From Nocardioides sp. cx-173 (GTDB lineage Bacteria > Actinomycetota > Actinomycetes > Propionibacteriales > Nocardioidaceae): 64,000 nucleotides of DNA. Positions within the stretch are counted from its first letter, which is position 1. Each line of letters begins with the position of its first letter. Where the stretch lies: assembly GCF_021117365.1 (NCBI RefSeq), contig NZ_CP088262.1, positions 2,499,001 to 2,563,000 of the forward strand. Direction: 5' to 3'. Under the pieces are notes generated by a model that saw only the letters and a list, made by a program, of their open reading frames with translations, was not told the origin of the DNA and did no database searches. The position numbers and the translations under genes are program-made. Below are positions 1 to 64,000 of the stretch, piece after piece.

Positions 1-621
1 CGAGGAGCGCCGCACGATCAGGTCGAGCTCCTCGGGCGCGTAGAACTCCAGGTGCGCGGTGAAGCCGAAGCGGTCGCGCAGCGGCCCCGGCAGGAGCCCG
101 GCACGGGTGGTCGCGCCGACGAGGGTGAACGGCGGGATCTCGAGCGGGATCGCGGTCGCCCCGGGGCCCTTGCCGATGACGACGTCGACTCGGAAGTCCT
201 CCATCGCCATGTAGAGCATCTCCTCGGCGGGCCGCGACATCCGGTGGATCTCGTCGACGAACAGGACGTCGCCCTCGTTGAGTCCGGACAGGATCGCGGC
301 CAGGTCGCCGGCGTGGGTGATCGCGGGCCCGCTGGTCAGCCGCAGCGGCGTCGACATCTCGTGGGCGATGATCATCGCCAGCGTCGTCTTGCCCAGCCCC
401 GGGGGGCCGGACAGCAGGACGTGGTCGGGGGCGCGCTCGCGCTGGCGGGCCGCCTCGAGCACCAGGCCGAGCTGCTCGCGTACGCGGTGCTGGCCGACGA
501 CCTCGTCGAGCGATCGGGGTCGCAGCGCCGCCTCGATCACCCGCTCGTCGCCCTCGGCCTCCGCGGCCGTGAGCGAGCGCAGGTACTGCTCCTCGGCGAC
601 CTCCAGCTCGTCCTCGTGCAC
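1..621 (-). CDS. ruvB: Holliday junction branch migration helicase RuvB (3' part missing)
   Basis: This is the AAA+ motor of the RuvABC complex, which drives branch migration of Holliday junctions in homologous recombination. The gene starts at a GTG just after the ruvA stop codon, and its C-terminal part lies beyond the left edge of the window. The visible part holds the Walker A motif GPPGLGKTT, the Walker B-type motif DEIHR, and the sensor stretch GATTRAG followed by LRDRFG. It is the last gene of ruvC-ruvA-ruvB, with 4 bp separating it from ruvA, so the three are almost certainly co-transcribed. The start was chosen by RuvB homology ([16 protein letters not shown] N terminus). Confidence 0.96.
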
Positions 622-625
622 CGGC

Positions 626-1222
626 TCAGGCCTTGCTCAGCGAGCGCAGCGCGGCGCGCAGCAGCGCGCCCACATCGGGCAGGTCGCCGGCCTCGGGCGC
701 GACGGTCTCCACCGCCGCATCGGCGTCCTTCGCCGACCAGCCCAGCCCGACCAGGCCCTGGGTGACCTGGTCGCGCCACGGTGCGGCGGCGGCGGCCGGG
801 CTCGCGGACCGAGCGCCGGTGGGGGCGCCGATGCGGTCCTTGAGCTCGAGGATGATCCGCTGCGCGCCCTTCTGGCCGATGCCGGGCACCCGGGTCAGCG
901 TCTTGACGTCGTCGGCGGCGATCGCGCGGCGCAGGTCGTCGGGGCTGAGCACGGCGACCATCGCCTGGGCGACCTTGGGGCCGACTCCGGACGCGGTCTG
1001 CACGAGCTCGAACGTCGACTTCTCGTCATCGTCGGCGAATCCGAACAGCGTGAGCGAGTCCTCGCGCACCACCATGCTGGTCGACAGGGTGGCCTGGTGG
1101 CCCGGGCGCAGCGACGCGAGGGTGCCGGGGGTGCACATCAGCTCCAGGCCGACTCCCCCGACCTCGAGCACGGCGCTGGAGACGGTCAGCGCGGCCACCT
1201 GGCCGCGGACGAAGGCGATCAC
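626..1222 (-). CDS. ruvA: Holliday junction DNA helicase subunit RuvA
   Basis: RuvA is the junction-binding subunit that loads RuvB. The protein is about 198 residues, a normal length. It starts [12 protein letters not shown], the family N terminus, at a GTG that overlaps the ruvC stop by 4 bp (GTGA), so translation is probably coupled. The helix-hairpin-helix stretches are visible ([11 protein letters not shown] and [19 protein letters not shown]). After a linker rich in Ala comes the small C-terminal domain that contacts RuvB. A longer upstream reading frame exists but runs through ruvC in the wrong frame and is not the gene. Confidence 0.96.
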
Positions 1223-1782
1223 GCTCTGCTCCTGAAGGTGGGGGCGGTGGCCCGTGGGCGGCGGTTGGCGGCCAGCGCCGCGTCGATGCGCGCCTGTGCG
1301 CCGCCGCGCCAGATGTGGGTGATGGCGAGCGCCAGGGCGTCGGCGGCGTCGGCCGGCTTGGGCAGGGTCTCCAGGCGCAGGATCCGGGTGATCATGGCGC
1401 CCACCTGGGCCTTGTCGGCCCGGCCGTTGCCGGACACCGCCGCCTTGACCTCGCTGGGCGTGTGCAGCGCGACCGGCAGGCCGCGCCGGGCCGCGCAGAC
1501 CAGGGCGATGCCGCTCGCCTGCGCCGTACCCATGATCGTGGAGCTGTCGGAGCGCGCGAACACCCGCTCGACGGCGACCGCGTCGGGGCGGTACTCGTCG
1601 AGCCAGGCGTCGATGCCGCGCTCGATGGTGACCAGCCGCTCGGCCACCGGGAGGTCGCTGGAGGTGCGCACGACGTTGACGTCGACCAGGCTCAGCGGAC
1701 GCCCCACGCTGCCCTCGACCACCCCGATGCCGCATCGGGTCAGCCCCGGGTCGATTCCCAGCACCCGCATGGGCCTGCTCAT
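1219..1782 (-). CDS. ruvC: Crossover junction endodeoxyribonuclease RuvC
   Basis: RuvC is the resolvase that cuts Holliday junctions. The protein is 187 residues. The N-terminal motif [13 protein letters not shown] carries the first catalytic Asp. Further acidic residues of the RNase H fold lie in VAVERVF and at the C-terminal [12 protein letters not shown]. It is the first gene of the ruvCAB group and overlaps ruvA by 4 bp. About 110 bp separate it from the palindrome downstream of yebC, so it probably has its own promoter there; I could not assign one. Confidence 0.96.
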
Positions 1783-1894
1783 CGCGCCGCCTCTCGTCCG
1801 AACACCTGTTCGGAGAACACGCTATCCGCCCACGTCGCGCCCCAGGGTCTCGACACGCCCCCAGACCGCCGACCCGTCGCAAACTCGTCCGATT

Positions 1895-1935
1895 TTCCGC
1901 TGACCCGTCAGAAAGTTTCTGACGGGTCAGCGGAA
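1895..1935. repeat. Perfect palindrome, copy 1, downstream of yebC
   Basis: The arms CCGCTGACCCGTCAGAAA and their exact reverse complement are separated by one base and extended by two TA pairs. They would form a stem of about 20 bp. The same 37-bp core occurs again at 58056-58092. Here it sits 5 bp after the yebC stop codon and can act as its transcription terminator. The short T tract flanking it on the minus strand fits this only weakly. Confidence 0.85.
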
Positions 1936-1940
1936 TGTGG

Positions 1941-2711
1941 TCAGGACTCGTCGTCGAGGGCGGCCATGACGTCGTCGGGGACGTCGAAGTTGGCGAAGAT
2001 GTTCTGGACGTCGTCGAGGTCCTCGAGCACGTCGACCAGGCGGAACATCTTGCCTGCGGCGTCCTTGTCGAGCGCGACCTGCATGTCGGGCACGAACGAG
2101 GCCTCGGCCGAGTCGTAGTCGATGCCGGCGCTCTGGAGCGCGGTACGGACATCGACCAGGTCGGTGGCCTCCGAGATGACCTCGATGGCCTCGCCGAGGT
2201 CGTGGACGTCGTCGGCGCCGGCCTCGAGCGTCGCCTCCAGCACGTCGTCCTCGCTGACCTGACGTCCCTCCTGCTCGCGGGGCACCACGACGACGCCCTT
2301 GCGGTGGAAGAGGAACGACACGGACCCGGGGTCGGCGAGCGAGCCGCCGTTGCGGGTCATGGCGGTGCGGACCTCCATGGCGGCGCGGTTCTTGTTGTCG
2401 GTGAGGCACTCGATGAGCATGGCGACGCCGGAGGGGCCGTAGCCCTCGTACATGATCGTCTGGTAGTCGGCCCCTCCGGTCTCCGCGCCGGAGCCGCGCT
2501 TGACCGCGCGGTCGATGTTGTCGTTGGGGACCGAGGACTTCTTGGCCTTCTGGATGGCGTCGTAGAGCGTCGGGTTGCCGGTCGGGTCACCGCCGCCCAT
2601 GCGGGCCGCGACCTCGATGTTCTTGATCAGCTTGGCGAACATCTTGCCGCGCTTGGCGTCGACGACCGCCTTCTTGTGCTTGGTGGTCGCCCATTTGGAG
2701 TGGCCGGACAT
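1941..2711 (-). CDS. YebC/PmpR-family protein (TACO1-like)
   Basis: This is a 256-residue cytoplasmic protein of the YebC family. Members have been described as transcriptional regulators and, more recently, as translation factors that help ribosomes at proline stretches. The family signature opens the protein: [23 protein letters not shown], here split as [14 protein letters not shown] then [11 protein letters not shown]. The conserved [10 protein letters not shown] motif is also present. It lies 12 bp downstream of pdxT and shares its strand, matching the pdxT-yebC-ruvC order of other Actinobacteria. A palindrome directly after the stop codon may end the transcript. Confidence 0.95.
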
Positions 2712-2723
2712 GCGCTCCCTTAC

Positions 2724-3347
2724 CTACGACTGCTTGACGAGATCCACGAAGAGGCTGTGGATGCGGTGGTCCGCCCCGACCTCGGGGTGGAACGACGTGG
2801 CCATCAGGTGACCCTGGCGGACCGCGACGATCCTACCCGCGGCCTCGCCGTGCGTGACCGCGGCGAGCACCTGCACCGTCTCCCCGACCTGCTCGACCCA
2901 GGGCGCGCGGATGAAGAGGGCGTGCACGGGCGAGTCGAGCCCGGCGAACGCCAGGTCCCCCTCGAAGGAGTCGACCTGGCGACCGAAGGCGTTGCGCCGC
3001 ACCGTGATGTCCAGCCCGCCGAGGGTCTCCTGGTCGGCCGTCCCGTCCTCGACCCGCTCGGCGAGCAGGATCATCCCGGCGCAGGTGCCGAAGGCGGGCA
3101 TGCCGCGCTTGATCCGGTCGCGGACCGGCTCGAACAGCTCAAAGGTGCGGGCCAGCTTGGCCATCGTCGTCGACTCGCCCCCAGGGAGCACGAGCGCGTC
3201 GCAGGCCTCCAGCTCGCTGGGGCGACGTACGGCGATCGAGGCGACCCCGAGCGACTCGAGCGCGCGCAGGTGCTCGCGCACGTCGCCCTGCAGGGCGAGG
3301 ACGCCGATCGTGGGGGTGGTCGTGCGGCCGGTCGTGATGCGGGTCAC
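2724..3347 (-). CDS. pdxT: Pyridoxal 5'-phosphate synthase glutaminase subunit PdxT
   Basis: PdxT hydrolyses glutamine and passes ammonia to PdxS for vitamin B6 synthesis. The 207-residue class I amidotransferase shows [13 protein letters not shown], the oxyanion motif LPGGEST, the nucleophile Cys in FGTCAGMI, and the His-Glu pair in SFHPEVG. The partner gene pdxS is on the same strand but lies 3.5 kb upstream. The two are separated here by a five-gene SipW-type secretion cassette, whereas they are usually adjacent or nearly so. Confidence 0.96.
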
Positions 3348-3407
3348 GCCGTCAGTCTAGGAACGCCTGGCCGTTGCCTTGCGTGGGGCCACGCTCGGAC
3401 CACTCTG

Positions 3408-4481
3408 CTAGAGGCAGGTGGGCGCTTCGTTCTTGTTCTTGCCCACCTTGAACTGCTTGGTTCTTGCTGGACCTTTCCAGGCTGACCGAACGGTCATCTC
3501 CGGGGTGACGGTGACCGTGACCGTGACGTTGCTGAGCTCACTTGGAGTGAAGGTGATAGCCACGGACTTGGTCCCTCCGACTGTTCCGACTGTCCCCGGC
3601 GTCGCCTTGGAAGTGGACACGGTGACGACGTACGTCGTCGCAGGGGAGCTCACTCCTAACCAGGTCAAGGTCACGATGCGACTATCCTTGGTGCCGCCGA
3701 CCGCGCACTGCAGCGTTGGCGGCTGAGGGACCCTGTAGGCGTTGGTGCTCGCGGTCACGGCCACACTGTCGGTCCACGCGGCCAGCGTGTCGGTCGCGCG
3801 CGGCGTGAGGGTGGCGGCGCTCAACAAGACGACCAGCAGCCCGAACATCACCATGGAGGAGCGTGCGGATCCGGCGGCCGGGTCTGCGGGCGGGGCCGCC
3901 GACGGCAGTGCTCGGCGCCGTCCGGGTGTCGGCGCAGGCGCGGAGCCGTGACCATGGGCGTCTTCCGCCGGGTCGGGACGGCGCGGGCCGCGTGGGCCGC
4001 GTGTGCGGGCGAGCAGGACCAGGAGCACGCCGCCGACCAGCAGCCCGGCCAGGAATACGCCGACGGTGCCGGAAAGCCACCCGGCGACGTAGCCTGCCTT
4101 CGGCACGGAGAACAGCAGCCGGTCAGCCTCTTCGACCGTGTAGGTCTCGGCGTCGGGCTCCTCGTTGGCGTCGCCGCGCAGCACGAGCACGGTGCCGGCG
4201 TCGGCGGGCTCGGCCGAGACCACGCGGTGCGTGACCCGGACGCCGCGGCTGGTCAAGACCGACACGATGTCTCCGGGGCGGAGCTCGGCTGCCGGGACGC
4301 TGCGCGCGATGCCGAGGTCGCCGGTCTCGACCGCGGGTGCCATCGAGCCGGAGCGGAACACGAGCGGGGTGACCCCGAGCACCGCGGCCGCCACGGCCAG
4401 CAGGATGCTCCCCACGCCGAGCAGTGCGCCCGCTGTCAGGAGCCACTCGCGCAACCGGTGCCGCCGGCGAGCCCCGGTCAT
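3408..4481 (-). CDS. SipW-type signal peptidase I fused to an exported-protein domain
   Basis: This is a membrane signal peptidase of the archaeal/ER (Ser-His) type with an unusual C-terminal extension, 357 residues from the ATG that overlaps the upstream stop (ATGA). A membrane segment lies at about 14-40. The catalytic Ser46 is in RSGSMAPAVETGD, His85 is in THRVV, and the acidic residue is in RGDANEEPD. A second membrane segment lies at about 130-160. After a Pro/Ala linker, about 209-239 form a second signal-like hydrophobic segment ending LAAWTDSVAV. This resembles the AYWTD/AFWTD cleavage region of the neighbouring exported proteins. Residues 245-357 form a Thr/Val-rich beta domain, possibly Fn3-like. 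Protease and apparent substrate are thus joined in one polypeptide. Confidence 0.85.
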   Translation of the reverse strand: MTGARRRHRLREWLLTAGALLGVGSILLAVAAAVLGVTPLVFRSGSMAPAVETGDLGIARSVPAAELRPGDIVSVLTSRGVRVTHRVVSAEPADAGTVLVLRGDANEEPDAETYTVEEADRLLFSVPKAGYVAGWLSGTVGVFLAGLLVGGVLLVLLARTRGPRGPRRPDPAEDAHGHGSAPAPTPGRRRALPSAAPPADPAAGSARSSMVMFGLLVVLLSAATLTPRATDTLAAWTDSVAVTASTNAYRVPQPPTLQCAVGGTKDSRIVTLTWLGVSSPATTYVVTVSTSKATPGTVGTVGGTKSVAITFTPSELSNVTVTVTVTPEMTVRSAWKGPARTKQFKVGKNKNEAPTCL

Positions 4482-5095
4482 GCCAGGTCGGAGGTGCCGA
4501 GGAACGTCAGTGTCGCGGTCGCAGTCTTGCCCTGCAGTGCCGTCGGCGCGCTGAGCGAGAACGTGACCTGGAAGCACAGCGCATCCGTGCCCGGGGACGC
4601 CGGGACCGGGCCGCGCTTGGCCGCAGTGGTGATCAGCTGAGTGGTGGTCGTGGTGGTGAGCACCGCGTTGTAGATCGAGGTGCCGCCGGTGCAGGTGGCA
4701 CCCGACTTGGTGCCTCCTGCCCGGATCGTCAGCGTCAAGTGCGGCGCCATGGCCGCGGCGTCGGTGCCGGAGAGCCCGCCGGTGAGCGAGTACTTCATCG
4801 CGACGTTGCCGACGTTCTGCACGGTGAGGACCTCCGCCGAGGTCGCGCCGGGCACCATCGTGGGCATCGCGAGGGTGGTGGAGGCGTAGGGGTCGCCGCC
4901 GCTGACCGACATGTCCAGGGTGCCGCCGGTGAAGCTCGCCCCGGAGATCACGACGCTGTCGGTCCAGAACGCGAGGGTGCCCATGCCCAGCGGGAGCGTG
5001 AGCACCCCGAGCGAGAGCACCGCACGCAGTCGCACGGACGCCCGGGCCCGTCGCAGCAGGCCGGGCCGTCGCGACGCGTGCGAGCCGGCGCTCAC
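4478..5095 (-). CDS. Exported protein with SipW-type alternate signal peptide
   Basis: This 205-residue protein is predicted to be exported and processed by the adjacent SipW-type peptidases. The N terminus has Arg residues, the hydrophobic run LRAVLSLGVLTLPLG, and then GTLAFWTDSVVISG, the alternate signal-peptide signature. The mature part resembles the camelysin/TasA-type beta-sandwich: TGGTLDMSVSGGDP near the start, VPGATSAEVLTVQNVGNVAMKY in the middle, and many Thr residues. The start is a GTG that overlaps the preceding gene's stop codon. The stop overlaps the next start (ATGA). Its role may be as a surface or matrix filament subunit, but this is inferred only from the family. Confidence 0.8.
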   Translation of the reverse strand: MSAGSHASRRPGLLRRARASVRLRAVLSLGVLTLPLGMGTLAFWTDSVVISGASFTGGTLDMSVSGGDPYASTTLAMPTMVPGATSAEVLTVQNVGNVAMKYSLTGGLSGTDAAAMAPHLTLTIRAGGTKSGATCTGGTSIYNAVLTTTTTTQLITTAAKRGPVPASPGTDALCFQVTFSLSAPTALQGKTATATLTFLGTSDLA

Positions 5096-5589
5096 CTCCG
5101 CTCCTCCGTCAGCCGCAGCTTCACGACGAAGCGCATGGAGCGCTGTGCGTCGACGGCCGTCGCGGAGGGCCACATCCGGATTCGGATGATCACCGGCACG
5201 ACCTCGCCGGCGCGGACGCGCAGGTTGCCCACGCCAGTCCTGCCCGCAAAGGTGATCCGCCGCCACCGGCCGTCGACGCGCAGGAACATCCGCAGCGCGC
5301 CACGACTCAGCCAGGCCGTCCGGTCGAAGACCCTGACCGCCACCGACAGCCGGGCGTCCTCCCCGCTCTGGTTGCGGGCGAAGAACCTGCGGGTGCGGAC
5401 GTCACCGGGAACCCAGCGGGTCGACGTGGCGAAGATCGGACGGGTCAGGTGCTCGGTCCAGACCCGGCCCTCGCGGCTGACGGCGAGGTCGGCCCACATG
5501 CGAGTCGGTGCCGCCTGCGCCGGAGCACTCACGAGGATCAGCCCGGCGAGCAGCGAGCCCGCCACCAGCACCGCCAGCCGCCCGGTCAC
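5092..5589 (-). CDS. Secreted protein of unknown function in the SipW cassette
   Basis: This 165-residue protein has an ordinary Sec signal peptide (LAVLVAGSLLAGLILVSAPAQA, cleavage near AQA-AP) rather than the SipW type. The mature part is a probable beta-rich domain without a motif I recognise; it contains WVPGDVRTRRFFARNQSG, a stretch seen in accessory proteins of TasA-like operons. It overlaps the sipW gene upstream and the exported-protein gene downstream by 4 bp each. It is therefore translated as part of the cassette and may help assemble or anchor the exported subunits. Confidence 0.75.
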   Translation of the reverse strand: MTGRLAVLVAGSLLAGLILVSAPAQAAPTRMWADLAVSREGRVWTEHLTRPIFATSTRWVPGDVRTRRFFARNQSGEDARLSVAVRVFDRTAWLSRGALRMFLRVDGRWRRITFAGRTGVGNLRVRAGEVVPVIIRIRMWPSATAVDAQRSMRFVVKLRLTEERR

Positions 5590-6158
5590 GCCGTCACGTC
5601 CGCGGTTTGCTCATGCTGAGCTGTCCTTCGGCTGTCGCGGCGGGCCCCACGGAACATCGAGAGCGCATAGCCCGCCAGCCCCACCACCGCTGCGATCGTG
5701 AGGAGCTCACGCTGCTGACCCGAGACGAGCGAGGTCGCGTGACCGAGGAGCGGCACGGTGTACCACTCGCGGCCCTGGACCTGGACGGGCAGCACCCAGC
5801 CTTGGTCGGCCGCGTCGTTGGCGTCGCCCTGGGTCCGCCACCGGGGCTCGCCCGTGGCGTCGATGCCCGTGGCGATCACGCGGTGCGTCACGACCTGGGA
5901 CTCGCCCGAGACGATCTGGTAGGTGATGACGTCGCCGATCGCGATCGCGCCCGGCTCGACCGGCTTGGTGACCACCAGCGTGCCGGGCGGCAGCTCGGGA
6001 CGCATCGACCCGGTCTCCACGACGTACGGCGTGCCGCCACCCACCCGCGGGACGATGAGTCCTGCGAGCAGGGCGGCACCGAAGGCGAGGATGACCAGCC
6101 ACGACAACACCAGGCCCACCCACCGGACGGGTCCGGGCACTCGCCACCGAGATCTCAT
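5586..6158 (-). CDS. sipW: Signal peptidase I, SipW type
   Basis: This is a 190-residue membrane signal peptidase. An N-terminal membrane segment lies at about 12-36 and a C-terminal one at about 150-170. The catalytic Ser51 lies in VETGSMRPELPPGT and His92 in VVTHRVI, replacing the Lys of the usual bacterial enzyme. The acidic residue lies in TQGDANDAAD. This is the pattern of Bacillus SipW, which cleaves the biofilm protein TasA. Its likely substrates are the alternate-signal proteins at 6189-6743 and 4478-5095. It overlaps the next gene by 4 bp. A second, fused peptidase of this type is encoded at the end of the same operon. Confidence 0.9.
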   Translation of the reverse strand: MRSRWRVPGPVRWVGLVLSWLVILAFGAALLAGLIVPRVGGGTPYVVETGSMRPELPPGTLVVTKPVEPGAIAIGDVITYQIVSGESQVVTHRVIATGIDATGEPRWRTQGDANDAADQGWVLPVQVQGREWYTVPLLGHATSLVSGQQRELLTIAAVVGLAGYALSMFRGARRDSRRTAQHEQTADVTA

Positions 6159-6188
6159 GCTGAGGCTCCTTGCTCGAACGGCTGCGAG

Positions 6189-6743
6189 CTAGGGGGTGAC
6201 GGTGACGTCGTTGACCTGGGTCGCCGTGACGACGAAGTCGGGGATGACCTCGGTCTTCGCGCCGTTGGTGCTGTTGTCCTCGGTGCCGAACGGGAAGTCG
6301 ACGACGACCACGGTCTGCAGGTTCTTGGCGTTGTCGGCGCTGGTGATCCGCGTGACCGCTTGGGTGCCGACCTTGAAGCTGGACGTCAGCGAGATCGCGG
6401 GCGCGAGGTCGCCGCTGTCGTTGAACGGGTTCGTCACCGACAGAGTGGCGGCGAGGTTGTCACCGGTGGCGGTGATCTGCGAGGTGCAGGTCTGGGTCGC
6501 CTTGTCTCCGGGGACGAGCCGGACATTTGCGATGCCGGCCTGGGTGATGGCGGTCTGCGTCGTCGCACCTGTGTGCTCGAGCGTCCAGGTGCAGGTGGGG
6601 TTGACGAGGGAGAGCGTGCCACCGGTGATGGTGCCACCGGGCGACGTGCTGGTGTCGGTCCAGTACGCCAGCGTGCCGGCGCCGCCGAGCAGGATCGAGC
6701 CGGCAGCCGCGGCGGCGAGTGCGCCCTTGGTGGTCTTCTTCAT
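6189..6743 (-). CDS. Alternate-type signal peptide exported protein (SipW substrate)
   Basis: This is a 184-residue exported protein and the first gene of the cassette. The N terminus MKKTTKGALAAAAAGSILLG followed by GAGTLAYWTDTS is the actinobacterial alternate signal peptide. The mature part starts GGTITGGTLSLVNP. Only two Cys residues are present, about 50 residues apart, and could form a disulfide. The upstream 146 bp to pdxS hold the likely promoter and a 5'-leader hairpin with a 6-bp stem (6777-6794, arms GCTCCC/GGGAGC on the plus strand). The start was chosen at the ATG preceding the basic signal-peptide end; a longer frame upstream runs antisense-like through pdxS and is not coding. 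Confidence 0.85.
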   Translation of the reverse strand: MKKTTKGALAAAAAGSILLGGAGTLAYWTDTSTSPGGTITGGTLSLVNPTCTWTLEHTGATTQTAITQAGIANVRLVPGDKATQTCTSQITATGDNLAATLSVTNPFNDSGDLAPAISLTSSFKVGTQAVTRITSADNAKNLQTVVVVDFPFGTEDNSTNGAKTEVIPDFVVTATQVNDVTVTP

Positions 6744-6889
6744 GGTGGTGTCCCCAGCTCTCGGGGAACCCTGACGGCTCCCTCGTCTGGGAGCGTGCAC
6801 CCTGAGAGGGCTCTTACTCGCCGGATTACCAGTTCGTGGCGGGCATGTGTACGACTTGTGGCCGGGACGCCCCGAATGAGGCCGTGCGG

Positions 6890-7807
6890 TTACCAGCCGC
6901 GCTCGGCGAGGCGGTGCGGCTGCGGGATCTCCTCGACGTTGATTCCGACCATCGCCTCGCCCAGCCCGCGGCTGACCTTGGCGACGACGTCCGGGTCGTC
7001 GTAGAAGGTGGTGGCCTTGACGATCGCCTCCGCGCGCTGGGCGGGGTTGCCGGACTTGAAGATCCCCGAGCCGACGAACACGCCCTCGGCGCCGAGCTGC
7101 ATCATCATCGCCGCGTCGGCCGGGGTGGCGATGCCGCCGGCGGTGAACAGCACGACGGGCAGCTTGCCGCTCACGGCGACCTCCGCGACCAGCTCGTACG
7201 GCGCCTGCAGCTCCTTCGCGGCGACGTACAGCTCGTCCTCGGCCATCGAGCCGAGGCGGCGGATCTCCTGGCGGATGGTGCGCATGTGGGTGACCGCGTT
7301 GGAGACGTCGCCGGTGCCGGCCTCGCCCTTGGAGCGGATCATCGCGGCGCCCTCGGTGATGCGGCGCAGCGCCTCGCCCAGGTTGGTGGCCCCGCACACG
7401 AACGGCGCGGTGAACCTCCACTTGTCGATGTGGTTGGCGTAGTCGGCCGGGGTCAGCACCTCGGACTCGTCGATGTAGTCGACGCCCAGGCTCTGCAGGA
7501 CCTGCGCCTCGGCGAAGTGGCCGATGCGGGCCTTGGCCATCACCGGGATGGAGACGGTCTCGATGATCGACTCGATCATGTCCGGGTCGCTCATGCGGCT
7601 GACGCCGCCCTGCGCGCGGATGTCGGCCGGCACGCGCTCGAGCGCCATCACGGCGACGGCGCCGGCGTCCTCGGCGATCTTGGCCTGCTCGGCGGTGACG
7701 ACGTCCATGATCACGCCACCCTTGAGCATCTCGGCCATGCCGCGTTTGACGCGCGTCGTGCCCCGTCCGTCGGCGCTCTCGGACGGGGTGGGGGTGCTGT
7801 CGGCCAT
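6890..7807 (-). CDS. pdxS: Pyridoxal 5'-phosphate synthase lyase subunit PdxS
   Basis: PdxS condenses ribose 5-phosphate, glyceraldehyde 3-phosphate and ammonia to give PLP, working in a 24-mer with PdxT. The protein is 305 residues and nearly invariant in sequence: [16 protein letters not shown], the Lys of [11 protein letters not shown], and the C-terminal [15 protein letters not shown]. It follows pgsA by 19 bp on the same strand. The sequence after its stop is occupied by the SipW cassette rather than by pdxT. Confidence 0.97.
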
Positions 7808-7826
7808 GACGAAAGTCTACTCGCCG

Positions 7827-8450
7827 TCAGGTCAGGCTGTTGTCGCCGTCCAGCGCCTGGCGGCGCACCTTCAGGACCCGGAAGACCACCGTGTAGGTGC
7901 TGGCCGCGGCCAGCGCCCACAGGGTGACGTAGATGAGGATCGGCAGGTCGAAGATCGCGCCGAGCCCGGTCATCACCAGGATCGACACCAGCCGGTCGGC
8001 CCGCTCGGCCAGGCCGCCGCGCGCGTCCCAGCCCAGCGACTCGGCGCGGGCTCGCGCGTAGGAGGTCACCGAGCCCATCACCAGGCAGTAGAGGGTGAGG
8101 CACAGGTAGAGGTAGTGGTCGCCGGGGCCCGCGAAGTAGAGCGCGAGACCGCCGAAGATCGCGCCGTCGCCAATGCGGTCGAGCGTGGAGTCCCAGAACG
8201 CGCCGAACTTCGAGGTCTTGCCGCTCTTGCGGGCCATCTGGCCGTCGACGAGGTCGCTGAACACGAACGCGGTGATGAACAGGACCCCGATGAGCAGCTC
8301 GCCCTGCGGGAAGAAGATCAGCGCACCCGCCGAGACGCCGAGCGTCCCCACGAGCGTCACCGTGTCCGGGCTGATGCCCAGGCGCAGGAAGAGGTTGACG
8401 AACGGCGCCAGCATGACGTTCTGCCAGAACGACTTGAACCTCTCGAGCAT
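7827..8450 (-). CDS. pgsA: CDP-alcohol phosphatidyltransferase, probably phosphatidylinositol phosphate synthase
   Basis: This is an integral membrane enzyme of 207 residues that transfers a phosphatidyl group from CDP-diacylglycerol. The family motif is complete: DLVDGQMARKSG, then FGAFWDSTLDRIGD, giving D-x2-D-G-x2-A-R-x8-G-x3-D-x3-D. Several membrane helices follow. In Actinobacteria the gene in this position, next to the HIT gene and pdxS, is PIP synthase, the first step to phosphatidylinositol and its mannosides. That assignment comes from context. The usual neighbours patA and pimA are not present between it and pdxS. Confidence 0.88.
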   Translation of the reverse strand: MLERFKSFWQNVMLAPFVNLFLRLGISPDTVTLVGTLGVSAGALIFFPQGELLIGVLFITAFVFSDLVDGQMARKSGKTSKFGAFWDSTLDRIGDGAIFGGLALYFAGPGDHYLYLCLTLYCLVMGSVTSYARARAESLGWDARGGLAERADRLVSILVMTGLGAIFDLPILIYVTLWALAAASTYTVVFRVLKVRRQALDGDNSLT

Positions 8451-8581
8451 GCGGGGAGGCTATCGGCTGTCGCGGTGCCGGCCACAACCCGCGCAGCCGC
8501 AGGAGGGCTACAGTCACCAGCAGGGGCCGCCCAGGCAACCCATATCGAGAGACTCACCGAGAAGAAGAAGCGCTGACCCGG

Positions 8582-9733
8582 GTGGGCGACGCGCTGCTCG
8601 GTCTTGGCGCCGTCGGCACCTCGGCGAAGGAGAACGAGCTGCGGCTCCCCCTCCATCCGGGTCACCTGGAGGGGATGGACGCGGACCTGCGTGCCCGTAC
8701 GACCCTGCAGACCGGGTACGGCGAGCGGTTCGGGTACTCCGATTCCGACCTCTCCGGCCTGGTGGGCGGCTTCGCCTCGCGCGACGAGCTGCTCGCCACC
8801 TCCGACGTGGTGCTGCTGCCCAAACCACAGCTGGCCGACGTGGAGGCGCTCTCGCCCGGCCAGACGCTGTGGGGGTGGCCGCACTGCGTGCAGGACACCG
8901 CCGTCACGCAGGCCGCGATCGACCGGCAGCTCACCCTGATCGCGTTCGAGGCGATGAACCACTGGACCCACGAGGGGGCGGTCGGGCTCCACGTCTTCCA
9001 CAAGAACAACGAGCTGGCCGGCTACTCCTCGGTGATCCACGCGATGCAGCTGGCCGGGATCACCGGCGACTACGGTCGCCGGTTGAGCGCGATCGTCATC
9101 GGCTTCGGCGCGACGGCCCGCGGAGCGGTCACCGCCCTCAACGCGCACGGGGTGCACGAGGTCGCGGTCCTCACGACCCGGGGCGTGACCGCGGTCGGGT
9201 CGCCGATCCACTCGGTCCGCATCCGCCACCTGGATCAGGACCCCGACGACCCCGGCCTGCTGAGCGTCATCACCGAGCGCGGCCGCAAGCCGCTGCCGGC
9301 GTACCTCGCGGAGAACGACATCGTCGTCAACTGCACGTTGCAGGACACCGCCGCGCCGGTGACCTACCTGCGCACCGACGACCTGAGGGCATTCCGCAAG
9401 GGCAGCCTGATCGTCGACGTGTCGTGCGACCTCGGGATGGGCTTCGAGTGGGCCCGCCCTACCGGCTTCGACGACCCGACCTTCGAGGTGGGCGACCACG
9501 TCCTCTACTACGCGGTCGACCACAGCCCGTCGTACCTCTGGGGCTCCGCCACCTGGGACAACAGCTCGGCCACGCTGCCGTTCGTCCGCACGGTCCTCGA
9601 GGGCCCCGAGTCGTGGGCTGCCGACGAGACGATCAGCCGCGCCATCGAGATCCGCGAAGGTGCGGTGGTCAACCCCGCGATCCTGGCCTTCCAGAACCGC
9701 TCGGCGACCCCGCCGTACGCCCTCCTCGGCTGA
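8582..9733 (+). CDS. N5-(carboxyethyl)ornithine synthase-like / alanine dehydrogenase-PNT family protein
   Basis: This 383-residue cytoplasmic NAD(P)-dependent oxidoreductase belongs to the alanine dehydrogenase/transhydrogenase fold family. The N terminus LGAVGTSAKENELRLPLHP matches the AlaDH/CEO-synthase substrate domain, and HVFHKNNELAGY is a conserved loop. The nucleotide-binding loop is VIGFGATARGAV. It stands alone on the plus strand between two minus-strand genes. The GTG start at 8582 was chosen because it places the family N terminus at residue 1; the frame stays open a little upstream without a better start. The true substrate (ornithine/pyruvate or another amino acid) cannot be told from sequence. 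Confidence 0.8.
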   Translation: MGDALLGLGAVGTSAKENELRLPLHPGHLEGMDADLRARTTLQTGYGERFGYSDSDLSGLVGGFASRDELLATSDVVLLPKPQLADVEALSPGQTLWGWPHCVQDTAVTQAAIDRQLTLIAFEAMNHWTHEGAVGLHVFHKNNELAGYSSVIHAMQLAGITGDYGRRLSAIVIGFGATARGAVTALNAHGVHEVAVLTTRGVTAVGSPIHSVRIRHLDQDPDDPGLLSVITERGRKPLPAYLAENDIVVNCTLQDTAAPVTYLRTDDLRAFRKGSLIVDVSCDLGMGFEWARPTGFDDPTFEVGDHVLYYAVDHSPSYLWGSATWDNSSATLPFVRTVLEGPESWAADETISRAIEIREGAVVNPAILAFQNRSATPPYALLG

Positions 9734-9772
9734 GGGCCCGTCCGGGCGTGCCTCGATGCCTTGAGGGCCGAG

Positions 9773-10318
9773 CTACGACGCCCTATCCCAGGCGTCCGCG
9801 AGCAGCGCCCGGGTGTCGGTGAGCAGCTCGGGCAGGGTCTTGGTGCGCCCGATGATCGGCATGAAGTTCTGGTCGCCGACCCAGCGGGGTACGACGTGCT
9901 GGTGCAGGTGGGCGGCGATGCCGGCCCCCGCGACGGCGCCCTGGTTCATGCCGACGTTGAACCCGCCGGCGCCCGACACCGAGCGGATCACCCGCATCGC
10001 CTGACGGGTCAGGTCGGCGATCTCGGTCGACTCCTCGTCGGTGACCTCGGTGTAGTCGGCCACGTGACGGTACGGGCAGACCATCAGGTGCCCGGGCGCG
10101 TAGGGGTAGAGGTTGAGCACCGCGAACGCCAGGGCACCCCGCCGTACGACGAGGCCCTGGTCGTCGGGCAGCCGCGGGATGCGGCAGAAGGGGCACTCCC
10201 CCGACGTGGCGTCGGCCGGCTTGTTCTCCCCGCGGATGTAGGCCATCCGGTGCGGCGTCCAGAGCCGGTCGAGGTCGTCGGGGTCCCCGACGCCGTCCTG
10301 CACCATCTCCTCGTCCAC
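9773..10318 (-). CDS. HIT-domain hydrolase/phosphorylase (Ap4A-type)
   Basis: This 181-residue HIT protein has the histidine triad HLHQHVVPRW near the C terminus. Upstream, ECPFC and a His further on could bind zinc. The N terminus WTPHRMAYIRGE is typical of the actinobacterial homologue next to thrS and pgsA, for which diadenosine tetraphosphate phosphorylase activity is known in Mycobacterium. It starts at a GTG. The chromosomal order thrS, HIT, pgsA is kept, but about 8 kb of other DNA now separates it from thrS. Confidence 0.9.
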   Translation of the reverse strand: MDEEMVQDGVGDPDDLDRLWTPHRMAYIRGENKPADATSGECPFCRIPRLPDDQGLVVRRGALAFAVLNLYPYAPGHLMVCPYRHVADYTEVTDEESTEIADLTRQAMRVIRSVSGAGGFNVGMNQGAVAGAGIAAHLHQHVVPRWVGDQNFMPIIGRTKTLPELLTDTRALLADAWDRAS

Positions 10319-10437
10319 GGGTGAAGACTAGCCGCGTCGCCACGGCGCGAGCCTGGTCGGCCGGGGCCCGGGCCGCGGCGGGAGTCGAGCGGCCTGCGGT
10401 GTGAGCGGTTGGTGTGCCTCGCTAGGGTGAGCGCGAA

Positions 10438-10533
10438 ATGGATGACATAGACCTCCGGCCCGTGTTCACCCGCTGCCTCGAAGGCGTCGGCCCGGCCGAC
10501 CGCCACGGCGCCCTCTCCGCGACCGCCCGATGA
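10438..10533 (+). CDS. Small ORF coupled to the CNNM gene (possible 31-aa peptide)
   Basis: An ATG at 10438 opens a 31-codon frame (MDDIDLRPVFTRCLEGVG...) whose TGA overlaps the start of the next gene as ATGA. A -10-like TAGGGT lies at 10423-10428, about 9 bp before the ATG, which would give a nearly leaderless transcript. No homology is recognised. It could be a genuine small protein, or a leader whose translation delivers ribosomes to the CNNM gene. The overlap is the main support. Confidence 0.35.
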   Translation: MDDIDLRPVFTRCLEGVGPADRHGALSATAR

Positions 10534-11855
10534 GCGAGTGGCTGCTGCTGTCGATCGGCCTGCTCCTCACGGTCGGGACCGGGTTGTTCGTGGCCTCGGA
10601 GTTCGCCCTGGTGAACCTCGACCGTCACGACCTGGAGACCCGCGCCGGGCGCGGTGAGAAGGGACTAGGCACGACGATCGGTGCGCTGCGCATCACCTCG
10701 ACGCACCTCTCCAGCGCGCAGCTCGGCATCACCCTCACCACGCTGCTCACCGGCTACACCTTCGAGCCCGCGGTCAGCTCGCTGCTGGAGGAGCCGCTGA
10801 CGTCGGCCGGACTGCCCACCTCCGCGGTCCCGGTGGTGGGCGCGGTCGTCGGGGTCGTGCTGGCCACGCTCTTCTCGATGGTCATCGGCGAGCTCGTGCC
10901 CAAGAACTTCGCACTCGCCGTCCCCCTGGCCACGGCCAAGGTGGTCGTGCCGTTCCAGGTCGCCTTCACGACCGTCTTCCGTCCCCTGGTCTCGCTGCTC
11001 AACAACACCGCCAACGGCCTCATCCGCGCGATGGGCGTGGAGCCCAAGGAGGAGCTCAGCGGCGCCCGCAGCGCGGACGAGCTGACCTACCTCATCCGGC
11101 ACTCGGCGACCGCCGGCCTGCTGGAGCAGGACGAGGCCACGCTGCTGGACCGCACCCTGCGCTTCTCGCAGTACGACGCCTCCGACCTGATGACCCCACG
11201 CGTGCGGATGACCTCGGTGGACCGGCTCGACTCCGCCGCCCGGATCATCCAGGTCTCCGGCCGCACCGGCTTCTCGCGCCTGCCCGTCCTCGACGACGGG
11301 CCCGACGACATCGTCGGCTTCGTGCACGTCAAGCGCGCGTTCGCCGTACCGCTGGACCAACGGTCGACGACGACCGCCGAGGACCTCATGTTCGAGCCGA
11401 CGCGGGTGCCCGAGACGCTCGGCGCAGGCGCCCTGCTGGCCGAGCTGCGCGACCGGGGGCTCCAGATCGCGGTCGTCACCGACGAGCACGGCGGCACCGC
11501 CGGCATCGTCACCCTCGAGGACCTCGTGGAGGAGATCGTGGGCGAGCTCGAGGACGAGCACGACCGCGCCAAGTCCGGCGTGACGCTCCGCGGCCGCTCG
11601 GTCTCCTTCGACGCCTCCTGGCGTCCCGACGAGCTGCTCGACCGCACCGGCGTGCGGGTCCCCGACTCCGAGGACTGGGACACCGTGGCGGGCTTCGTGG
11701 TCGACGAGCTCGAGCGGCTTCCCGAGCTGGGCGACGAGGTTGCGATCGAGAGCGGGACCCTGCGCGTGGAGCGTCTCGACGGCGCGCGCATCGTGCGCAT
11801 CGCGTTCCTGCCCAGCGCCGACCACGCCATGTCACTGACCGAGGACCGCCGATGA
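10530..11855 (+). CDS. CNNM/CorC-type membrane protein with CBS domains (UPF0053, first of pair)
   Basis: This 441-residue protein has an N-terminal CNNM transmembrane domain of about 3-4 helices (LLLSIGLLLTVGTGLFVASEFALV, split around residue 18). Two CBS domains follow at about 215-330, beginning DLMTPRVRM and containing DEHGGTAGIVTLEDLVEE. A C-terminal CorC/HlyC-type domain lies at about 345-430. Homologues are linked to Mg2+/Co2+ efflux or transport and were once called haemolysins. It overlaps a closely related gene by 4 bp, and the two proteins probably work as a hetero-oligomer in the membrane. Confidence 0.9.
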   Translation: MSEWLLLSIGLLLTVGTGLFVASEFALVNLDRHDLETRAGRGEKGLGTTIGALRITSTHLSSAQLGITLTTLLTGYTFEPAVSSLLEEPLTSAGLPTSAVPVVGAVVGVVLATLFSMVIGELVPKNFALAVPLATAKVVVPFQVAFTTVFRPLVSLLNNTANGLIRAMGVEPKEELSGARSADELTYLIRHSATAGLLEQDEATLLDRTLRFSQYDASDLMTPRVRMTSVDRLDSAARIIQVSGRTGFSRLPVLDDGPDDIVGFVHVKRAFAVPLDQRSTTTAEDLMFEPTRVPETLGAGALLAELRDRGLQIAVVTDEHGGTAGIVTLEDLVEEIVGELEDEHDRAKSGVTLRGRSVSFDASWRPDELLDRTGVRVPDSEDWDTVAGFVVDELERLPELGDEVAIESGTLRVERLDGARIVRIAFLPSADHAMSLTEDRR

Positions 11856-12883
11856 GTGAGTACCTGCCCGGGATCCTCTGGCTGTTCGTCCTCCTCGCCG
11901 GCAACGCGTTCTTCGTCGGCGCGGAGTTCGCGGTCATCTCCGCGCGGCGCAGCCAGATCGAGCCGCGGGCCGCCGGGGGCAGCCGCGCCGCGAAGACGAC
12001 CCTGTGGGCGATGGAGCACGCCACCTTGATGCTGGCCACCTCCCAGCTCGGCATCACGATCTGCTCGCTGCTGATCCTCACCGTCTCCGAGCCGGCGATC
12101 CACCACCTGCTGGAGTACCCGCTCGGGGCCACGGGGCTGTCCGCCGACGCCACCAGCGTCCTCGCGTTCGTCGTGGCGCTGGTGCTGGTGACGTTCCTGC
12201 ACGTGGTCTTCGGCGAGATGGTCCCGAAGAACCTGTCGTTCTCCGTGCCGGACCGCGCCGCTCTGATCCTCGCCCCGCCGCTGGTGATGGTCTCGCGCGT
12301 GTTCCGTCCGCTCATCGGCACGCTCAACTGGATCGCCAACCGCGTGCTGCTGCTCTTCGGGGTCCAACCGAAGGACGAGGCCACCAGCACGTTCACGTTG
12401 GAGCAGGTCGAGGCCATCGTCCAGCAGTCCCACCGCGAGGGCACCCTGGTCGACGACTCCGGCACGCTCGCGGGGGCCTTCGAGTTCACCGACAAAACGG
12501 TGGCCGACGTCGAGGTACCGCTGGACCGGATGGTTCTCCTGCCCGCGTCGACGTCGCCGGCCGACGTCCAGGCGGCGGTCGTGGCGCACGGCCACTCGCG
12601 CTACGTCGTCACCGACCAAGCCGGACGGCCTGACGGCTACCTGCACATGAAGGACGTCATGGACCTCGGCGAGGACCACTTCCACGACCCGGTCCCCGCC
12701 AAGCGCGTGCGCCGGCTGGTCGCGGTGTCGCGCCAGGCCAGCCTCGAGGACGCCATGGCCCGGTTGCGCCAGCACGGCGCCCACATCGGGCTCACGGTCG
12801 ACGAGCAGGGCGAGACCGTCGGGATGCTGTTCCTCGAGGACGTGCTCGAGATCCTGGTCGGCGAGGTCAACGACGCCGCCTGA
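11852..12883 (+). CDS. CNNM-type membrane protein with CBS domains (second of pair)
   Basis: This 343-residue paralogue of the upstream gene has the same order: a CNNM membrane domain (LPGILWLFVLLAGNAFFVGA start; HVVFGEMVPKNLSF signature) and then two CBS domains ending with DEQGETVGMLFLEDVLEILVGE. It lacks the C-terminal CorC-type domain of its partner, which explains the shorter length. The ATG overlaps the upstream stop (ATGA), so translation is coupled. This tandem arrangement of a long and a short CNNM protein is common in Actinobacteria. Confidence 0.9.
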   Translation: MSEYLPGILWLFVLLAGNAFFVGAEFAVISARRSQIEPRAAGGSRAAKTTLWAMEHATLMLATSQLGITICSLLILTVSEPAIHHLLEYPLGATGLSADATSVLAFVVALVLVTFLHVVFGEMVPKNLSFSVPDRAALILAPPLVMVSRVFRPLIGTLNWIANRVLLLFGVQPKDEATSTFTLEQVEAIVQQSHREGTLVDDSGTLAGAFEFTDKTVADVEVPLDRMVLLPASTSPADVQAAVVAHGHSRYVVTDQAGRPDGYLHMKDVMDLGEDHFHDPVPAKRVRRLVAVSRQASLEDAMARLRQHGAHIGLTVDEQGETVGMLFLEDVLEILVGEVNDAA

Positions 12884-12895
12884 GCGCGCGGGCGC

Positions 12896-13846
12896 TCAGT
12901 ACTGGTGGAACCAGGCGCCGAGATCGAGGTGCGCCTCGCCGCAGGTGATGTTCTGGTCGCGGTCGGCCTCGACCCACTGCGCGAGCACGGCCGGACCGCC
13001 CTGGATGACCCAGTCGTCACCACAGCGAGACTCGGCCTCCGCCCGCGACGTCTCCCCGGCGGCCCGCCACTCGGGCACGCCCAGCTCGAGCCCGCCCACG
13101 ACCCCCTCCCAGAGCGCCGGCGTGGAGTACACGCCGATCGCGTAGCCGCCGTCGACGTACCCGCGCGCCGCGCCCTCCACCACGGCGGCGTTGGCCACGA
13201 GGTCGCTGCTCCAGGGGAAGTCCGGCACCGGCTCCACGTCCACCCACACGAAGGGCGTCTGCAGCCGGGCGTCCTTCATGGACGCGACGTTGAACAGCGC
13301 CTGCTGATAGCCGACGTTGCGCAGTGCGTCGAGCTTGGAGCCGCCGTCGTAGGGGCCGTCCTGTCCGTAGCGGGCCAGCTCGTCGCCCTGCGGGAAGCTC
13401 GCCACCGCGTACGCCGAGACCAGCAGCCGCCGCTCGCGCACCCACGCGACCTGGTCGGCCAGGCACGGGTTGACGTGGAAGCCGGGGCCGTTGGTGAGCC
13501 CGACGACGACGTAGCGCGCCTGAGGCAGCGGCATCGGCATGCCTAGCGTCCGCTTCTCGGGGATGCCCAGTCCCTTCGGGCACTGCGGCCAGCTGATGTC
13601 GCCGCCCAGCACGGGTGCGGGGTACGGCGCGACGGTGGCGCTCGGTGCCTCCGTGGCCGCCTTCTCGGCGAGGTCGGCGAGATCCTCCCGCTCGCTCTCC
13701 ACCGCCGGCGGCACGGCGGTCGGCGACGAGGAGACCGACGGCGGGGAGACCGACGGCGTACCTGTCGGATCGGGGTCGTCCGCCTCGGGCGCGCCGCTGC
13801 AGCCGGCCACGAGGACCAGCACGAGCAGCGGCAGCACTCGGCGCAC
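12896..13846 (-). CDS. Lipoprotein with a GH25-like (TIM-barrel) domain
   Basis: This predicted lipoprotein of about 316 residues starts at a GTG 2 bp after the stop of the upstream gene. The signal peptide ends in the lipobox LVAGCSG. A Ser/Pro/Thr-rich linker of about 40 residues and a short charged segment follow. The main domain begins GGDISWPQCPKG and contains FVWVDVEPVPDFPW and YAIGVYSTPALW. That is the pattern of glycoside hydrolase-like barrel proteins related to GH25, with acidic residues placed like the catalytic pair. Hydrolysis of cell-wall glycan is possible but unproven; Cys residues at the barrel ends may form disulfides. Confidence 0.78.
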   Translation of the reverse strand: MRRVLPLLVLVLVAGCSGAPEADDPDPTGTPSVSPPSVSSSPTAVPPAVESEREDLADLAEKAATEAPSATVAPYPAPVLGGDISWPQCPKGLGIPEKRTLGMPMPLPQARYVVVGLTNGPGFHVNPCLADQVAWVRERRLLVSAYAVASFPQGDELARYGQDGPYDGGSKLDALRNVGYQQALFNVASMKDARLQTPFVWVDVEPVPDFPWSSDLVANAAVVEGAARGYVDGGYAIGVYSTPALWEGVVGGLELGVPEWRAAGETSRAEAESRCGDDWVIQGGPAVLAQWVEADRDQNITCGEAHLDLGAWFHQY

Positions 13847-13848
13847 GG

Positions 13849-14313
13849 TCAGTCCGCGAGCCGCGCCGGGAAGCCACCGGTGGCGATCGGCGACCAGCGC
13901 GTCGGCGTGATGCGCAGCAGGGACTTGCCCTGGTCGCGCATCGCCTGTCGGTACTCGTCCCAGTCGGGGTGCTCCCCCGCGATGCTGCGGTAGTAGTCGA
14001 CCAGCGGCTCGACCGAGTCGGGCGGGCCGATGACCTCGCACGTCCCCTCGAGCTGCACCCAGGCGTCGTTGAACTCCTCCGACAGCACGAGCACCGTCGC
14101 CTCCCCCGCCCGCCGCGCGTTGGCCGTCTTGGCGCGCTCGGGGTACGTCGAGATCACCACCCGCCCCTCGTCGTCCACCCCGCCCGTCACCGGCGAGGAC
14201 TGCGGGTGCCCGTCCCTGCGCGTGGTGATCAGGATCATCCGGTGCCGTGGCCGCACGAACTCCAGCAGCCCGTCCAGGTCGACCTCGGTGTTCGTCGCAA
14301 TAGTCCGTCCCAT
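13849..14313 (-). CDS. PPOX-class F420-dependent oxidoreductase-like protein
   Basis: This 154-residue split-barrel protein belongs to the pyridoxamine-oxidase/F420 family. Motifs include RHRMILITTRRDGHPQSSPV near residue 25, GRVVISTYPERAKTANARR (cofactor phosphate contacts) and the C-terminal RITPTRWSP. It probably binds F420 or FMN and reduces an unknown small molecule. The ATG at 14313 was chosen over upstream in-frame sequence, which runs into the start of the repeat array. It precedes the lipoprotein gene by 2 bp and probably shares its transcript. Confidence 0.85.
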   Translation of the reverse strand: MGRTIATNTEVDLDGLLEFVRPRHRMILITTRRDGHPQSSPVTGGVDDEGRVVISTYPERAKTANARRAGEATVLVLSEEFNDAWVQLEGTCEVIGPPDSVEPLVDYYRSIAGEHPDWDEYRQAMRDQGKSLLRITPTRWSPIATGGFPARLAD

Positions 14314-14423
14314 CCCCCCACCCCACCACACCTCTGGTCGCCCAGGCGCACCTCCGGCGGTCCCCGGCACTGGGGAGGGGCGAGGAGCGCCGGTCCCGAG
14401 CCTCGAAGGGGACGAGGGTGCCC

Positions 14424-17030
14424 TACGGTGGTTGAGGTGCGAGGAGCGTCAGCGACGAGCCTCGAAACCCGGTGAGCCGGAAAGCAGCCTCGGGGTACGG
14501 CGGTCGGTCGCGGGGTCTCGAGGCTCAGGCGTTGCACGCCTTCGCACCTCGACCACCGAAGGCTTTCGGTGGTCGAGGTGCCAGGAGCGTCAGCGACGAG
14601 CCTCGAGACCCAGTTGAGCCGACAAGCAGCCTCGGGTACGCCGGTCAAGTCGCCAGTCACGTCACCAGGTCTCGAGGCTCAGGCGTTGCACGCCTTCGCA
14701 CCTCGACCACCGACGGCTTTCGGTGGTCGAGGTGCGAGGAGCGTCAGCGACGAGCCTCGAGACCCAGTTGAGCCGACAAGCAGCCTCGGGGTACGGCGGT
14801 CAAGTCGCCAGTCACGTCACCAGGTCTCGAGGCTCAGGCGTTGCACGCCTTCGCACCTCGACCACCGAAGGCTTTCGGTGGTCGAGGTGCGAGCGAAGCG
14901 AGCCTCGAGACCCGGTGAGCCGACAAGCAGCCTCGGGTACGCCGGTCAGGTCGCCAGTCACGTCACCAGGTCTCGAGGCTCAGGCGTTGCACGCCTTCAC
15001 ACCTCGACCACCGACGGCTTTCGGTGGTCGAGGTGCGAGGAGCGTCAGCGACGAGCCGCGAGACCCAGTTGAGCCGACAAGCAGCCTCGGGTACGCCGGT
15101 CAAGTCGCCAGTCACGTCACCAGGTCTCGAGGCTCAGGCGTTGCACGCCTTCGCACCTCGACCACCGAAGGCTTTCGGTGGTCGAGGTGCGAGGAGCGTC
15201 AGCGACGAGCCGCGAGATCCAGTGAGCCGGGAAGCAGCCTCGGGTACGCCGGTCAAGTCGCCAGTCACGTCACCAGGTCTCGAGGCTCAGGCGTTGCACG
15301 CCTTCACACCTCGACCACCGAAGGCTTTCGGTGGTCGAGGTGCGAGGAGCGTCAGCGACGAGCCGCGAGACCCAGTTGAGCCGACAAGCAGCCTCGGGTA
15401 CGCCAGTCAAGTCGCCAGTCACGTCACCAGGTCTCGAGGCTCAGGCGTTGCACGCCTTCGCACCTCGACCACCGACGGCTTTCGGTGGTCGAGGTGCGAG
15501 GAGCGTCAGCGACGAGCCTCGAGACCCAGTTGAGCCGACAAGCAGCCTCGGGTACGCCGGTCAAGTCGCCAGTCACGTCACCAGGTCTCGAGGCTCAGGC
15601 GTTGCACGCCTTCGCACCTCGACCACCGACGGCTTTCGGTGGTCGAGGTGCGAGCGAAGCGAGCCTCGAGACCCGGTGAGCCGACAAGCAGCCTCGGGTA
15701 CGCCGGTCAAGTCGCCAGTCACGTCACCAGGTCTCGAGGCTCAGGCGTTGCACGCCTTCGCACCTCGACCACCGAAGGCTTTCGGTGGTCGAGGTGCGAG
15801 GAGCGTCAGCGACGAGCCTCGAGACCCGGTGAGCCGGGAAGCAGCGTCGGGTACGCCGGTCAAGTCGCCAGTCACGTCACCAGGTCTCGAGGCTCAGGCG
15901 TTGCACGCCTTCGCACCTCGACCACCGAAGGCTTTCGGTGGTCGAGGTGCGAGGAGCGTCAGCGACGAGCCTCGAGATCCAGTGAGCCGGGAAGCAGCGT
16001 CGGGTACGCCGGTCAAGTCGCCAGTCACGTCACCAGGTCTCGAGGCTCAGGCGTTGCACGCCTTCGCACCTCGACCACCGAAGGCTTTCGGTGGTCGAGG
16101 TGCGAGGAGCGTCAGCGACGAGCCTCGAGACCCAGTTGAGCCGACAAGCAGCGTCGGGTACGCCGGTCAAGTCGCCAGTCACGTCACCAGGTCTCGAGGC
16201 TCAGGCGTTGCACGCCTTCGCACCTCGACCACCGAAGGCTTTCGGTGGTCGAGGTGCGAGCGAAGCGAGCCTCGAGACCCGGTGAGCCGACAAGCAGCCT
16301 CGGGTACGCCGGTCAAGTCGCCAGTCACGTCACCAGGTCTCGAGGCTCAGGCGTTGCACGCCTTCACACCTCGACCACCGACGGCTTTCGGCGGTCGAGG
16401 TGCGAGGAGCGTCAGCGACGAGCCTCGAGACCCAGTGAGCCGACAAGCAGCCTCGGGTACGCCGGTCAAGTCGCCAGTCACGTCACCAGGTCTCGAGGCT
16501 CAGGCGTTGCACGCCTTCACACCTCGACCACCGACGGCTTTCGGTGGTCGAGGTGCCAGGAGCGTCAGCGACGAGCCTCGAGACCCAGTGAGCCGACAAG
16601 CAGCCTCGGGTACGCCAGTCAAGTCGCCAGTCACGTCACCAGGTCTCGAGGCTCAGGCGTTGCACGCCTTCACACCTCGACCACCGACGGCTTTCGGTGG
16701 TCGAGGTGCCAGGAGCGTCAGCGACGAGCCTCGAGACCCAGTGAGCCGACAAGCAGCCTCGGGTACGCCAGTCAAGTCGCCAGTCACGTCACCAGGTCTC
16801 GAGGCTCAGGCGTTGCACGCCTTCGCACCTCGACCACCGACGGCTTTCGGTGGTCGAGGTGCGAGGAGCGTCAGCGACGAGCCGCGAGACCCAGTTGAGC
16901 CGACAAGCAGCCTCGGGTACGCCGGTCAAGTCGCCAGTCACGTCACCAGGTCTCGAGGCTCAGGCGTTGCACGCCTTCGCACCTCGACCACCGAGGGGGC
17001 CAGTGCGCCTTCGCACCTCGACCACCGAGG
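14424..17030. repeat. Tandem array: 17 copies of a ~152-bp unit with nested palindromes
   Basis: A 2.6-kb stretch consists of near-identical head-to-tail units. The marker GGCGTTGCACGCCTTC occurs 17 times, with first and last copies near 14529 and 16963, giving a mean period of about 152 bp. Each unit contains a hairpin with arms TCGCACCTCGACCACCGAA and complement around a GGCT loop (variants have one mismatch from ACGG or a TCACACC arm). It also has a wide inverted repeat GAGCCTCGAGACC...GGTCTCGAGGCTC enclosing about 60 bp, and a small AGGCG-TTGCA-CGCCT hairpin. Most copies carry 'aggagcgtcagcgac' between the hairpin and the GAGCCTC arm; a few carry the shorter 'gcgaagc'. The first unit is the most diverged. 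Long open frames cross the array but shift frame from unit to unit and look non-coding. Confidence 0.97.
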
Positions 17031-17103
17031 AGCGAGAATGCCCTGTGGATAAAGGGGATTCTCGACCCCACTCACTGTCGGTGGCGCCTGCTTGAGTAGC
17101 CCT

Positions 17104-18330
17104 ATGAGCAGCCCCGCCGCCCCCACCGCGAGCCACCCCGTGGCCGCCGGAGTGGCACGGCTGCGTGAGCAGGTCGCCGACCTCAACCAGACCCCGATGT
17201 GGTCGATGACCCCTACCGAGACCGCGCAGGCGCTGGGCGACGCGACCCGGCTGCGCGCTCAGGCCGACGAGCTGACGCTGCGCCTGGCCGCCCACGCCGA
17301 CACCACCCAGGTCGGGACCGAGACCGGCGCGACCTCGACCGCGGTCTACTGGGCCAACACCACCCACCAGACCCAACGCACGACCGCGGCAGCGATGAAG
17401 CTCGCCAAAGCGTTGGAGCGCCACGACAGCGTCGCCGCCGCACTCGCGAGCGGTGAGATCCTCACCGACCAGGCCCAGGTCATCGTCGAAGCCGTCGACG
17501 CCCTGCCCGAGGACCTGCAGCCCCAGCTCCGTGCGGAGGCGCGTGCGCACCTGCTGGGCCAGGCCGAGCACCACGACGCCCGTGCGTTGCGGATCCTGGG
17601 CAGACGGATCCTCGACGTCCTCGCCCCCGAGATCGGCGAGGCCCACGAAGGTAGGCAGCTAGAGGCCGAAGAGAAACGTGCCGAGCAGAAGGCCCGGCTC
17701 ACGCTGCACGACGACGGCCACGGCACCACCTACGGCCGATTCCAGATCCCCACCCATGTCGCGGACCGGTTCCGCAAGCACCTCGGCGCGATCGCCAACC
17801 CGAAGGTCGGCGGTCAAGGGTCCAGCCCGCACGGGATGGGGCTCGCCCTGATCGAGTACGTGCAGCGCTACCCGGTCGACCGGCTCCCGGACTCCGGCGG
17901 AATGGACGCCACCGTCGTGGTGACAATGACCCTGGAGACCCTGATGGGTGGGTTGAAGGCGGCCCAGCTCGACACCGGCACCCGGATCAGCCCCGCCCTG
18001 GCCCGCACGCTCGCCTGCCAGGCCGGCGTCATCCCCGCCGTCCTCGGCACCAAGTCCCAAGTCCTCGACCTCGGCCGCAAGGCCCGCTTCCACACCAAGG
18101 CCCAACGCATCGCACTCGCAGTCCAGCACGGCGGCTGCTACGCCCAAGGATGCGAGAGACCCTCCGCGTGGTGCCAGGCCCACCACCTCACCCCCTGGTC
18201 TCAGGGCGGCGAGACCACCGTCACCGACGGCGCCCTGCTCTGCGCCAGACACCACACCCTCGCCCACCACCCCAACTACGACACCACCCACCTGCCCGGC
18301 GGCAAGGTCGCCTTCACCAAGCGCGAGTGA
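17104..18330 (+). CDS. 13E12-family (DUF222) HNH endonuclease
   Basis: This protein of about 408 residues has an N-terminal DUF222 domain (residues about 20-270, helical) and a C-terminal HNH nuclease motif: CQAHHLTPWSQGGETTV, then DGALLCARHHTLAHH. The first Cys of a zinc knuckle is in GCYAQGCERP. All HNH residues look intact. It belongs to the 13E12 group, known as a repeated family in mycobacteria. It begins about 70 bp after the 17-unit array. An in-frame TTG at 17092 is an alternative start. The link between this nuclease and the palindromic array is suggested by position. Confidence 0.9.
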   Translation: MSSPAAPTASHPVAAGVARLREQVADLNQTPMWSMTPTETAQALGDATRLRAQADELTLRLAAHADTTQVGTETGATSTAVYWANTTHQTQRTTAAAMKLAKALERHDSVAAALASGEILTDQAQVIVEAVDALPEDLQPQLRAEARAHLLGQAEHHDARALRILGRRILDVLAPEIGEAHEGRQLEAEEKRAEQKARLTLHDDGHGTTYGRFQIPTHVADRFRKHLGAIANPKVGGQGSSPHGMGLALIEYVQRYPVDRLPDSGGMDATVVVTMTLETLMGGLKAAQLDTGTRISPALARTLACQAGVIPAVLGTKSQVLDLGRKARFHTKAQRIALAVQHGGCYAQGCERPSAWCQAHHLTPWSQGGETTVTDGALLCARHHTLAHHPNYDTTHLPGGKVAFTKRE

Positions 18331-18510
18331 GTCCGCAGATCCGCGATCCGGGCCTCAGCGCGCCGGCATCCTGGGGCCGAGCAGCCTGACCACCGAGAGC
18401 CCGCCGGTCGAACTCCCTCGTCGGTCGAGCCCGCGTCGAGACCCTCCCCACAGGCAGGATCGCGCCTGTTGTCGCTGTCTCGGGAGCCGCCACACACTCG
18501 ACCGACGGCT

Positions 18511-18623
18511 TTCACCTACATGCTGCGCTGCTCCGATGGCTCCTTTACCTGGGCAGCACGCGATCCCTCGACTCGCGGGTCTACGAGCCCAGCGGGCCCG
18601 CGGCGAGACCGCGCACTCTCACC
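18511..18623 (+). pseudogene. Broken GIY-YIG nuclease (UPF0213-like) fragment
   Basis: Translated pieces in three frames line up with a GIY-YIG endonuclease N terminus. TYMLRCSDGSF lies in one frame, YLGSTRSLDSRVYE in the next (a missing T in the run at about 18541 explains the shift), and QRARGETAHSHR in the third. Two frameshifts and the loss of everything downstream make this a relic. It lies between the HNH gene and a palindrome of the same family as the array, and the sequence just before it contains a fragment of the array palindrome (ctcgaccgacggcttt). Confidence 0.7.
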
Positions 18624-18669
18624 GGGTCTCGACACGCTCGCTGCGCTCGCGGCTCGACCACCGAGACCC
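18624..18669. repeat. Single intergenic palindrome of the 'ctcgaccaccga' family
   Basis: The element reads GGGTCTCGACACGCTCGCTG, continues CGCTCGCGGCTCGACCACCG, and ends AGACCC. The outer arms GGGTCTCG/CGAGACCC are complementary and the inside is GCTCGC-rich. It shares the CTCGACCACCGA block with the tandem array at 14.4-17.0 kb. It follows the 3' end of thrS, so it could also terminate that transcript. Confidence 0.7.
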
Positions 18670-18684
18670 CGCTGGGCGGGCGGG

Positions 18685-20679
18685 TCAGACCTGCTCGCGG
18701 GTCGCGACGGCGGCGATGACGCGCTCGATGGCCTCCTCGATCGGGACGCCGTTGTCCTGGCGGCCGTCGCGGTAGCGGAAGGAGACGGCGCCGGCGGCGA
18801 CGTCGTCGTCGCCGGCGATGATCATGAACGGCACCTTCTGCAGCTGCGCGTTGCGGATCTTCTTCTGCATCCGGTCGTCGGAGTCGTCGACCTCGACCCG
18901 AAGGCCGGCGACCTTCATCCGCCGCGCGACGTCGTAGAGGTAGTCGGCGTGGCGCTCGGCGATCGGGATCCCCTGCACCTGCACGGGCGCCAGCCACGGG
19001 GGGAAGGCGCCGGCGTAGTGCTCGACGAGCACCCCGATGAACCGCTCGATCGAGCCGAACTTGGCGGAGTGGATCATCACCGGCTGCTGGCGCGAGCCGT
19101 CGGGCGCGACGTACTCCAGGTTGAACCGCTCGGCCGACGGCTGGTTGAAGTCGTACTGGATGGTCGACATCTGCCAGGTGCGGCCGATCGCGTCGCGTGC
19201 CTGGACCGAGACCTTCGGGCCGTAGTACGCCGCACCGCCGGGGTCGGGGACCAGCTCGAGACCGGAGTCGACGCAGACGTCCTCGAGCACCTTGGTGGCG
19301 ATCGCCCAGTCCTCGTCGGAGCCGATGAACTTGTCCGGCTTGGAGTCGTCGCGGGTGGACAGCTCGAGGTAGAAGTCGTCGAGACCGAAGTCTCGGAAGA
19401 GCCCCAGGCAGAAGTCGAGGAGGTGCTTGATCTCCGCCGGCGCCTGCTCCTTGGTGACGTAGGAGTGCGAGTCGTCCTGCGCGAACCCACGCACGCGGGT
19501 CAGCCCGTGGATCACGCCGGACTTCTCGTGCCGGTAGACGTGACCGAACTCGAAGAGCCGCAGCGGCAGCTCGCGGTAGGAGCGCTGCCGCGACCGGTAG
19601 ATCAGGTTGTGCATGGGGCAGTTCATCGCCTTGAGGCGGTAGTCCATGCCGTCCACGTCGAGTGCCGGGAACATCCCCTCGCCGTAGTACGGGAGGTGCC
19701 CCGAGGTGTAGAACAGGCCCTCCTTGGCGATGTGCGGGGTGCCGACGTACTCGAAGCCCTCCTCGATGTGCCGCTGGCGGACGTAGTCCTCCATCGCCCG
19801 CTTGATCACCCCGCCCTTCGGGTGGAAGACCGGCAGGCCGGAGCCGATCTCGTCGGGGAAGCTGAACAGGTCGAGCTCGCGCCCGAGCTTGCGGTGGTCG
19901 CGACGCTCGGCCTCCTCGATCCGGAAGAGGTGGGCCTCCAGCTCCTCCTTGCTCGGCCACGCGGTGCCGTAGATCCGCTGGAGCTGCTTGTTCTTCTCGT
20001 CGCCGCGCCAGTACGCCGCCGCCGAGCGCATCAGCTTGAACGCCGGGATCCGCTTGGTGGTGGGCAGGTGCGGGCCGCGGCACAGGTCGCTCCAGGCGAC
20101 GTCGCCGTTGCGTCGTACGTTGTCGTAGATGGTGAGCTCTCCGGCGCCGACCTCGACGCTCGCGCCCTCAGCGGCATCCTCGGAGTTGCCGGAGCCCTTG
20201 AGCCCGATCAGCTCGAGCTTGTAGGGCTCGTCCTGCAGCTCGTCGATCGCGTCGGCGTCGGTCGTGACGCGGCGCGAGAAGCGCTGCCCCTCCTTGATGA
20301 TCTTGCGCATCCGGGTCTCGATCTTCTCGAGATCCTCAGGCACGAACGGGGTCTCGACGTCGAAGTCGTAGTAGAAGCCGTTCTCGATCGGCGGACCGAT
20401 CCCCAGCTTGGCGTCGGGGAACAGCTCCTGCACGGCCTGCGCCATGACGTGGGCGGCCGAGTGGCGCAGGATGTCGAGCCCGTCCTGGCTGTCGATGGCC
20501 ACGCCGGCCACCTGGTCGCCGTCCTGCAGCTCGTAGGACAGGTCCTTGAGGTCCGCTCCGACGCGGGCGGCGATGACCTCGGTGTCCTCGGCGAAGAGCT
20601 CCCACGCCTTGGTGCCGGTCGTGGTGGTCCGCTCCTCACGCTCACCGGCGTGGATGCGGACGACCTTGATCTCGGACAC
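18685..20679 (-). CDS. thrS: Threonine-tRNA ligase
   Basis: This 664-residue class II aminoacyl-tRNA synthetase has the full domain set. An N-terminal TGS-like region lies at about 1-65. The editing domain has [11 protein letters not shown] (zinc-type HxxxH) and CRGPHLP. Class II motif 2 is around [22 protein letters not shown], where the Arg residues contact ATP. The zinc-site Cys is in MNCPMHN. The anticodon-binding domain starts near [13 protein letters not shown]. The first of the distant genes of the thrS-HIT-pgsA order lies upstream of it here. No leader or T-box-like structure was recognised ahead of it. Confidence 0.97.
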
Positions 20680-20795
20680 GGGGGACTCCTACTCGCAAGC
20701 GGCAACGGCCCGGGACCGGGCCGCCCCTCGATCGTATCGAGGTCCTCCGGCGCCGCGCGCCCGAGTATCACCCGCTCAGGATCGCTCGGGTCGAC

Positions 20796-21518
20796 TCAGC
20801 CGGCCCGGGCGTGGAGCACGCAGAGCTCGTTGCCGGACGGGTCGGCGTACGTCCGCCACGGCAGGTCGCCCCACAGCCGCGGCAGCTCGTAGCCGCCCCG
20901 CGCGAGGATCCCCGCCGCCACCGCGTCGGGGTCGTCACCGGCCTCGAGGCGGACGTCGAGGTGAAGCCGGTTCTTGGCCGGGCCCTTGGGGACGCGCTCG
21001 GGCAGCATCTCGAGGAGCGGTCCGCGCCCCGAGGGGTGCCTGAGCGACCGGGGCGCCAGCCCGTCGACCACGGTCCAGCCGGTGAGCCAGGACCAGAACC
21101 TCGCGTCCCGGTCCGGGTCGCCGGACTCCAGCGGAAGGGCCGCGATCGGTCCGGTGCCGGCGTACGACGGACGGTCCTCGATGACGCAGCAGGGGTTGCC
21201 CTCCACGTCGGCGAGCACCACCCACGGCACGGCACCCTGGCCGATGTCGAGGTGCCGGGCACCGAGCCCCAGCAACCGCTCGACCTCCTCGCCCTGGTGC
21301 CCCCCGCCCGCGAGGTCGAGATGCAGCCGCGGCGGGTCGGCCGGCGCCTGGGGCACCCGCTGGAAGCACAGGTCCAGGACCGGTCCCCCCTCGATGCTCA
21401 ACCGGGTCTCGAAGCCCTCCGCCACGTCGGTCAGCCGCTCACCCCCGACCACGGCCTCCCAGAACCGGCCCAGCCGCTGCGGTTCGAGCGCGTCGAACAC
21501 GAGGTTCTCCAAGAACAT
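20796..21518 (-). CDS. VOC-family protein (two glyoxalase-like domains)
   Basis: This 240-residue protein is built from two vicinal-oxygen-chelate halves. The first (about 1-115) opens with MFLENLVFDALEPQRLGRFW and contains RLHLDLAG and VVLADVEGNPCCVIE. The second (about 118-240) has ARFWSWLTGWTVV, RLHLDVRL and YADPSGNELCVLH. The paired His/Glu ligand positions suggest one metal site. Substrate is unknown. It is a single gene 117 bp upstream of thrS on the same strand, possibly in the same transcript. Confidence 0.82.
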   Translation of the reverse strand: MFLENLVFDALEPQRLGRFWEAVVGGERLTDVAEGFETRLSIEGGPVLDLCFQRVPQAPADPPRLHLDLAGGGHQGEEVERLLGLGARHLDIGQGAVPWVVLADVEGNPCCVIEDRPSYAGTGPIAALPLESGDPDRDARFWSWLTGWTVVDGLAPRSLRHPSGRGPLLEMLPERVPKGPAKNRLHLDVRLEAGDDPDAVAAGILARGGYELPRLWGDLPWRTYADPSGNELCVLHARAG

Positions 21519-21604
21519 CTCCCCACACTAATGACGTGAGGCGTCGCCCGGCCAGGCTCGGAGGCGAGCAGCCTCTGAGGTCACGAGCGTTGCCCGCCAC
21601 GAGG

Positions 21605-21642
21605 AAGCGCCGCCGGTCGACCTCGGTCGACCGGCGGCGCTT
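21605..21642 (-). terminator. Strong hairpin terminator after the ABC importer operon
   Basis: A perfect inverted repeat with 15-bp arms GCGCCGCCGGTCGAC/GTCGACCGGCGGCGC, extended by two A-T pairs and closing on a CTCG loop, lies 27 bp after the binding-protein stop codon. On the minus strand it is followed by TTCCTC, so T-richness is weak. It also lies ahead of the oppositely read edge of no other gene, so it most likely serves the importer operon. Confidence 0.75.
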
Positions 21643-21668
21643 GTCACTGCTCGGGAGTCAGGACGGGT

Positions 21669-22763
21669 TCACGACTGGGGCACCAGGTCCGACCACTCGG
21701 CGATGAACGCGTCGCGGTTCTCCAGGAGCCACGCGGTGTCCACCGAGTACGTCTTGCCGAGCTCGGGGGCGTCCTCCGGCATCAGCTCCGGCGTGGAGAG
21801 CCGCAGCGAGAGGAACTTGGTGTGCTTCCAGACCTGCTTGGCGCCCTCGATCGACGTGGCCCAGCCGGCCCAGATCGTCGCGCACGACTGGTGCTTGGCG
21901 TCGGTCGTGATCAGCTGCGCCTGGGACCAGGTGGGGGCGCCCTCGGCGGGTGGCGCCCACGCGACCGGGTTCCCCTCCTCCTGGTACTCCCGGATGATCG
22001 ACAGGTCGGTGATCGCCACGGGGACCTCGCCGCGGATCAGGGCCTGGCTGAGCGGTACGACGGACGGGTAGATCTTGGGCTCCTGCTCCCCGAACTCGGC
22101 GGCCCGGTCCCCCAGCCCGTCGTAGATGGACTTCGCCACCGTGATCGAGGACAGGCCGGTCTGCACGGCGGTCATCCCGAACTTGCCCTTCCACTCAGGG
22201 GCGAGCAGGTCCTCGTAGGACTTCGGCGCCTCGTCGTCGTCCACGATCTCGGTGTTCCAGGCGATCACCTGCGAGGCGGTCTCCCCCGGCTTGGCGAAGG
22301 CGAACTGCGGCTCGTCGGGGTTCTCCGCCTTCAGGCTGGCGTCGTGCGCGATCTCGAAGTCGGTGACGATGCCCTTGTCATAGAGATCCTGGCGCAGCGT
22401 CGGGTCGTTGACCGCGATCGAGTCGGCGCCCACCTTGCCGCCGGCGTGCTCGGAGACCAGCTTGGAGTAGAGCTCGTTGCTGCTGGCGCGCACCAGGGTG
22501 ATGGTGATGCCGGTGTCCTTCTTGAAGGCCTCAGCGACGCCGGCGAAGGTCTCTGGCGGGGCGGCGGAGTAGTAGACGAGCTCGCCGCCCTCCTCCTCGC
22601 ACTCCTCGAGCATCTCGGCGGTGGCGACGGTCTCGTCGCCGAGGACCAGGTCCTCGCCGGTCGCGATCTCCGCGCTGTCGCCGCCGCAGCCGGCCAGCAA
22701 CAGCACCAGGGGCGCCACCGCCATCGACGCGAGCGCGCGGTGGGTGGGTCGTGAACGAGTCAT
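21669..22763 (-). CDS. ABC transporter substrate-binding lipoprotein (Fe3+/polyamine-type fold)
   Basis: This extracellular solute-binding lipoprotein has about 364 residues. The lipobox is LLLAGCGG. The mature protein has the class of fold seen in iron(III), thiamine and 2-aminoethylphosphonate binders: GGELVYYSAAPPETFAGVAEAF, PKSYEDLLAPEWKGKFGM, and PLSQALIRGEVPVAITDLS. The conserved tyrosine pair of iron binders is not clear, so the substrate is open. The second of two ATGs (22763) was chosen because AAGGA lies about 8 bp before it. It is the last gene of an ATPase-permease-binding protein operon. Confidence 0.85.
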   Translation of the reverse strand: MTRSRPTHRALASMAVAPLVLLLAGCGGDSAEIATGEDLVLGDETVATAEMLEECEEEGGELVYYSAAPPETFAGVAEAFKKDTGITITLVRASSNELYSKLVSEHAGGKVGADSIAVNDPTLRQDLYDKGIVTDFEIAHDASLKAENPDEPQFAFAKPGETASQVIAWNTEIVDDDEAPKSYEDLLAPEWKGKFGMTAVQTGLSSITVAKSIYDGLGDRAAEFGEQEPKIYPSVVPLSQALIRGEVPVAITDLSIIREYQEEGNPVAWAPPAEGAPTWSQAQLITTDAKHQSCATIWAGWATSIEGAKQVWKHTKFLSLRLSTPELMPEDAPELGKTYSVDTAWLLENRDAFIAEWSDLVPQS

Positions 22764-22833
22764 GAGCATCCTTGCTTCTTTGAGGGGTCGGGTTCTCGAC
22801 GGCGCGGCATCGGGACGCCACGCACGCGCGGGG

Positions 22834-24603
22834 TCAGCGGGCGCTGGACTCAGCGATCCACCGTCGGGTGAGCAGCACGAGGATGAGCGTGAAGACCGCG
22901 AAGATGAAGCTCATCGACGCCAGCTGGGACCACGTGCCGTTGGCCCACAGCAGATACAGGTAGACCGCGAAGGTCTCGGTGCCCGGCGTGTACAGGAAGA
23001 TCGACATCGAGATCTCGCGGGTCGCCATGATGAAGAGCACGACCCCGGTGGAGACCAGGCCCGTGCGCAGCAGCGGCACCGTGACCCACCAGACCGCGCG
23101 CACGCGTCCGGCCCCGGACACGGTCGCCGCGTCCTCAAGGTCGACGTGGATCCCGGCCATGGCGGCCGAGACCGAGCTGGTGCTGATCGGCAGCAGTCGG
23201 GCGACGCAGGCGACGATCAGGATGGCGAGTGTGCCGTAGATCGTCACCGGCAGGATGACGTAGGCCCACAGCATCCCGAGGCCGAGCACGACGCCCGGGA
23301 TCGCGGCGGGGAGCATCGCGACCTGCGTGAGCAGGCGGGCGACCCGGCTGTTCTGGTCGCGGGTCGCGTAGGCGACCAGGACGGCGAGCGCGACCCCGAT
23401 GACGGCCACCGCAAGGGCGATCATGAACGAGTTCCCCGCCACCTGCCACATGTGCTCGTCCGACAGCGCGCTGGTCAGCGAGTCGGTGGTGAACTCCTCC
23501 GGGTCGAGAAGGGCCTTGAAGTCCGGGACGTACAGCGTCGGGCGCAACGAGCCCATGAGCAGTGCGAGCATCGGCAGGCCCACCGCGAGGAACATGTAGC
23601 CGAGCACGAAGACGAGCGCGAGCGGGCGGCCGACCCGTCCCAGCGCGACCTTGCGGTGCTGCATGCCCTTGCCGGTGACGGTGGCGTACGAGCGGCCCTT
23701 GAGCAGGCGCCGTTGGTAGGTCACCAGCACCACGACGACGATCATCAGCAGCACCGCCTGCGCGGCGTTGTCGTTGACCGGAGGCGGCGCCTGGCCCTCC
23801 ATGACGAAGATCCGGGCGGCCAGCGTCTCGATCCGGTTGGCGTAGCCGAGGATCATCGCGACCGGGAAGTCCTCCACGGTCGAGACGAAGTTGAGCAGGA
23901 CCGCGGAGAGCATCGCCGGCTTCACCAGCGGGAAGGTCACCGACCGCATCGTCCGCCAGCGGGTCGCGCCGTGGACGTTGGCCGCGTCCTCCATCTCCGG
24001 GTTGGTGAGCCGCAGGGCGCCGTACAGGAAGACGAAGGCGAGCGGCACGTTGTAGAGGGAGTAGACGAACAGCATGCCCCAGTAGGAGTACATGCTGAAG
24101 CTCCAGTCGATCCCGATCTGCTCGAGCAGCAGCGGGATGTAGCCGACCTCCGGGGCGCCGAGGAACGACCACGCGATCGCGCCGACGAGCGCGGGAATCA
24201 GCATCGGGATGATCCCCGAGAACGCCGCCAGGCGGGGCATGGGGATGTCGGTGCGTGCGGCGAGCCAGGCGAGGAGCCCACCGACGGCGACGCCGAAGAC
24301 GGTGGACAGGGCGGCGAGCGAGATGGAGTTCCACAGAGCCTGCAGTGCGGCCCGGGAGGTCAGCACCTCACGCAGGTGGCCCATGGTCGGAGCCCAGTCC
24401 GTCCCGACGTCGGGCAGCGGGGTGCCGTCGGTGATGAAGGACGCGATGACGATGAGGGCCGTCGGGTAGAGCACCAGGCCGAACAGCAGCAGGAACGCGA
24501 TCGGCCGCGAGGGCCGCAGCTGGGTGAGCCGCTGGGTCCGCGTGGCCGAGCGCCCTGCCGGGGGCGCGGGGTCGACCGGCGGGCGCTCGAGGAGCGCGGT
24601 CAT
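22834..24603 (-). CDS. ABC transporter permease, fused two-domain type
   Basis: This 589-residue inner-membrane protein contains two permease halves, each with about six helices. The two EAA loops that dock the ATPase are visible: EMEDAANVHGATRWRTMR, then SVTFPL (first half, about residue 210), and DLEDAATVSGAGRVRAVWWV (second half, about 500). This FbpB/AfuB-like fusion lets one polypeptide form the whole channel. Its ATG overlaps the stop of the ATPase gene (ATGA). The binding-protein gene follows after 70 bp. Confidence 0.92.
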   Translation of the reverse strand: MTALLERPPVDPAPPAGRSATRTQRLTQLRPSRPIAFLLLFGLVLYPTALIVIASFITDGTPLPDVGTDWAPTMGHLREVLTSRAALQALWNSISLAALSTVFGVAVGGLLAWLAARTDIPMPRLAAFSGIIPMLIPALVGAIAWSFLGAPEVGYIPLLLEQIGIDWSFSMYSYWGMLFVYSLYNVPLAFVFLYGALRLTNPEMEDAANVHGATRWRTMRSVTFPLVKPAMLSAVLLNFVSTVEDFPVAMILGYANRIETLAARIFVMEGQAPPPVNDNAAQAVLLMIVVVVLVTYQRRLLKGRSYATVTGKGMQHRKVALGRVGRPLALVFVLGYMFLAVGLPMLALLMGSLRPTLYVPDFKALLDPEEFTTDSLTSALSDEHMWQVAGNSFMIALAVAVIGVALAVLVAYATRDQNSRVARLLTQVAMLPAAIPGVVLGLGMLWAYVILPVTIYGTLAILIVACVARLLPISTSSVSAAMAGIHVDLEDAATVSGAGRVRAVWWVTVPLLRTGLVSTGVVLFIMATREISMSIFLYTPGTETFAVYLYLLWANGTWSQLASMSFIFAVFTLILVLLTRRWIAESSAR

Positions 24604-25772
24604 GCCGTGGGCTCCGCCGTGGTGCCGGCGCCGTCCACCGGCGCCGCATAGAGCCGGACGTGCTCGGGGTCCACGCTGATGTGGACCTCGTCGCCGGCCC
24701 GGAAGTCGCTGGTCCGCCGTTGCGCCACCACCTCGATCTGCGCCCCGGAGCCGGTCTCGACGAGGTAGGCCATCTGGCTGCCCTCGTAGACGGCGACCAG
24801 GACCCGGGCCGGATACTCATTGACGCGCCCCTCCGCGGAGGCGTGCAGGTCGACGTCCTCGACCCGGATCCGAGCGATCGCAGGTCCGGTGCCGTGCCAG
24901 CCCGTGGTACTGGTGAGCCGGATGCCGCCCTCGCTGCCGAACTCGGTGGACCCGGCGCCGGCCACGGCGTCGCCCTCGAGCATGTTGCTCTTGCCGAGGA
25001 ACTCCGCGACCTCGAGCGTCGCCGGCGCCTCGTAGAGCTCGCGCGGCGAGGCGAACTGGTGGATGACGCCGCCGAACATCACCGCGACCCTGTCGGCCAT
25101 GGCGAGCGCCTCCGACTGGTCGTGGGTGACATAGACGCTGGTGATGCCCAGCTCCTGCTGCAGCCGCTTGAGCTCGATCCGCAGGCGATCGCGCAAGGAG
25201 GCGTCGAGGTTGGACAGGGGCTCGTCGAGCAGCAGCAGGTCGGGGCGCATCACGATGCTGCGAGCCAGCGCGACTCGCTGCATCTGTCCGCCCGACAGCG
25301 CGCTGGCGCTGCGCCTGCCGAGATGGCCGAGGCCGACGAGCTCCAGCGCCTCGTCGACGCGGCGGGTGACCTCGCCACGGGCGACCTTCTGGACCTTGAG
25401 CGGGAACGCGACGTTCTGGGCCACCGTGCGGTGCGGCCAGATCGCGTAGCTCTGGAAGACCATGCCCATCGCCCGGCGGTGGACCGGGACGTTGGTCGTG
25501 TCGTCGTACATGACCCGGTCGCCCACCCGGATCGTCCCGGAGTCGGGGGTCTCCAGGCCGACGATCGAGCGCATCGTCGTGGTCTTGCCGCAGCCCGAGG
25601 GACCCAGCAGGACCAGGAACGAGCCTTTCGGCATCGCGAACGACACGCCGTTGAGGGCCGGCGACGGGGCTCCGGGATACGTCTTGACGAGGTCCGTGAC
25701 CTCGAGGAACCGCTCGTCGCGGGCGTCCGCGGGGGTGGCGTCGACGGCGGGGTCAGAGATCGTGCTGCTCAC
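24600..25772 (-). CDS. ABC transporter ATP-binding protein (MOI/CUT1-type)
   Basis: This 390-residue ATPase starts at a GTG preceded by GGAGG at good distance. Motifs in order are Walker A GPSGCGKTTTMRS (about residue 55), Q-loop FQSYAIWPH, signature LSGGQMQRVALARS, Walker B DLLLLDEPLSNLDA, and H-loop VYVTHDQSEAL. The C-terminal part (about 255-390) is a TOBE-type regulatory domain. It energises import through the fused permease downstream, which its stop codon overlaps. The substrate is not identifiable from the ATPase. Confidence 0.92.
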   Translation of the reverse strand: MSSTISDPAVDATPADARDERFLEVTDLVKTYPGAPSPALNGVSFAMPKGSFLVLLGPSGCGKTTTMRSIVGLETPDSGTIRVGDRVMYDDTTNVPVHRRAMGMVFQSYAIWPHRTVAQNVAFPLKVQKVARGEVTRRVDEALELVGLGHLGRRSASALSGGQMQRVALARSIVMRPDLLLLDEPLSNLDASLRDRLRIELKRLQQELGITSVYVTHDQSEALAMADRVAVMFGGVIHQFASPRELYEAPATLEVAEFLGKSNMLEGDAVAGAGSTEFGSEGGIRLTSTTGWHGTGPAIARIRVEDVDLHASAEGRVNEYPARVLVAVYEGSQMAYLVETGSGAQIEVVAQRRTSDFRAGDEVHISVDPEHVRLYAAPVDGAGTTAEPTA

Positions 25773-25795
25773 AAGTGCGCTCCTCCGAGGGGGTG

Positions 25796-25817
25796 CGATG
25801 TCCGAGATGAGACATCG
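25796..25817. promoter_or_regulatory. Inverted repeat upstream of the ABC operon (possible operator)
   Basis: Arms CGATGTC and GACATCG are separated by 8 bp, 24 bp before the ATPase GTG. It lies in the 195-bp gap between the divergent ABC operon and the LLM-oxidoreductase gene. Position and symmetry fit a dimeric regulator site; no regulator gene is adjacent. Confidence 0.4.
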
Positions 25818-25967
25818 GCCCCGAGTGTTGGGGGTCACACCGGGTCCGAGCGAAGACGTCGCACTCAGCGGAAGATCCGGCCGTGCTCGAGGCGGGGTTC
25901 CGCGTGCGCGTTCCACCTGGTGCGAGGTCGCCGCTGGCGCGCCACGACGGTCGATGTGCTGGCAGGC

Positions 25968-26927
25968 ATGTCAGCGACCGGCGGCGCAGCAGACCGACCC
26001 CCACAGCGACTGGCGGCCCGGGCGCGCCTCGGGGTATCGCTGCCGCACCGCTGGGCGCGACGGCCCGCCGACCTCTCGTCCGTCGGCGAGGTGGCGCGAC
26101 AGGCGGAGGCACTGGGCTTCGCGGACCTCTGGGTCACCGAGAACACCACCGACCACGCCACCTGCCTGGACCCGGTCGTGGCGCTCACCCATGCGGCGGC
26201 GGTGACCTCCCGCATCGGTCTGGGCGTCTCGGTGGTGGTCCTGCCCGTCCACCACCCGCTCCACGTCGCCCACCAATGGGCCTGCCTCGACGCGCTCAGC
26301 GGCGGCCGGGTCGTGCTCGGCGTCGGGCTGGGGCGCGAGGCGCACCTGCGCGACTTCGGAGTGCCGACCGAGCGGCCGGTACGCCGCTTCCTCGACGGCG
26401 TGCAGGCGGTGCGGGCGCTATGGCGCGAGGACCGAGCGACCGTCGCCGGCGAGCTCGTCGCCCTCGAGGCCGTGGGGATCGGGCTGCGGCCGTCGTCCGG
26501 CGTCGGACCGCCCCTGTGGTTCGGAGGCATGGTCCCGGCATCGCTTCGTCGCGCCGCCCGGTACGCCGACGGGTGGATGGCCAGCGGGCACTCGGGGCAC
26601 GCGGAGTTCGCAGAGTCCGTCTCGGTGCTCGGTCAGGAGCTGTCCGACGCCGGCCGCGACCCGTCGACGTACCCGATCTCGAAGCGGGTCTTCCTCGCCG
26701 TCGACGACGACCCGGCGCGAGCAGAGGCGCGGCTGCGCGGGTGGTTCGCCGAGGTCTACCGCGACGCCGACCGAGCGCTCGTCTCCGGCGTGGCGGGGCG
26801 CCCCGGCGACGTGGCCGAGCGCCTGCACGAGCTCGCCGACGCCGGTGCCACCCACCTCGCCCTCAACCCCGTCGACGACCACGCCGAGCAGGTCGACGCT
26901 CTCGCGGAGCTCACCGGCCTGCGCTGA
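25968..26927 (+). CDS. LLM-class F420/FMN-dependent oxidoreductase
   Basis: This 319-residue luciferase-like monooxygenase-family TIM barrel opens with RLGVSLPHRWARRPADLSS, then AEALGFADLWVTEN. It contains GLGVSVVVLPVHHPLHVAHQ, LDALSGGRVVLGVGLG and GPPLWFGGMVPASLRRAARYADGW, typical of the F420-dependent branch. The ATG at 25968 was chosen; a longer frame upstream reads back through the ABC operon and is spurious. It is divergent from the importer and precedes an amidohydrolase, so the three may handle one compound. Confidence 0.86.
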   Translation: MSATGGAADRPPQRLAARARLGVSLPHRWARRPADLSSVGEVARQAEALGFADLWVTENTTDHATCLDPVVALTHAAAVTSRIGLGVSVVVLPVHHPLHVAHQWACLDALSGGRVVLGVGLGREAHLRDFGVPTERPVRRFLDGVQAVRALWREDRATVAGELVALEAVGIGLRPSSGVGPPLWFGGMVPASLRRAARYADGWMASGHSGHAEFAESVSVLGQELSDAGRDPSTYPISKRVFLAVDDDPARAEARLRGWFAEVYRDADRALVSGVAGRPGDVAERLHELADAGATHLALNPVDDHAEQVDALAELTGLR

Positions 26928-27031
26928 GCCGGACCTGGCCGGTGGACTGCTACGTTCCGCATCGTGGAGACGGCACGGCGCGACCGCTCGGGGCGCGGTG
27001 ACCACGTGGCCGCCGGTGCGGGTCCACCTCG

Positions 27032-28420
27032 ATGAGCATCCTGCTGCGCCGCGTGGAGGTAGACGGCCGAGGCGTGGACGTACGGATCGCCGGCAGCCGG
27101 ATCGAGGCGATCGGTCCCCACCTGGACGCGCTGGGCTCCGAGGTCGTCGACGGCCGCGGTGGCGCGTTGATCCCCGGCCTGGCCGACCACCATCTCCATC
27201 TCTTCGCGATGGCCGCAGACCTGCGGTCGGTGCGGTGCAGCCCCGCGGCCGTCGGCGGGCTCGCCGGTCTCGCAGCGGCGCTGAGCGCCGCGCCCGCCGA
27301 CGAGCACGGCTGGGTGCGCGGGGTGGGCTACCACGAGGACGTAGCCGGTCTCCTGGACGCCCCGACGCTCGACCGGATCCATCGAGATCGTCCGGTCCGC
27401 ATCCAGCACGCGAGCGGTGCGGTGTGGTTCCTCAACTCGGCGGCTATCCGCGCGACCGGCCTGGCCGCCGCGCATCATCCGGGGGTGGAGCGCGATGCCA
27501 CCGGCCGGCCCACCGGACGCGTGTGGCGCGGCGACGACCTCCTGCACAGCCTTCTCCCCGCCGGTGACCCCCCGTCGCTGCGCGAGGTGAGTCGACGGCT
27601 TGCCCGCTTCGGCATCGTCGCCGTCACCGACGCCACGCCGCGCCTCGACCAGCAGCGGGTCGACCTGTTCCGGACGGCCCTGGCATCCGGCGAACTGGCC
27701 CAGCACGTGACCCTGCTCGGAGCTCCCCTCGGTGTCGACCTCCAGGAGCCGCTGCTGGCTGCCGGTCCGTGGAAGATCGTGCTCGCCGACTCCGAGCTGC
27801 CCGGGATCGACGATCTGGTCGCCGAGATCCGCGAGGCCCATTCGTCGCTGCGACCGGTGGCCGCCCACTGCGTGACCAGCGCGTCGCTCTTCCTCTTCCT
27901 CGCCGCACTGGACGAGGCCGGGACCCTGCCCGGCGACCGGATCGAGCACGCCGCCGTCGTGCCCGCCCCCGCGATCGGCATGCTCGCCGAGCGGGGCTTG
28001 AGGGTCGTGACGCAGCCCGGCTTCCTCCCCGACCGGGGTGACCGATTCGCGGCCGGGACGCCGCTGGCGGAGCACGGCGACCTCTACCGGTGTCGCTCCC
28101 TGCTCGATCGCGGGATCCCCGTCGCGATGTCGAGCGACGCGCCGTACGGCCCCCTGGACCCGTGGCAGGTGATCGCCGCCGCGGCCGATCGGCTGATCCC
28201 GGGCGGGCACACTCTTGGCGCCTCTGAGGCCTTGACGCCCGCCCGCGTGCTCGAGAGCTACCTGACCCCGACGTACGACCCGGGCGGCCCACCGCGCCGG
28301 CTGAGCGCCGGGGGCCCTGCCGACCTGGTGCTCCTGCACCAGCCCCTCGGCGAGGCCCTGCGCGAGCCCTCCTGCGAGCAGGTCAACATGGTGTTCGTCC
28401 GCGGCCTCCCTGCCACCTGA
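27032..28420 (+). CDS. Amidohydrolase-superfamily protein (YtcJ/DUF-type hydrolase)
   Basis: This 462-residue metal-dependent hydrolase has a small N-terminal beta domain. The HxH motif sits at GLADHHLHLFAM (about 50-60). The barrel continues with VAAHCVTSAS (His ligand), RIEHAAVV (second His) and MSSDAPYGPLDPW (catalytic Asp). The C-terminal GGPADLVLLHQP is the usual end of the amidohydrolase fold. Related proteins hydrolyse amide or N-formyl bonds, but the substrate is unknown. It begins 104 bp after the LLM gene and may share its transcript. Confidence 0.85.
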   Translation: MSILLRRVEVDGRGVDVRIAGSRIEAIGPHLDALGSEVVDGRGGALIPGLADHHLHLFAMAADLRSVRCSPAAVGGLAGLAAALSAAPADEHGWVRGVGYHEDVAGLLDAPTLDRIHRDRPVRIQHASGAVWFLNSAAIRATGLAAAHHPGVERDATGRPTGRVWRGDDLLHSLLPAGDPPSLREVSRRLARFGIVAVTDATPRLDQQRVDLFRTALASGELAQHVTLLGAPLGVDLQEPLLAAGPWKIVLADSELPGIDDLVAEIREAHSSLRPVAAHCVTSASLFLFLAALDEAGTLPGDRIEHAAVVPAPAIGMLAERGLRVVTQPGFLPDRGDRFAAGTPLAEHGDLYRCRSLLDRGIPVAMSSDAPYGPLDPWQVIAAAADRLIPGGHTLGASEALTPARVLESYLTPTYDPGGPPRRLSAGGPADLVLLHQPLGEALREPSCEQVNMVFVRGLPAT

Positions 28421-28496
28421 CGACCTGGCGTACCGCGATGGTGCCCCGCTTTGGTGCCCTGGCCCGCCTCCCGAGGTCGAACATGGACGGCCTGAT

Positions 28497-28814
28497 TCAG
28501 GGGCTCAGACGGTCGCGCCAGTAGTAGGGACGGCGGCGACTGTGGGCAACGGCGATCACCCACAGCGTGTCGTCGATGACGACATAGACCAGCCCGAACG
28601 GGAAGCGCGGCAATGGAGCCTGACGAACCGGCCCCGACCGCTCGGGAAGGAGTAGGCGGGGCGCGAGGTCGGGCCAACGCACGATGCGCTCGATGGTTGT
28701 TTCGACCTCGACAATCAGGTCCTCCCCGAGGCCCGGTTGCGCGTCTTCGTACCAGTCTCGCGCCGCACGCAGCTCGTCCCCGGCCTCCGGCTCGAAGAGA
28801 ACCTAGAGCCTCAC
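28497..28814 (-). pseudogene. RelE/ParE-type toxin with an in-frame stop at codon 4
   Basis: Reading from a GTG that overlaps the antitoxin stop (GTGA), the codons are GTG AGG CTC TAG, then an open frame of about 102 residues: VLFEPEAGDELRAARDWY, EDAQPGLGEDLIVEVE, TIERIVRWPDLAPRLLL and VYVVIDDTLWVIAVAHSRRR. That is a complete RelE/ParE fold. The TAG at 28805-28803 should stop translation, and no ATG, GTG or TTG follows until near the middle (28682). Either the toxin is dead, or it starts at a rare codon, or the base is wrong. Confidence 0.7.
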
Positions 28815-29035
28815 GACCTGAGCTGCTCGCGTACCTCGGCCCAGGGGATGCCGGTCGTGGTGCCGGCTTCGATACCGGCCAGGCGGCGCCCAACCTCGCC
28901 GGTCCACTCCTCGGCGACCATCGCCGGATCGTCGGACGGCTCGTCAAGGCTCACGATCAAGCGATGGGCCAGCTCGGCGCGCTCGCTCTCAGGCAACGTC
29001 AGCGCTGCTTCGAAGAGATCGCCCGGCGAAGTCAT
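28811..29035 (-). CDS. Antitoxin, addiction-module (Phd/RelB-like small helical) protein
   Basis: This 74-residue acidic protein with the pattern of the 'addiction module' antitoxin family has LFEAALTLPESERAELAHRL and LDEPSDDPAMVAEEWTGEVG, with a short Arg-rich end. It precedes and overlaps the RelE/ParE-like gene. Antitoxins of this class bind the toxin through the C-terminal half and usually repress their own operon. The toxin frame is interrupted, so this could now be an orphan antitoxin. Confidence 0.72.
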   Translation of the reverse strand: MTSPGDLFEAALTLPESERAELAHRLIVSLDEPSDDPAMVAEEWTGEVGRRLAGIEAGTTTGIPWAEVREQLRS

Positions 29036-29159
29036 GCCCCTGAGTCTAGATCAGCCCTGACTCATGAGCATCTGACTGCGCCGCCTCCGGGGCCGATGGC
29101 ACCACCCGACGCCACGACCCATTCCTGGACGTCAGATGCGACACGGTTGACCAGGGAAC

Positions 29160-29191
29160 GGCCCCTGATCAGCGTTTCAGCAGATCGGGCC
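29160..29191 (-). terminator. Probable original terminator of tRNA-Val(CAC)
   Basis: A hairpin with arms GGCCC-GATC/GATC-GGGGCC (minus strand, mismatch near the centre) lies 12 bp beyond the 20-bp tRNA fragment at 29204-29223. It resembles the terminator after the other tRNA-Val gene at 48541-48574 (CCTGATC...GATCAGGGGC). This is what should follow an intact tRNA-Val(CAC) before the island inserted. It has been left at the far end of the island. Confidence 0.5.
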
Positions 29192-29203
29192 ACATTTCAT
29201 TGT

Positions 29204-29223
29204 GGCGATACTGGGTTCGAACC
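29204..29223. other. attL core: displaced tRNA-Val 3' fragment
   Basis: GGCGATACTGGGTTCGAACC is identical to positions 46602-46621, the T-arm and acceptor end of tRNA-Val(CAC) on the minus strand. Bases on either side do not match. It marks the integrase-proximal end of the island. Confidence 0.9.
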
Positions 29224-29466
29224 CCAACGGAGCGTGCGGTCGATCTGGCCACTTCTGACCTGTCCATGAGCGCGAATCGCCCGTAGAATAGGGGATCTGA
29301 GCATCGCGGTGATCGAGACACCCGTCGACATCCGCGGACAACTTTGATCGCCGTTGTTCCTTTTTTGTTCCCTCCCAGTCCACTTCCAGTATCGCCGTCA
29401 GTGCACTTCCAGTGTCGCGGCGGAGCAGGGGGAACAGCGGCATCGGACGAGACAGGATCACTCCCA

Positions 29467-30627
29467 ATGGCGCCCTCGAGATCGGGGAACAAGCAGACTC
29501 GACGCGGCTTCGGCAGGGTCGAGCTGCGACCGTCGGGCCGCTACCGCGCCGGGTACACCGGACCCGACGGCAAGCTGCACCGACCGCCGTCGACCTTCGA
29601 CTCGAAGGACGACGCCATCGCGTGGCTGGCAGCGCGACGCGCCGAGATCCAGCTCAACGTCTGGGCGCCCGACCTGGTGGACCGCACCGAAGCCAAGAAA
29701 GCCGTACCGACCTTCGAGGAGTACGCACAGCGCTGGCTCAAGACCCGCAAGACTCGGGGGCAACCCCTACGTCCGACGACGCGGGACCACTACCAGTACA
29801 TCCTCGACGGATCGCTCTACCCGACGTTCGGCAACATGCCGATCGACGAGATCTCAGTCGACGACGTCATCGACTGGTACGAGAAGGTCTCGCCAGGTCG
29901 CGAGTCGCAACGAGGACACGCCTACAGCCTGCTCCGCACCATCCTCGCCACGGCGGCCTCGACGCGACCCAAACCGCTGATCCCCTTCAACCCCGCGCAC
30001 ATTCGAGGGGCTGGCAACGTGAAACCCGCGCACAAGGTGCGCCCGGCCAGTCTGCAGGAGCTCGAAGAGCTGGTGCAGAACCTTCCGGACAAGTATCGGC
30101 TGATGGCGCTGCTGGCGGCCTGGTGCGCGATGAGGTTCGGCGAGCTCGCGGAGCTACGTCGCGGCGACATCGACCTGGAGCACAAGCGGATCGAGATCCG
30201 GCGCGGGGTGGTCCGGGTGCGCGGCGAGATGATCGTCGGGCCGCCCAAGACCGATGCCGGCATCCGCGACGTCTCGATCCCGCCTCACCTGATGCCCGCT
30301 GTCAAGGACCATCTCGACCGGCTCGTCGGCCCCTCTGCGGATGCTCTCGTATTCCCGTCGTCGAGCCACACCAATAGGCACATGCAGCCCTCGACGCTCT
30401 ACAAGGTCTACTACCCCGCCCGCGAAGCCGCCGGCCGGAAGGACCTCCGCTGGCACGACCTCCGCCATACGGGCGCGGTTCTCGCTGCCCAGACCGGCGC
30501 GACACTTGCCGAGCTCATGGGCCGCCTCGGTCACTCGACCCCAAGCGCCGCGATGCGCTATCAGCACGCCGCCGCAGACCGGGACGCCGAGATCGCCCGG
30601 CGCCTGTCTGAACTCGCTGGCTCATAG
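29467..30627 (+). CDS. int: Tyrosine recombinase/integrase of the island
   Basis: This site-specific recombinase of about 386 residues inserts the element in tRNA-Val. The N terminus has an Arm-type DNA-binding region. A SAM-like core-binding domain with VPTFEEYAQRWLKTRKTRG and HYQYILDGSLYPTFG follows. The catalytic domain has AWCAMRFGELAELRRGDID (first Arg, about residue 222), HDLRHTG (about 332), GHSTPSAAMRYQHA (His and the Tyr nucleophile, about 365). All catalytic residues are present, so it looks functional. The ATG at 29467 was chosen over a frame that starts 120 bp upstream with no family similarity. Confidence 0.92.
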   Translation: MAPSRSGNKQTRRGFGRVELRPSGRYRAGYTGPDGKLHRPPSTFDSKDDAIAWLAARRAEIQLNVWAPDLVDRTEAKKAVPTFEEYAQRWLKTRKTRGQPLRPTTRDHYQYILDGSLYPTFGNMPIDEISVDDVIDWYEKVSPGRESQRGHAYSLLRTILATAASTRPKPLIPFNPAHIRGAGNVKPAHKVRPASLQELEELVQNLPDKYRLMALLAAWCAMRFGELAELRRGDIDLEHKRIEIRRGVVRVRGEMIVGPPKTDAGIRDVSIPPHLMPAVKDHLDRLVGPSADALVFPSSSHTNRHMQPSTLYKVYYPAREAAGRKDLRWHDLRHTGAVLAAQTGATLAELMGRLGHSTPSAAMRYQHAAADRDAEIARRLSELAGS

Positions 30628-30769
30628 GCGGCGGTAAGACGCGACTCCTGGGGACGCGCGGATCGGCATGAGCGTGCGTGAGCCGCCCTGTCGCTGCGCC
30701 CGCAGGTGTTTCTGCCTCGTGCCAGCAACACGTCCAACTCTCGCCACCCTCGCGCCTAAGATGCGCAAC

Positions 30770-30859
30770 ATGAGCGCCTACTGTCCTTACTGTCACGGGG
30801 TCTACGACGAGTCCGAGTACACCCGTTGTCCCGACTGCGAGTCTTCACGTCAGGACTGA
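30770..30859 (+). CDS. Tiny Cys-rich (zinc-ribbon-like) protein, 29 aa
   Basis: The ORF contains SAYCPYCHGVYDESEYTRCP, then DCESSRQD. Four Cys in two CxxC pairs, spaced by about 13 residues, form a compact zinc ribbon. The ATG at 30770 lies about 140 bp after int. A second Cys-rich ORF begins 5 bp after its stop. Function is unknown; such tiny ribbons occur in mobile-element control regions. Confidence 0.45.
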   Translation: MSAYCPYCHGVYDESEYTRCPDCESSRQD

Positions 30860-30864
30860 CGACC

Positions 30865-31020
30865 ATGGACTGTCCTGAGTGCGGGCACGGCATCAGTTAC
30901 CACTCCTCCGAAGGCTGCTTTTGGGGCCCCAGCGACATCCGCGACATGTCGTCACCGATGTGCTCGTGCGGGCTCAACAAGCGCGACATCCAAGCCCTTG
31001 TTGACGAGCAGGGGGCCTGA
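30865..31020 (+). CDS. Small Cys/His-rich protein, 51 aa
   Basis: This starts MDCPECGHGISYHSSEGCFW and ends with SPMCSCGLNKRDIQALVDEQ. It has a CxxC pair near the N terminus, a His and Cys further on, and a CSCG pair, suggesting one zinc site. The ATG follows the upstream small ORF after 5 bp, so the two are probably co-expressed. No family is recognised. It is not in the integrase frame. Confidence 0.5.
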   Translation: MDCPECGHGISYHSSEGCFWGPSDIRDMSSPMCSCGLNKRDIQALVDEQGA

Positions 31021-31291
31021 GGTCTGCGCCTCATTGTCCCTAGGAGCGAGAACAGCAGCGCACGCTCATCGGCATGAGAGGAGGTTCAGATGCACCACCG
31101 GCGGGGAAAGACGAGCGCGGCATGACGACTGAATCGCGATGCCGGCGTCTCCATGAACTGAAGGTCCGGAACAAGATGCTCCCGAGCTGTCCTGTCCCAT
31201 GGCCATGTTGTTCGAATCGTCGGACACCGTGGTCCCGAAGGTGGATAGTGACAGACACTCCTTCCGGTACCGATCTTAGTTTAGGAGAGAC

Positions 31292-33592
31292 GTGTCAACA
31301 AGGAACGGAACGCCGCTTGTTCGGCTGACGATCGTGACCGTGAGTCTCATAGCGCTCTCGGCGGTCGCTCGGATTAGCACGGGAAGTTGGGTGCCCGACG
31401 ATCCGCTGGAGGCCATCCTTTTCCAGAATGCCTTGCTCCTTGTAGTCTTGGGGTCGTCGCTACTCGAGACACACTTCACCAAGCCGGCCGAGGGTCTCGT
31501 CAATTCACTAACAGCATTAATCACAATGACCGGCGTGTATACGACGGCACCAAGGGCACCTTGGATTCTGGTCAGTTGCTTTCTCGCGTTCGTATTCCTT
31601 GCGTCAGCGATCTGCGTTGCTCTGCAATCGCGAGGGTCCAGCGGTCGCCTCGTGGACGGTGTAGCCGCCGCCACGTACCGAATGTCGGTAACCCTCGGCA
31701 GCGCACGGATTGTCTTTTCGGTGGTATTTCTCTCGGCCGTCGGATTCTTCGTAGTCGACCAGACCACGACGACATTGGTGCTGCTGACATTCTGGGCCGT
31801 GTTCATGGCGATCTGGCCCCTCGGTCTTCCCGAGTGGTTCTCCGAGTTGCGTCGCGGCAGGGACCCCGCCTCACGGGTAGTCGGGCACGTGGACCGTGTC
31901 GATAGCCCTGGAATTGTCCGAGTAGCCCTACAGGTTCCCGACGCGTGGCGATGGGGGCAGGGCGATCCAGTGCTAGTTCACCTCCAAGATCGTTCTACCG
32001 CTTGGGGTATACCGGTCGCCTCGGAGGATCGTCCTGACGGACGGTGGGGAACCCTGTTGCTGGCAGGTGTCGCGCTGGGGCACGACTGGAGATCTCCTGG
32101 TGGCGTAGTTGAGCGGGCCGCGCTAGGCGAGGATGTCCCTACCGGGCCGGAGCTGTACCGCAAGATCACTGGCATCGAGTCGCCCGAACTCATCGGTTTC
32201 GTGCGTGAGGGGTCGAACGTTTCATCATTGAACGTTGAGGCCCTCCCCGGAGTGAATCTCGAGATCGGGCAACTCGTTGTCGTCCCCATCGAAACCGGGA
32301 ACGTTTGGTACCAGGTAACAAGCGGCGAGACCTATGAAGAAACCTTCAAGGGATTGAACTACGGGTCCCACTTGGTCAGGGTCGCCCAGATCGGTCGTGC
32401 CGACGCGAAGGGCGCCTTTAGGAAATTCTCTTGGTTGCCCCCGATGAATGCACCTGTATTCCGTGCACCAGCCAACTTCGGCGGCGGCGAGGAAGGGGAT
32501 CCTGCGGTCTACGAGCTCGGTCGGATTCCAGGTACTGAAGTGGTGCTGCGAGGTGACTTCGTCGAAAACCTGCAGACCCACACAGCGATCCTGGGTGTCA
32601 CCGGTTCAGGTAAGACGGAGTTCGCGTTCGACTTATTACGCCATGCTGTGGAGAATCAAACCAAAGTTGTCTGTATAGACCTGACCGCTCAATACGCGGA
32701 TCGGCTCGATGATCTGTCACCGACTTCGCTATCAATTTCTGACGACCTAACGACCAAACTCGGTGCCAAGCTTTTCGACGTGGAGACGGGCAACTATGGG
32801 GCCGGGGCCGAGAAGAAAGCACTCGAGGCCTTTGCGGCGCAGATTCGTGATGACGTTGCCACAGCACTCCGAGCGTTCGTGGACGACCCAAACTCTAACC
32901 TGGGCCTGATCGAGCTTCGCGAGATCTCGAATACGAAGGCAACCCTGTGGATTACGGAGGCCTTCTTGAGCGCCCTGTTGCGTCTTGCGAAGGACGGCGG
33001 ACTAAACAGCAGGAAGGTCTTGGTGGTCGTAGAGGAGGCACACACCGTGATGCCTGAGTTGTCCTTCGTGGGCGTGGGCGACTTCGACTCGAAGGGCACG
33101 GTTGCGAAGATCTCTCAGATCGCGTTGCAGGGTCGCAAGTACGGAGTCGGTCTACTCGTCCTCGCCCAGCGAACAGCGACGGTGAGCAAGTCGGTTCTAA
33201 CTCAGTGCAATACCGTGATTAGCTTCTCGTGCATCGACGACACAAGCATCAACTTCCTCCGGAACGTGTACGGCACCACCGTGGCGGAGGGATTGCCGTT
33301 GCTGCCTCGCCTACGCGCGGTAGCGCACGGGGCCTGGATCGACTCCGAGTCTCCGATTGTTTTCGAGGTTCCGTTTGACGCGGCCAAGGCCGGTCTCGGA
33401 TCCTGGGCCCCAAAGGGCGCGTCCAGCGGTCCGTCTGCGGGCGCGGGCTCGGCCCCAACAACGCCGACCGCGCAGCCGACCCAAGACGCTGGGGGCTGGG
33501 CACAACCGGCGGCAACGAAGCCTGGACCGCAACCGACGACTCTGGCACCTGGCACTTCGACGGGGAGCGGGTGGGACGAGCCGCCGTTCTAG
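31292..33592 (+). CDS. Membrane-anchored HerA/DUF87-type ATPase
   Basis: This 766-residue protein starts at a GTG preceded by AGGAGAG. Residues about 1-190 hold five or six membrane segments (SLIALSAVARI, LLLVVLGSSLL, IVFSVVFLSAVGFFVV, FWAVFMAIWPL). Next is a beta-rich region. The RecA/HerA motor domain has Walker A GVTGSGKTEF at about 435-443, Walker B VLVVVEEAHTVMPE at about 577-589, the Arg-rich ALQGRKYGVGLLVLAQR and the HerA-type end NFLRNVYGTTVAEGLPLLP. The last 60 residues are a Pro/Thr/Gly-rich tail. It is likely a hexameric DNA or nucleoprotein translocase, perhaps a coupling or transfer protein, or a defence motor. Base composition looks less GC-rich than its neighbours. Confidence 0.82.
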   Translation: MSTRNGTPLVRLTIVTVSLIALSAVARISTGSWVPDDPLEAILFQNALLLVVLGSSLLETHFTKPAEGLVNSLTALITMTGVYTTAPRAPWILVSCFLAFVFLASAICVALQSRGSSGRLVDGVAAATYRMSVTLGSARIVFSVVFLSAVGFFVVDQTTTTLVLLTFWAVFMAIWPLGLPEWFSELRRGRDPASRVVGHVDRVDSPGIVRVALQVPDAWRWGQGDPVLVHLQDRSTAWGIPVASEDRPDGRWGTLLLAGVALGHDWRSPGGVVERAALGEDVPTGPELYRKITGIESPELIGFVREGSNVSSLNVEALPGVNLEIGQLVVVPIETGNVWYQVTSGETYEETFKGLNYGSHLVRVAQIGRADAKGAFRKFSWLPPMNAPVFRAPANFGGGEEGDPAVYELGRIPGTEVVLRGDFVENLQTHTAILGVTGSGKTEFAFDLLRHAVENQTKVVCIDLTAQYADRLDDLSPTSLSISDDLTTKLGAKLFDVETGNYGAGAEKKALEAFAAQIRDDVATALRAFVDDPNSNLGLIELREISNTKATLWITEAFLSALLRLAKDGGLNSRKVLVVVEEAHTVMPELSFVGVGDFDSKGTVAKISQIALQGRKYGVGLLVLAQRTATVSKSVLTQCNTVISFSCIDDTSINFLRNVYGTTVAEGLPLLPRLRAVAHGAWIDSESPIVFEVPFDAAKAGLGSWAPKGASSGPSAGAGSAPTTPTAQPTQDAGGWAQPAATKPGPQPTTLAPGTSTGSGWDEPPF

Positions 33593-33759
33593 GCGGGTGT
33601 ACTGGGTCGAGTGTGCTTTGTACGCAAGCCGTAGATCGACCGCCATCGATCGCGCTCGCGGAGCCTGCCGGGAGTCCTGAACTAGAAGTCATAGTGGGTG
33701 GAGCGGGCTACCCGGCGGTTTCCGCTCTTCCAGGATCGTATGACTGTCGCGGCGTTCAT

Positions 33760-33789
33760 ATGACCGGCATGTCAGTCATGCTGTAGACT
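33760..33789 (+). promoter_or_regulatory. Promoter of the MNT/HEPN pair, with overlapping inverted repeat
   Basis: A -35-like ATGACC (33760-33765) and -10-like TAGACT (33784-33789) are 18 bp apart. Only 7 bp separate the -10 from the ATG at 33797, so the mRNA is probably leaderless. ATGAC/GTCAT arms (33760-33764, 33775-33779) overlap it and would suit self-repression by the wHTH of the MNT protein. Another TATGAC copy lies at 33739. Confidence 0.45.
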
Positions 33790-33796
33790 GAGACCC

Positions 33797-34387
33797 ATGC
33801 ACTTCAACCAGCCCTTCGGTGGCGTGATGCCGGGTGCTCGTGGAGCGGTACTCGCGGTCCTGCTGCGCACTGGTGAGCCGCTGACGGGCCGGCAGATTCA
33901 TGGCATCGTCAGCGACGAGCACAGCCTGTGGTCAGTTCAGGAGGCGTTGAAGGCACTCACCGACCTCGGGCTGGTCACGTCCCGCACGGTGGGTAGGGCC
34001 GGCATTCACGAGATCAACGAGGCGCACGCGTCGGTGGCGCCGCTGCGGGCCCTCCTTGATCCAATGGCGTCGCTACGTGCGGCCGTCTCCGATGCGGTTG
34101 GCTCGGACGTGGACGCAGTGCTGCTTTTCGGTTCCACCGCCCGCGGGGAAGCCACGGAGGCGAGCGACGTCGACCTTGCGGTGATCGCCGCTGTCGGTTG
34201 GAGCGGGCGCGTCGAGCTCGAGGACATTGTGCGTGCGCGACTGGGCAATGAGTGCGACGTCCTTGTGTTCACCCCGGCCGAGTTCGCAGAGAGGGCGCAG
34301 GAGGCTGAGCCAGTGGTGGCCGACATCGTCCGCGACGGCGTTGCCTTGGTGGGTCGGAAGCCGGTCCTCAGCCGAGGCGCCGCCTGA
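33797..34387 (+). CDS. MNT-type nucleotidyltransferase antitoxin with N-terminal wHTH
   Basis: This 196-residue protein begins with a winged helix (about 10-75: LLRTGEPLTGRQIHGIVSDE, LGLVTSRTVGRAG). The nucleotidyltransferase domain (about 95-185) has the motif LLFGSTARGEATEASDVDLA, with G-S and D-x-D acid residues. In MNT/HEPN pairs such enzymes add AMP to the HEPN partner and so neutralise it. The wHTH suggests it also represses its own promoter. The stop overlaps the HEPN start by 1 bp. Confidence 0.82.
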   Translation: MHFNQPFGGVMPGARGAVLAVLLRTGEPLTGRQIHGIVSDEHSLWSVQEALKALTDLGLVTSRTVGRAGIHEINEAHASVAPLRALLDPMASLRAAVSDAVGSDVDAVLLFGSTARGEATEASDVDLAVIAAVGWSGRVELEDIVRARLGNECDVLVFTPAEFAERAQEAEPVVADIVRDGVALVGRKPVLSRGAA

Positions 34388-34788
34388 TGGCGACCGCTGA
34401 GCAACGCAACCACGCCAGGAACTACCTGAAGAAGGCCGAGGAGTACGCCGCGTCCGCGGCGGCCAATCTCGCGGCCGGGCGGTTCACGCCGGCTGCCGCC
34501 GACTCGATCCACGCTGGCATCTGCGCGAAGGATGCCATCGTCACAGTGCTGACCGGCTCCACTCGCAAGGGCACCGACCACGCCACAGCAGCCAAGGAGC
34601 TACGGCGAGCGCTGGGTGCCCGATCCGCCGCAGCGACTGCTGAGCGCGCTTTACGCGAGCTGCTCGCGGCCAAGGGTGACGTCGAGTACGGCACCAACCT
34701 CATCACCGGCGCGAAGGCCGAGCCGCTGGTACGGAGAGCCGACTCGTTGGTCGAGCTGGCGACCGAGATCGTCCGACTAGGCGGATAG
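34387..34788 (+). CDS. HEPN-domain protein (partner of MNT)
   Basis: This 133-residue helical protein contains NHARNYLKKAEEYAASAAANL, FTPAAADSIHAGICAKDAIV and LVELATEIVRLGG, the pattern of minimal HEPN proteins paired with MNT enzymes. The canonical RxxxxxH catalytic motif is not clear in the sequence. The partner gene is directly upstream and overlapping, which supports a toxin-antitoxin role. HEPN toxins are typically RNases. Confidence 0.75.
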   Translation: MATAEQRNHARNYLKKAEEYAASAAANLAAGRFTPAAADSIHAGICAKDAIVTVLTGSTRKGTDHATAAKELRRALGARSAAATAERALRELLAAKGDVEYGTNLITGAKAEPLVRRADSLVELATEIVRLGG

Positions 34789-34915
34789 AAGAACCACGTC
34801 CTGGCAGGCTCTCGGACGATGAGTTCTCCGTTCATCGGACTCTGGGGCAGCGCGAGTACTTCTGCGAGTCGGCGGGCCCCGGCGTGCGATCGCGGATGGC
34901 CGTCGTTCATCGCGG

Positions 34916-35113
34916 TCACCGCCGGGCCGAGGGGATGCGGCGCAGTGCGGATTCGAGCTCGTCGAGTCGTAGCCGTATGGAGCGTCGCCCGCACTGGTAC
35001 GCGGGGATGGTGCCGTCGCTGATGCGGCGTCGGATGGTCCGGGTGGACAGCGACATCATCTCGGCAGCCTCCTCGAGGCTGACGTAGACGGGCAGCTCAC
35101 GCCTTCTGGCCAT
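34916..35113 (-). CDS. Excisionase-like helix-turn-helix protein
   Basis: This 65-residue protein has the AlpA/Xis-type domain: VYVSLEEAAEMMSLSTRTIRRR, IPAYQCGRRSIRLRLDELES. It is the usual small DNA-binding partner of tyrosine integrases or a control protein of mobile elements. It lies 3 bp from the next HTH gene on the same strand, near the relaxase gene rather than next to int. Its direct target is unknown. Confidence 0.8.
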   Translation of the reverse strand: MARRRELPVYVSLEEAAEMMSLSTRTIRRRISDGTIPAYQCGRRSIRLRLDELESALRRIPSARR

Positions 35114-35116
35114 CGT

Positions 35117-35344
35117 TCAGCTCCTCGCCGTCGACTTGGCCGTGGCGGTAGCGACGAAGCGCCGCGCCTCGGCTACCTGGATGTACAACCGTCCGCAGCC
35201 CTCGAATCTGGCCCAGCGGGGTCCGACGCCACGTCGGCGCCAGTCGCGCACGGTGCGTTGCGGGGTGTGGATGAGGAGGCAGAAGTCCTCGAAGGTGAGG
35301 AGCGCCTGGTCGTGCCATTCCTCGGGGATGTGGATCTGGTCCAT
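35117..35344 (-). CDS. Small helix-turn-helix protein
   Basis: This 75-residue protein contains LTFEDFCLLIHTPQRTVRDWRRR, then PRWARFEGCGRLYIQVAEARRF. The domain resembles the pyocin-activator/excisionase winged-helix group. It precedes the 65-residue HTH gene by 3 bp on the same strand. Together they may form the control pair of the element, acting on relaxase or int. Confidence 0.7.
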   Translation of the reverse strand: MDQIHIPEEWHDQALLTFEDFCLLIHTPQRTVRDWRRRGVGPRWARFEGCGRLYIQVAEARRFVATATAKSTARS

Positions 35345-35471
35345 GGTGCCCTCCGGTCGTTGAGGACGTGATCGCGCCGGTCAGGTCCGGTGCGTTCCGC
35401 GGTTGGCGGCGGATGTCCTCTCACGTTCACCAAGGTCAAAAGATGCCGTCGGGCGATCACTCAGGCCGAAA

Positions 35472-35489
35472 CTCGTCACTGCTCGTCAC
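35472..35489. repeat. 18-bp direct repeat, relaxase 3' end
   Basis: CTCGTCACTGCTCGTCAC, itself two CTCGTCAC units split by TG, contains the relaxase stop codon. An identical copy in the same orientation lies at 38203-38220, just before the relaxase start. The gene is thus bracketed exactly by the repeat. Confidence 0.9.
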
Positions 35490-38200
35490 CGACCGATGCC
35501 CCTGGGCGAGGCCGTAGGCGTCGGCGGCACTAGGTGCTCGAGGCGGCGCCGACTCTGCGGGATCGCGTCGGAGTTGGGGTTGGTGTCTGGCGTCTGAGTG
35601 CCGTAGCGGTCGATCGCGTCGAGCGCGCGTTGGACGGCGTGTGCGGGGCCGAGGTCGGCGCGGTCGCGGCCGAACACCTCGATCCACTGCGCGCGTGCCT
35701 GGTCGAGGTTGTCGGCGACGAGGTGGGCGGTGTTGCTGTCTCGGCCGCGGGTCATGCCGACGTACGCCGACGCGGCGCCGGTGGTCTCGCCGATGAGCAG
35801 GTGCGCGTGGTCGACGGTGTCGCCCTGGGCGCCGTGCACGGTGGTGGCGAAGGCGAGCTCGACGTGGCGTCGGGCGTACTCGGCGGGCAGCCTCCGCTCG
35901 CCGCACCGGCCGTGGACGAGGAGGGATCCGTCGTCGCTCACGGCTGCGACGGTCCAGGTGTCGCGGTTGGCGACGCCCAGGTCGCGGTCGTTGCGGCGGG
36001 TCGCGACGCGGTCGCCTTTGCTGAGTTGTTCGCCGGCGGACGTCGTCAGGGTCGCCGCTTCGGCTGACTCGACGGCGCCCTCGTCGGCGAGCCGTAGGTC
36101 GCGGATGGCGGCGTTGAGCAGACCCACCTGATCGCGGGTGTCGGCGATGAGCAAGGGAGCCGTACGCAGGTCGCCGGCGGCTGCTCGTGTGACGGCCGCG
36201 AGGCGCTCGACCTCGGTTGGGTGGATGACGATCTCGCCGCGGCCGACGAGAGTGTCGAAGACGTCGCCGCTGCGTTCGCCGGTGCGCATCTGGAGGGTGA
36301 GGTCGGCGTAGGTGTCGTCGACGAAGCGGTGGACGGTGTCGAGCTCGACGCAGGCTTCGTCCGCGGTCCAGCGGATGGCCAGGTCGAAGGCGCCGCCGCG
36401 GCCAACGGCCGGCAACTGGTGTCGGTCGCCGACGAGCGCGACGCGAGCGCCGGAGTCGTCGGCGACGGTGAGCAGTGCGCGCATGACGTCCTGGTCGAGC
36501 ATGCCGGCTTCGTCGACGAGCAGGACGTCACCAGGCAGGAGGCGCGCGAGTGCGTTCGGGCTCGGGTGGTCGTCGAGGTCGACGCGGTGCCAGCGTCCGT
36601 CGTCGTCCCAACGGAAGCCGTGCTGGTGGACGAGCCAGGCGGCCGAGAAGGCGTCGCAGCCGACCTGCTCCCCCGCGACCTGCGCGGCCTTGAGGGTCGG
36701 GGCGACCACGACCAGTCGGTGGCCTTCGCTGTCGAGACGGTCGCTGGCCGCAGCGAGGGTGGTGGTCTTGCCGGTGCCGGCCGCGCCCTCGACGACGACC
36801 AGTCGGGCCGTGCCGAGGAGTGCGCCGACGACGTCTCGTTGGCCTTGGTCGAGCTGTCGTCGGGCGACGACGGATCCGACTTGGGCTGGCGTCCCGGGGT
36901 GCTCGGCTCGCGCGACCAGGCGGGCGATGATGTCGGACTCGACGGCGAGGACCTCGCGCGAGGTGAGCGCGCGGACGTGGTCGGGTACGTCGTCGCGCTG
37001 CAGGAGGGGACGCGACGCCTCGACCGCGCGAGCGGTGAGGTCCTCCCCCAGTTCGCGTCGTACGACGCCGTCGACGATCACCCCAATGTCGGCGACGATC
37101 CGTTCGCACTCGCCGCGGAGGTCGGCGGCGTTCCAGCTGGAGCGTCGAGCTCCGAGACGCACCAGCGCGAGCTCGGCCACGGCGTCGCGGTTGATGCGGG
37201 CGATCGGCGTCGCGGCCGGGATGACCGCGACCGGGTCGGTGGGTGGCGTTGGAGGATCGAACCCGAGGCCGCGCAGCTCGTCGGTCCACCGCTGCGCGAG
37301 GTCGGCTCCGGATGCCGGCACGACCTTGTCGGGACGCGCCTCTGACCAGGCTCGGCGGTCCCATGCCCGTCGCTGGCGCGGTCCGGGCTCGTGGTCGGGG
37401 TGGTCCGCGCGCCACGCCGCTTCGTACTTGTCGACGTTGCGGTCGATCTGTGCGGCCCGGGCGCTGAACCGGCCGGCGTACGGCACGAGCTCGGTGATCT
37501 CGCCGGTGCCGGCGTCGAGGGTGTAGCCGTGCGCGGCGAGGGCGCGCCGGAACTCGGGGTCACAGGCGACGGCGGCGTGCCCGATCCCGTTGATCGCCTC
37601 GATGCTGTCGACGACACCGATGGAGTGCAGTCCGCGCCACGTGCCGTGGGCGAACACGCGAGCGTTGATCTGCAGATGGAGATGGCGGTGCGGGTCGCCG
37701 GCGCGGGAGGTGTGGTGTCTGACGACGGCTGCCTCGATCCGCTCGACCGGCACCTGCACCTGTCGGCCGCGCGGCCCGATCCGCGTCGTGGCGTGGTCGG
37801 CGACCCAGCCGATGATCTCGCCGGCGGCGCGTTCCTGGGCAGCGTCGTACGCCTCGGCAATCGCGGGGTGGACCGCGGCTGCCAGCGACCACGTCTTCGG
37901 TCCGTTGACCACGACCTCGACGAACCGGAGTCCGTGCTCGTCGCTGCGGAGCCGACCCTTGGGCGTACCGGTCTTGACGTCGTACCCGGCGACCCAGCGT
38001 TCGTAGCTGTCGCCGTCGAGCGTTCCCGCAACCTCGGCACCGCCGCCGTCCGTCGGTGTCGCGACGTAGTGGGTGGCCAGTCCGGTGCCCTCTGCCAGGT
38101 AGTAGTCGTCGACGCGTGCCCGGTCGGCCTCGACGTAGGAGCGTGCGGCGGCAGCGGCGCCGCGGTAGAACTTCACCCCGCCGTGCACTCCCCCACTCAC
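35486..38200 (-). CDS. MobF-family relaxase-helicase (TraA/TrwC-like)
   Basis: This 904-residue relaxase has an N-terminal TrwC domain (about 1-270) with Tyr residues near DDYYLAEGTG and the His cluster HHTSRAGDPHRHLHLQIN (about 160-177). A RecD-type helicase region follows, with Walker A VEGAAGTGKTTTLAAA (about 475) and Walker B LLVDEAGMLDQDV (about 560). RNARV/QGDTVDHAHLL lie in the later motifs. It nicks oriT and unwinds the transferred strand. It starts at a GTG; an in-frame GTG 8 codons on (VKFYRG) is an alternative. Flanked by 18-bp direct repeats. Confidence 0.9.
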   Translation of the reverse strand: MSGGVHGGVKFYRGAAAAARSYVEADRARVDDYYLAEGTGLATHYVATPTDGGGAEVAGTLDGDSYERWVAGYDVKTGTPKGRLRSDEHGLRFVEVVVNGPKTWSLAAAVHPAIAEAYDAAQERAAGEIIGWVADHATTRIGPRGRQVQVPVERIEAAVVRHHTSRAGDPHRHLHLQINARVFAHGTWRGLHSIGVVDSIEAINGIGHAAVACDPEFRRALAAHGYTLDAGTGEITELVPYAGRFSARAAQIDRNVDKYEAAWRADHPDHEPGPRQRRAWDRRAWSEARPDKVVPASGADLAQRWTDELRGLGFDPPTPPTDPVAVIPAATPIARINRDAVAELALVRLGARRSSWNAADLRGECERIVADIGVIVDGVVRRELGEDLTARAVEASRPLLQRDDVPDHVRALTSREVLAVESDIIARLVARAEHPGTPAQVGSVVARRQLDQGQRDVVGALLGTARLVVVEGAAGTGKTTTLAAASDRLDSEGHRLVVVAPTLKAAQVAGEQVGCDAFSAAWLVHQHGFRWDDDGRWHRVDLDDHPSPNALARLLPGDVLLVDEAGMLDQDVMRALLTVADDSGARVALVGDRHQLPAVGRGGAFDLAIRWTADEACVELDTVHRFVDDTYADLTLQMRTGERSGDVFDTLVGRGEIVIHPTEVERLAAVTRAAAGDLRTAPLLIADTRDQVGLLNAAIRDLRLADEGAVESAEAATLTTSAGEQLSKGDRVATRRNDRDLGVANRDTWTVAAVSDDGSLLVHGRCGERRLPAEYARRHVELAFATTVHGAQGDTVDHAHLLIGETTGAASAYVGMTRGRDSNTAHLVADNLDQARAQWIEVFGRDRADLGPAHAVQRALDAIDRYGTQTPDTNPNSDAIPQSRRRLEHLVPPTPTASPRGIGR

Positions 38201-38202
38201 CG

Positions 38203-38220
38203 CTCGTCACTGCTCGTCAC
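38203..38220. repeat. 18-bp direct repeat, relaxase 5' end
   Basis: Second identical copy of CTCGTCACTGCTCGTCAC, directly upstream of the relaxase GTG at 38200. See the copy at 35472-35489. Confidence 0.9.
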
Positions 38221-38236
38221 TTAGCCCGCAAATGGC

Positions 38237-38267
38237 GCTCGGCCCGCCCCAGGGGGACGGGCCGAGC
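38237..38267. other. Hairpin ahead of the relaxase (candidate oriT or terminator)
   Basis: A perfect inverted repeat with 10-bp arms GCTCGGCCCG/CGGGCCGAGC around CCCCAGGGGGA lies 37 bp upstream of the relaxase start. The 306-bp gap to hsdR holds no gene I can support. In many MobF elements oriT lies next to the relaxase gene, so this gap is the likely place. It could equally end the hsdR transcript. Confidence 0.45.
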
Positions 38268-38506
38268 TGGTTGATCTACGGACCTTCGTAGCATGCGTGC
38301 CGCTCCGTTTCGAGGCCAATCAGGCGGTTTGGGGACCACCGGAATCCGGAACCGTCACTCGTCGTAAGTCTGGGCCGTCGGCGCACGACTTGCGATGAGT
38401 CGCGACCTCGTCGCTGCTTACGGATCAATGGCGGCTGGTCGCTGGGGACATTAGAAGGGCCCGTGGATGGGCGCGCATCGGTATGGCCCTCCGGTCGACG
38501 AGTGGA

Positions 38507-41500
38507 TCAGCTCAGCCCGGCGTAGCGGTCGAAAAAGTCGATGAGCTTAGCCAGTACCCGTTGCTTCTTGCCTCCGTGATCATTGCCCTTCGAGAAGCGC
38601 GAGGCGGGCGGCAGGATCTTCGTGATCGCGGTGCCGGACGTCGGCACGGACCCGTCACGGAACGCCTCGGTGACAAACGCTCGCGCCTCCTCACCCTTGA
38701 GTGCTTCGGTCTTGATCAGGTCGTCCAACTCGGCGTCACGGCGCTGGGTGATGAAGGCGCGCCAGTCGTCGCCGACCTCGTCGCTGACGGACTGCGAGTC
38801 GACGAAGTCCATGATCAGGTCGCGCTTGTTTCGCAGCGTCGGGCTCGCATCGACGGCGTTCTCGATGTCGACCACCTGGCTGACGTGCTCGGTCCCATCG
38901 GCCTTCGCCTCACGCCACTTCAGGACGAGCATGAGGATGTAGTCAATGTTGACCTCGACCTGCTTGACCAGCTCGATCTCGAAGACGACGTCGTCGAGGA
39001 TCGACTCCTTCTCGGGGGTCTCACGCTTGCGGTGCTTCTCCCAGAGTCCGTTGTAGACGCTGGTGTAGTTCTGCAGGTCGCGCGCGGAGAGGGTGTCGTC
39101 GCTCGCGAACTCGTCGAACGAGGTCAGGACGTTGCGCAACTTCAGGATCTTGCCGAAGAGCTCCACGAACCGCTTCTCCGCGGCTTCCCCGAACGGCGCA
39201 TCACCCGGTGGGGTCGACTCGAGGAGCTGTCCCACGACCTTCTCGTAGGAATCGCGGTAATCCTTGTATGGCTTGAGCAGCACCACACCCCGGGCCTGGC
39301 TGTTGGCGAAGAGCGCGAGCGCGTCGTCGACCGCAGTCTCCAGGTTGCGGAAGCAGACGATGTTGCCGTAGGCCTTGACCGAGTTGAGGATCCGGTTGGT
39401 GCGGCTGAAGGCCTGGATCAGGCCGTGGGACTTGAGGCTCTTGTCCACCCACAAGGTGTTGAGGGTGGTCGCGTCGAAGCCGGTGAGGAACATGTTGACC
39501 ACCAGCACCAGGTCGACGTCGCGCTCCTTCACGCGCTTGGCGAGGTCCTTGTAGTAGTTCTCGAACTTCGCCGACGACGTGTCGTACGACGTCCCGAAGG
39601 TCGCGTTGTAGTCACCGATCGCGTGCTCGAGGAAGTCGCGGGAGGAGCCGTCGAGCGCGTCGGCGTCCATCGCCTCGTCGCTGAGGATGCCTCCGTCCTC
39701 GACCTCTTCGTTGGCGGCGTAGCTGAAGATCGTGGCGATCTTCAACGGCTGGTATGCCGGATCGGCCGCCAGACGCGCGGCCTGCTGCTTCGCGAACTCC
39801 AGGTAGTAGGCCTTGAGTGCCGGGATCGAGGCGGTGGCGAACATCGAGTTGAAACCGCGCACCCGCTTCTCGCCCAGGGCATACCCCTGACCGCGCATGG
39901 TCTTGGTGTCGAAGTGGTCCAGGACGTAGCCGACCACCTTCGCGATGCGCTCGGGGGCCAGCAGCACCTCTTCGGTGTTGATGGCCTCCACGTCCTTGTC
40001 GGTGACGTGGTCGGCCACCCGGACCGTGTTCTGGTACGACACCCGGAAGGGCAGCACGTTCCCGTCGTTGATGGCGTCGACGATCGTGTAGGAGTGCAGC
40101 CGGTCGCCGAAAACGGCCTCGGTGGTGTCGAGCTTCGCGCCGGTCGCGTTCTCCGGGAAGATCGGCGTCCCGGTGAAGCCGAACAGGTGGTAGCGCTTGA
40201 ACGCCTTGCGGATCGAGGTGCCCATGTCGCCGAACTGGCTGCGGTGGCACTCGTCGAAGATCAAGACAAGATGCCCGGAGTAGATCTGGTGGCCCTTGTT
40301 GCCGTCAATGAAGTTGGAGAGCTTCTGGATCGTGGTGACGATGATGCGGGAGTTCGGGTCCTGCAGCTGCCGCTTGAGCTCGGCCGTCGACTTCGACCCG
40401 TTGACCGAGTCCTTCTCGAACCGGTTGTACTCCAGCATCGTCTGGTAGTCGAGGTCCTTGCGGTCGACCACGAACAGCACCTTGTCGATGCCGTCCATCT
40501 TGGACGCGAGCTGGGCGGTCTTGAAGGACGTGAGGGTCTTGCCCGACCCGGTGGTGTGCCAGATGTAGCCGCCTGCGGCGGTGCTGCCGAGCTGTTTGGC
40601 GTTCGTCGAGGTGACGACGCGTTGCAGGATCCGTTCGGCGGCGACGATCTGGTAGGGCCGCATCACCAGGAGCGTGCGGGAGACGTCGAAGACGCAGTAC
40701 TTGGTCAGGATGTTGAGCAGCGTGTGCTTGGCGAAGAACGTCTTGGTGAACGCAGTCAGCTCGCCGATTCGCTTGTTGCGCGCGTCGGTCCACCACGAGG
40801 TGAACTCGAACGTGTTCGACGTCTGCTTCTTGCCCCGCCGTCCGCCTTCGGACTCTGCGATCCTCCGGGCGCGGGTGGTGTTGGCGTAGTACTTCGTCTG
40901 GGTGCCGTTGGAGATGACGAACAGTTGGACGTACTCGAACAGACCGGCGTCGGCCCAGAACGATTCGCGCTGGTAGCGGCTGATCTGGTTGAACGCCTCC
41001 TTGAGCGCGACCCCGCGCCGCTTGAGTTCGACGTGCACCAGCGGTAGGCCGTTGACCAGGATCGTGACGTCGTAGCGGTGCTGCCGGGCGACGCCCGCGC
41101 CCTCACCGGTGGTCTCGTACTGGTTGATGACCTGAAGACGGTTGTTGTGGATGTTCGCCTTGTCGATCAGCCTGATGTTCTTGCTGGTGCCGTCGTCGCG
41201 GGTGAGGACCTGGATGTGGTCCTCCTGGATCTTCGCGGTCTTCTCGACGATGCCCTCGTTCTTCGAGGCCACCTTCTCGGTGAAGAACCGCTCCCACTCG
41301 GCGTCGCTGAACGTGATCCCGTTGAGAGTCTCCGGCTGCGTGCGCACGTTCGCCACCAGATCCGCGGACGAGGTGATGACCAGCCGCTCGTACGCCTGCG
41401 CCTGGAGCCGCTCGATGAAGCCCTCCTCCAGTTGCGCCTCGGACTGGTAGCCCTCTGACGTGGCCGGCTCGGGTTCGTACGTCGCCACCACGGTCGACTC

Positions 41501-41554
41501 GTCGGTCACGGCGATCGGTTCATAGCGGAGCGCGGAATCCGGGGCTTCGGTCAT
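38507..41554 (-). CDS. hsdR: Type I restriction enzyme, restriction subunit HsdR
   Basis: This 1015-residue protein has the PD-(D/E)xK nuclease region: acidic D162 in YDVTILVNGLPLV and HVELKRRG (E176, K178). The SF2 translocase follows: HTTGSGKTLTSFK (334-340), VVDRKDLDYQT, FDECHRSQFG (434-437) and later helicase motifs (VLVVNMFLTGFDA). The C-terminal part carries a helical HsdR tail. It cuts DNA after translocation by the HsdM/HsdS/HsdR complex. It ends the operon, and its ATG overlaps hsdS by 4 bp. All key residues look intact. Confidence 0.95.
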   Translation of the reverse strand: MTEAPDSALRYEPIAVTDESTVVATYEPEPATSEGYQSEAQLEEGFIERLQAQAYERLVITSSADLVANVRTQPETLNGITFSDAEWERFFTEKVASKNEGIVEKTAKIQEDHIQVLTRDDGTSKNIRLIDKANIHNNRLQVINQYETTGEGAGVARQHRYDVTILVNGLPLVHVELKRRGVALKEAFNQISRYQRESFWADAGLFEYVQLFVISNGTQTKYYANTTRARRIAESEGGRRGKKQTSNTFEFTSWWTDARNKRIGELTAFTKTFFAKHTLLNILTKYCVFDVSRTLLVMRPYQIVAAERILQRVVTSTNAKQLGSTAAGGYIWHTTGSGKTLTSFKTAQLASKMDGIDKVLFVVDRKDLDYQTMLEYNRFEKDSVNGSKSTAELKRQLQDPNSRIIVTTIQKLSNFIDGNKGHQIYSGHLVLIFDECHRSQFGDMGTSIRKAFKRYHLFGFTGTPIFPENATGAKLDTTEAVFGDRLHSYTIVDAINDGNVLPFRVSYQNTVRVADHVTDKDVEAINTEEVLLAPERIAKVVGYVLDHFDTKTMRGQGYALGEKRVRGFNSMFATASIPALKAYYLEFAKQQAARLAADPAYQPLKIATIFSYAANEEVEDGGILSDEAMDADALDGSSRDFLEHAIGDYNATFGTSYDTSSAKFENYYKDLAKRVKERDVDLVLVVNMFLTGFDATTLNTLWVDKSLKSHGLIQAFSRTNRILNSVKAYGNIVCFRNLETAVDDALALFANSQARGVVLLKPYKDYRDSYEKVVGQLLESTPPGDAPFGEAAEKRFVELFGKILKLRNVLTSFDEFASDDTLSARDLQNYTSVYNGLWEKHRKRETPEKESILDDVVFEIELVKQVEVNIDYILMLVLKWREAKADGTEHVSQVVDIENAVDASPTLRNKRDLIMDFVDSQSVSDEVGDDWRAFITQRRDAELDDLIKTEALKGEEARAFVTEAFRDGSVPTSGTAITKILPPASRFSKGNDHGGKKQRVLAKLIDFFDRYAGLS

Positions 41555-42753
41555 GCCGCATCCGACCTCTCGGGGAAGGTCAGGAGCCTGTCGCGGTAGT
41601 ACTCGTACTGCTGGCGACGGGCAGCGATCTCGGCGGGCAGGCCGATCGACGGGCTATTGACGAGGGCATCCAACCTGTCCAGGATCGCGACGATGCGCTC
41701 CTGCTCGTCAAGCGAGGGCACCATGATGGTGGCATTCAATATGTTGCTGTTATAGAGCCGGGCGATGGTCCCGCCGTCCGTTGCGCCCCATTGAATAACC
41801 CCGTACCAGTGTCTGAGGTAAGCGTCGGTCACGACCGACTCATCGTGTTCCAACCAAACGATGTTCGAGTCCTGAAAGTACGCGTCACGGCCGTCATACA
41901 CCACCACGCGCCCGATGGTTCCCGATGCTGAGACGAGAACGGCGCCGGGCCGGGGAAACGGGAAACGCGCTCGGTAATCCTCGAAGACTTCTCGCTCGAT
42001 AAAGGAGTTAGGTGTCCTTCCAAAGGTGCCGATCTTGTAGAAAGGGATTTCGCCAGTGGACGACGTCTCGTGCTTGAAGATGCGCTTGCACATCGCAACA
42101 CGTCCGATGTCGCCCAAAGTCATCGATTGATGCCGAGCATCCTTGAGAAGCGCGTCGCGGTAGAACTCGTACTGACAGGAGCGCGCATTCAACTCTGCTT
42201 GCAGCTCCGCTTGCAGTCTTTCCATGTTGTCGAGAATCGAGACGATCTCGCGCTGGACTGCGAGGGGCGGGACCGGGATCTGGATGCGTGCAATGTCGGC
42301 CGCTTTGATGTCCTTGACCTTGGTGCCACTGACGAACCTGCGCTTCTGAATCTCGAATCGCTCGGTCTGGAAGTAGTAGGCGGCGTACATCGGGTCGAGC
42401 GAGTGCTTGAACACGCACGCGTGACCACCGATGGCGATGTCGGTGTCCCCCAACCACGCGACTGCCGTGCAGACGTCCTCAACGTTCTCACTGGTGGTCG
42501 TCACCACCAAGTCACCTGGGGCGGCCTTCTTCAAGGTCGCCGCCAGGGTCGGCGTGATGAACGACTTCGTCGTCGTGGTCGAGGTGCCGTAGAACGTGTA
42601 GATCTGTCCGTAGTGGATGCACGGAAAGCCGTCCTCCACGAAATCCTTCTTCTGGAGACCGCTCCCGCGCAGGAACGTCCCGACGTCGCCGAGCGCTCGG
42701 AACTCGACGCCGTCGGGACAGAACTCCGAGATCAGGTCGTCGATGCGGCTCAC
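41551..42753 (-). CDS. hsdS: Type I restriction enzyme, specificity subunit HsdS
   Basis: This 400-residue protein contains two target-recognition domains, each followed by a helical spacer: IPVPPLAVQREIVSILDNMER (about 175) and VPSLDEQERIVAILDRLDAL (about 360). The first TRD (about 10-165) starts FCPDGVEFRALGDVG, the second around MCKRIFKHETSSTGEIPFYK. Together they define the bipartite DNA target. It lies between hsdM and hsdR with 4-bp overlaps on both sides, as usual. The target sequence cannot be told from here. Confidence 0.94.
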   Translation of the reverse strand: MSRIDDLISEFCPDGVEFRALGDVGTFLRGSGLQKKDFVEDGFPCIHYGQIYTFYGTSTTTTKSFITPTLAATLKKAAPGDLVVTTTSENVEDVCTAVAWLGDTDIAIGGHACVFKHSLDPMYAAYYFQTERFEIQKRRFVSGTKVKDIKAADIARIQIPVPPLAVQREIVSILDNMERLQAELQAELNARSCQYEFYRDALLKDARHQSMTLGDIGRVAMCKRIFKHETSSTGEIPFYKIGTFGRTPNSFIEREVFEDYRARFPFPRPGAVLVSASGTIGRVVVYDGRDAYFQDSNIVWLEHDESVVTDAYLRHWYGVIQWGATDGGTIARLYNSNILNATIMVPSLDEQERIVAILDRLDALVNSPSIGLPAEIAARRQQYEYYRDRLLTFPERSDAA

Positions 42754-44321
42754 GCCTGCGCCTCCAACTCGGCGACGATCGCGTCGATTTCGGTGCGCAG
42801 CTTGGTCTGGCGCTCGACGATCCGGGCGATCTCGGTGTTCAGTTCGGCGATGTCGACGGCGACCTGGGTGTCCTCGGCCTCGACATAGGAGCTGACCGCG
42901 ATGTTGTAGTTGTTCTCCGCGATCGTGGCGTGGTCGACGAGCGTCGCGAAGTGGGCGACGTCCTCGCGGGCCGTGAAGGCGTCCAGGATCTTCTGCTGGT
43001 GCTCGTCGGTGAGCTTGTTCTTGTTGCCCTGGCGGGCGAACTCCGCCGAGGCGTCGACGAAAAGCACCTTGTTGTCGGTCTTCGACTTCTTCAAAACGAT
43101 CACGCAGGTGGCTATCGTGGTGCCGAAGAAGAGATCCGGAGGCAACTGGATCACCGCGTCGACGTAGTTGTTATCGATGAGGTACTTGCGGATCTTCTGC
43201 TCTGCGCCACCGCGGTAGAGCACGCCGGGGAACTCGACGATCGCCGCCGTGCCATCGACGGCGAGCCAGTGCAGCATGTGCATCGTGAAAGCCAGGTCGG
43301 CCTTCGACTTCGGGGCCAGCACACCGGCCGGGGCGAAGCGCTCGTCGTTGATCAGCAGCGGGTTCGCGTCGCCCTCCCACCTGATCGAATAGGGCGGGTT
43401 GGACACGATCGCTTCGAACGGCTCGTCGTCCCAGTGGGCCGGGTCGATCAGCGTGTCGCCGTGGGCGATGTCGAACTGCTCGTAGTTGACGTCGTGCAGG
43501 AACATGTTGATCCGGCACAGGTTGTAGGTGGTCAGGTTGATCTCCTGACCGAAGAAGCCCCTGCGGACCCCGCCGGGCAACACCTTGTTGAACTGCAGCA
43601 GCAGGGACCCGGAGCCGCACGCGGGGTCGTACACCTTGTTGACCTCGGTCTTGCCGACCACGGTGATCCGCGCCAGGAGTTCGGAGACCTCCTGGGGTGT
43701 GTAGTACTCGCCGCCGGACTTGCCGGCGTTGGCGGCGTACATGCCCATCAGATATTCGTAGGCGTCGCCGAAGGCGTCGATGGTGTTGTGAGTGAAGCCG
43801 TCGTTGCCGAAGTCGAGGTCGCCGATCGCGTCGAGCAGCTTGACCAGCTTCTCGTTGCGCTTGGCCACCGTCGGGCCGAGCTTGCCGCTGTTGACGTCGA
43901 GGTCGGCGAAGAGGCCCTTGATGTCGTCCTCGGAACCGGCGCCCACTGCCGAGGCCTCGATGTTGGTAAAGACCCGCGAAAGGGTCTCGTTGAGGTTCTC
44001 ATCGGTGCGGGCGCGCTCGCGGACGTTGGCGAAGAGGTCCTGAGGAAGGATGTAGAGGCCCTTCTCCTTGACCGTCTCCTCGCGGCCGAACTCCGCGTTG
44101 GCGTTCGGTAGACGGCGGTAGTCGAAGTCGGCGTCCCCGGCCTTGCGCTCGGCCTCGTTGAGGTAGGCGGTGAGGTTCTCGGAGATGAACCGGTAGAACA
44201 GGATCCCCAGGACGTACGTCTTGAAGTCCCAGCCGTCGACGCTGCCACGCATGTCGTTGGCGATCCGCCAGATGGTCTTGTGGAGCTCTGCGCGCTCGAT
44301 TTCCTTGGTGGTGCTGGTCAT
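42750..44321 (-). CDS. hsdM: Type I restriction enzyme, methyltransferase subunit HsdM
   Basis: This 523-residue N6-adenine methyltransferase starts with a helical HsdM N terminus. The SAM motif is VYDPACGSGSLLL (232-242) and the catalytic motif is VSNPPYS (about 307-312). It methylates the HsdS target on each strand and protects the host. It overlaps both the upstream DUF262 gene and the downstream hsdS by 4 bp, so the four genes form one translational unit. Confidence 0.96.
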   Translation of the reverse strand: MTSTTKEIERAELHKTIWRIANDMRGSVDGWDFKTYVLGILFYRFISENLTAYLNEAERKAGDADFDYRRLPNANAEFGREETVKEKGLYILPQDLFANVRERARTDENLNETLSRVFTNIEASAVGAGSEDDIKGLFADLDVNSGKLGPTVAKRNEKLVKLLDAIGDLDFGNDGFTHNTIDAFGDAYEYLMGMYAANAGKSGGEYYTPQEVSELLARITVVGKTEVNKVYDPACGSGSLLLQFNKVLPGGVRRGFFGQEINLTTYNLCRINMFLHDVNYEQFDIAHGDTLIDPAHWDDEPFEAIVSNPPYSIRWEGDANPLLINDERFAPAGVLAPKSKADLAFTMHMLHWLAVDGTAAIVEFPGVLYRGGAEQKIRKYLIDNNYVDAVIQLPPDLFFGTTIATCVIVLKKSKTDNKVLFVDASAEFARQGNKNKLTDEHQQKILDAFTAREDVAHFATLVDHATIAENNYNIAVSSYVEAEDTQVAVDIAELNTEIARIVERQTKLRTEIDAIVAELEAQA

Positions 44322-46396
44322 GCCACTTCCTCTATGAGCGCGGTGAGGTCTTCGGCGGCGAGCTTGGCGTCCGGGTCGGCGCAGCCGTCGGTGAAGACCA
44401 AGCCTTCGGATTCCAGGACAGTTTGAGGGTCACGGGTGTCATCAGGGTCAGTCCAGGCAAACCCTTCAGCGATGCGGCCGTCCCAGGTGAGGACCCGGTA
44501 CGGATGGGCACACAAGGTGCACTTGGAGACGTGGTTGGCCACAGCTTGAGCCGACGTCCCGATCGCCTCACCGAGATAGTAGTAGCCCGTCCACCTGCCC
44601 TCGGGGATCAGGCTGAGGATCTCGTGGGCCACCGACCAGTCGAAGCCCTGCTCCTGCTTGAACTGGACGCGGTAGTCAGCCAGGACCTCAGGTGACAACG
44701 AGGGCCGCTTCCAGAGGCGGACGGCCTGCTGCGCGAGCCTCTCAGCGCGCTTGACGATCTCGGTCTCGTTCCAGGTGTCGAGCTCGGCGAGATCCTTATT
44801 CAGCTGGAGGTGGCTGTCCTTGAAGCCCCCGGCCATGTCGCGCTTGTCGATGAACGGTTTGTCCGACAGCTCGGGGTTGTAGCCGGTCAAAGTCAGGTTG
44901 CCGAGCGTGTGCAGCAAGCGAGACTGGACGTCCCGCCAGTCGGCGCCCAGCATCGCCTGCCAGGCGGGCGAGAGCTTCTCGTTCTGCGGCATGACGTGCT
45001 CGATGGAGTAGTCGCCGATGCTGATCGGTTCCTTGTGGCTGTCGTTCTCCATCTTGGTGAAGAAATACGGGGCACGCTGAAGCCCGTAGAGGTTTTCGTC
45101 GCGCAGATGCTTCGCGAACTCCTCGTCGTCGGGGAAGCGCTTGTAGCTGTCGAGTGTCAGGAAACGTCCCCAGATGGCCTCGACATACGCCCCAGGGACC
45201 ATCTGGCTGGCGAGCGCCGCGAAGGTGCTGCGCAGTGAGTTGGTGGGCACTCGGCAGATGGTGCGCCGGAAGAGGTAGGAGATGACAGCGTCGAGCAGCT
45301 GTGAGAACTCAATCGTGGTGAGCTTCTGGGCTTCGTAGTCCTCGTAAACGCGCAGCAGGAATGGGTAGACCACGACGGCCTTGAGTTGCTCCAACTCCAC
45401 GAACCGCATCGCGAGCTGGGGGTTGGTCTCCTTGCCCAAGGCCATCTTGACGAAGTAGGCCGAGGTACGGCTGAGGTCGATCACGACGTCTTCGCAGCTG
45501 ACGCCGATGAGCGCCTGGCTGTCGACGTACACCTTGAAGGCGTCGTAGATGTCTTCAAGCCGCGGGATCGTGCCTGTCCGGACGGTCAGGAAGTGTCGGA
45601 CGAACTCGTCGAAGCGGCGCTCATTCGTGCCTTTGAACGCCTGCTCCATCGGGAACCAGTAACCCTCGTACAGATGAGTCTGATGGCTCGGCTCAAGGTC
45701 CATGAGCACGAAGTTGCGGATGAGGTCGGCCTGCGAGAGCTTCTTGCCGGTCGAGTTCATCGCCTCGAAGACGAGCTGCGGGTTGTCGACGCCGCGCGCG
45801 AGGTGGACGTCGACGACCACCAGCTTGCTGATGCCCTTGCACACAGCCGCCAGATCGGTCTTCGGATCCTTGAGCTTGGCGACGAAGTACTGGTAGTTCG
45901 CAATCACGCGCGAACGGTTGTCCGAGGGCAGCGGGTCCTTGCGCACCACGGCCTTCAGCGCTTCATTGTCGCTCTGGGACAGGATCAGCTTGAAGAACTT
46001 GTCGCCGCTCTCGTACTCGTTCGTGAGCCACAGGCCGCGGATCTTGCGGGGAGCGAAGCCGTCGACTGGCTCCTGTTCCGCGGCTGGGAGGCCGTCGAGG
46101 TGAGCAGCGATCGCGGCGAGAAGCAAGGTCACCGTGGTGGTGCGCTGCTGGCCGTCGATGATCAGGGCCGGCTCGGCCTGCGCGATGTTGCCCTGGGCCT
46201 TCTCGACGTACACGATCGAGCCGGTGAAGTGGGCGCCGATGGTGTCGCTGCTGCCCGCGCGGACGATGTCCTTCCAGAGCTGCTCGCATTCACTGGGATC
46301 CCAGGAGTAGACCCGCTGGTAGATCGGCACCACGAACTGGGTCGCCTTCTTCAACAGATCGAGCAGGTTGGCGTCGACGGCTTTCACAGCGGCCAT
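44318..46396 (-). CDS. DUF262-DUF1524 (GmrSD-like) nuclease fused to an alkyltransferase-like domain
   Basis: This 692-residue protein leads the R-M operon. Residues 1-about 230 hold a ParB-like DUF262 domain with PIYQRVYSW (24-32) and IDGQQRT (80-86). After a helical region, the DUF1524 HNH-type part has SIEHVMPQN (about 462-470) and HTLGNLTLTGYNP (about 490). The C terminus (about 600-690) matches MGMT/ATL proteins: IPEGRWTGYYYLGEAIGTS, QAVANHVSK, AHPYRVLTWDGRIAEG. The alkyl-acceptor Cys of PCHR is absent, so the domain likely reads bases rather than repairs them. Proteins of this class are modification-dependent restriction enzymes (type IV). Here a type IV-like enzyme is welded to a type I system by overlap with hsdM. 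Confidence 0.8.
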   Translation of the reverse strand: MAAVKAVDANLLDLLKKATQFVVPIYQRVYSWDPSECEQLWKDIVRAGSSDTIGAHFTGSIVYVEKAQGNIAQAEPALIIDGQQRTTTVTLLLAAIAAHLDGLPAAEQEPVDGFAPRKIRGLWLTNEYESGDKFFKLILSQSDNEALKAVVRKDPLPSDNRSRVIANYQYFVAKLKDPKTDLAAVCKGISKLVVVDVHLARGVDNPQLVFEAMNSTGKKLSQADLIRNFVLMDLEPSHQTHLYEGYWFPMEQAFKGTNERRFDEFVRHFLTVRTGTIPRLEDIYDAFKVYVDSQALIGVSCEDVVIDLSRTSAYFVKMALGKETNPQLAMRFVELEQLKAVVVYPFLLRVYEDYEAQKLTTIEFSQLLDAVISYLFRRTICRVPTNSLRSTFAALASQMVPGAYVEAIWGRFLTLDSYKRFPDDEEFAKHLRDENLYGLQRAPYFFTKMENDSHKEPISIGDYSIEHVMPQNEKLSPAWQAMLGADWRDVQSRLLHTLGNLTLTGYNPELSDKPFIDKRDMAGGFKDSHLQLNKDLAELDTWNETEIVKRAERLAQQAVRLWKRPSLSPEVLADYRVQFKQEQGFDWSVAHEILSLIPEGRWTGYYYLGEAIGTSAQAVANHVSKCTLCAHPYRVLTWDGRIAEGFAWTDPDDTRDPQTVLESEGLVFTDGCADPDAKLAAEDLTALIEEVA

Positions 46397-46599
46397 CCTG
46401 CCGTCTACCTCTGACCAATGGGTCCGGTCCCCCTGATCGACACGGGAGCGGATACGCAGATCAAGGCCCCGGACTGCGCCGGCCTACGTTCGGCCCAAGT
46501 GGTGACAGAAGCGGCCAGAACTGGGCGCTCACTGTTCCTCGTATGTTCCTCATCCGCTGATGTGGGAACAAAACAGGCCTCTGACCTGCGGAAACGGGG

Positions 46600-46671
46600 T
46601 GGGCGATACTGGGTTCGAACCAGTGACCTCTTCGGTGTGAACGAAGCGCGCTACCACTGCGCCAATCGCCC
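46600..46671 (-). tRNA. tRNA-Val (anticodon CAC)
   Basis: 72 nt, acceptor GGGCGAT/ATCGCCC, anticodon loop TTCACAC in the stem CTTCG/CGAAG, and T-loop GGTTCGAACC. CCA is not encoded. It is the integration target of the island. Apart from the anticodon arm and one T-loop base it is identical to tRNA-Val(GAC) at 48457-48528. Confidence 0.96.
46602..46621. other. attR core within tRNA-Val(CAC)
   Basis: GGCGATACTGGGTTCGAACC covers the T-arm and acceptor 3' side of tRNA-Val on the minus strand and repeats the left copy at 29204-29223. Insertion at this site keeps the tRNA complete. Confidence 0.9.
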
Positions 46672-46884
46672 CTCTACTGCGGTCGCAGACTCTAACGTAT
46701 GCGCCGCCACCGTTCACATCCCGGCCCCCATCGTCGAGCCCGAGGACTGCCGGCGACGAGCCCTCACGACCGCCCCGCAGAAAAAATTCTTCTCACGAGG
46801 CAACCAAACCGGCGTCTGTCGCGTCAGACCTCCTTGAGACCATCGTCTCGTCCTCAGACACCAGGACCTCGGACAAGGATCGTC

Positions 46885-47316
46885 ATGACGCAGCCCGTCA
46901 CCCCAGCAGTGACACAGGACATCACCCTGCACTGCCTCGACGAGCGCGGCGACGTCGCGTTCGTCGCGTCGTTCGGCTACGGCCCCGGCGACCCGTACGC
47001 CGTGTGGCTGACCTTCCACATCCCCGGTGGCGACGTGAGCTGGGCGGTGGCCCGCTCGCTGATCGTCCGGGGCCTCACCGAGCCGGTGGGCGACGGCGAC
47101 ATCCGGCTGCGGCCCGCGATCGACGACGAGGGGCACGCCGTGGTCGTGTTCGACTTCCACTCCCCCAGCGGCAGGCTGCTCACGCAGGCCCGCACCGCCG
47201 AGCTGCACACGTTCCTGGGCCAGACCCGCGCGGTCGTGCCGTTCGGACAGGAGAGCGCCAGGCTGGATCTCGACGGCCTGGTCGACGCCCTGCTCGTGCC
47301 CTCAGAGGCCGAGTAG
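46885..47316 (+). CDS. SsgA-family sporulation/cell division regulator
   Basis: This 143-residue protein of the SsgA-like family, found only in morphologically complex and related Actinobacteria, helps place the divisome. Family features include ITLHCLDERGDVAFVASFGY, DPYAVWLTFHIPGGDVSWAVARSLIVRGL and the end GQESARLDLDGLVDALL. Length matches SsgB-like members. AAGGA lies ahead of the ATG at 46885. The end overlaps the convergent aminotransferase gene by 15 bp. Confidence 0.9.
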   Translation: MTQPVTPAVTQDITLHCLDERGDVAFVASFGYGPGDPYAVWLTFHIPGGDVSWAVARSLIVRGLTEPVGDGDIRLRPAIDDEGHAVVVFDFHSPSGRLLTQARTAELHTFLGQTRAVVPFGQESARLDLDGLVDALLVPSEAE

Positions 47317-48123
47317 CTCCGGCTCCCGCCGGCGCCAGGTGGCCAGCGCGTCGCGCGTCACCGGACCGGGCGCCTCGAGCTCGACCCCGTCCCACCGGCT
47401 CACGCCCTGGACGTCACGCGTGGTCGACGCCAGGAAGATCTCGCTCGCGGCCGCCACGACCTCCAGCGGCTCGTCGACCTCCCGACCGCCGTACCACTCG
47501 AGGATGAGCGCCCGCGTCACCCCGGCCAGGCACCCGCTGGCCAGCGTCGGCGTCCGCAGCTCGCCGTCGACGACGTAGAAGACGTTGGACCCCGTGCCCT
47601 CGCACAGGTGGCCCTGGAGGTTGGCGAACACCGCCTCCGTCGCACCGCGGCGCTTGGCCTCGGCCAGCGCGATGACGTTCTCCGCGTACGACGTGGTCTT
47701 GAGGCCCGCGGTCGCGCCCCGCTCGTTGCGCGGCCAGGGCACCGTCGCCACCGTCGTCGTCGGCGCAGCGGGGTCCATGGGCGCCGCGACCACGACGATG
47801 GTGGGCGGATGGTCGCCGCGCCCCGACCCCAGTGGCGCCGGCCCGCCCGTCACCGTGATCCGGACCCGGCCCAGTGGCAGGTCCTGCCCCTCCACCGTGG
47901 CCCGCACCCCACGCCGTACGGCGTCCAGGTCGACCTCCGGCAGCCCCAGCCCGGCCGCGGAGCGCTGGAGGCGCGCCAGGTGCCGCTCGAGGGCGAAGGG
48001 CAGCCCGTCGACGACCTTGATCGCCTCGAACACCCCGTCCCCCACCGTGAACCCGTGGTCCACGACCGGCACGGCCGGTCCCGTCGGGTCGGACAGCAAG
48101 TCTCCGTCGATCCAAGCGCGCAT
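47302..48123 (-). CDS. Class IV aminotransferase (PabC-like aminodeoxychorismate lyase)
   Basis: This 273-residue PLP enzyme has the fold-type IV signature: VVDHGFTVGDGVFEAIKVVDG near the start, the Lys of LKTTSYAENVIALAEAKRRG (about 150), and FANLQGHLCEGTGSNVFYV. The family includes aminodeoxychorismate lyase (folate), branched-chain and D-amino acid transaminases. The short length and GxxGxGxFE pattern suggest a PabC-type lyase, but substrate cannot be told apart by sequence. Its end overlaps the SsgA-like gene. Confidence 0.8.
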   Translation of the reverse strand: MRAWIDGDLLSDPTGPAVPVVDHGFTVGDGVFEAIKVVDGLPFALERHLARLQRSAAGLGLPEVDLDAVRRGVRATVEGQDLPLGRVRITVTGGPAPLGSGRGDHPPTIVVVAAPMDPAAPTTTVATVPWPRNERGATAGLKTTSYAENVIALAEAKRRGATEAVFANLQGHLCEGTGSNVFYVVDGELRTPTLASGCLAGVTRALILEWYGGREVDEPLEVVAAASEIFLASTTRDVQGVSRWDGVELEAPGPVTRDALATWRRREPELLGL

Positions 48124-48266
48124 CCGGCCACTCTAGGAGGCCGACCACGCGCTCCGGAGCAGCCCGTGCGCGACACACGGCGAGGCCGGTTTGGGACCGC
48201 CGCGAACCATCGGGTACGGTTCTCACGCACATCAGGTCCGACCGCAAGGTGGGAGCAGATGAGCGT

Positions 48267-48339
48267 GCGGACATAGCTCAGTTGGTAGAGCGCAACCTTG
48301 CCAAGGTTGAGGTCGCGAGTTCGAGTCTCGTTGTCCGCT
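48267..48339 (+). tRNA. tRNA-Gly (anticodon GCC)
   Basis: 73 nt. Acceptor GCGGACA/TGTCCGC, anticodon loop with GCC between AACCTT and AAGGTT stems, T-arm CGAGTTCGAGTCTCG. CCA is not encoded. First of three tRNA genes in a row. Confidence 0.95.
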
Positions 48340-48370
48340 CGGAGTAGGTCGTTGGAGGCCTGGCCGTCAC

Positions 48371-48441
48371 GGTGGGTTGGCCGAGAGGCGAGGCAACGGA
48401 CTGCAAATCCGTGTACACGGGTTCAAATCCCGTACCCACCT
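48371..48441 (+). tRNA. tRNA-Cys (anticodon GCA)
   Basis: 71 nt. Acceptor GGTGGGT/ACCCACC, anticodon loop CTGCAAA, T-arm GGGTTCAAATCCC. CCA is encoded at 48442-48444. Confidence 0.95.
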
Positions 48442-48456
48442 CCACAACTTCACAGC

Positions 48457-48528
48457 GGGCGATTGGCGCAGTGGTAGCGCGCTTCCCTGACACGGAAGAG
48501 GTCACTGGTTCAAACCCAGTATCGCCCA
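48457..48528 (+). tRNA. tRNA-Val (anticodon GAC)
   Basis: 72 nt. Acceptor GGGCGAT/ATCGCCC, anticodon loop CTGACAC, T-arm CTGGTTCAAACCCAG. CCA is encoded at 48529-48531. It differs from tRNA-Val(CAC) only in the anticodon arm and one T-loop base, so it lacks the exact att core and was not the target. Confidence 0.95.
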
Positions 48529-48540
48529 CCAGCAAGATAT

Positions 48541-48574
48541 AGCCCCTGACCTGCGGAAACGCAGATCAGGGGCT
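48541..48574 (+). terminator. Rho-independent-type terminator of the tRNA cluster
   Basis: A hairpin AGCCCCTGA-CCTGCG around GAAA with CGCAG-ATCAGGGGCT, followed by TCTGTC. It lies 9 bp after the CCA of tRNA-Val(GAC). Its arms also appear at both ends of the 17-kb island, near the other tRNA-Val. Confidence 0.8.
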
Positions 48575-48666
48575 TCTGTCATCTCGGACGCGTGGCCAAT
48601 GTGTGTCCCATGATGAGAGTCGTGGTCTGAAGACCAGAAAGCCTCGCCAGCCGAGTTTGAGGCCCC

Positions 48667-49044
48667 TCAGGCCTGCCGGCCGTCGTACTCCTGCTGGCTC
48701 GTCTCGATCTGGGGATTGTGGGCAACCGCCCACTCCGCGAGGCGGACGGCCGGGTCGATGAGGGTGCGTCCGGCGTCAGTCAGCTCGTACTCCACCCGCG
48801 GGGGCACCTCGGCGAAGACGGTCCGACTCACGAGTCCGTCGCGCTCGAGGTTGCGCAGGGTGCGGGTGAGCATCCGCTGGCTAATGCCCGGAATGCGTTG
48901 CTGCAACGCGGTGAACCGCATCCGCTCGCCCTCGAGCGTGGCAACGACCAGGAGCGTCCACTTGTCGCCGATCCGGTCAAGGATCCCGCGGATCGCCTTG
49001 CCTCCGTCACCCCGAATGAGGCAGGACCTCTGGTACGTCGACAT
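48667..49044 (-). CDS. HxlR-family transcriptional regulator
   Basis: This 125-residue winged-helix protein contains IRGILDRIGDKWTLLVVATL, RFTALQQRIPGISQRMLTRT and LRNLERDGLVSRTV, typical of HxlR/MarR-like regulators. Two Cys near the start (RSCLIRG and the upstream extension) could sense oxidants. The ATG at 49044 was chosen because of its GGGGA and Arg-rich family start; a TTG 30 bp upstream is possible. It is divergent from a DoxX gene, its likely target. Confidence 0.88.
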   Translation of the reverse strand: MSTYQRSCLIRGDGGKAIRGILDRIGDKWTLLVVATLEGERMRFTALQQRIPGISQRMLTRTLRNLERDGLVSRTVFAEVPPRVEYELTDAGRTLIDPAVRLAEWAVAHNPQIETSQQEYDGRQA

Positions 49045-49106
49045 CCGTTCCCCGCTGCACTCGACTGTGGCCAAGGCACACCGATGTGCCTTTTGTAGAG
49101 GGTAAG

Positions 49107-49136
49107 CCAGTACCCAACAATGCTGTTACTTACTGG
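49107..49136. promoter_or_regulatory. Dyad between HxlR and DoxX genes (likely HxlR operator)
   Basis: CCAGTA (49107-49112) and TACTGG (49131-49136) are inverted with 18 bp between. A second dyad GTTAC-9-GTAAC (49125-49143) overlaps. TTACTTAC-type half sites are common for HxlR proteins. A small hairpin GGCACA-CCGA-TGTGCC lies at about 49075-49090. Confidence 0.5.
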
Positions 49137-49156
49137 TCGTAACCATAGGAGTCACC

Positions 49157-49528
49157 ATGGAGATCGCGTACTGGATCGTGGCGGGCCTACTGTCCCTCAT
49201 GTACGTCTACTCGGGTGGGATCAAGCTGGCACAGAGCCAGGAAAAGCTTGCGCCGATGATGGCCTGGGCCGGCACCACGGTGCCGATGGTCGGCGTCCGC
49301 GCCATCGGCCTGGTCGAGCTGCTCGGTGCCGCGGGACTGATCGTGCCGCCGGCCACCGACATCGCCCCGATCCTCGCCCTCGCCGCTGCCGTCGGCCTGC
49401 TCGTACTGCAGCTGCTCGCCAGCGGGTTCCACCTCTCCCGCCGGGAGACCAACGACATCTGGCTCAACGCGGTCCTCGCCGTCGCCGCGGCCGTGACCGT
49501 CTGGCTGGCCGCCGCCCTCTGGACCTGA
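49157..49528 (+). CDS. DoxX-family membrane protein
   Basis: This 123-residue protein has four predicted membrane segments: IAYWIVAGLLSLMYVYSG, VGVRAIGLVELLGAAGLIV, IAPILALAAAVGLLVLQLL, and LNAVLAVAAAVTVWLAAAL. This is the small DoxX/SURF-like fold. It is often controlled by HxlR proteins in stress responses to redox-active compounds. AGGAG lies just before the ATG. Confidence 0.87.
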   Translation: MEIAYWIVAGLLSLMYVYSGGIKLAQSQEKLAPMMAWAGTTVPMVGVRAIGLVELLGAAGLIVPPATDIAPILALAAAVGLLVLQLLASGFHLSRRETNDIWLNAVLAVAAAVTVWLAAALWT

Positions 49529-49578
49529 CCGTGGCGCCGGATCAGGCCTGACCAGGCGCTCGCCTCAGGCCGCCCGCT

Positions 49579-49944
49579 TCACACAGGCGGCGGCGGCTCG
49601 ACGTGAGCGCGCTCAGCACGAGCCGCGTAGAGATCGTGGATCAGCGCGCGAGAGCGCTGGCGCCAGTCGGCGCCCTCGAAGTAGGTGACCGGGACCACGT
49701 AGACGAGGTCGCCACCGCGGCGGTGCGAGATCTTGACCGCGTCCGCGTCGCCCACCTCCAGGTAGTTGAACACGTCGTTGCCCTTCACGGCTGTGTGGTG
49801 CAGGGTGATCCATCGCCGCCAGGCTGGTTCAACCTGCAGTTCGTCCCATGCCTGGTCGAAGGCGTCCGGCAGGTCGTCTGGGATCCGTCGACTCAGCCAG
49901 GCGACGTTGATTCCCGAGTTGATCCACTCGTCGTGACCGCTCAT
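49579..49944 (-). CDS. Hypothetical protein, 121 aa
   Basis: No family recognised. It is rich in Trp and His (EPAWRRWITLHHTAVKGNDVF, ADAVKISHRRGGDLVYVVPV, FEGADWRQRSRALI). It has no signal peptide or membrane segment, so it is probably cytoplasmic. The end is Pro-rich (EPPPPV). It is a single gene between DoxX and a lipoprotein gene, with no convincing operon partner. Confidence 0.55.
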   Translation of the reverse strand: MSGHDEWINSGINVAWLSRRIPDDLPDAFDQAWDELQVEPAWRRWITLHHTAVKGNDVFNYLEVGDADAVKISHRRGGDLVYVVPVTYFEGADWRQRSRALIHDLYAARAERAHVEPPPPV

Positions 49945-50046
49945 CTGCTCATCATCACGCTTGACGGCACGAGCCGGTCGATGTGACCGCCATCACGTGA
50001 CGCGGGCCACGTCGAAGGGTGGGGTCGGCGCGCCCCGGGCGGCGTT

Positions 50047-50077
50047 TTAGGTTGGGCTCTTAATTCCCTCAACCTAA
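50047..50077 (+). promoter_or_regulatory. TTAGGTTG/CAACCTAA inverted half sites, possible DtxR/IdeR-like site
   Basis: The two 8-bp halves are exact complements, 15 bp apart, and the right one runs into the Shine-Dalgarno AAGGAG of the lipoprotein gene. They match the outer halves of the iron box TTAGGTTAG-CTAACCTAA, but the spacing is too wide for one standard site. Confidence 0.4.
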
Positions 50078-50085
50078 GGAGACCC

Positions 50086-50826
50086 ATGCGCCGTACGCTC
50101 CCCCGCTCGACCCGCGTCGCCGTCGCCGGCATCGCCTCGCTCGCCCTGTTCGGGCTGACCGCGTGCTCGGACGACTCGGACTCCGACAACGCGTCCGACA
50201 CGTCGTCGGAGTCGCCGAGCGAGACCGAGAGTGAGAGCGAGGCCCCGACCGAGGAGCCGACGGTCTCGGAGGACGACGAGAGCGCGGCCTCAGGGTCCCA
50301 GCCGGAGTGGGCCAACCCGGTGACGACGCCGGGCGAGAAGATCACCACGATCGAGGCCGGGGACATGACGGTCGACGTCTACCAGGTGGGCACGACCAAG
50401 GCGACCAAGACCGGCCAGTTCGTCGACCCCGACACCAACAAGCCGCTGCTCGCGGTGGGCGACGAGATCGTGTTCGTCAACTACGTCGCCACCAACAACG
50501 GCGACGACATCGACCTCGGCTCGAGCGGCGTGAGCGTGGAAGCCCGCTACGACGACTGGCCCTACATGCAGGGCATGGACTCGGTCGTGGACGACGCGCT
50601 GTTCGAGGCGCAGGAGGTCAACGACGGCGCCTTCGCGCCCGGCTCCTACGTCGACCCGCCGGTCTACACCTTCGGGTCCGGGCAGGTCATCTCGTTCGGC
50701 GAGAACTTCATCTACCAGAAGGGCTCGCCCATCACCTTCGAGGTGTCGGTGACTCCCGTGGACGCCGAGGGCGAGCTGCTGCACGACGAGCGGATCGAGG
50801 CCGAGGGCGCCGCGACCATCTCGTAG
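50086..50826 (+). CDS. Secreted lipoprotein of unknown function
   Basis: This 246-residue lipoprotein has a signal peptide ending with the lipobox FGLTACSD. An acidic Ser/Glu/Asp linker of about 45 residues follows (SSESPSETESESEAPTEEP). The mature domain contains VGDEIVFVNYVATNNGDDI and VSVTPVDAEGELLHDERIEAE, which looks like a beta-sandwich. A strong AAGGAG lies before the ATG. No motif for a catalytic role is seen. Upstream half sites hint at metal-dependent control. Confidence 0.75.
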   Translation: MRRTLPRSTRVAVAGIASLALFGLTACSDDSDSDNASDTSSESPSETESESEAPTEEPTVSEDDESAASGSQPEWANPVTTPGEKITTIEAGDMTVDVYQVGTTKATKTGQFVDPDTNKPLLAVGDEIVFVNYVATNNGDDIDLGSSGVSVEARYDDWPYMQGMDSVVDDALFEAQEVNDGAFAPGSYVDPPVYTFGSGQVISFGENFIYQKGSPITFEVSVTPVDAEGELLHDERIEAEGAATIS

Positions 50827-50847
50827 GGGTCCGAGGACGGGCGCGGT

Positions 50848-51000
50848 GGTTTCGAGGCTCGCTGCGCTCGCACCTCAACCAGCGAAAGGGTGCGGGCGCG
50901 GCGGTTTCGAGGCTCGCTGCGCTCGCACCTCAACCACCGAAAAGCTGCGCTCGCACCTCAACCACCGAAAAGCTGCGCTCGCACCTCAACCGGCGCGAGG
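50848..51000. repeat. Cluster of short 'gaggctcgctgcgctcgcacctcaacc' repeats
   Basis: Two full and two partial copies of a ~38-bp element: TTTCGAGGCTCGCTGCGCTC, then GCACCTCAACCACCGAAA. It is a relative (Cys-acctcaac form) of the palindromes in the 14.4-17.0 kb array. It fills the gap after the lipoprotein gene. Confidence 0.85.
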
Positions 51001-51007
51001 AGCCCGC

Positions 51008-51229
51008 TCAGGTGCGGCGGACCCGACCTGCCAGCAGGTAGGCGATCGGGCCGAAGGGCTGCACCGCAAAGGACAGCGCCCACAGGGGCTTGGGTCCCCG
51101 GACCTGGTCGGCAGGACGGGACGCCAGGTCGCGTGATGCCGCGGTGGTCAGGACCACCTCGACGAGGCTGGCCGCGACGATGATGCGTCGCTGGCGCCGG
51201 GTGAGGTCGGACCACTTCTTCTTCGCCAC
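51008..51229 (-). CDS. PLDc_N-type small membrane protein
   Basis: This 73-residue protein has the N-terminal domain of phospholipase-D/cardiolipin-synthase-like proteins without the catalytic part. A basic start (MAKKKWSDLTRRQRRI) precedes membrane helix VAASLVEVVLTTAA, and a second helix is in LSFAVQPFGPIAYLLAGR. Such short proteins are common and of unknown role. Confidence 0.75.
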   Translation of the reverse strand: MAKKKWSDLTRRQRRIIVAASLVEVVLTTAASRDLASRPADQVRGPKPLWALSFAVQPFGPIAYLLAGRVRRT

Positions 51230-51379
51230 CCCCCGAGCCTAGGCCGCGCCACCCCTGACACGGGCACACGGGTGGGCCGGTGCGCAGTTCGGCGTGAGCG
51301 CGCCGGGAGGAGTGAACCGGCGCCTCCGAGGGAAGACAGTGGGGGCATCATCCCGATCCCTGGCAGAGACGAGAAGCCG

Positions 51380-51973
51380 ATGGACCAGCAGCAGACCTCC
51401 TGGGCAGTGACCAGGGACGGCGTCCGGCACCAGCTCACCCTGAGCGCCGAGGGTCTGAGCCTGCGCGAGTCCGACGGCGAGGGGGTCGCCCACTACTCCT
51501 GGGCGGAGGTGCCGCTGGTCGTGCTCCCGACCCCGCTCGCCGTCGAGCTGCACACCCAGCACGCCGGGGTGATCACCCTCGCCGTGCACGCAGGCGTGAT
51601 CCAGCGCGAGCTGCGCGAGACCCTGCGCGAGCTCGGGGTGGACGTCCGCACGCCGCCGACGCCCGTCGCCTCGTTGCCGGATCCGGACGACCGCGTGACC
51701 CCGCGGCGCCCGAAGTACGTCGACGGGGCGGGGTACCTGGCGCTCGGCCTGGTCATCAACGTGATCGGGGTGCTCATGCTCCTGGCCTCCTCGAACGCCC
51801 AGACCAGCGAAGCGGGCGATGGCATCACGCCCGGGTACGTCATCGCGTGGCTGACGCTGGGCGTCGGCTCGCTCGTCTCGAGCATCGGGGTCATCGCCAT
51901 CGGCGTCACCATCGGGCTGCGGCGGGCGGTCGACCTCCTGGGTCCCCCCTCGCAGTGGGGGGCACGGCGGTAG
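51380..51973 (+). CDS. Membrane protein of unknown function, two TM helices
   Basis: This 197-residue protein starts at ATG 51380. Residues 1-about 110 form a PH-like soluble beta domain (TRDGVRHQLTLSAEGLSLRE, HYSWAEVPLVVL). Two C-terminal helices follow: YLALGLVINVIGVLMLLAS and VIAWLTLGVGSLVSSIGVIA. No family recognised with certainty. It is divergent from the small PLDc_N gene. Confidence 0.65.
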   Translation: MDQQQTSWAVTRDGVRHQLTLSAEGLSLRESDGEGVAHYSWAEVPLVVLPTPLAVELHTQHAGVITLAVHAGVIQRELRETLRELGVDVRTPPTPVASLPDPDDRVTPRRPKYVDGAGYLALGLVINVIGVLMLLASSNAQTSEAGDGITPGYVIAWLTLGVGSLVSSIGVIAIGVTIGLRRAVDLLGPPSQWGARR

Positions 51974-52016
51974 GCGTCGCTCGACCCGAGCTCTGACACC
52001 CCCACTATCGGCCGGG

Positions 52017-52448
52017 TCAGGGGCGGGTGACGTCCCCGAGGTCGAGTCGGAAGCGCTTGCCGGTGACGGCCACGGGGATCAGCTCGACGACGTCGTACTT
52101 GGGCGTGGAGACCCACGGCCGGCCGGCCAGGTCGTCGGCACGGCCCTGCTCGTCCTCCTCGAGCCGGCGCAGGACCCCGCGGGCCACGACGGACCAGGCG
52201 CCCTCGAGGTCGTGCCAGTCGATCTCGAAGGCGACGTCGCTCTGCAGCGCAGCGGCCAGCAGCTTGTTGCCCGACGCCGTGCGGAAGAGCAGGCTGCGGT
52301 TGTCGACGAGGTAGTTGATCGGGACGATGTGGACCTCGTCGACCAGGCGGTAGGCCAGGCGGCCGAACTCCTCGAGCTCGAGCAGCTCCCAGCACTCCTC
52401 GAGCGTCAGGTCCTCGACCGGATCGTGGACGGACTGTGCGGTCATCAT
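52017..52448 (-). CDS. Pyridoxamine 5'-phosphate oxidase-family (flavin split-barrel) protein
   Basis: This 143-residue protein has the pattern of the small FMN/F420 split-barrel class: LTLEECWELLELEEFGRLAY, VPINYLVDNRSLLFRTASGN and WSVVARGVLRRLEE. It probably binds flavin or F420 and may act on nitro-compounds, haem or nothing enzymatic. The ATG at 52448 was chosen because of the GAGGTGAG upstream; a second ATG follows directly. Confidence 0.82.
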   Translation of the reverse strand: MMTAQSVHDPVEDLTLEECWELLELEEFGRLAYRLVDEVHIVPINYLVDNRSLLFRTASGNKLLAAALQSDVAFEIDWHDLEGAWSVVARGVLRRLEEDEQGRADDLAGRPWVSTPKYDVVELIPVAVTGKRFRLDLGDVTRP

Positions 52449-52720
52449 GGTGCTCACCTCGTTCCGCGGGGCCGACGGGCAGCTGCGCGTCGTGGTCACG
52501 ATCCTGGTACTCCCGAGGCGGCAGCAGGAGGGTCCTTGGTCCCGTCGCCTACGGACCTCAGGCCGCACCCCACACCCGAGCAGGGGACCCGCTGACCTGG
52601 CGGTCGTCTAGACCCGGTCCCGGGCCATGGTTAGGCTCGTGAAGTCCAGGGAATGGACCTGTCGACCAAATCCGGTGCACCCGGATACAGGACAGAGGTT
52701 GTCGAACGAGGACGGTCCGG

Positions 52721-53404
52721 ATGCCGCTTTCACTGCCACGAGAGACCGGCGGGCCGGTGCGTCTCGCGATCGTCACCGACGAGGACGTTGTCTACCGGGG
52801 CCTGTCCTCCGTGGTGGTGGAGATGGGCGCGCCGACCCAGCTGCTCGGCCGCACCGTGGATCTCACCGCCGACCCCGGCGTCGACGTCGTGCTGTACGAC
52901 GTCGCCCGCCTCAGCAGCGGCAGCGCCGACGAGCTCGAGTGGCTGGTCAAGGAGTCCCACGCCGCCGTGGTGGCGATCGCCCGGGACCTGCGCCCGGACC
53001 TGGCCAGCCACGCCCTCGAGAAGGGCGTCGACGGGGTCATCTCGATGTCGGCCGGCGCCGAGGAGATCATCCGGGCGATCGAGGCGGCCGCGGCCGGCGA
53101 CCTCGCCGGCGACAACTCCCCCGAGGCCGCCGACTACACCGGCAACCCGAGCCGGCTCGGAGTCGCCGAGGGCCTCTCGCCGCGCGAGGTCGAGGTGATG
53201 GGGCTGATCACCCAGGGCCTCGGCAACGACGACATCGCCCGACGGCTCTACCTGAGCATCAACTCGGTGAAGACCTACATCCGCTCGGCCTACCGCAAGA
53301 CCGGCGTCACCAGCCGTAGCCAGGCCATCGCGTGGGCGGTGCAGCACGGCTTCGCGCTCGACGATGTGCGCGATGCCCCCGCGCAGGGCACCGACGAGTC
53401 GTAG
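52721..53404 (+). CDS. LuxR-family response regulator
   Basis: This 227-residue protein has an N-terminal receiver-like domain (RLAIVTDEDVVYRGL, VDVVLYDVARL with the candidate phospho-acceptor Asp). The C-terminal LuxR HTH has LSPREVEVMGLITQGLGNDD, IARRLYLSINSVKTYIRSAY. No sensor kinase is adjacent. It is followed by a long gap with hairpins. Confidence 0.87.
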   Translation: MPLSLPRETGGPVRLAIVTDEDVVYRGLSSVVVEMGAPTQLLGRTVDLTADPGVDVVLYDVARLSSGSADELEWLVKESHAAVVAIARDLRPDLASHALEKGVDGVISMSAGAEEIIRAIEAAAAGDLAGDNSPEAADYTGNPSRLGVAEGLSPREVEVMGLITQGLGNDDIARRLYLSINSVKTYIRSAYRKTGVTSRSQAIAWAVQHGFALDDVRDAPAQGTDES

Positions 53405-53567
53405 GGTCGCCCTGCTCCCTGGGCCCGTCGCCGGGCGCGACTCGATCTTGAGCCACTCTTGAGTGAGAAGCGCTGCGCGCCGGCCATGTTGCGACATACC
53501 GTGACCACGTCGTATCGGACGGGTCGGGTGATCTGCGAACACGCCGCACTCTGCGTCGCATACGTCC

Positions 53568-53612
53568 GAGACCACCGCTCCGCCTACTAGTAAGAGGCGG
53601 ACCGGTGGTCTC
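53568..53612. terminator. Large imperfect hairpin after the response regulator gene
   Basis: Arms GAGACCACCG-CT-CCGCCT and AGGCGG-AC-CGGTGGTCTC around ACTAGTAAG form a stem of about 16 pairs with one internal bulge. It lies 164 bp after the stop codon. It has no T tract. Confidence 0.5.
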
Positions 53613-53700
53613 GTCAGCACGCTACACCGCGCTCGGAATTCCTCCGTAGTCCGAACAATCACCCGCCAGGATGAGGCGTACGCCACACCCACCGGAGTAC

Positions 53701-53786
53701 GTTGGTAGCGTCGGCGGTCTCGAGAGTTAGGGCTTACGCAGCCCATTCGGGAGGACTGCACCTCGAAAGAGACCGCCGACGCCAAC
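53701..53786 (+). other. Candidate structured RNA (three-way junction) in an intergenic gap
   Basis: Outer arms GCGTCGGCGGTCTC and GAGACCGCCGACGC (14 perfect pairs, extended by GTTG/CAAC with a 3-nt bulge) enclose two inner hairpins. These are GGGCT-TACGC-AGCCC (53730-53744) and GAGG-ACTGCA-CCTC (53751-53764). It is 297 bp from the regulator and 157 bp from the next gene. The orientation is unsure. I do not recognise a known family. Confidence 0.4.
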
Positions 53787-53942
53787 CCTCATCCCGGGCC
53801 TCCCGCCGGATGACCACCCCCGAGGTAGCGACTCGCCCGTGGAGGTGTGGCCGCTCGTCGGCTAATCTGGTGACGCCGGACCGCTGGCGACCCGAGACGC
53901 CGGCGGTTCGGTCTTCTCATGCCCTGCCAGGGCCGCGGCCGT

Positions 53943-54236
53943 CTAGCCCGGGGTCAGCCACGCCGCGGGCACCCACTCCTCGACGAGCTGCCAGGCGTCG
54001 GGGCGCAGCTGCGCCAGGTAGGCCACCCGACCCTCCCAGCCCGCCTCGGCCTGGCGCCACTCCACCAGCAGGCCCGGACGCTGCACGCCATGGCGGTCCA
54101 GGGCATCGGAGACCCAGCAGTGACGCGCGGGGCACTCCTGGCTCCGGTGGGCAGCCTCAGGATCTGCGGGTGCGCCCGGGCGCACCCGCTCCGAGAGCGG
54201 CACCCCGCTGCCCTGCTTTGCCCAGCCGCCACCCAT
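53943..54236 (-). CDS. Conserved-looking small hypothetical protein, 97 aa
   Basis: A basic/Trp-rich protein. It has a CPARHCW motif (possible zinc or redox pair) and then LVEWRQAEAGWEGRVAYLA and WQLVEEWVPAAWL. No signal peptide. Similar small proteins are common in high-GC Actinobacteria but with no role I can name. It lies alone, convergent with the regulator side and next to the K+ channel gene. Confidence 0.6.
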   Translation of the reverse strand: MGGGWAKQGSGVPLSERVRPGAPADPEAAHRSQECPARHCWVSDALDRHGVQRPGLLVEWRQAEAGWEGRVAYLAQLRPDAWQLVEEWVPAAWLTPG

Positions 54237-54281
54237 GCCTCGATGGTCTCACAGGTTCGAACACACGTTCGATGTGAGGCC

Positions 54282-55376
54282 TCAGTCGGAGGCCGTCTCC
54301 TCGTGGTGGGTGCCGGGGCGCGGCGCCCAGGGCAGCTCCTTGGCCGGGCGTACGACGATCAGCCGGTCGCCGCGGGCCAGCTGGGTGACGACCGGGTCGA
54401 AGTAGCGGTAGACCTTCTCGTCACGCACGACCGAGATCACCTGGTCCGGCAGCTGTTGAGGCTGCTTGCCGACCTCGCTGACCAGCAGGTCGCGCTCGGC
54501 CACCTCGAGGCCCTCGCCGTAGGTGAGCAGGTCCTCCATGACCGAGCCCAGCGTCGGCGACAGCGACGAGAGTCCGAGCAGCCGGCCGACGGCGTCGGAG
54601 GAGGTGATGACGGAGTTGGCGCCGGACTGGCGCATCAGGGGGGCGTTCTCCTGCTCCTTGACCGCCGCGACGATCCAGGCATCGGGGTTGAGCTGACGGA
54701 CGGTCAGCGCGGAGAGGACGTTGGAGTCGTCGCGGTTGGTGGTGATGATGATCTGGTCGGCCTCCCCCACTCCGGCGCGGCGCAGCACCTCACGACGCGT
54801 GGCGTCGCCGGAGACGACCGCCAGTCCGTCGGCGTGCGCGTCGGCGAGCGCGGTCGGGCTCGGATCGACGATCACGATCGCCTCGCGGTTCTGGCCGTTG
54901 TTGACCAGGGTGTCCACGGCGCTCCTGCCCTTCGTGCCGTAGCCGACGACGACGACGTGGTGACCCATGTTCTTCCTCCAGCGAGAGACCCGGAACATCT
55001 CCCGGCCCTGCGACGCCAGCACCTCGAGGGTGGTGCCGATCAACAGGACCAGGAAGGCGATGCGGGCGGGGGTGATGATGAACGCGTTGACGAGTCGAGC
55101 GCCGTCGGTGACGGGGGCGATGTCGCCGTACCCGGTGGTGCTGAGCGTGACGGTCGTGTAGTAGATCGCATCGATGAGGCTGATCTCGTTGTTCGGGTCG
55201 TTGCCGTCGACGTAGCCCTTGCGGTCGAGGTAGACGAGCAGCACGGTGCCGGCGAGGATCCCGAGCGCGGCGAGCAGCCGGCGGCCGAGCTCCCACCAGG
55301 GGGAGCGGACGACCTCGGGCAGTGCGATGCGTCCACGGAAGGCGCTGCCAGCCTGGTCCCCCGTCACGTCCACCAC
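54282..55376 (-). CDS. Potassium channel family protein with RCK (TrkA-N) domain
   Basis: This 364-residue protein has two membrane helices around the selectivity filter TTGYGD (STTGYGDIAPVTDG, about residue 81). The RCK/TrkA-N domain starts HHVVVVGYGTKGRSAV with the Rossmann loop and continues to about 260. A TrkA-C-like end follows. It forms K+-permeable tetramers gated by ligand binding to the RCK ring. It is a single gene. Confidence 0.9.
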   Translation of the reverse strand: MVDVTGDQAGSAFRGRIALPEVVRSPWWELGRRLLAALGILAGTVLLVYLDRKGYVDGNDPNNEISLIDAIYYTTVTLSTTGYGDIAPVTDGARLVNAFIITPARIAFLVLLIGTTLEVLASQGREMFRVSRWRKNMGHHVVVVGYGTKGRSAVDTLVNNGQNREAIVIVDPSPTALADAHADGLAVVSGDATRREVLRRAGVGEADQIIITTNRDDSNVLSALTVRQLNPDAWIVAAVKEQENAPLMRQSGANSVITSSDAVGRLLGLSSLSPTLGSVMEDLLTYGEGLEVAERDLLVSEVGKQPQQLPDQVISVVRDEKVYRYFDPVVTQLARGDRLIVVRPAKELPWAPRPGTHHEETASD

Positions 55377-55411
55377 ACGGCGAATCTAGTGGACGCCCCG
55401 CACCGATCCGG

Positions 55412-56374
55412 TCAGGACCGGTCCTTCGTCATGCGGTTGCGCAGTCGGTTCACCAGCTCGAGGCGCGCGTGGGCGGTGCCCTTCTGCGGAAACACGGTGT
55501 CGAACGCGGCGTTGACGGCCGCGCCGATGAGCACGGCCAGCGCCAGGATGTAGAGCCACAGGAGCACCGCGATGGGCGCCGCGAGCGGCCCGTAGATCGA
55601 CGTGGAGTCGGCAGCGGTCACGGTGAGCACCCAGCGCAGGACGTAGGAGCCCACGATCCACGCGACCAGCGAGAACGTCGCGCCCGGGAGGTTGAAGCTC
55701 CAGTTGGTCCGCACCGGCACCGACAGGTGGTAGAGCGTGGCGAGGAAGCAGACGCAGACCGCCACGACGACCGGCCAGTAGAAGCCCATCACGAACTGCG
55801 CGCTGTCGGGCAGGGCCTCTCTGACCAGCTTGGGTCCGGCCACCACCAGAGGGATCGAGACCGCGCCGGTGATCAGGGCGAGGATGTAGAGCACGAAGGA
55901 CAACGCCCGGGTCTTGATGATCCCGCGGTGCCCACCGAGCCCGTGCATGATCGTGATGGTGTCGATGAAGACGTTGAGCGCGCGCGAGCCCGACCAGAGG
56001 GCGAGCACGAAGCCGAGCGAGACCACGTCGAAGCGGCCGGTCTCGAGCTCCTCCATGGTGCGGACGACGATCTGGTTGACGGCGCTGTCGGTGAGGAACG
56101 ACGACGACAGGTCGACCACGGCCTGGCGGACGTCCTCGACCTGGGCGGTGGTGAAGCGGTCCGAGACGTAGCCGATGGCACCGGCGAGCGCGAAGATCAG
56201 CGGGGGCACCGACAGCACCGCGAAGAACGCCGCCTCGGCGGCCAGGCCGGTCACGCGGTAGCGCAGGCAGGCGCTCACGGTGGTGACCACGAGGCGCCAG
56301 AGGGTCTCGCCGCCGTGGCGCGCGACGGTCCTGGCCCGGCCCGGTGAGGCGGTGTCCTGGGTGTCCGCCGCCAT
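55412..56374 (-). CDS. YihY/virulence factor BrkB family membrane protein
   Basis: This 320-residue integral membrane protein has about six helices (AAFFAVLSVPPLIFALAGAI, FVLYILALITGAVSIPLVVA, PIAVLLWLYILALAVLIGAA). The family signature LVAWIVGSYVLRWVL and SIYGPLAAPIAVLLWLYI is present. The family is unrelated to RNase BN despite the older name. The ATG at 56374 is 18 bp from the divergent dehydrogenase gene. Function is unknown. Confidence 0.88.
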   Translation of the reverse strand: MAADTQDTASPGRARTVARHGGETLWRLVVTTVSACLRYRVTGLAAEAAFFAVLSVPPLIFALAGAIGYVSDRFTTAQVEDVRQAVVDLSSSFLTDSAVNQIVVRTMEELETGRFDVVSLGFVLALWSGSRALNVFIDTITIMHGLGGHRGIIKTRALSFVLYILALITGAVSIPLVVAGPKLVREALPDSAQFVMGFYWPVVVAVCVCFLATLYHLSVPVRTNWSFNLPGATFSLVAWIVGSYVLRWVLTVTAADSTSIYGPLAAPIAVLLWLYILALAVLIGAAVNAAFDTVFPQKGTAHARLELVNRLRNRMTKDRS

Positions 56375-56391
56375 GGCTCTACGGTAGTCGT

Positions 56392-58062
56392 ATGGCACCC
56401 CCGGACCCGCCAACCCCGACGCGCCGCGAGGTGCGCGTCACGACCAACCAGGCGCCTCCGCTCGTCGGTCACAACGTCGTCACGGCCGACGCCGCGCTCA
56501 CCGAGGCGGTGCTCCGCCACTCCGGCCCCGAGGTCCTGGAGGACCTGGTGGCCCTGGGCGCCGAGGCCGGCACCGCAGAGGCGCGCGAGCACGGTCAGCT
56601 CGCCAACGAGCACCACCCGGTGCTCACGCCGTACGACCGGTACGGCGAGCGGATCGACGAGGTCGTCTTCCACCCCTCGTGGCACTGGCTGATGGAGCGC
56701 GCGGTGGGCCACGGCCTCGCCGCGACGCCATGGGAGCAGCAGGAGGCCGGCAGCCCGCACGCGCATGTGCGCCGGGCCGCGGGCTTCATGGCGTGGTCGC
56801 ACACGGAGCCCGGTCACGGCTGCCCCATCTCCATGACGTACGCCGCCGTGCCCGCGCTCCGCGCCGACGACGCGGTCGCGAAGGAGTGGACGCCCCTGCT
56901 GGCGTCGACGACGTACGACCCGGGCCTGCGGCCGATCGCGCAGAAGCGCGGCGCGCTCGTCGGCATGGGCATGACCGAGAAGCAGGGCGGCTCCGACGTG
57001 CGGGCCAACGTGACCGTGGCGCGGCCGACCGCAGTGGACGGCGAGTACACGCTGCACGGGCACAAGTGGTTCACCTCCGCGCCGATGAACGACCTGTTCC
57101 TGGTGCTGGCGCAGGCCGACGGGGGCCTCACCTGCTTCGTGCTCCCCCGCGTCCTGCCCGACGGCACCCGCAACCAGCTGGACGTCGTCCGGCTCAAGGA
57201 CAAGCTGGGCAACCGCTCCAACGCCTCCTCGGAGCTGGAGTTCGACGGCACGCTCGCCCGCCGGCTCGGCGACGAGGGACGCGGGGTGCGCACCATCATC
57301 GAGATGGTGGCCGCCACCCGGCTCGACTGCGTGCTGGGGTCGGCGTCGCTGATGCGGCGTGCGGTCTCCGAGGCCTCGTGGCACGCCGCGCACCGCTCGG
57401 CGTTCGGCTCGCTGCTGGTTGACAAGCCGCTCATGCAGAACGTCCTGGCCGACCTGGCCGTGGAGTCCGAGGCCGCGACGGCGCTCGCGTTGCGGCTCGC
57501 ATCGGCGGTCGACCGGCGCGACGACCCGCACGAGGCGGCGCTGCGGCGGATCGCGCTGCCGCTCGCGAAGCTCTGGGTCTGCAAGCGCACGCCCGCCCAC
57601 GTGGCGGAGGCGCTGGAGTGCCTCGGCGGCAACGGCTACGTCGAGGAGTCGGTGCTGCCGCTGCTCTACCGCGAGGCGCCGCTCAACTCGGTCTGGGAGG
57701 GCTCGGGCAACGTCAACGCGCTCGACGTTCTCCGGGCCCTCGCGCGTGAGCCGGAGGCGCTGGCCGCCTGGATCACCGAGGTCGGCCAGGCCCGGGGCGC
57801 CGACGCACGCCTCGACCGCGCCGTCGACGACACCCTGGCCATGCTCGGGGAGTCCGCGTCCCTCGAGGTCGGCGCCCGCCGCCTCGCCGCCCGCATGGCC
57901 CTGTGCCTGCAGGGCTCGCTGCTCGTGCGCTTCGCGCCGCCCGAGGTCGCCGACGTCTTCTGCGCCTCGCGCCTCGGCTCGTCGTACGACGGGGTCTACG
58001 GCGCGCTGGCCTCCGGCGACCTGCGCGCCATCGTCGACCGCGCCCTGCCCACCGACCGCTGA
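56392..58062 (+). CDS. Acyl-CoA dehydrogenase, AidB-like
   Basis: This 556-residue flavoprotein matches the AidB branch: HGLAATPWEQQ, FMAWSHTEPGHGCPISMTYA, GALVGMGMTEKQGGSDVRAN, HKWFTSAPMNDLFLVLAQ (FAD contacts), LKDKLGNRSNASSELEFDG and CLGGNGYVEESVLPLLYREA. In E. coli AidB helps with alkylation damage; its reaction is unclear. The palindrome at 58056-58092 overlaps its stop codon. Confidence 0.9.
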   Translation: MAPPDPPTPTRREVRVTTNQAPPLVGHNVVTADAALTEAVLRHSGPEVLEDLVALGAEAGTAEAREHGQLANEHHPVLTPYDRYGERIDEVVFHPSWHWLMERAVGHGLAATPWEQQEAGSPHAHVRRAAGFMAWSHTEPGHGCPISMTYAAVPALRADDAVAKEWTPLLASTTYDPGLRPIAQKRGALVGMGMTEKQGGSDVRANVTVARPTAVDGEYTLHGHKWFTSAPMNDLFLVLAQADGGLTCFVLPRVLPDGTRNQLDVVRLKDKLGNRSNASSELEFDGTLARRLGDEGRGVRTIIEMVAATRLDCVLGSASLMRRAVSEASWHAAHRSAFGSLLVDKPLMQNVLADLAVESEAATALALRLASAVDRRDDPHEAALRRIALPLAKLWVCKRTPAHVAEALECLGGNGYVEESVLPLLYREAPLNSVWEGSGNVNALDVLRALAREPEALAAWITEVGQARGADARLDRAVDDTLAMLGESASLEVGARRLAARMALCLQGSLLVRFAPPEVADVFCASRLGSSYDGVYGALASGDLRAIVDRALPTDR

Positions 58063-58092
58063 CCCGTCAGAAAGTTTCTGACGGGTCAGCGG
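58056..58092. repeat. Perfect palindrome, copy 2, between convergent genes
   Basis: The same 37-bp core as at 1895-1935. It contains the dehydrogenase TGA and lies 10 bp before the glyA stop on the other strand. A perfect 18-bp stem between convergent genes can end both transcripts. Confidence 0.9.
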
Positions 58093-58101
58093 TGGGGCGG
58101 G

Positions 58102-59544
58102 CTAGGACAGGACCAGTCCGGGGTAGAGCGGGTGCTTGTCGAGCATCTCGGCGGAGGCGTCCCTGACCTTGTCGGCGATGCCGTCGCCGAGGACGTAGGA
58201 CGCCTTCGACGGGCCGCCGGCCTTGGTGGTGCCGGGCTGGGTGTGCTGCAGGACGTGGACGATCAGCTCGGCCACCTGGTCGAACTCGTCGTGGCCGAAG
58301 CCGCGGGTCGTGAGCGCGGGGGTGCCCAGGCGGATGCCGGAGGTGTACCAGGCGCCGTTGGGATCCGAGGGCACCGAGTTGCGGTTGGTGACGATGCCCG
58401 CGTCGAGCAGCGCCGACTCGGCCTGGCGGCCGGTGAGGCCGAAGCCGGAGACGTCGAGCAGCACCAGGTGGTTGTCGGTGCCGCCGGTGACGAGCCGGGC
58501 GTCGCGCTTGAGGAAGCCCTCGGCCAGGGACTTCGCGTTGTCCGCGACCTGCTGGGCGTAGGTCTGGAACGACGGCTGGCGCGCCTCCGCCAGCGCGACC
58601 GCCTTCGCCGCCATGACGTGCGACAGCGGGCCCCCGAGCACCATCGGGCACCCGCGGTCGACCGAGGATGCGTACTCCTCGGTGGCCAGCACCATCCCGC
58701 CGCGCGGGCCGCGCAGACTCTTGTGGGTCGTGGTCGTCACGACGTGCGCGTGCGGGACCGGGTCCTCGTCGCCGGTGAAGACCTTGCCGGCCACCAGCCC
58801 GGCGAAGTGGGCCATGTCGACCATGAGCGTGGCGCCGACCTCGTCGGCGATCTCGCGCATCTTGGCGAAGTTCACCCGCCGCGGGTACGCCGAGTAGCCG
58901 GCCACCAGGATCAGCGGCTTGAACTCGCGAGCCTTGGCCGCGACGACGTCGTAGTCGAGCAGCCCGGTCTCCGGGTCGGTGCCGTACTGCTGCTGGTGGA
59001 ACATCTTGCCGCTGATGTTGGGACGGAAGCCGTGGGTGAGGTGGCCGCCGGCGTCCAGGCTCATCCCGAGCAGCCGCTGGTTGCCGAGCTCGTGGCGCAG
59101 CGACTCCCAGTCGGCGTCGGTGAGCTCGTTGATGTTCTTCGAGCCGGCCTTCTCCAGCCAGGGGCCTTCGACCCGGTGGGCCAGGATGGACCAGAACGCG
59201 ACCAGGTTGGCGTCGATCCCGGAGTGCGGCTGGGCGTAGGCGTACTCGGCGCCGAACAGCTCGCGGGCGTGCTCCGCGGCGAGGGCCTCGACGGTGTCGA
59301 CGTTCTGGCAGCCGGCGTAGAAGCGGTGGCCGACCGTGCCCTCGGCATACTTGTCGCTGAACCAGGTGCCCATCGTGAGGAGGACCGCGGGCGAGGCGTA
59401 GTTCTCGCTGGCGATCAGCTTCAGGGAGCCTCGCTGGTCGCTCAGCTCCTGGCGGGTCGCCTCCGCGATCCGGGGCTCGACCGAGGCGATCACCTCGAGG
59501 GCTTGGGAGTAGGCGCTGCTGGTGAGGGCGTCGATGTCGGCCAT
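58102..59544 (-). CDS. glyA: Serine hydroxymethyltransferase
   Basis: This 480-residue PLP enzyme interconverts serine and glycine with tetrahydrofolate. Motifs include [10 protein letters not shown] (near residue 50), [16 protein letters not shown], the PLP Lys in [14 protein letters not shown], and [15 protein letters not shown]. The protein is slightly longer than most bacterial SHMTs, in keeping with actinobacterial type-2 members. A plain single gene with its own promoter. The palindrome follows the stop codon. Confidence 0.94.
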
Positions 59545-59561
59545 GTCGGCAGCCTAGTGAC

Positions 59562-59597
59562 CCGGCGGGCGGTCGCCCAACGGCCGCCGCCCGCCGG
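59562..59597 (-). terminator. Hairpin terminator after the secreted-protein gene
   Basis: Arms CCGGCGGGCGG/CCGCCCGCCGG with a 14-nt loop, 6 bp after the stop codon at 59604 and before glyA. No T tract. Confidence 0.65.
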
Positions 59598-59603
59598 ACT
59601 CGG

Positions 59604-60323
59604 TCAGGGGTTGGACCGACGCGCGGGACGCCCGGGCTGCCTCGCCGCGGTCGGCGCCGGCGCCTTGACCGCCCACCGGCCGTAGGCGTAGCAGGAGTCG
59701 GAGCTGCAGGTGTAGTAGATGCCGAAGCCGTCGCGCGAGACGCCGGAGGCGCCCCCGCCCACCTGGTCTTGGTTGAAGATGTTGCCGAACGTGACGCCGC
59801 CCCGGTTGAGCTCGTAGAAGCAGGCCCACCCCGTGGGCCCCACCCGACCGAGCCCGGGGCACTCCGCGGTCATCGCCGCGCCGGCGTTGAGGTAGGTGAC
59901 CCGGCTCATCGGGAGGTCGGCGGGCAGCCGGCTGGGCAGGGTGACCGCGTCGGCGACGTACCCGGTCGCGTTGCCGCCCCACGCGCTCCACAGACCGGAC
60001 TGGACCGACCCGGCCTTGGCGTTGCGCGGCACCAGGGCGGTGGAGTCGAGCCCGTCGAGGGCATTGGCGTCCGGTGCCTTCGCGATGATGTTGCCGGGCA
60101 GCCGGCCCTTGCCGTTGGTGGCGACCAGCTTGCCGGCTCGCTTCTTGACCGAGGCGCCCGCGCCGACGGCGCTCTTGCCGTCGACGGCGTCGGCATTGGT
60201 GATCTTCGCCGCGACGCTGGGCGCCGCCAGGACGAGGACGCTGACGAAGAGCGCCACGGCGGCGCTGCGCAGATCTCGGCTGAGGCTTTCGCGGTTCCAC
60301 CGGAACCGGGGGGTGGGGGTCAT
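59604..60323 (-). CDS. Secreted protein of unknown function
   Basis: This 239-residue protein starts with a signal peptide (LRSAAVALFVSVLVLAAPSV, cleavage near VAA). It has KITNADAVDGKSAVGAGAS and ANALDGLDSTALV, short DG(L/K)xS motifs seen in actinobacterial tail-fibre-like and surface proteins. Four Cys in the C-terminal third (AECPGL, WACFYE, YTCSSDSCY) suggest disulfides. No known family. Confidence 0.7.
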   Translation of the reverse strand: MTPTPRFRWNRESLSRDLRSAAVALFVSVLVLAAPSVAAKITNADAVDGKSAVGAGASVKKRAGKLVATNGKGRLPGNIIAKAPDANALDGLDSTALVPRNAKAGSVQSGLWSAWGGNATGYVADAVTLPSRLPADLPMSRVTYLNAGAAMTAECPGLGRVGPTGWACFYELNRGGVTFGNIFNQDQVGGGASGVSRDGFGIYYTCSSDSCYAYGRWAVKAPAPTAARQPGRPARRSNP

Positions 60324-60550
60324 GGGGTCGTTCCTCTCGGGAAGGGGGATCCCACGTTCCTCCGCGCGCTGCGAGCCCGCATGACCCGAACGGGCCATAT
60401 CGCCCTCACCCGTCCGAGTGTGACCTGCGCCGCACTACTCGCGAGTACAGGCTGACCGCCCGGCCCTTGTGTCTTGAATGTTGGACACGCATTCCACATC
60501 ATGAGATTTCGCCTTGTGGCGGGGGCGTCCGCAGCGTGAGACTCCTTGAC

Positions 60551-60640
60551 ATGATCAGCGCCGAGACGCACGCCTACCTCGTGGTACGTCGCCACGTGGA
60601 CTTCGGGCGTACGCGCAGCGCGATGTGTTGGCCCCGCTGA
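60551..60640 (+). CDS. Cysteine-attenuation leader peptide, 29 aa
   Basis: The ATG at 60551 opens a 29-residue ORF ending RRHVDFGRTRSAMCWPR. It fits the 'putative leader peptide' family found upstream of sulfur genes in Actinobacteria (RRH(I/V)DLxRxxSAxC pattern). The single Cys near the end would stall the ribosome when charged tRNA-Cys is short. A 12-codon frame lies just before it (60501-60539). The gene for sulfite reductase starts 72 bp after the stop. Confidence 0.8.
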   Translation: MISAETHAYLVVRRHVDFGRTRSAMCWPR

Positions 60641-60711
60641 ACGACGCCACCCCGATCATCTCGCGCCGGCCCACCCAAGGCCCGCGGCACTCAGCGAAGG
60701 ACCAGCTCCTC

Positions 60712-62427
60712 ATGCCCGATCAGCGCTTCCAGGCCCAGCCTCCCGCCCACACCGACGTGCCCCGCCCCAAGCGGGCCGAGGGCCAATGGGCGTTCGGCTA
60801 CACCGAGCCGCTGAACAAGAACGAGCAGTCCAAGAAGGACGACGACCCGCTCAACGTCCGCGCTCGGATCATCAACATCTACTCCAAGCGCGGCTTCGCC
60901 TCCATCGACCCCGCCGACCTGCGCGGCCGCTTCCGGTGGATGGGCCTCTACACCCAGCGCGCGCCCGGCTTCGACGGCGGCAAGACCGCGACGCTCGAGG
61001 AGGAGGAGCTCGACGACGAGTTCTTCATGCTCCGGGTGCGCTCCGACGGCCGGCTGCTGGACCACGAGGCCGTGCGGACCCTGGGCCGCATCGGGGTCGA
61101 CTTCGCCCGTGACACCGCCGACGTCACCGACCGCGAGAACATCCAGTACCACTGGATCCGCGTCGAGGACGTCCCGGAGATCTGGGACCGGCTCGACGCC
61201 GCCGGGCTGAGCAGCCTCGAGGCCTGCGGCGACTCCCCCCGGCCCTTCCTCGGCTCCCCGGTGGCCGGCGTGGCCCAGGACGAGATCATCGACGGCACCC
61301 GGGCGCTGGAGGAGATCTTCGAGCGCTTCATCGGCAACCCCGACTTCTCGAACTTCCCGCGCAAGTTCAAGACCGCCGTGACCGGCCACCCCAGCCACGA
61401 CGTCTCCCCCGAGACCAACGACATCTCCTTCGTCGGCACCGTCCACCCCGAGCTCGGCCCCGGCTTCGACCTCTGGGTCGGCGGCGGGCTGTCCACCAAC
61501 CCCATGCTCGCCGCCCAGATGGGCGTCTGGGTCCCGCTGGACGAGGTGGCCGACGTCTGGGCCGGCGTCGCCGGCATCTTCCGCGACTACGGATACCGCC
61601 GGCTGCGCTCGCGGGCGCGCCTGAAGTTCCTGGTCGCGGACTGGGGCATCGAGAAGTTCCGCGAGGTCCTCGAGAACGAGTACCTCGGCCGGCCGCTGGT
61701 CTCCACCCCCTCGCCCCCGGCCCCGGTGGGCCACCGTGACCACATCGGCGTCCACCGGCAGAAGGACGGCAGGTTCTACGTGGGCATCGCGCCCACCGTC
61801 GGGCGGGTGTCCGGCACGCTGCTGGTGCAGCTGGCCGACCTGATCGAGGAGTTCGGCGTGGCCGGCGCCCGCCTCACGCCGTACCAGAAGATCGTGCTGA
61901 TCGGCGTCGACGAGGCTCAGGTCGAGCCGCTCGTCGCCCGGCTCGACGCGATCGGGCTGTCGGCTCGTCCCTCCAACTGGCGGCGCAACACGATGGCCTG
62001 CACCGGCATCGAGTTCTGCAAGCTGGCGATCGTCGACACCAAGGAGCGCGCCCGCGCGCTCGTGGGCGAGCTGGAGAAGCGCTTCCCCGACCTGGACACC
62101 CCGATCACGGTCAACGTCAACGGCTGCCCCAACGCCTGCGCCCGCACGCAGGTCGCCGACATCGGGCTGAAGGGCCAGCTGGTCATGTCCGACGGCGCGC
62201 AGGTCGAGGGCTTCCAGGTGCACCTCGGCGGCGCCACCGGCCTGGAGGCCAACTTCGGCCGCAAGCTGCGCGCCCACAAGGTCACGAGCGCGGGCCTGGA
62301 CGACTACATCACCGTGGTCGTCGGCAACTTCCTCGCCGACCGCACCGAGGGCGAGCGCTTCGCCACCTGGGTGGCGCGTGCCGACGAGGAGCTGCTGCGC
62401 GGCGAGAAGACGTTGGCGGCGATATGA
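60712..62427 (+). CDS. Sulfite (or nitrite) reductase, ferredoxin-type
   Basis: This 571-residue sirohaem enzyme reduces sulfite to sulfide in cysteine synthesis. It has the two ferrite-reductase halves and the iron-sulfur/sirohaem Cys set: MACTGIEFCKLA (C-x5-C, about residue 425) and NGCPNACARTQV (C-x3-C, about 470). Also IINIYSKRGFAS and DVTDRENIQYHWI. The neighbouring cysH and leader peptide make sulfite its substrate. ATG 60712 was chosen; a longer frame upstream runs through the leader region. The stop overlaps the next gene (ATGA). Confidence 0.92.
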   Translation: MPDQRFQAQPPAHTDVPRPKRAEGQWAFGYTEPLNKNEQSKKDDDPLNVRARIINIYSKRGFASIDPADLRGRFRWMGLYTQRAPGFDGGKTATLEEEELDDEFFMLRVRSDGRLLDHEAVRTLGRIGVDFARDTADVTDRENIQYHWIRVEDVPEIWDRLDAAGLSSLEACGDSPRPFLGSPVAGVAQDEIIDGTRALEEIFERFIGNPDFSNFPRKFKTAVTGHPSHDVSPETNDISFVGTVHPELGPGFDLWVGGGLSTNPMLAAQMGVWVPLDEVADVWAGVAGIFRDYGYRRLRSRARLKFLVADWGIEKFREVLENEYLGRPLVSTPSPPAPVGHRDHIGVHRQKDGRFYVGIAPTVGRVSGTLLVQLADLIEEFGVAGARLTPYQKIVLIGVDEAQVEPLVARLDAIGLSARPSNWRRNTMACTGIEFCKLAIVDTKERARALVGELEKRFPDLDTPITVNVNGCPNACARTQVADIGLKGQLVMSDGAQVEGFQVHLGGATGLEANFGRKLRAHKVTSAGLDDYITVVVGNFLADRTEGERFATWVARADEELLRGEKTLAAI

Positions 62428-62594
62428 GCAACGAGCGCGCGACGCCGTTCCACTGCCCCTACTGCGCCGACGACAACCTGTGGCCGCACGAGTCCGACGA
62501 CCCGTCGATCAAGGGCGCCTGGGAGTGCCGCTCCTGCCAACGCGCCTTCACCGTGAGGATGCTCGGCATGCTGCGACGGGGGGCCCAGGCATGA
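62424..62594 (+). CDS. Small zinc-ribbon protein next to sulfite reductase
   Basis: This 56-residue protein contains FHCPYCADDNLWPHESDDPS, then WECRSCQRAF. The two CxxC pairs bind one zinc ion. It overlaps both the reductase stop (ATGA) and the cysH start (ATGA). Small proteins of this kind are conserved at this spot in Actinobacteria; their role in sulfite reduction is not known. Confidence 0.8.
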   Translation: MSNERATPFHCPYCADDNLWPHESDDPSIKGAWECRSCQRAFTVRMLGMLRRGAQA

Positions 62595-63337
62595 CGACCG
62601 CAACCACCGCGGCCGCCCGCGCCAACCGCGGCTCCCAGACCGCCGGCCGCTCCCCCGAGGAGCTGCGCGAGCTGGTGTCCCACTGGGGTGCCGAGCTCGA
62701 GCTGGCCCCGGCCGAGCACATCATCGAGTGGGCCGCGGCCACGTTCGGCGAGCGGTTCTGCATCACCTCTTCGATGGGTGACGCCGTCCTCGCCGACCTG
62801 GCCGCCAAGACGGTGCCGGGCGTCGACGTGGTCTTCCTCGACACCGGCTACCACTTCATCGAGACCATCGGCACCCGCGACGCCGTCCAGGCCACCCTCG
62901 ACGTCAACCTGCTCACGATCACCCCCGTGCAGACGGTGGCCGAGCAGGACGCGGCGTACGGCAAGGACCTCTACAAGACCGACCCCGATCTGTGCTGCGC
63001 GCTGCGCAAGGTCAAGCCGCTGGCCGACTCGCTGGCGTCGTACGACGCCTGGGCGACGGGGCTGCGCCGTGCCGAGACGCACAACCGGGTGATCGCACCG
63101 GTGATCGGCTGGGACGCCAAGAAGGGCAAGGTCAAGGTCTCCCCGCTCGCGCGCTGGACCGACGAGCAGGTCGATCGCTACATCGCCGAGAACGGCGTGC
63201 TGGTCAACCCCCTGGTCTACGACGGCTACCCCTCCATCGGCTGCGCACCGTGCACCCGGCGCGTCGCCCCCGGCGAGGACCCGCGCAGCGGCCGCTGGGC
63301 CGGAACCAACAAGACCGAGTGCGGGATCCACTCATGA
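62591..63337 (+). CDS. cysH: Phosphoadenylyl/adenylyl-sulfate reductase CysH
   Basis: This 248-residue thioredoxin-dependent enzyme reduces activated sulfate to sulfite. Key parts: ERFCITSSMGDAVLADL (P-loop), LCCALRKVKPL and GCAPCTRRVAPG, which give the four Cys ligands of the [4Fe-4S] cluster typical of APS reductases. The C-terminal ECGIHS supplies the catalytic Cys. Start ATG 62591 overlaps the upstream stop. Confidence 0.94.
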   Translation: MTTATTAAARANRGSQTAGRSPEELRELVSHWGAELELAPAEHIIEWAAATFGERFCITSSMGDAVLADLAAKTVPGVDVVFLDTGYHFIETIGTRDAVQATLDVNLLTITPVQTVAEQDAAYGKDLYKTDPDLCCALRKVKPLADSLASYDAWATGLRRAETHNRVIAPVIGWDAKKGKVKVSPLARWTDEQVDRYIAENGVLVNPLVYDGYPSIGCAPCTRRVAPGEDPRSGRWAGTNKTECGIHS

Positions 63338-63408
63338 CCCCGATCCCAGCCCGACAACGTCGTCGGCCCACCGAAGCACCCGCAACCCTGGAGAGGAGGC
63401 CACGCTGA
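63334..63408 (+). CDS. Possible tiny coupling ORF between cysH and the chelatase gene
   Basis: A 24-codon frame starts at an ATG overlapping the cysH stop. It ends with TGA overlapping the next ATG (TGATG). The peptide is Arg/Pro-rich and may have no function. Its only clear effect would be to keep ribosomes reaching the next start. Confidence 0.3.
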   Translation: MTPIPARQRRRPTEAPATLERRPR

Positions 63409-64000
63409 TGGCCGCTCCCGCCCTGGTGGCCCTGGCTCACGGCAGTCGTGACCCGCGGTCGACCAAGACCGTCACCGCCCTGGTCGCCGAGGTCAAGGCG
63501 ATGCGTCCGGACCTGCGCGTCGAGAAGGCGTTCCTGGACCTGGCGAAGCCGGGCTTCCAGACGGTCGTCGACCGCCTGGTCAAGGCCGGGTACGACGAGA
63601 TCGTCGTCGTACCGCTGCTCCTGACCGAGGCCTTCCACGATGCCACCGACGTACCCGACGCCGTGGCCGAGGCCACCTCGCGCCACCCCGGGCTGCAGAT
63701 CCGGGTCACCTCGATCCTCGGGCTCGAGGCGTGCTTCCTGGAGGTGCTCGACGAGCGCCTGCGCGAGTCGCTGCGCCGCTCGCGGGTCCGCGAGCTGGAC
63801 GCCCTCGTCCTGGCCGCGGCCGGCTCCACCGACCCGCTCGCCAACCAGGCCGTCGCCCGCCTGGCCCGGCTGTGGGGCACCCACCACAAGCTGCCGGTCA
63901 GCGCGGCGTACGCCGCCAGCGCCCCGCCGGCCACCGGCGAGGCCGTGCGCGCCTTCCGTGCCGAGGGCCGCCGCCACATCGCGGTCGCGTCGCTCTTCCT
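63408..64000 (+). CDS. Sirohydrochlorin chelatase/CbiX-family protein (3' part missing)
   Basis: At least 197 residues are visible before the window ends. LVALAHGSRDPRS (metal-binding His), VPLLLTEAFHDATDVPDAV and VLAAAGSTDP mark the CbiX/SirB family that inserts iron (or cobalt) in sirohydrochlorin. Sirohaem is the cofactor of the sulfite reductase upstream, so a chelatase here fits. A strong GAGAGGAGG precedes the ATG. Partial. Confidence 0.88.
   Translation, partial: MAAPALVALAHGSRDPRSTKTVTALVAEVKAMRPDLRVEKAFLDLAKPGFQTVVDRLVKAGYDEIVVVPLLLTEAFHDATDVPDAVAEATSRHPGLQIRVTSILGLEACFLEVLDERLRESLRRSRVRELDALVLAAAGSTDPLANQAVARLARLWGTHHKLPVSAAYAASAPPATGEAVRAFRAEGRRHIAVASLF

Follow-up and report, generated by a model that had tools for sequence, protein, structure and literature searches.

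A GmrSD-family nuclease with an alkyltransferase-like C-terminal domain at the head of a type I restriction-modification operon in Nocardioides sp. cx-173

Background

What might a nuclease that ends in an alkyltransferase-like (ATL) domain do as the first product of a type I restriction-modification (R-M) operon? The question is raised by a locus in a 64,000-nucleotide stretch of the Nocardioides sp. cx-173 genome, which was analysed as a whole and is called the window here. The initial annotation had suggested that a reader of damaged or modified bases was joined to a modification-dependent nuclease.

In studied homologues of the GmrSD family, the DUF262 part is described as sensing a modification and hydrolysing NTP, and thus controlling the HNH domain (PMC11662687, PMC11411939, PMC12707154). 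Two kinds of mark appear in these and related reports. DndI and SspE use a self mark (PMC11662687), whereas foreign marks are targeted by homologues that work on their own, BrxU among them. According to Machnicka et al. (2015), several GmrSD homologues, mainly from Streptomyces, carry an additional PF01035 domain, and among the defence genes found near GmrSD those for type I subunits are statistically the commonest (PMC4619093).

Results and discussion

Architecture of the fusion

The encoded protein carries DUF262, DUF1524 and ATL-like domains in that order, as had been claimed; Pfam recovers the first two (Table 1), and the third adopts an AGT-type winged-helix fold. Its best PADLOC model is 'Orf5' (571.7 bits). 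Conservation was judged in two alignments: A1, with 56 rows (the fusion and 55 homologues picked from the best 120 of 7777), and A2, a diverse set of 16 rows. I80-D-G-Q-Q-R85 and the upstream residues P24, Y26, Q27 and R28 of the DUF262 part are invariant in all 56 rows of A1, as is E466-H467-x-x-P470 of the DUF1524 part. With these key residues of both domains retained, the nuclease looks intact. In the predicted model, pLDDT falls below 50 at residues 1-31, 55-83 and 193-218. P-x-Y-Q and the first residues of DGQQR lie in these segments, and the putative sensing pocket is therefore identified from sequence only.

Table 1. Features of the locus, with positions in the window and residues of the fusion protein
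Feature	Position	Strand	Evidence or remark
GmrSD-ATL fusion gene, 692 aa	44318..46396	-	
DUF262 / GmrSD_N domain, residues 12-230	45707..46363	-	Pfam PF03235, E 4.1e-32
DGQQR nucleotide-binding motif, residues 81-85	46142..46156	-	invariant in 56/56 rows of A1
DUF1524 / GmrSD_C HNH domain, residues 421-556	44729..45136	-	Pfam PF07510, E 9.5e-25
EHVMPQN nuclease motif, residues 466-472	44981..45001	-	E466, H467, P470, Q471 invariant in 56/56 rows
ATL-fold winged-helix domain, residues 583-690	44327..44650	-	
Q617, place of ATL Arg finger	44546..44548	-	alignment to 3gva
H622-x3-C626-x2-C629 motif, residues 622-629	44510..44533	-	invariant in 56/56 rows of A1; beside ATL recognition helix
P632, place of alkyl-acceptor Cys	44501..44503	-	alignment to 3gva
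hsdM	42750..44321	-	TIGR00497, 729.8 bits; PF12161 (HsdM_N), PF02384 (N6_Mtase); 4-bp ATGA overlap with fusion gene
hsdS	41551..42753	-	PF01420 (Methylase_S); 4-bp GTGA overlap with hsdM
hsdR, EcoR124-type C terminus	38507..41554	-	PF04313 (HSDR_N), PF12008 (EcoR124_C), TIGR00348; 4-bp ATGA overlap with hsdS
tRNA-Val-integrated mobile element, 17.4 kb, operon as cargo	29204..46621		limits inferred from repeat
20-bp exact direct repeat	29204-29223 / 46602-46621		in 3' part of tRNA-Val
Tyrosine integrase	29344..30627	+	PF00589, E 5.5e-18
HerA/TrwB-like ATPase	31292-33592		inside element
MobF relaxase/helicase	35486..38200	-	PF08751, E 3.2e-51; NF041492 above cut-off
tRNA-Val(CAC), attachment gene	46598..46671	-	ARAGORN, Rfam

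An ATL fold without an Arg finger

Residue equivalences to ATL proteins were taken from an alignment to 3gva, in which P632 and Q617 of the fusion occupy the acceptor-Cys and Arg-finger positions. The Arg finger of ATLs serves base flipping. Among the best 120 of 7777 homologues, 119 can be read at these positions, and the other one is incomplete there. The acceptor place is occupied by Pro (85), Ala (30) or Gly (4), which bears out the reported absence of the acceptor Cys. The Arg-finger place holds Gln in 117, Gly in one and Val in one, and this weakens the idea of a reader of damaged bases. Lacking both residues, the ATL part is not expected to accept alkyl groups or to flip bases by known ATL means, and ATL-type base flipping by the fusion is doubtful.

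Compared with S. pombe Atl1 and the Vibrio ATL, the domain shares the fold and the missing acceptor Cys, and its Tyr605 is aligned with the Tyr of STYGEIA. It differs in its replaced Arg finger, in a W602/F646/W648 signature and in being embedded in a nuclease. W602-T603-x-Y605 and F646 are invariant in A1 (56/56) and A2 (16/16), and W648 is present in 55 of the 56 rows of A1. H622 is found in all rows of A1 and is nearly invariant in A2. Both cysteines of C626-x2-C629 occur in 119/119 readable homologues of the best 120, and in A2 the C-x2-C pair is confined to the fusion, L006, L106, L096 and P0121 (0/11 of the remaining rows). Together with H622 the pair may form a zinc or other metal site, or may serve another purpose.

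A free-standing family of such ATLs was also sought. Of 18 candidates retrieved with the 120-aa domain, four proteins of 95-175 aa reached E <= 0.001, and no clear family emerged. One of the four (P0122) visibly contains the end of a GmrSD core, so at least some short ATL matches are pieces of fusions.

A complete type I operon on a mobile element

The annotated type I operon is complete and EcoR124-like, with hsdM, hsdS and hsdR in a single operon, and every one of the 4-bp overlaps described for it is present. The fusion gene is the first of the four genes, in the hsd operon but not between hsd genes. By analogy with homologues, the four genes are probably co-translated. Expression by read-through from the upstream tRNA-Val gene on the same strand was considered and dropped because a terminator-like hairpin intervenes (46573-46589; one found, 0.2 expected from shuffles).

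The direct repeat, the integrase, the MobF relaxase and a lower GC content across most of the interval, except at 34-38 kb, define the integrated element. It also carries, at 33797-34788, a nucleotidyltransferase gene (PF01909) that overlaps by 1 bp a 133-aa gene with no Pfam match; our guess is that the two could be an MNT-HEPN toxin-antitoxin pair.

The same genome has a second type I operon (L115, 5554-17965; C1, about 12.5-25 kb). Its genes are, in order, hsdM (HsdM_N, N6_Mtase), hsdS (Methylase_S at 23.8 bits against a cut-off of 22), a gene for a 615-aa DUF262 protein with no DUF1524 match, and hsdR (HSDR_N). A MobF relaxase with 66% identity to that of the element lies further along on the same strand. 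The DUF262 gene between hsdS and hsdR occupies the place described for RloF.

Exchange of C-terminal modules

Nine actinobacterial proteins whose cores are 52-57% identical to that of the fusion have DUF5655 (PF18899; 9/9 above cut-off) at the C terminus in place of an ATL domain. Three more distant or other relatives were scanned besides these. L003 (23.0 of 24 bits) and L017 (18.0 bits) fall below the cut-off and L015 has no PF18899 match, although by eye the C termini are similar.

A tree of 71 cores, built with a quick method, places 18 cores with HxxxCxxC-type ATLs in one clade (SH-aLRT 100) within the DUF5655-type cores, and 17 other ATL cores group on the far side. At least two changes between ATL and DUF5655 are needed. 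The tree has no root, and its long branches converge on the second ATL group, so gains are not separable from losses. C-terminal types were assigned with a motif script, whose calls were then revised by visual inspection. The script's class 'other' was moved to DUF5655-like except for P0037 and P0069 (ATL) and L012 (none). For 12 of the 35 DUF5655-like proteins that were scanned with Pfam, the match was above cut-off in nine, below it in two and absent in one.

In one relative (L096, 7977-10415), both RAMA (E 8.4e-19) and an ATL with the HxxxCxxC motif come after the GmrSD core, which would place two putative readers in one protein. Its core is 30% identical to that of the fusion and its ATL 50%. 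This is only modest evidence of transfer because identity is generally higher between ATLs than between cores; the corresponding values are 36% and 42% for L083 and 33% and 47% for L095. The best view of the ATL is that it belongs to a set of C-terminal modules that can be exchanged. In eight of the 17 other-clade ATL fusions (L083-L088, L090, L095), the ATL is followed by a further 165-180 aa or so, for which Pfam gave no match in the two scanned (L083, L088).

Type I neighbours of homologues

Neighbours were counted in 56 loci: 27 of 30 from one genome-contig scan, and 20 and nine that were fetched separately. Loci with incomplete cores (L028, L031, L032) were dropped, and the count left out other 26-31% relatives, seven further relatives and the partial or weaker L073, L075 and L076. 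Relatives of HsdM and HsdR were sought by blastp with the cx-173 operon proteins (E <= 1e-6), a search that may miss remote type I subunits, in flanks of 0.2-10 kb; in several loci the sequence stops 0.2-4 kb from the gene.

Homologues of the fusion do occur with hsdMSR. In an Acidimicrobiia MAG (L006), hsdM, hsdS and hsdR adjoin the fusion on the other strand, with 78%, 45% and 62% identity, respectively, for the encoded proteins. In the other ATL clade, HsdM and HsdR relatives together are found within 2-10 kb on each side in 0/17 loci (HsdM alone in 1/17), of which eight are near copies from one genus and four more come from another genus. Neither L096 nor the split-gene locus L106 has them within 2-10 kb on each side, and the pairing is therefore not obligatory. 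The single L012 locus likewise has none (0/1). Among DUF5655-type loci, 10/35 have both (HsdM 13, HsdR 11). Type I pairing is therefore a trait of the wider GmrSD family, in agreement with the statistics of Machnicka et al. (2015), and not specific to the ATL fusion, although with one other intact HxxxCxxC-clade member in context, that clade's own association is hardly sampled.

The split relative L106 (7989-10270, genome G1381) is divided into two frames of 204 and 556 aa with a 4-bp overlap. Beyond it, overlapping sets of 394 genomes from the class, 391 from the order, 396 from the phylum and 396 further genomes of one genus contained no additional members of the HxxxCxxC clade. Viral contigs searched with patterns gave no match. 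Thirty-five plasmid records matched the fusion at E <= 1e-30; among the 30 listed, only a Streptomyces plasmid (H12, 33.5%, 4-688) aligned to the ATL end, and the others stop at 471-638.

Relation to known defence systems

The fusion has the same three domains as the PF01035-bearing GmrSD homologues, for which function and operon are absent from the available part of the published description (PMC4619093). Unlike the cx-173 fusion, the other-clade ATL fusions sampled lack CxxC in their A2 rows and have no adjoining HsdM and HsdR. Operons that combine hsd genes with genes of the GmrSD family are also described: RloF lies between hsdS and hsdR (PMC4619093), and in Vibrio a type I operon includes the two-protein system TgvAB (PMC11411939). 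The cx-173 fusion differs from both in being a single protein, encoded by the first gene, with an ATL fold.

The best structural and sequence matches to the core are DndI and SspE, with DndI first. These end at fusion residues 566-568, and the match to the BREX-linked BrxU ends at 563, in each case before the ATL. DndI and SspE work with phosphorothioation genes, whereas the cx-173 genome has no match to DndB (PF14072) or DndC (TIGR03183).

Open-access literature, a scope outside which most subscription journals and bioRxiv lie, yielded no report of the combination of fusion and type I operon, of the CxxC clade or of C-terminal exchange. Within it, DUF262 with DNA_binding_1 led only to PMC4619093, and nothing was found for DUF262, DUF1524 and alkyltransferase together, or for alkyltransferase-like domains with GmrSD restriction or phage defence. 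The suggestion that such fusions may be little described does not hold, as several with PF01035, and type I neighbours, are already listed in PMC4619093. ATL fusion and GmrSD-type I operon pairing have each been published, and the cx-173 system departs only modestly from defence systems already known and is not new in kind.

Proposed mechanism and alternatives

We favour, with moderate confidence, a reading in which the fusion is a single-chain, NTP-regulated, modification-sensing HNH nuclease of the GmrSD family. It would use a catalytically dead ATL winged helix as an exchangeable DNA-reading module, and its gene heads the type I R-M operon carried by a mobile element. The ATL fold would dock on DNA and help to select molecules whose base or backbone modification does not occur in the host. 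The DUF262 part, with its DGQQR motif and P-x-Y-Q stretch, would sense the modification and hydrolyse NTP, and the HNH domain would then nick or cut the DNA. NTPase and nuclease action are inferred from homologues; a role of the ATL in reading the modification, and the identity of that modification, are guesses. The type I enzyme would cut DNA without host methylation and the fusion would cut foreign-modified DNA. Such layered defence is plausible, and the idea has been published for TgvAB (PMC11411939) and likewise for BrxU with BREX. Restriction of foreign-modified DNA that complements the type I enzyme, with the ATL as an added DNA reader, is the likeliest function.

The most serious competitor, though an unlikely one, makes the ATL-like part only a non-specific DNA-binding or dimerization module and leaves specificity wholly to DUF262. 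The loss of acceptor Cys and Arg finger throughout the readable homologues is consistent with this, as are closely related cores that carry DUF5655 instead. However, the invariance of W602, T603, Y605, H622 and F646 in A1, extending to the W, T, Y and F in A2, seems to exceed what a generic anchor requires.

Less probable still is that the fusion, like DndI and SspE, reads a self mark: adenine methylation by HsdM/HsdS would release or switch it, and it would attack unmarked DNA together with HsdR. Its best core matches are users of a self mark (PMC11662687), hsdM is the next gene, and the L006 locus, though rearranged, retains hsdMSR. Against this stand the fusions with no HsdM and HsdR relatives close by, namely the 17 sampled loci of the other ATL clade, L096 and L106, and the solitary action of BrxU and its like on foreign marks. 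Reading of HsdM methylation is the weaker case compared with reading of foreign modification.

It is very improbable, if conceivable, that all four proteins are coupled in restriction, with a repurposed, metal-stabilized (H/C-x2-C) ATL through which the GmrSD nuclease would read the methylation that HsdM/HsdS establish; by way of this shared mark, a single operon would sense missing as well as foreign marks. Least credible is a phosphorothioate sensor of the DndI/SspE kind: the core matches DndI best, and P24-x-Y26-Q27 aligns with P23/Y25/Q26 of the DndI sensing patch, where Y25 was tested (PMC11662687), but these residues are common to all 56 rows and to another DUF262 chain aligned, so the stretch is not diagnostic, and self-sensing has no support in a genome with no DndB or DndC match. 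The fusion could nevertheless attack foreign phosphorothioated DNA.

If the ATL domain does set specificity, GmrSD nucleases would be a family that exchanges C-terminal modules (ATL, DUF5655, RAMA) behind one NTPase-nuclease core. An ancient DNA-repair fold would then have been turned into a sensor of phage modification. The close pairs, with 52-57% identity between cores but different C termini, make this directly testable.
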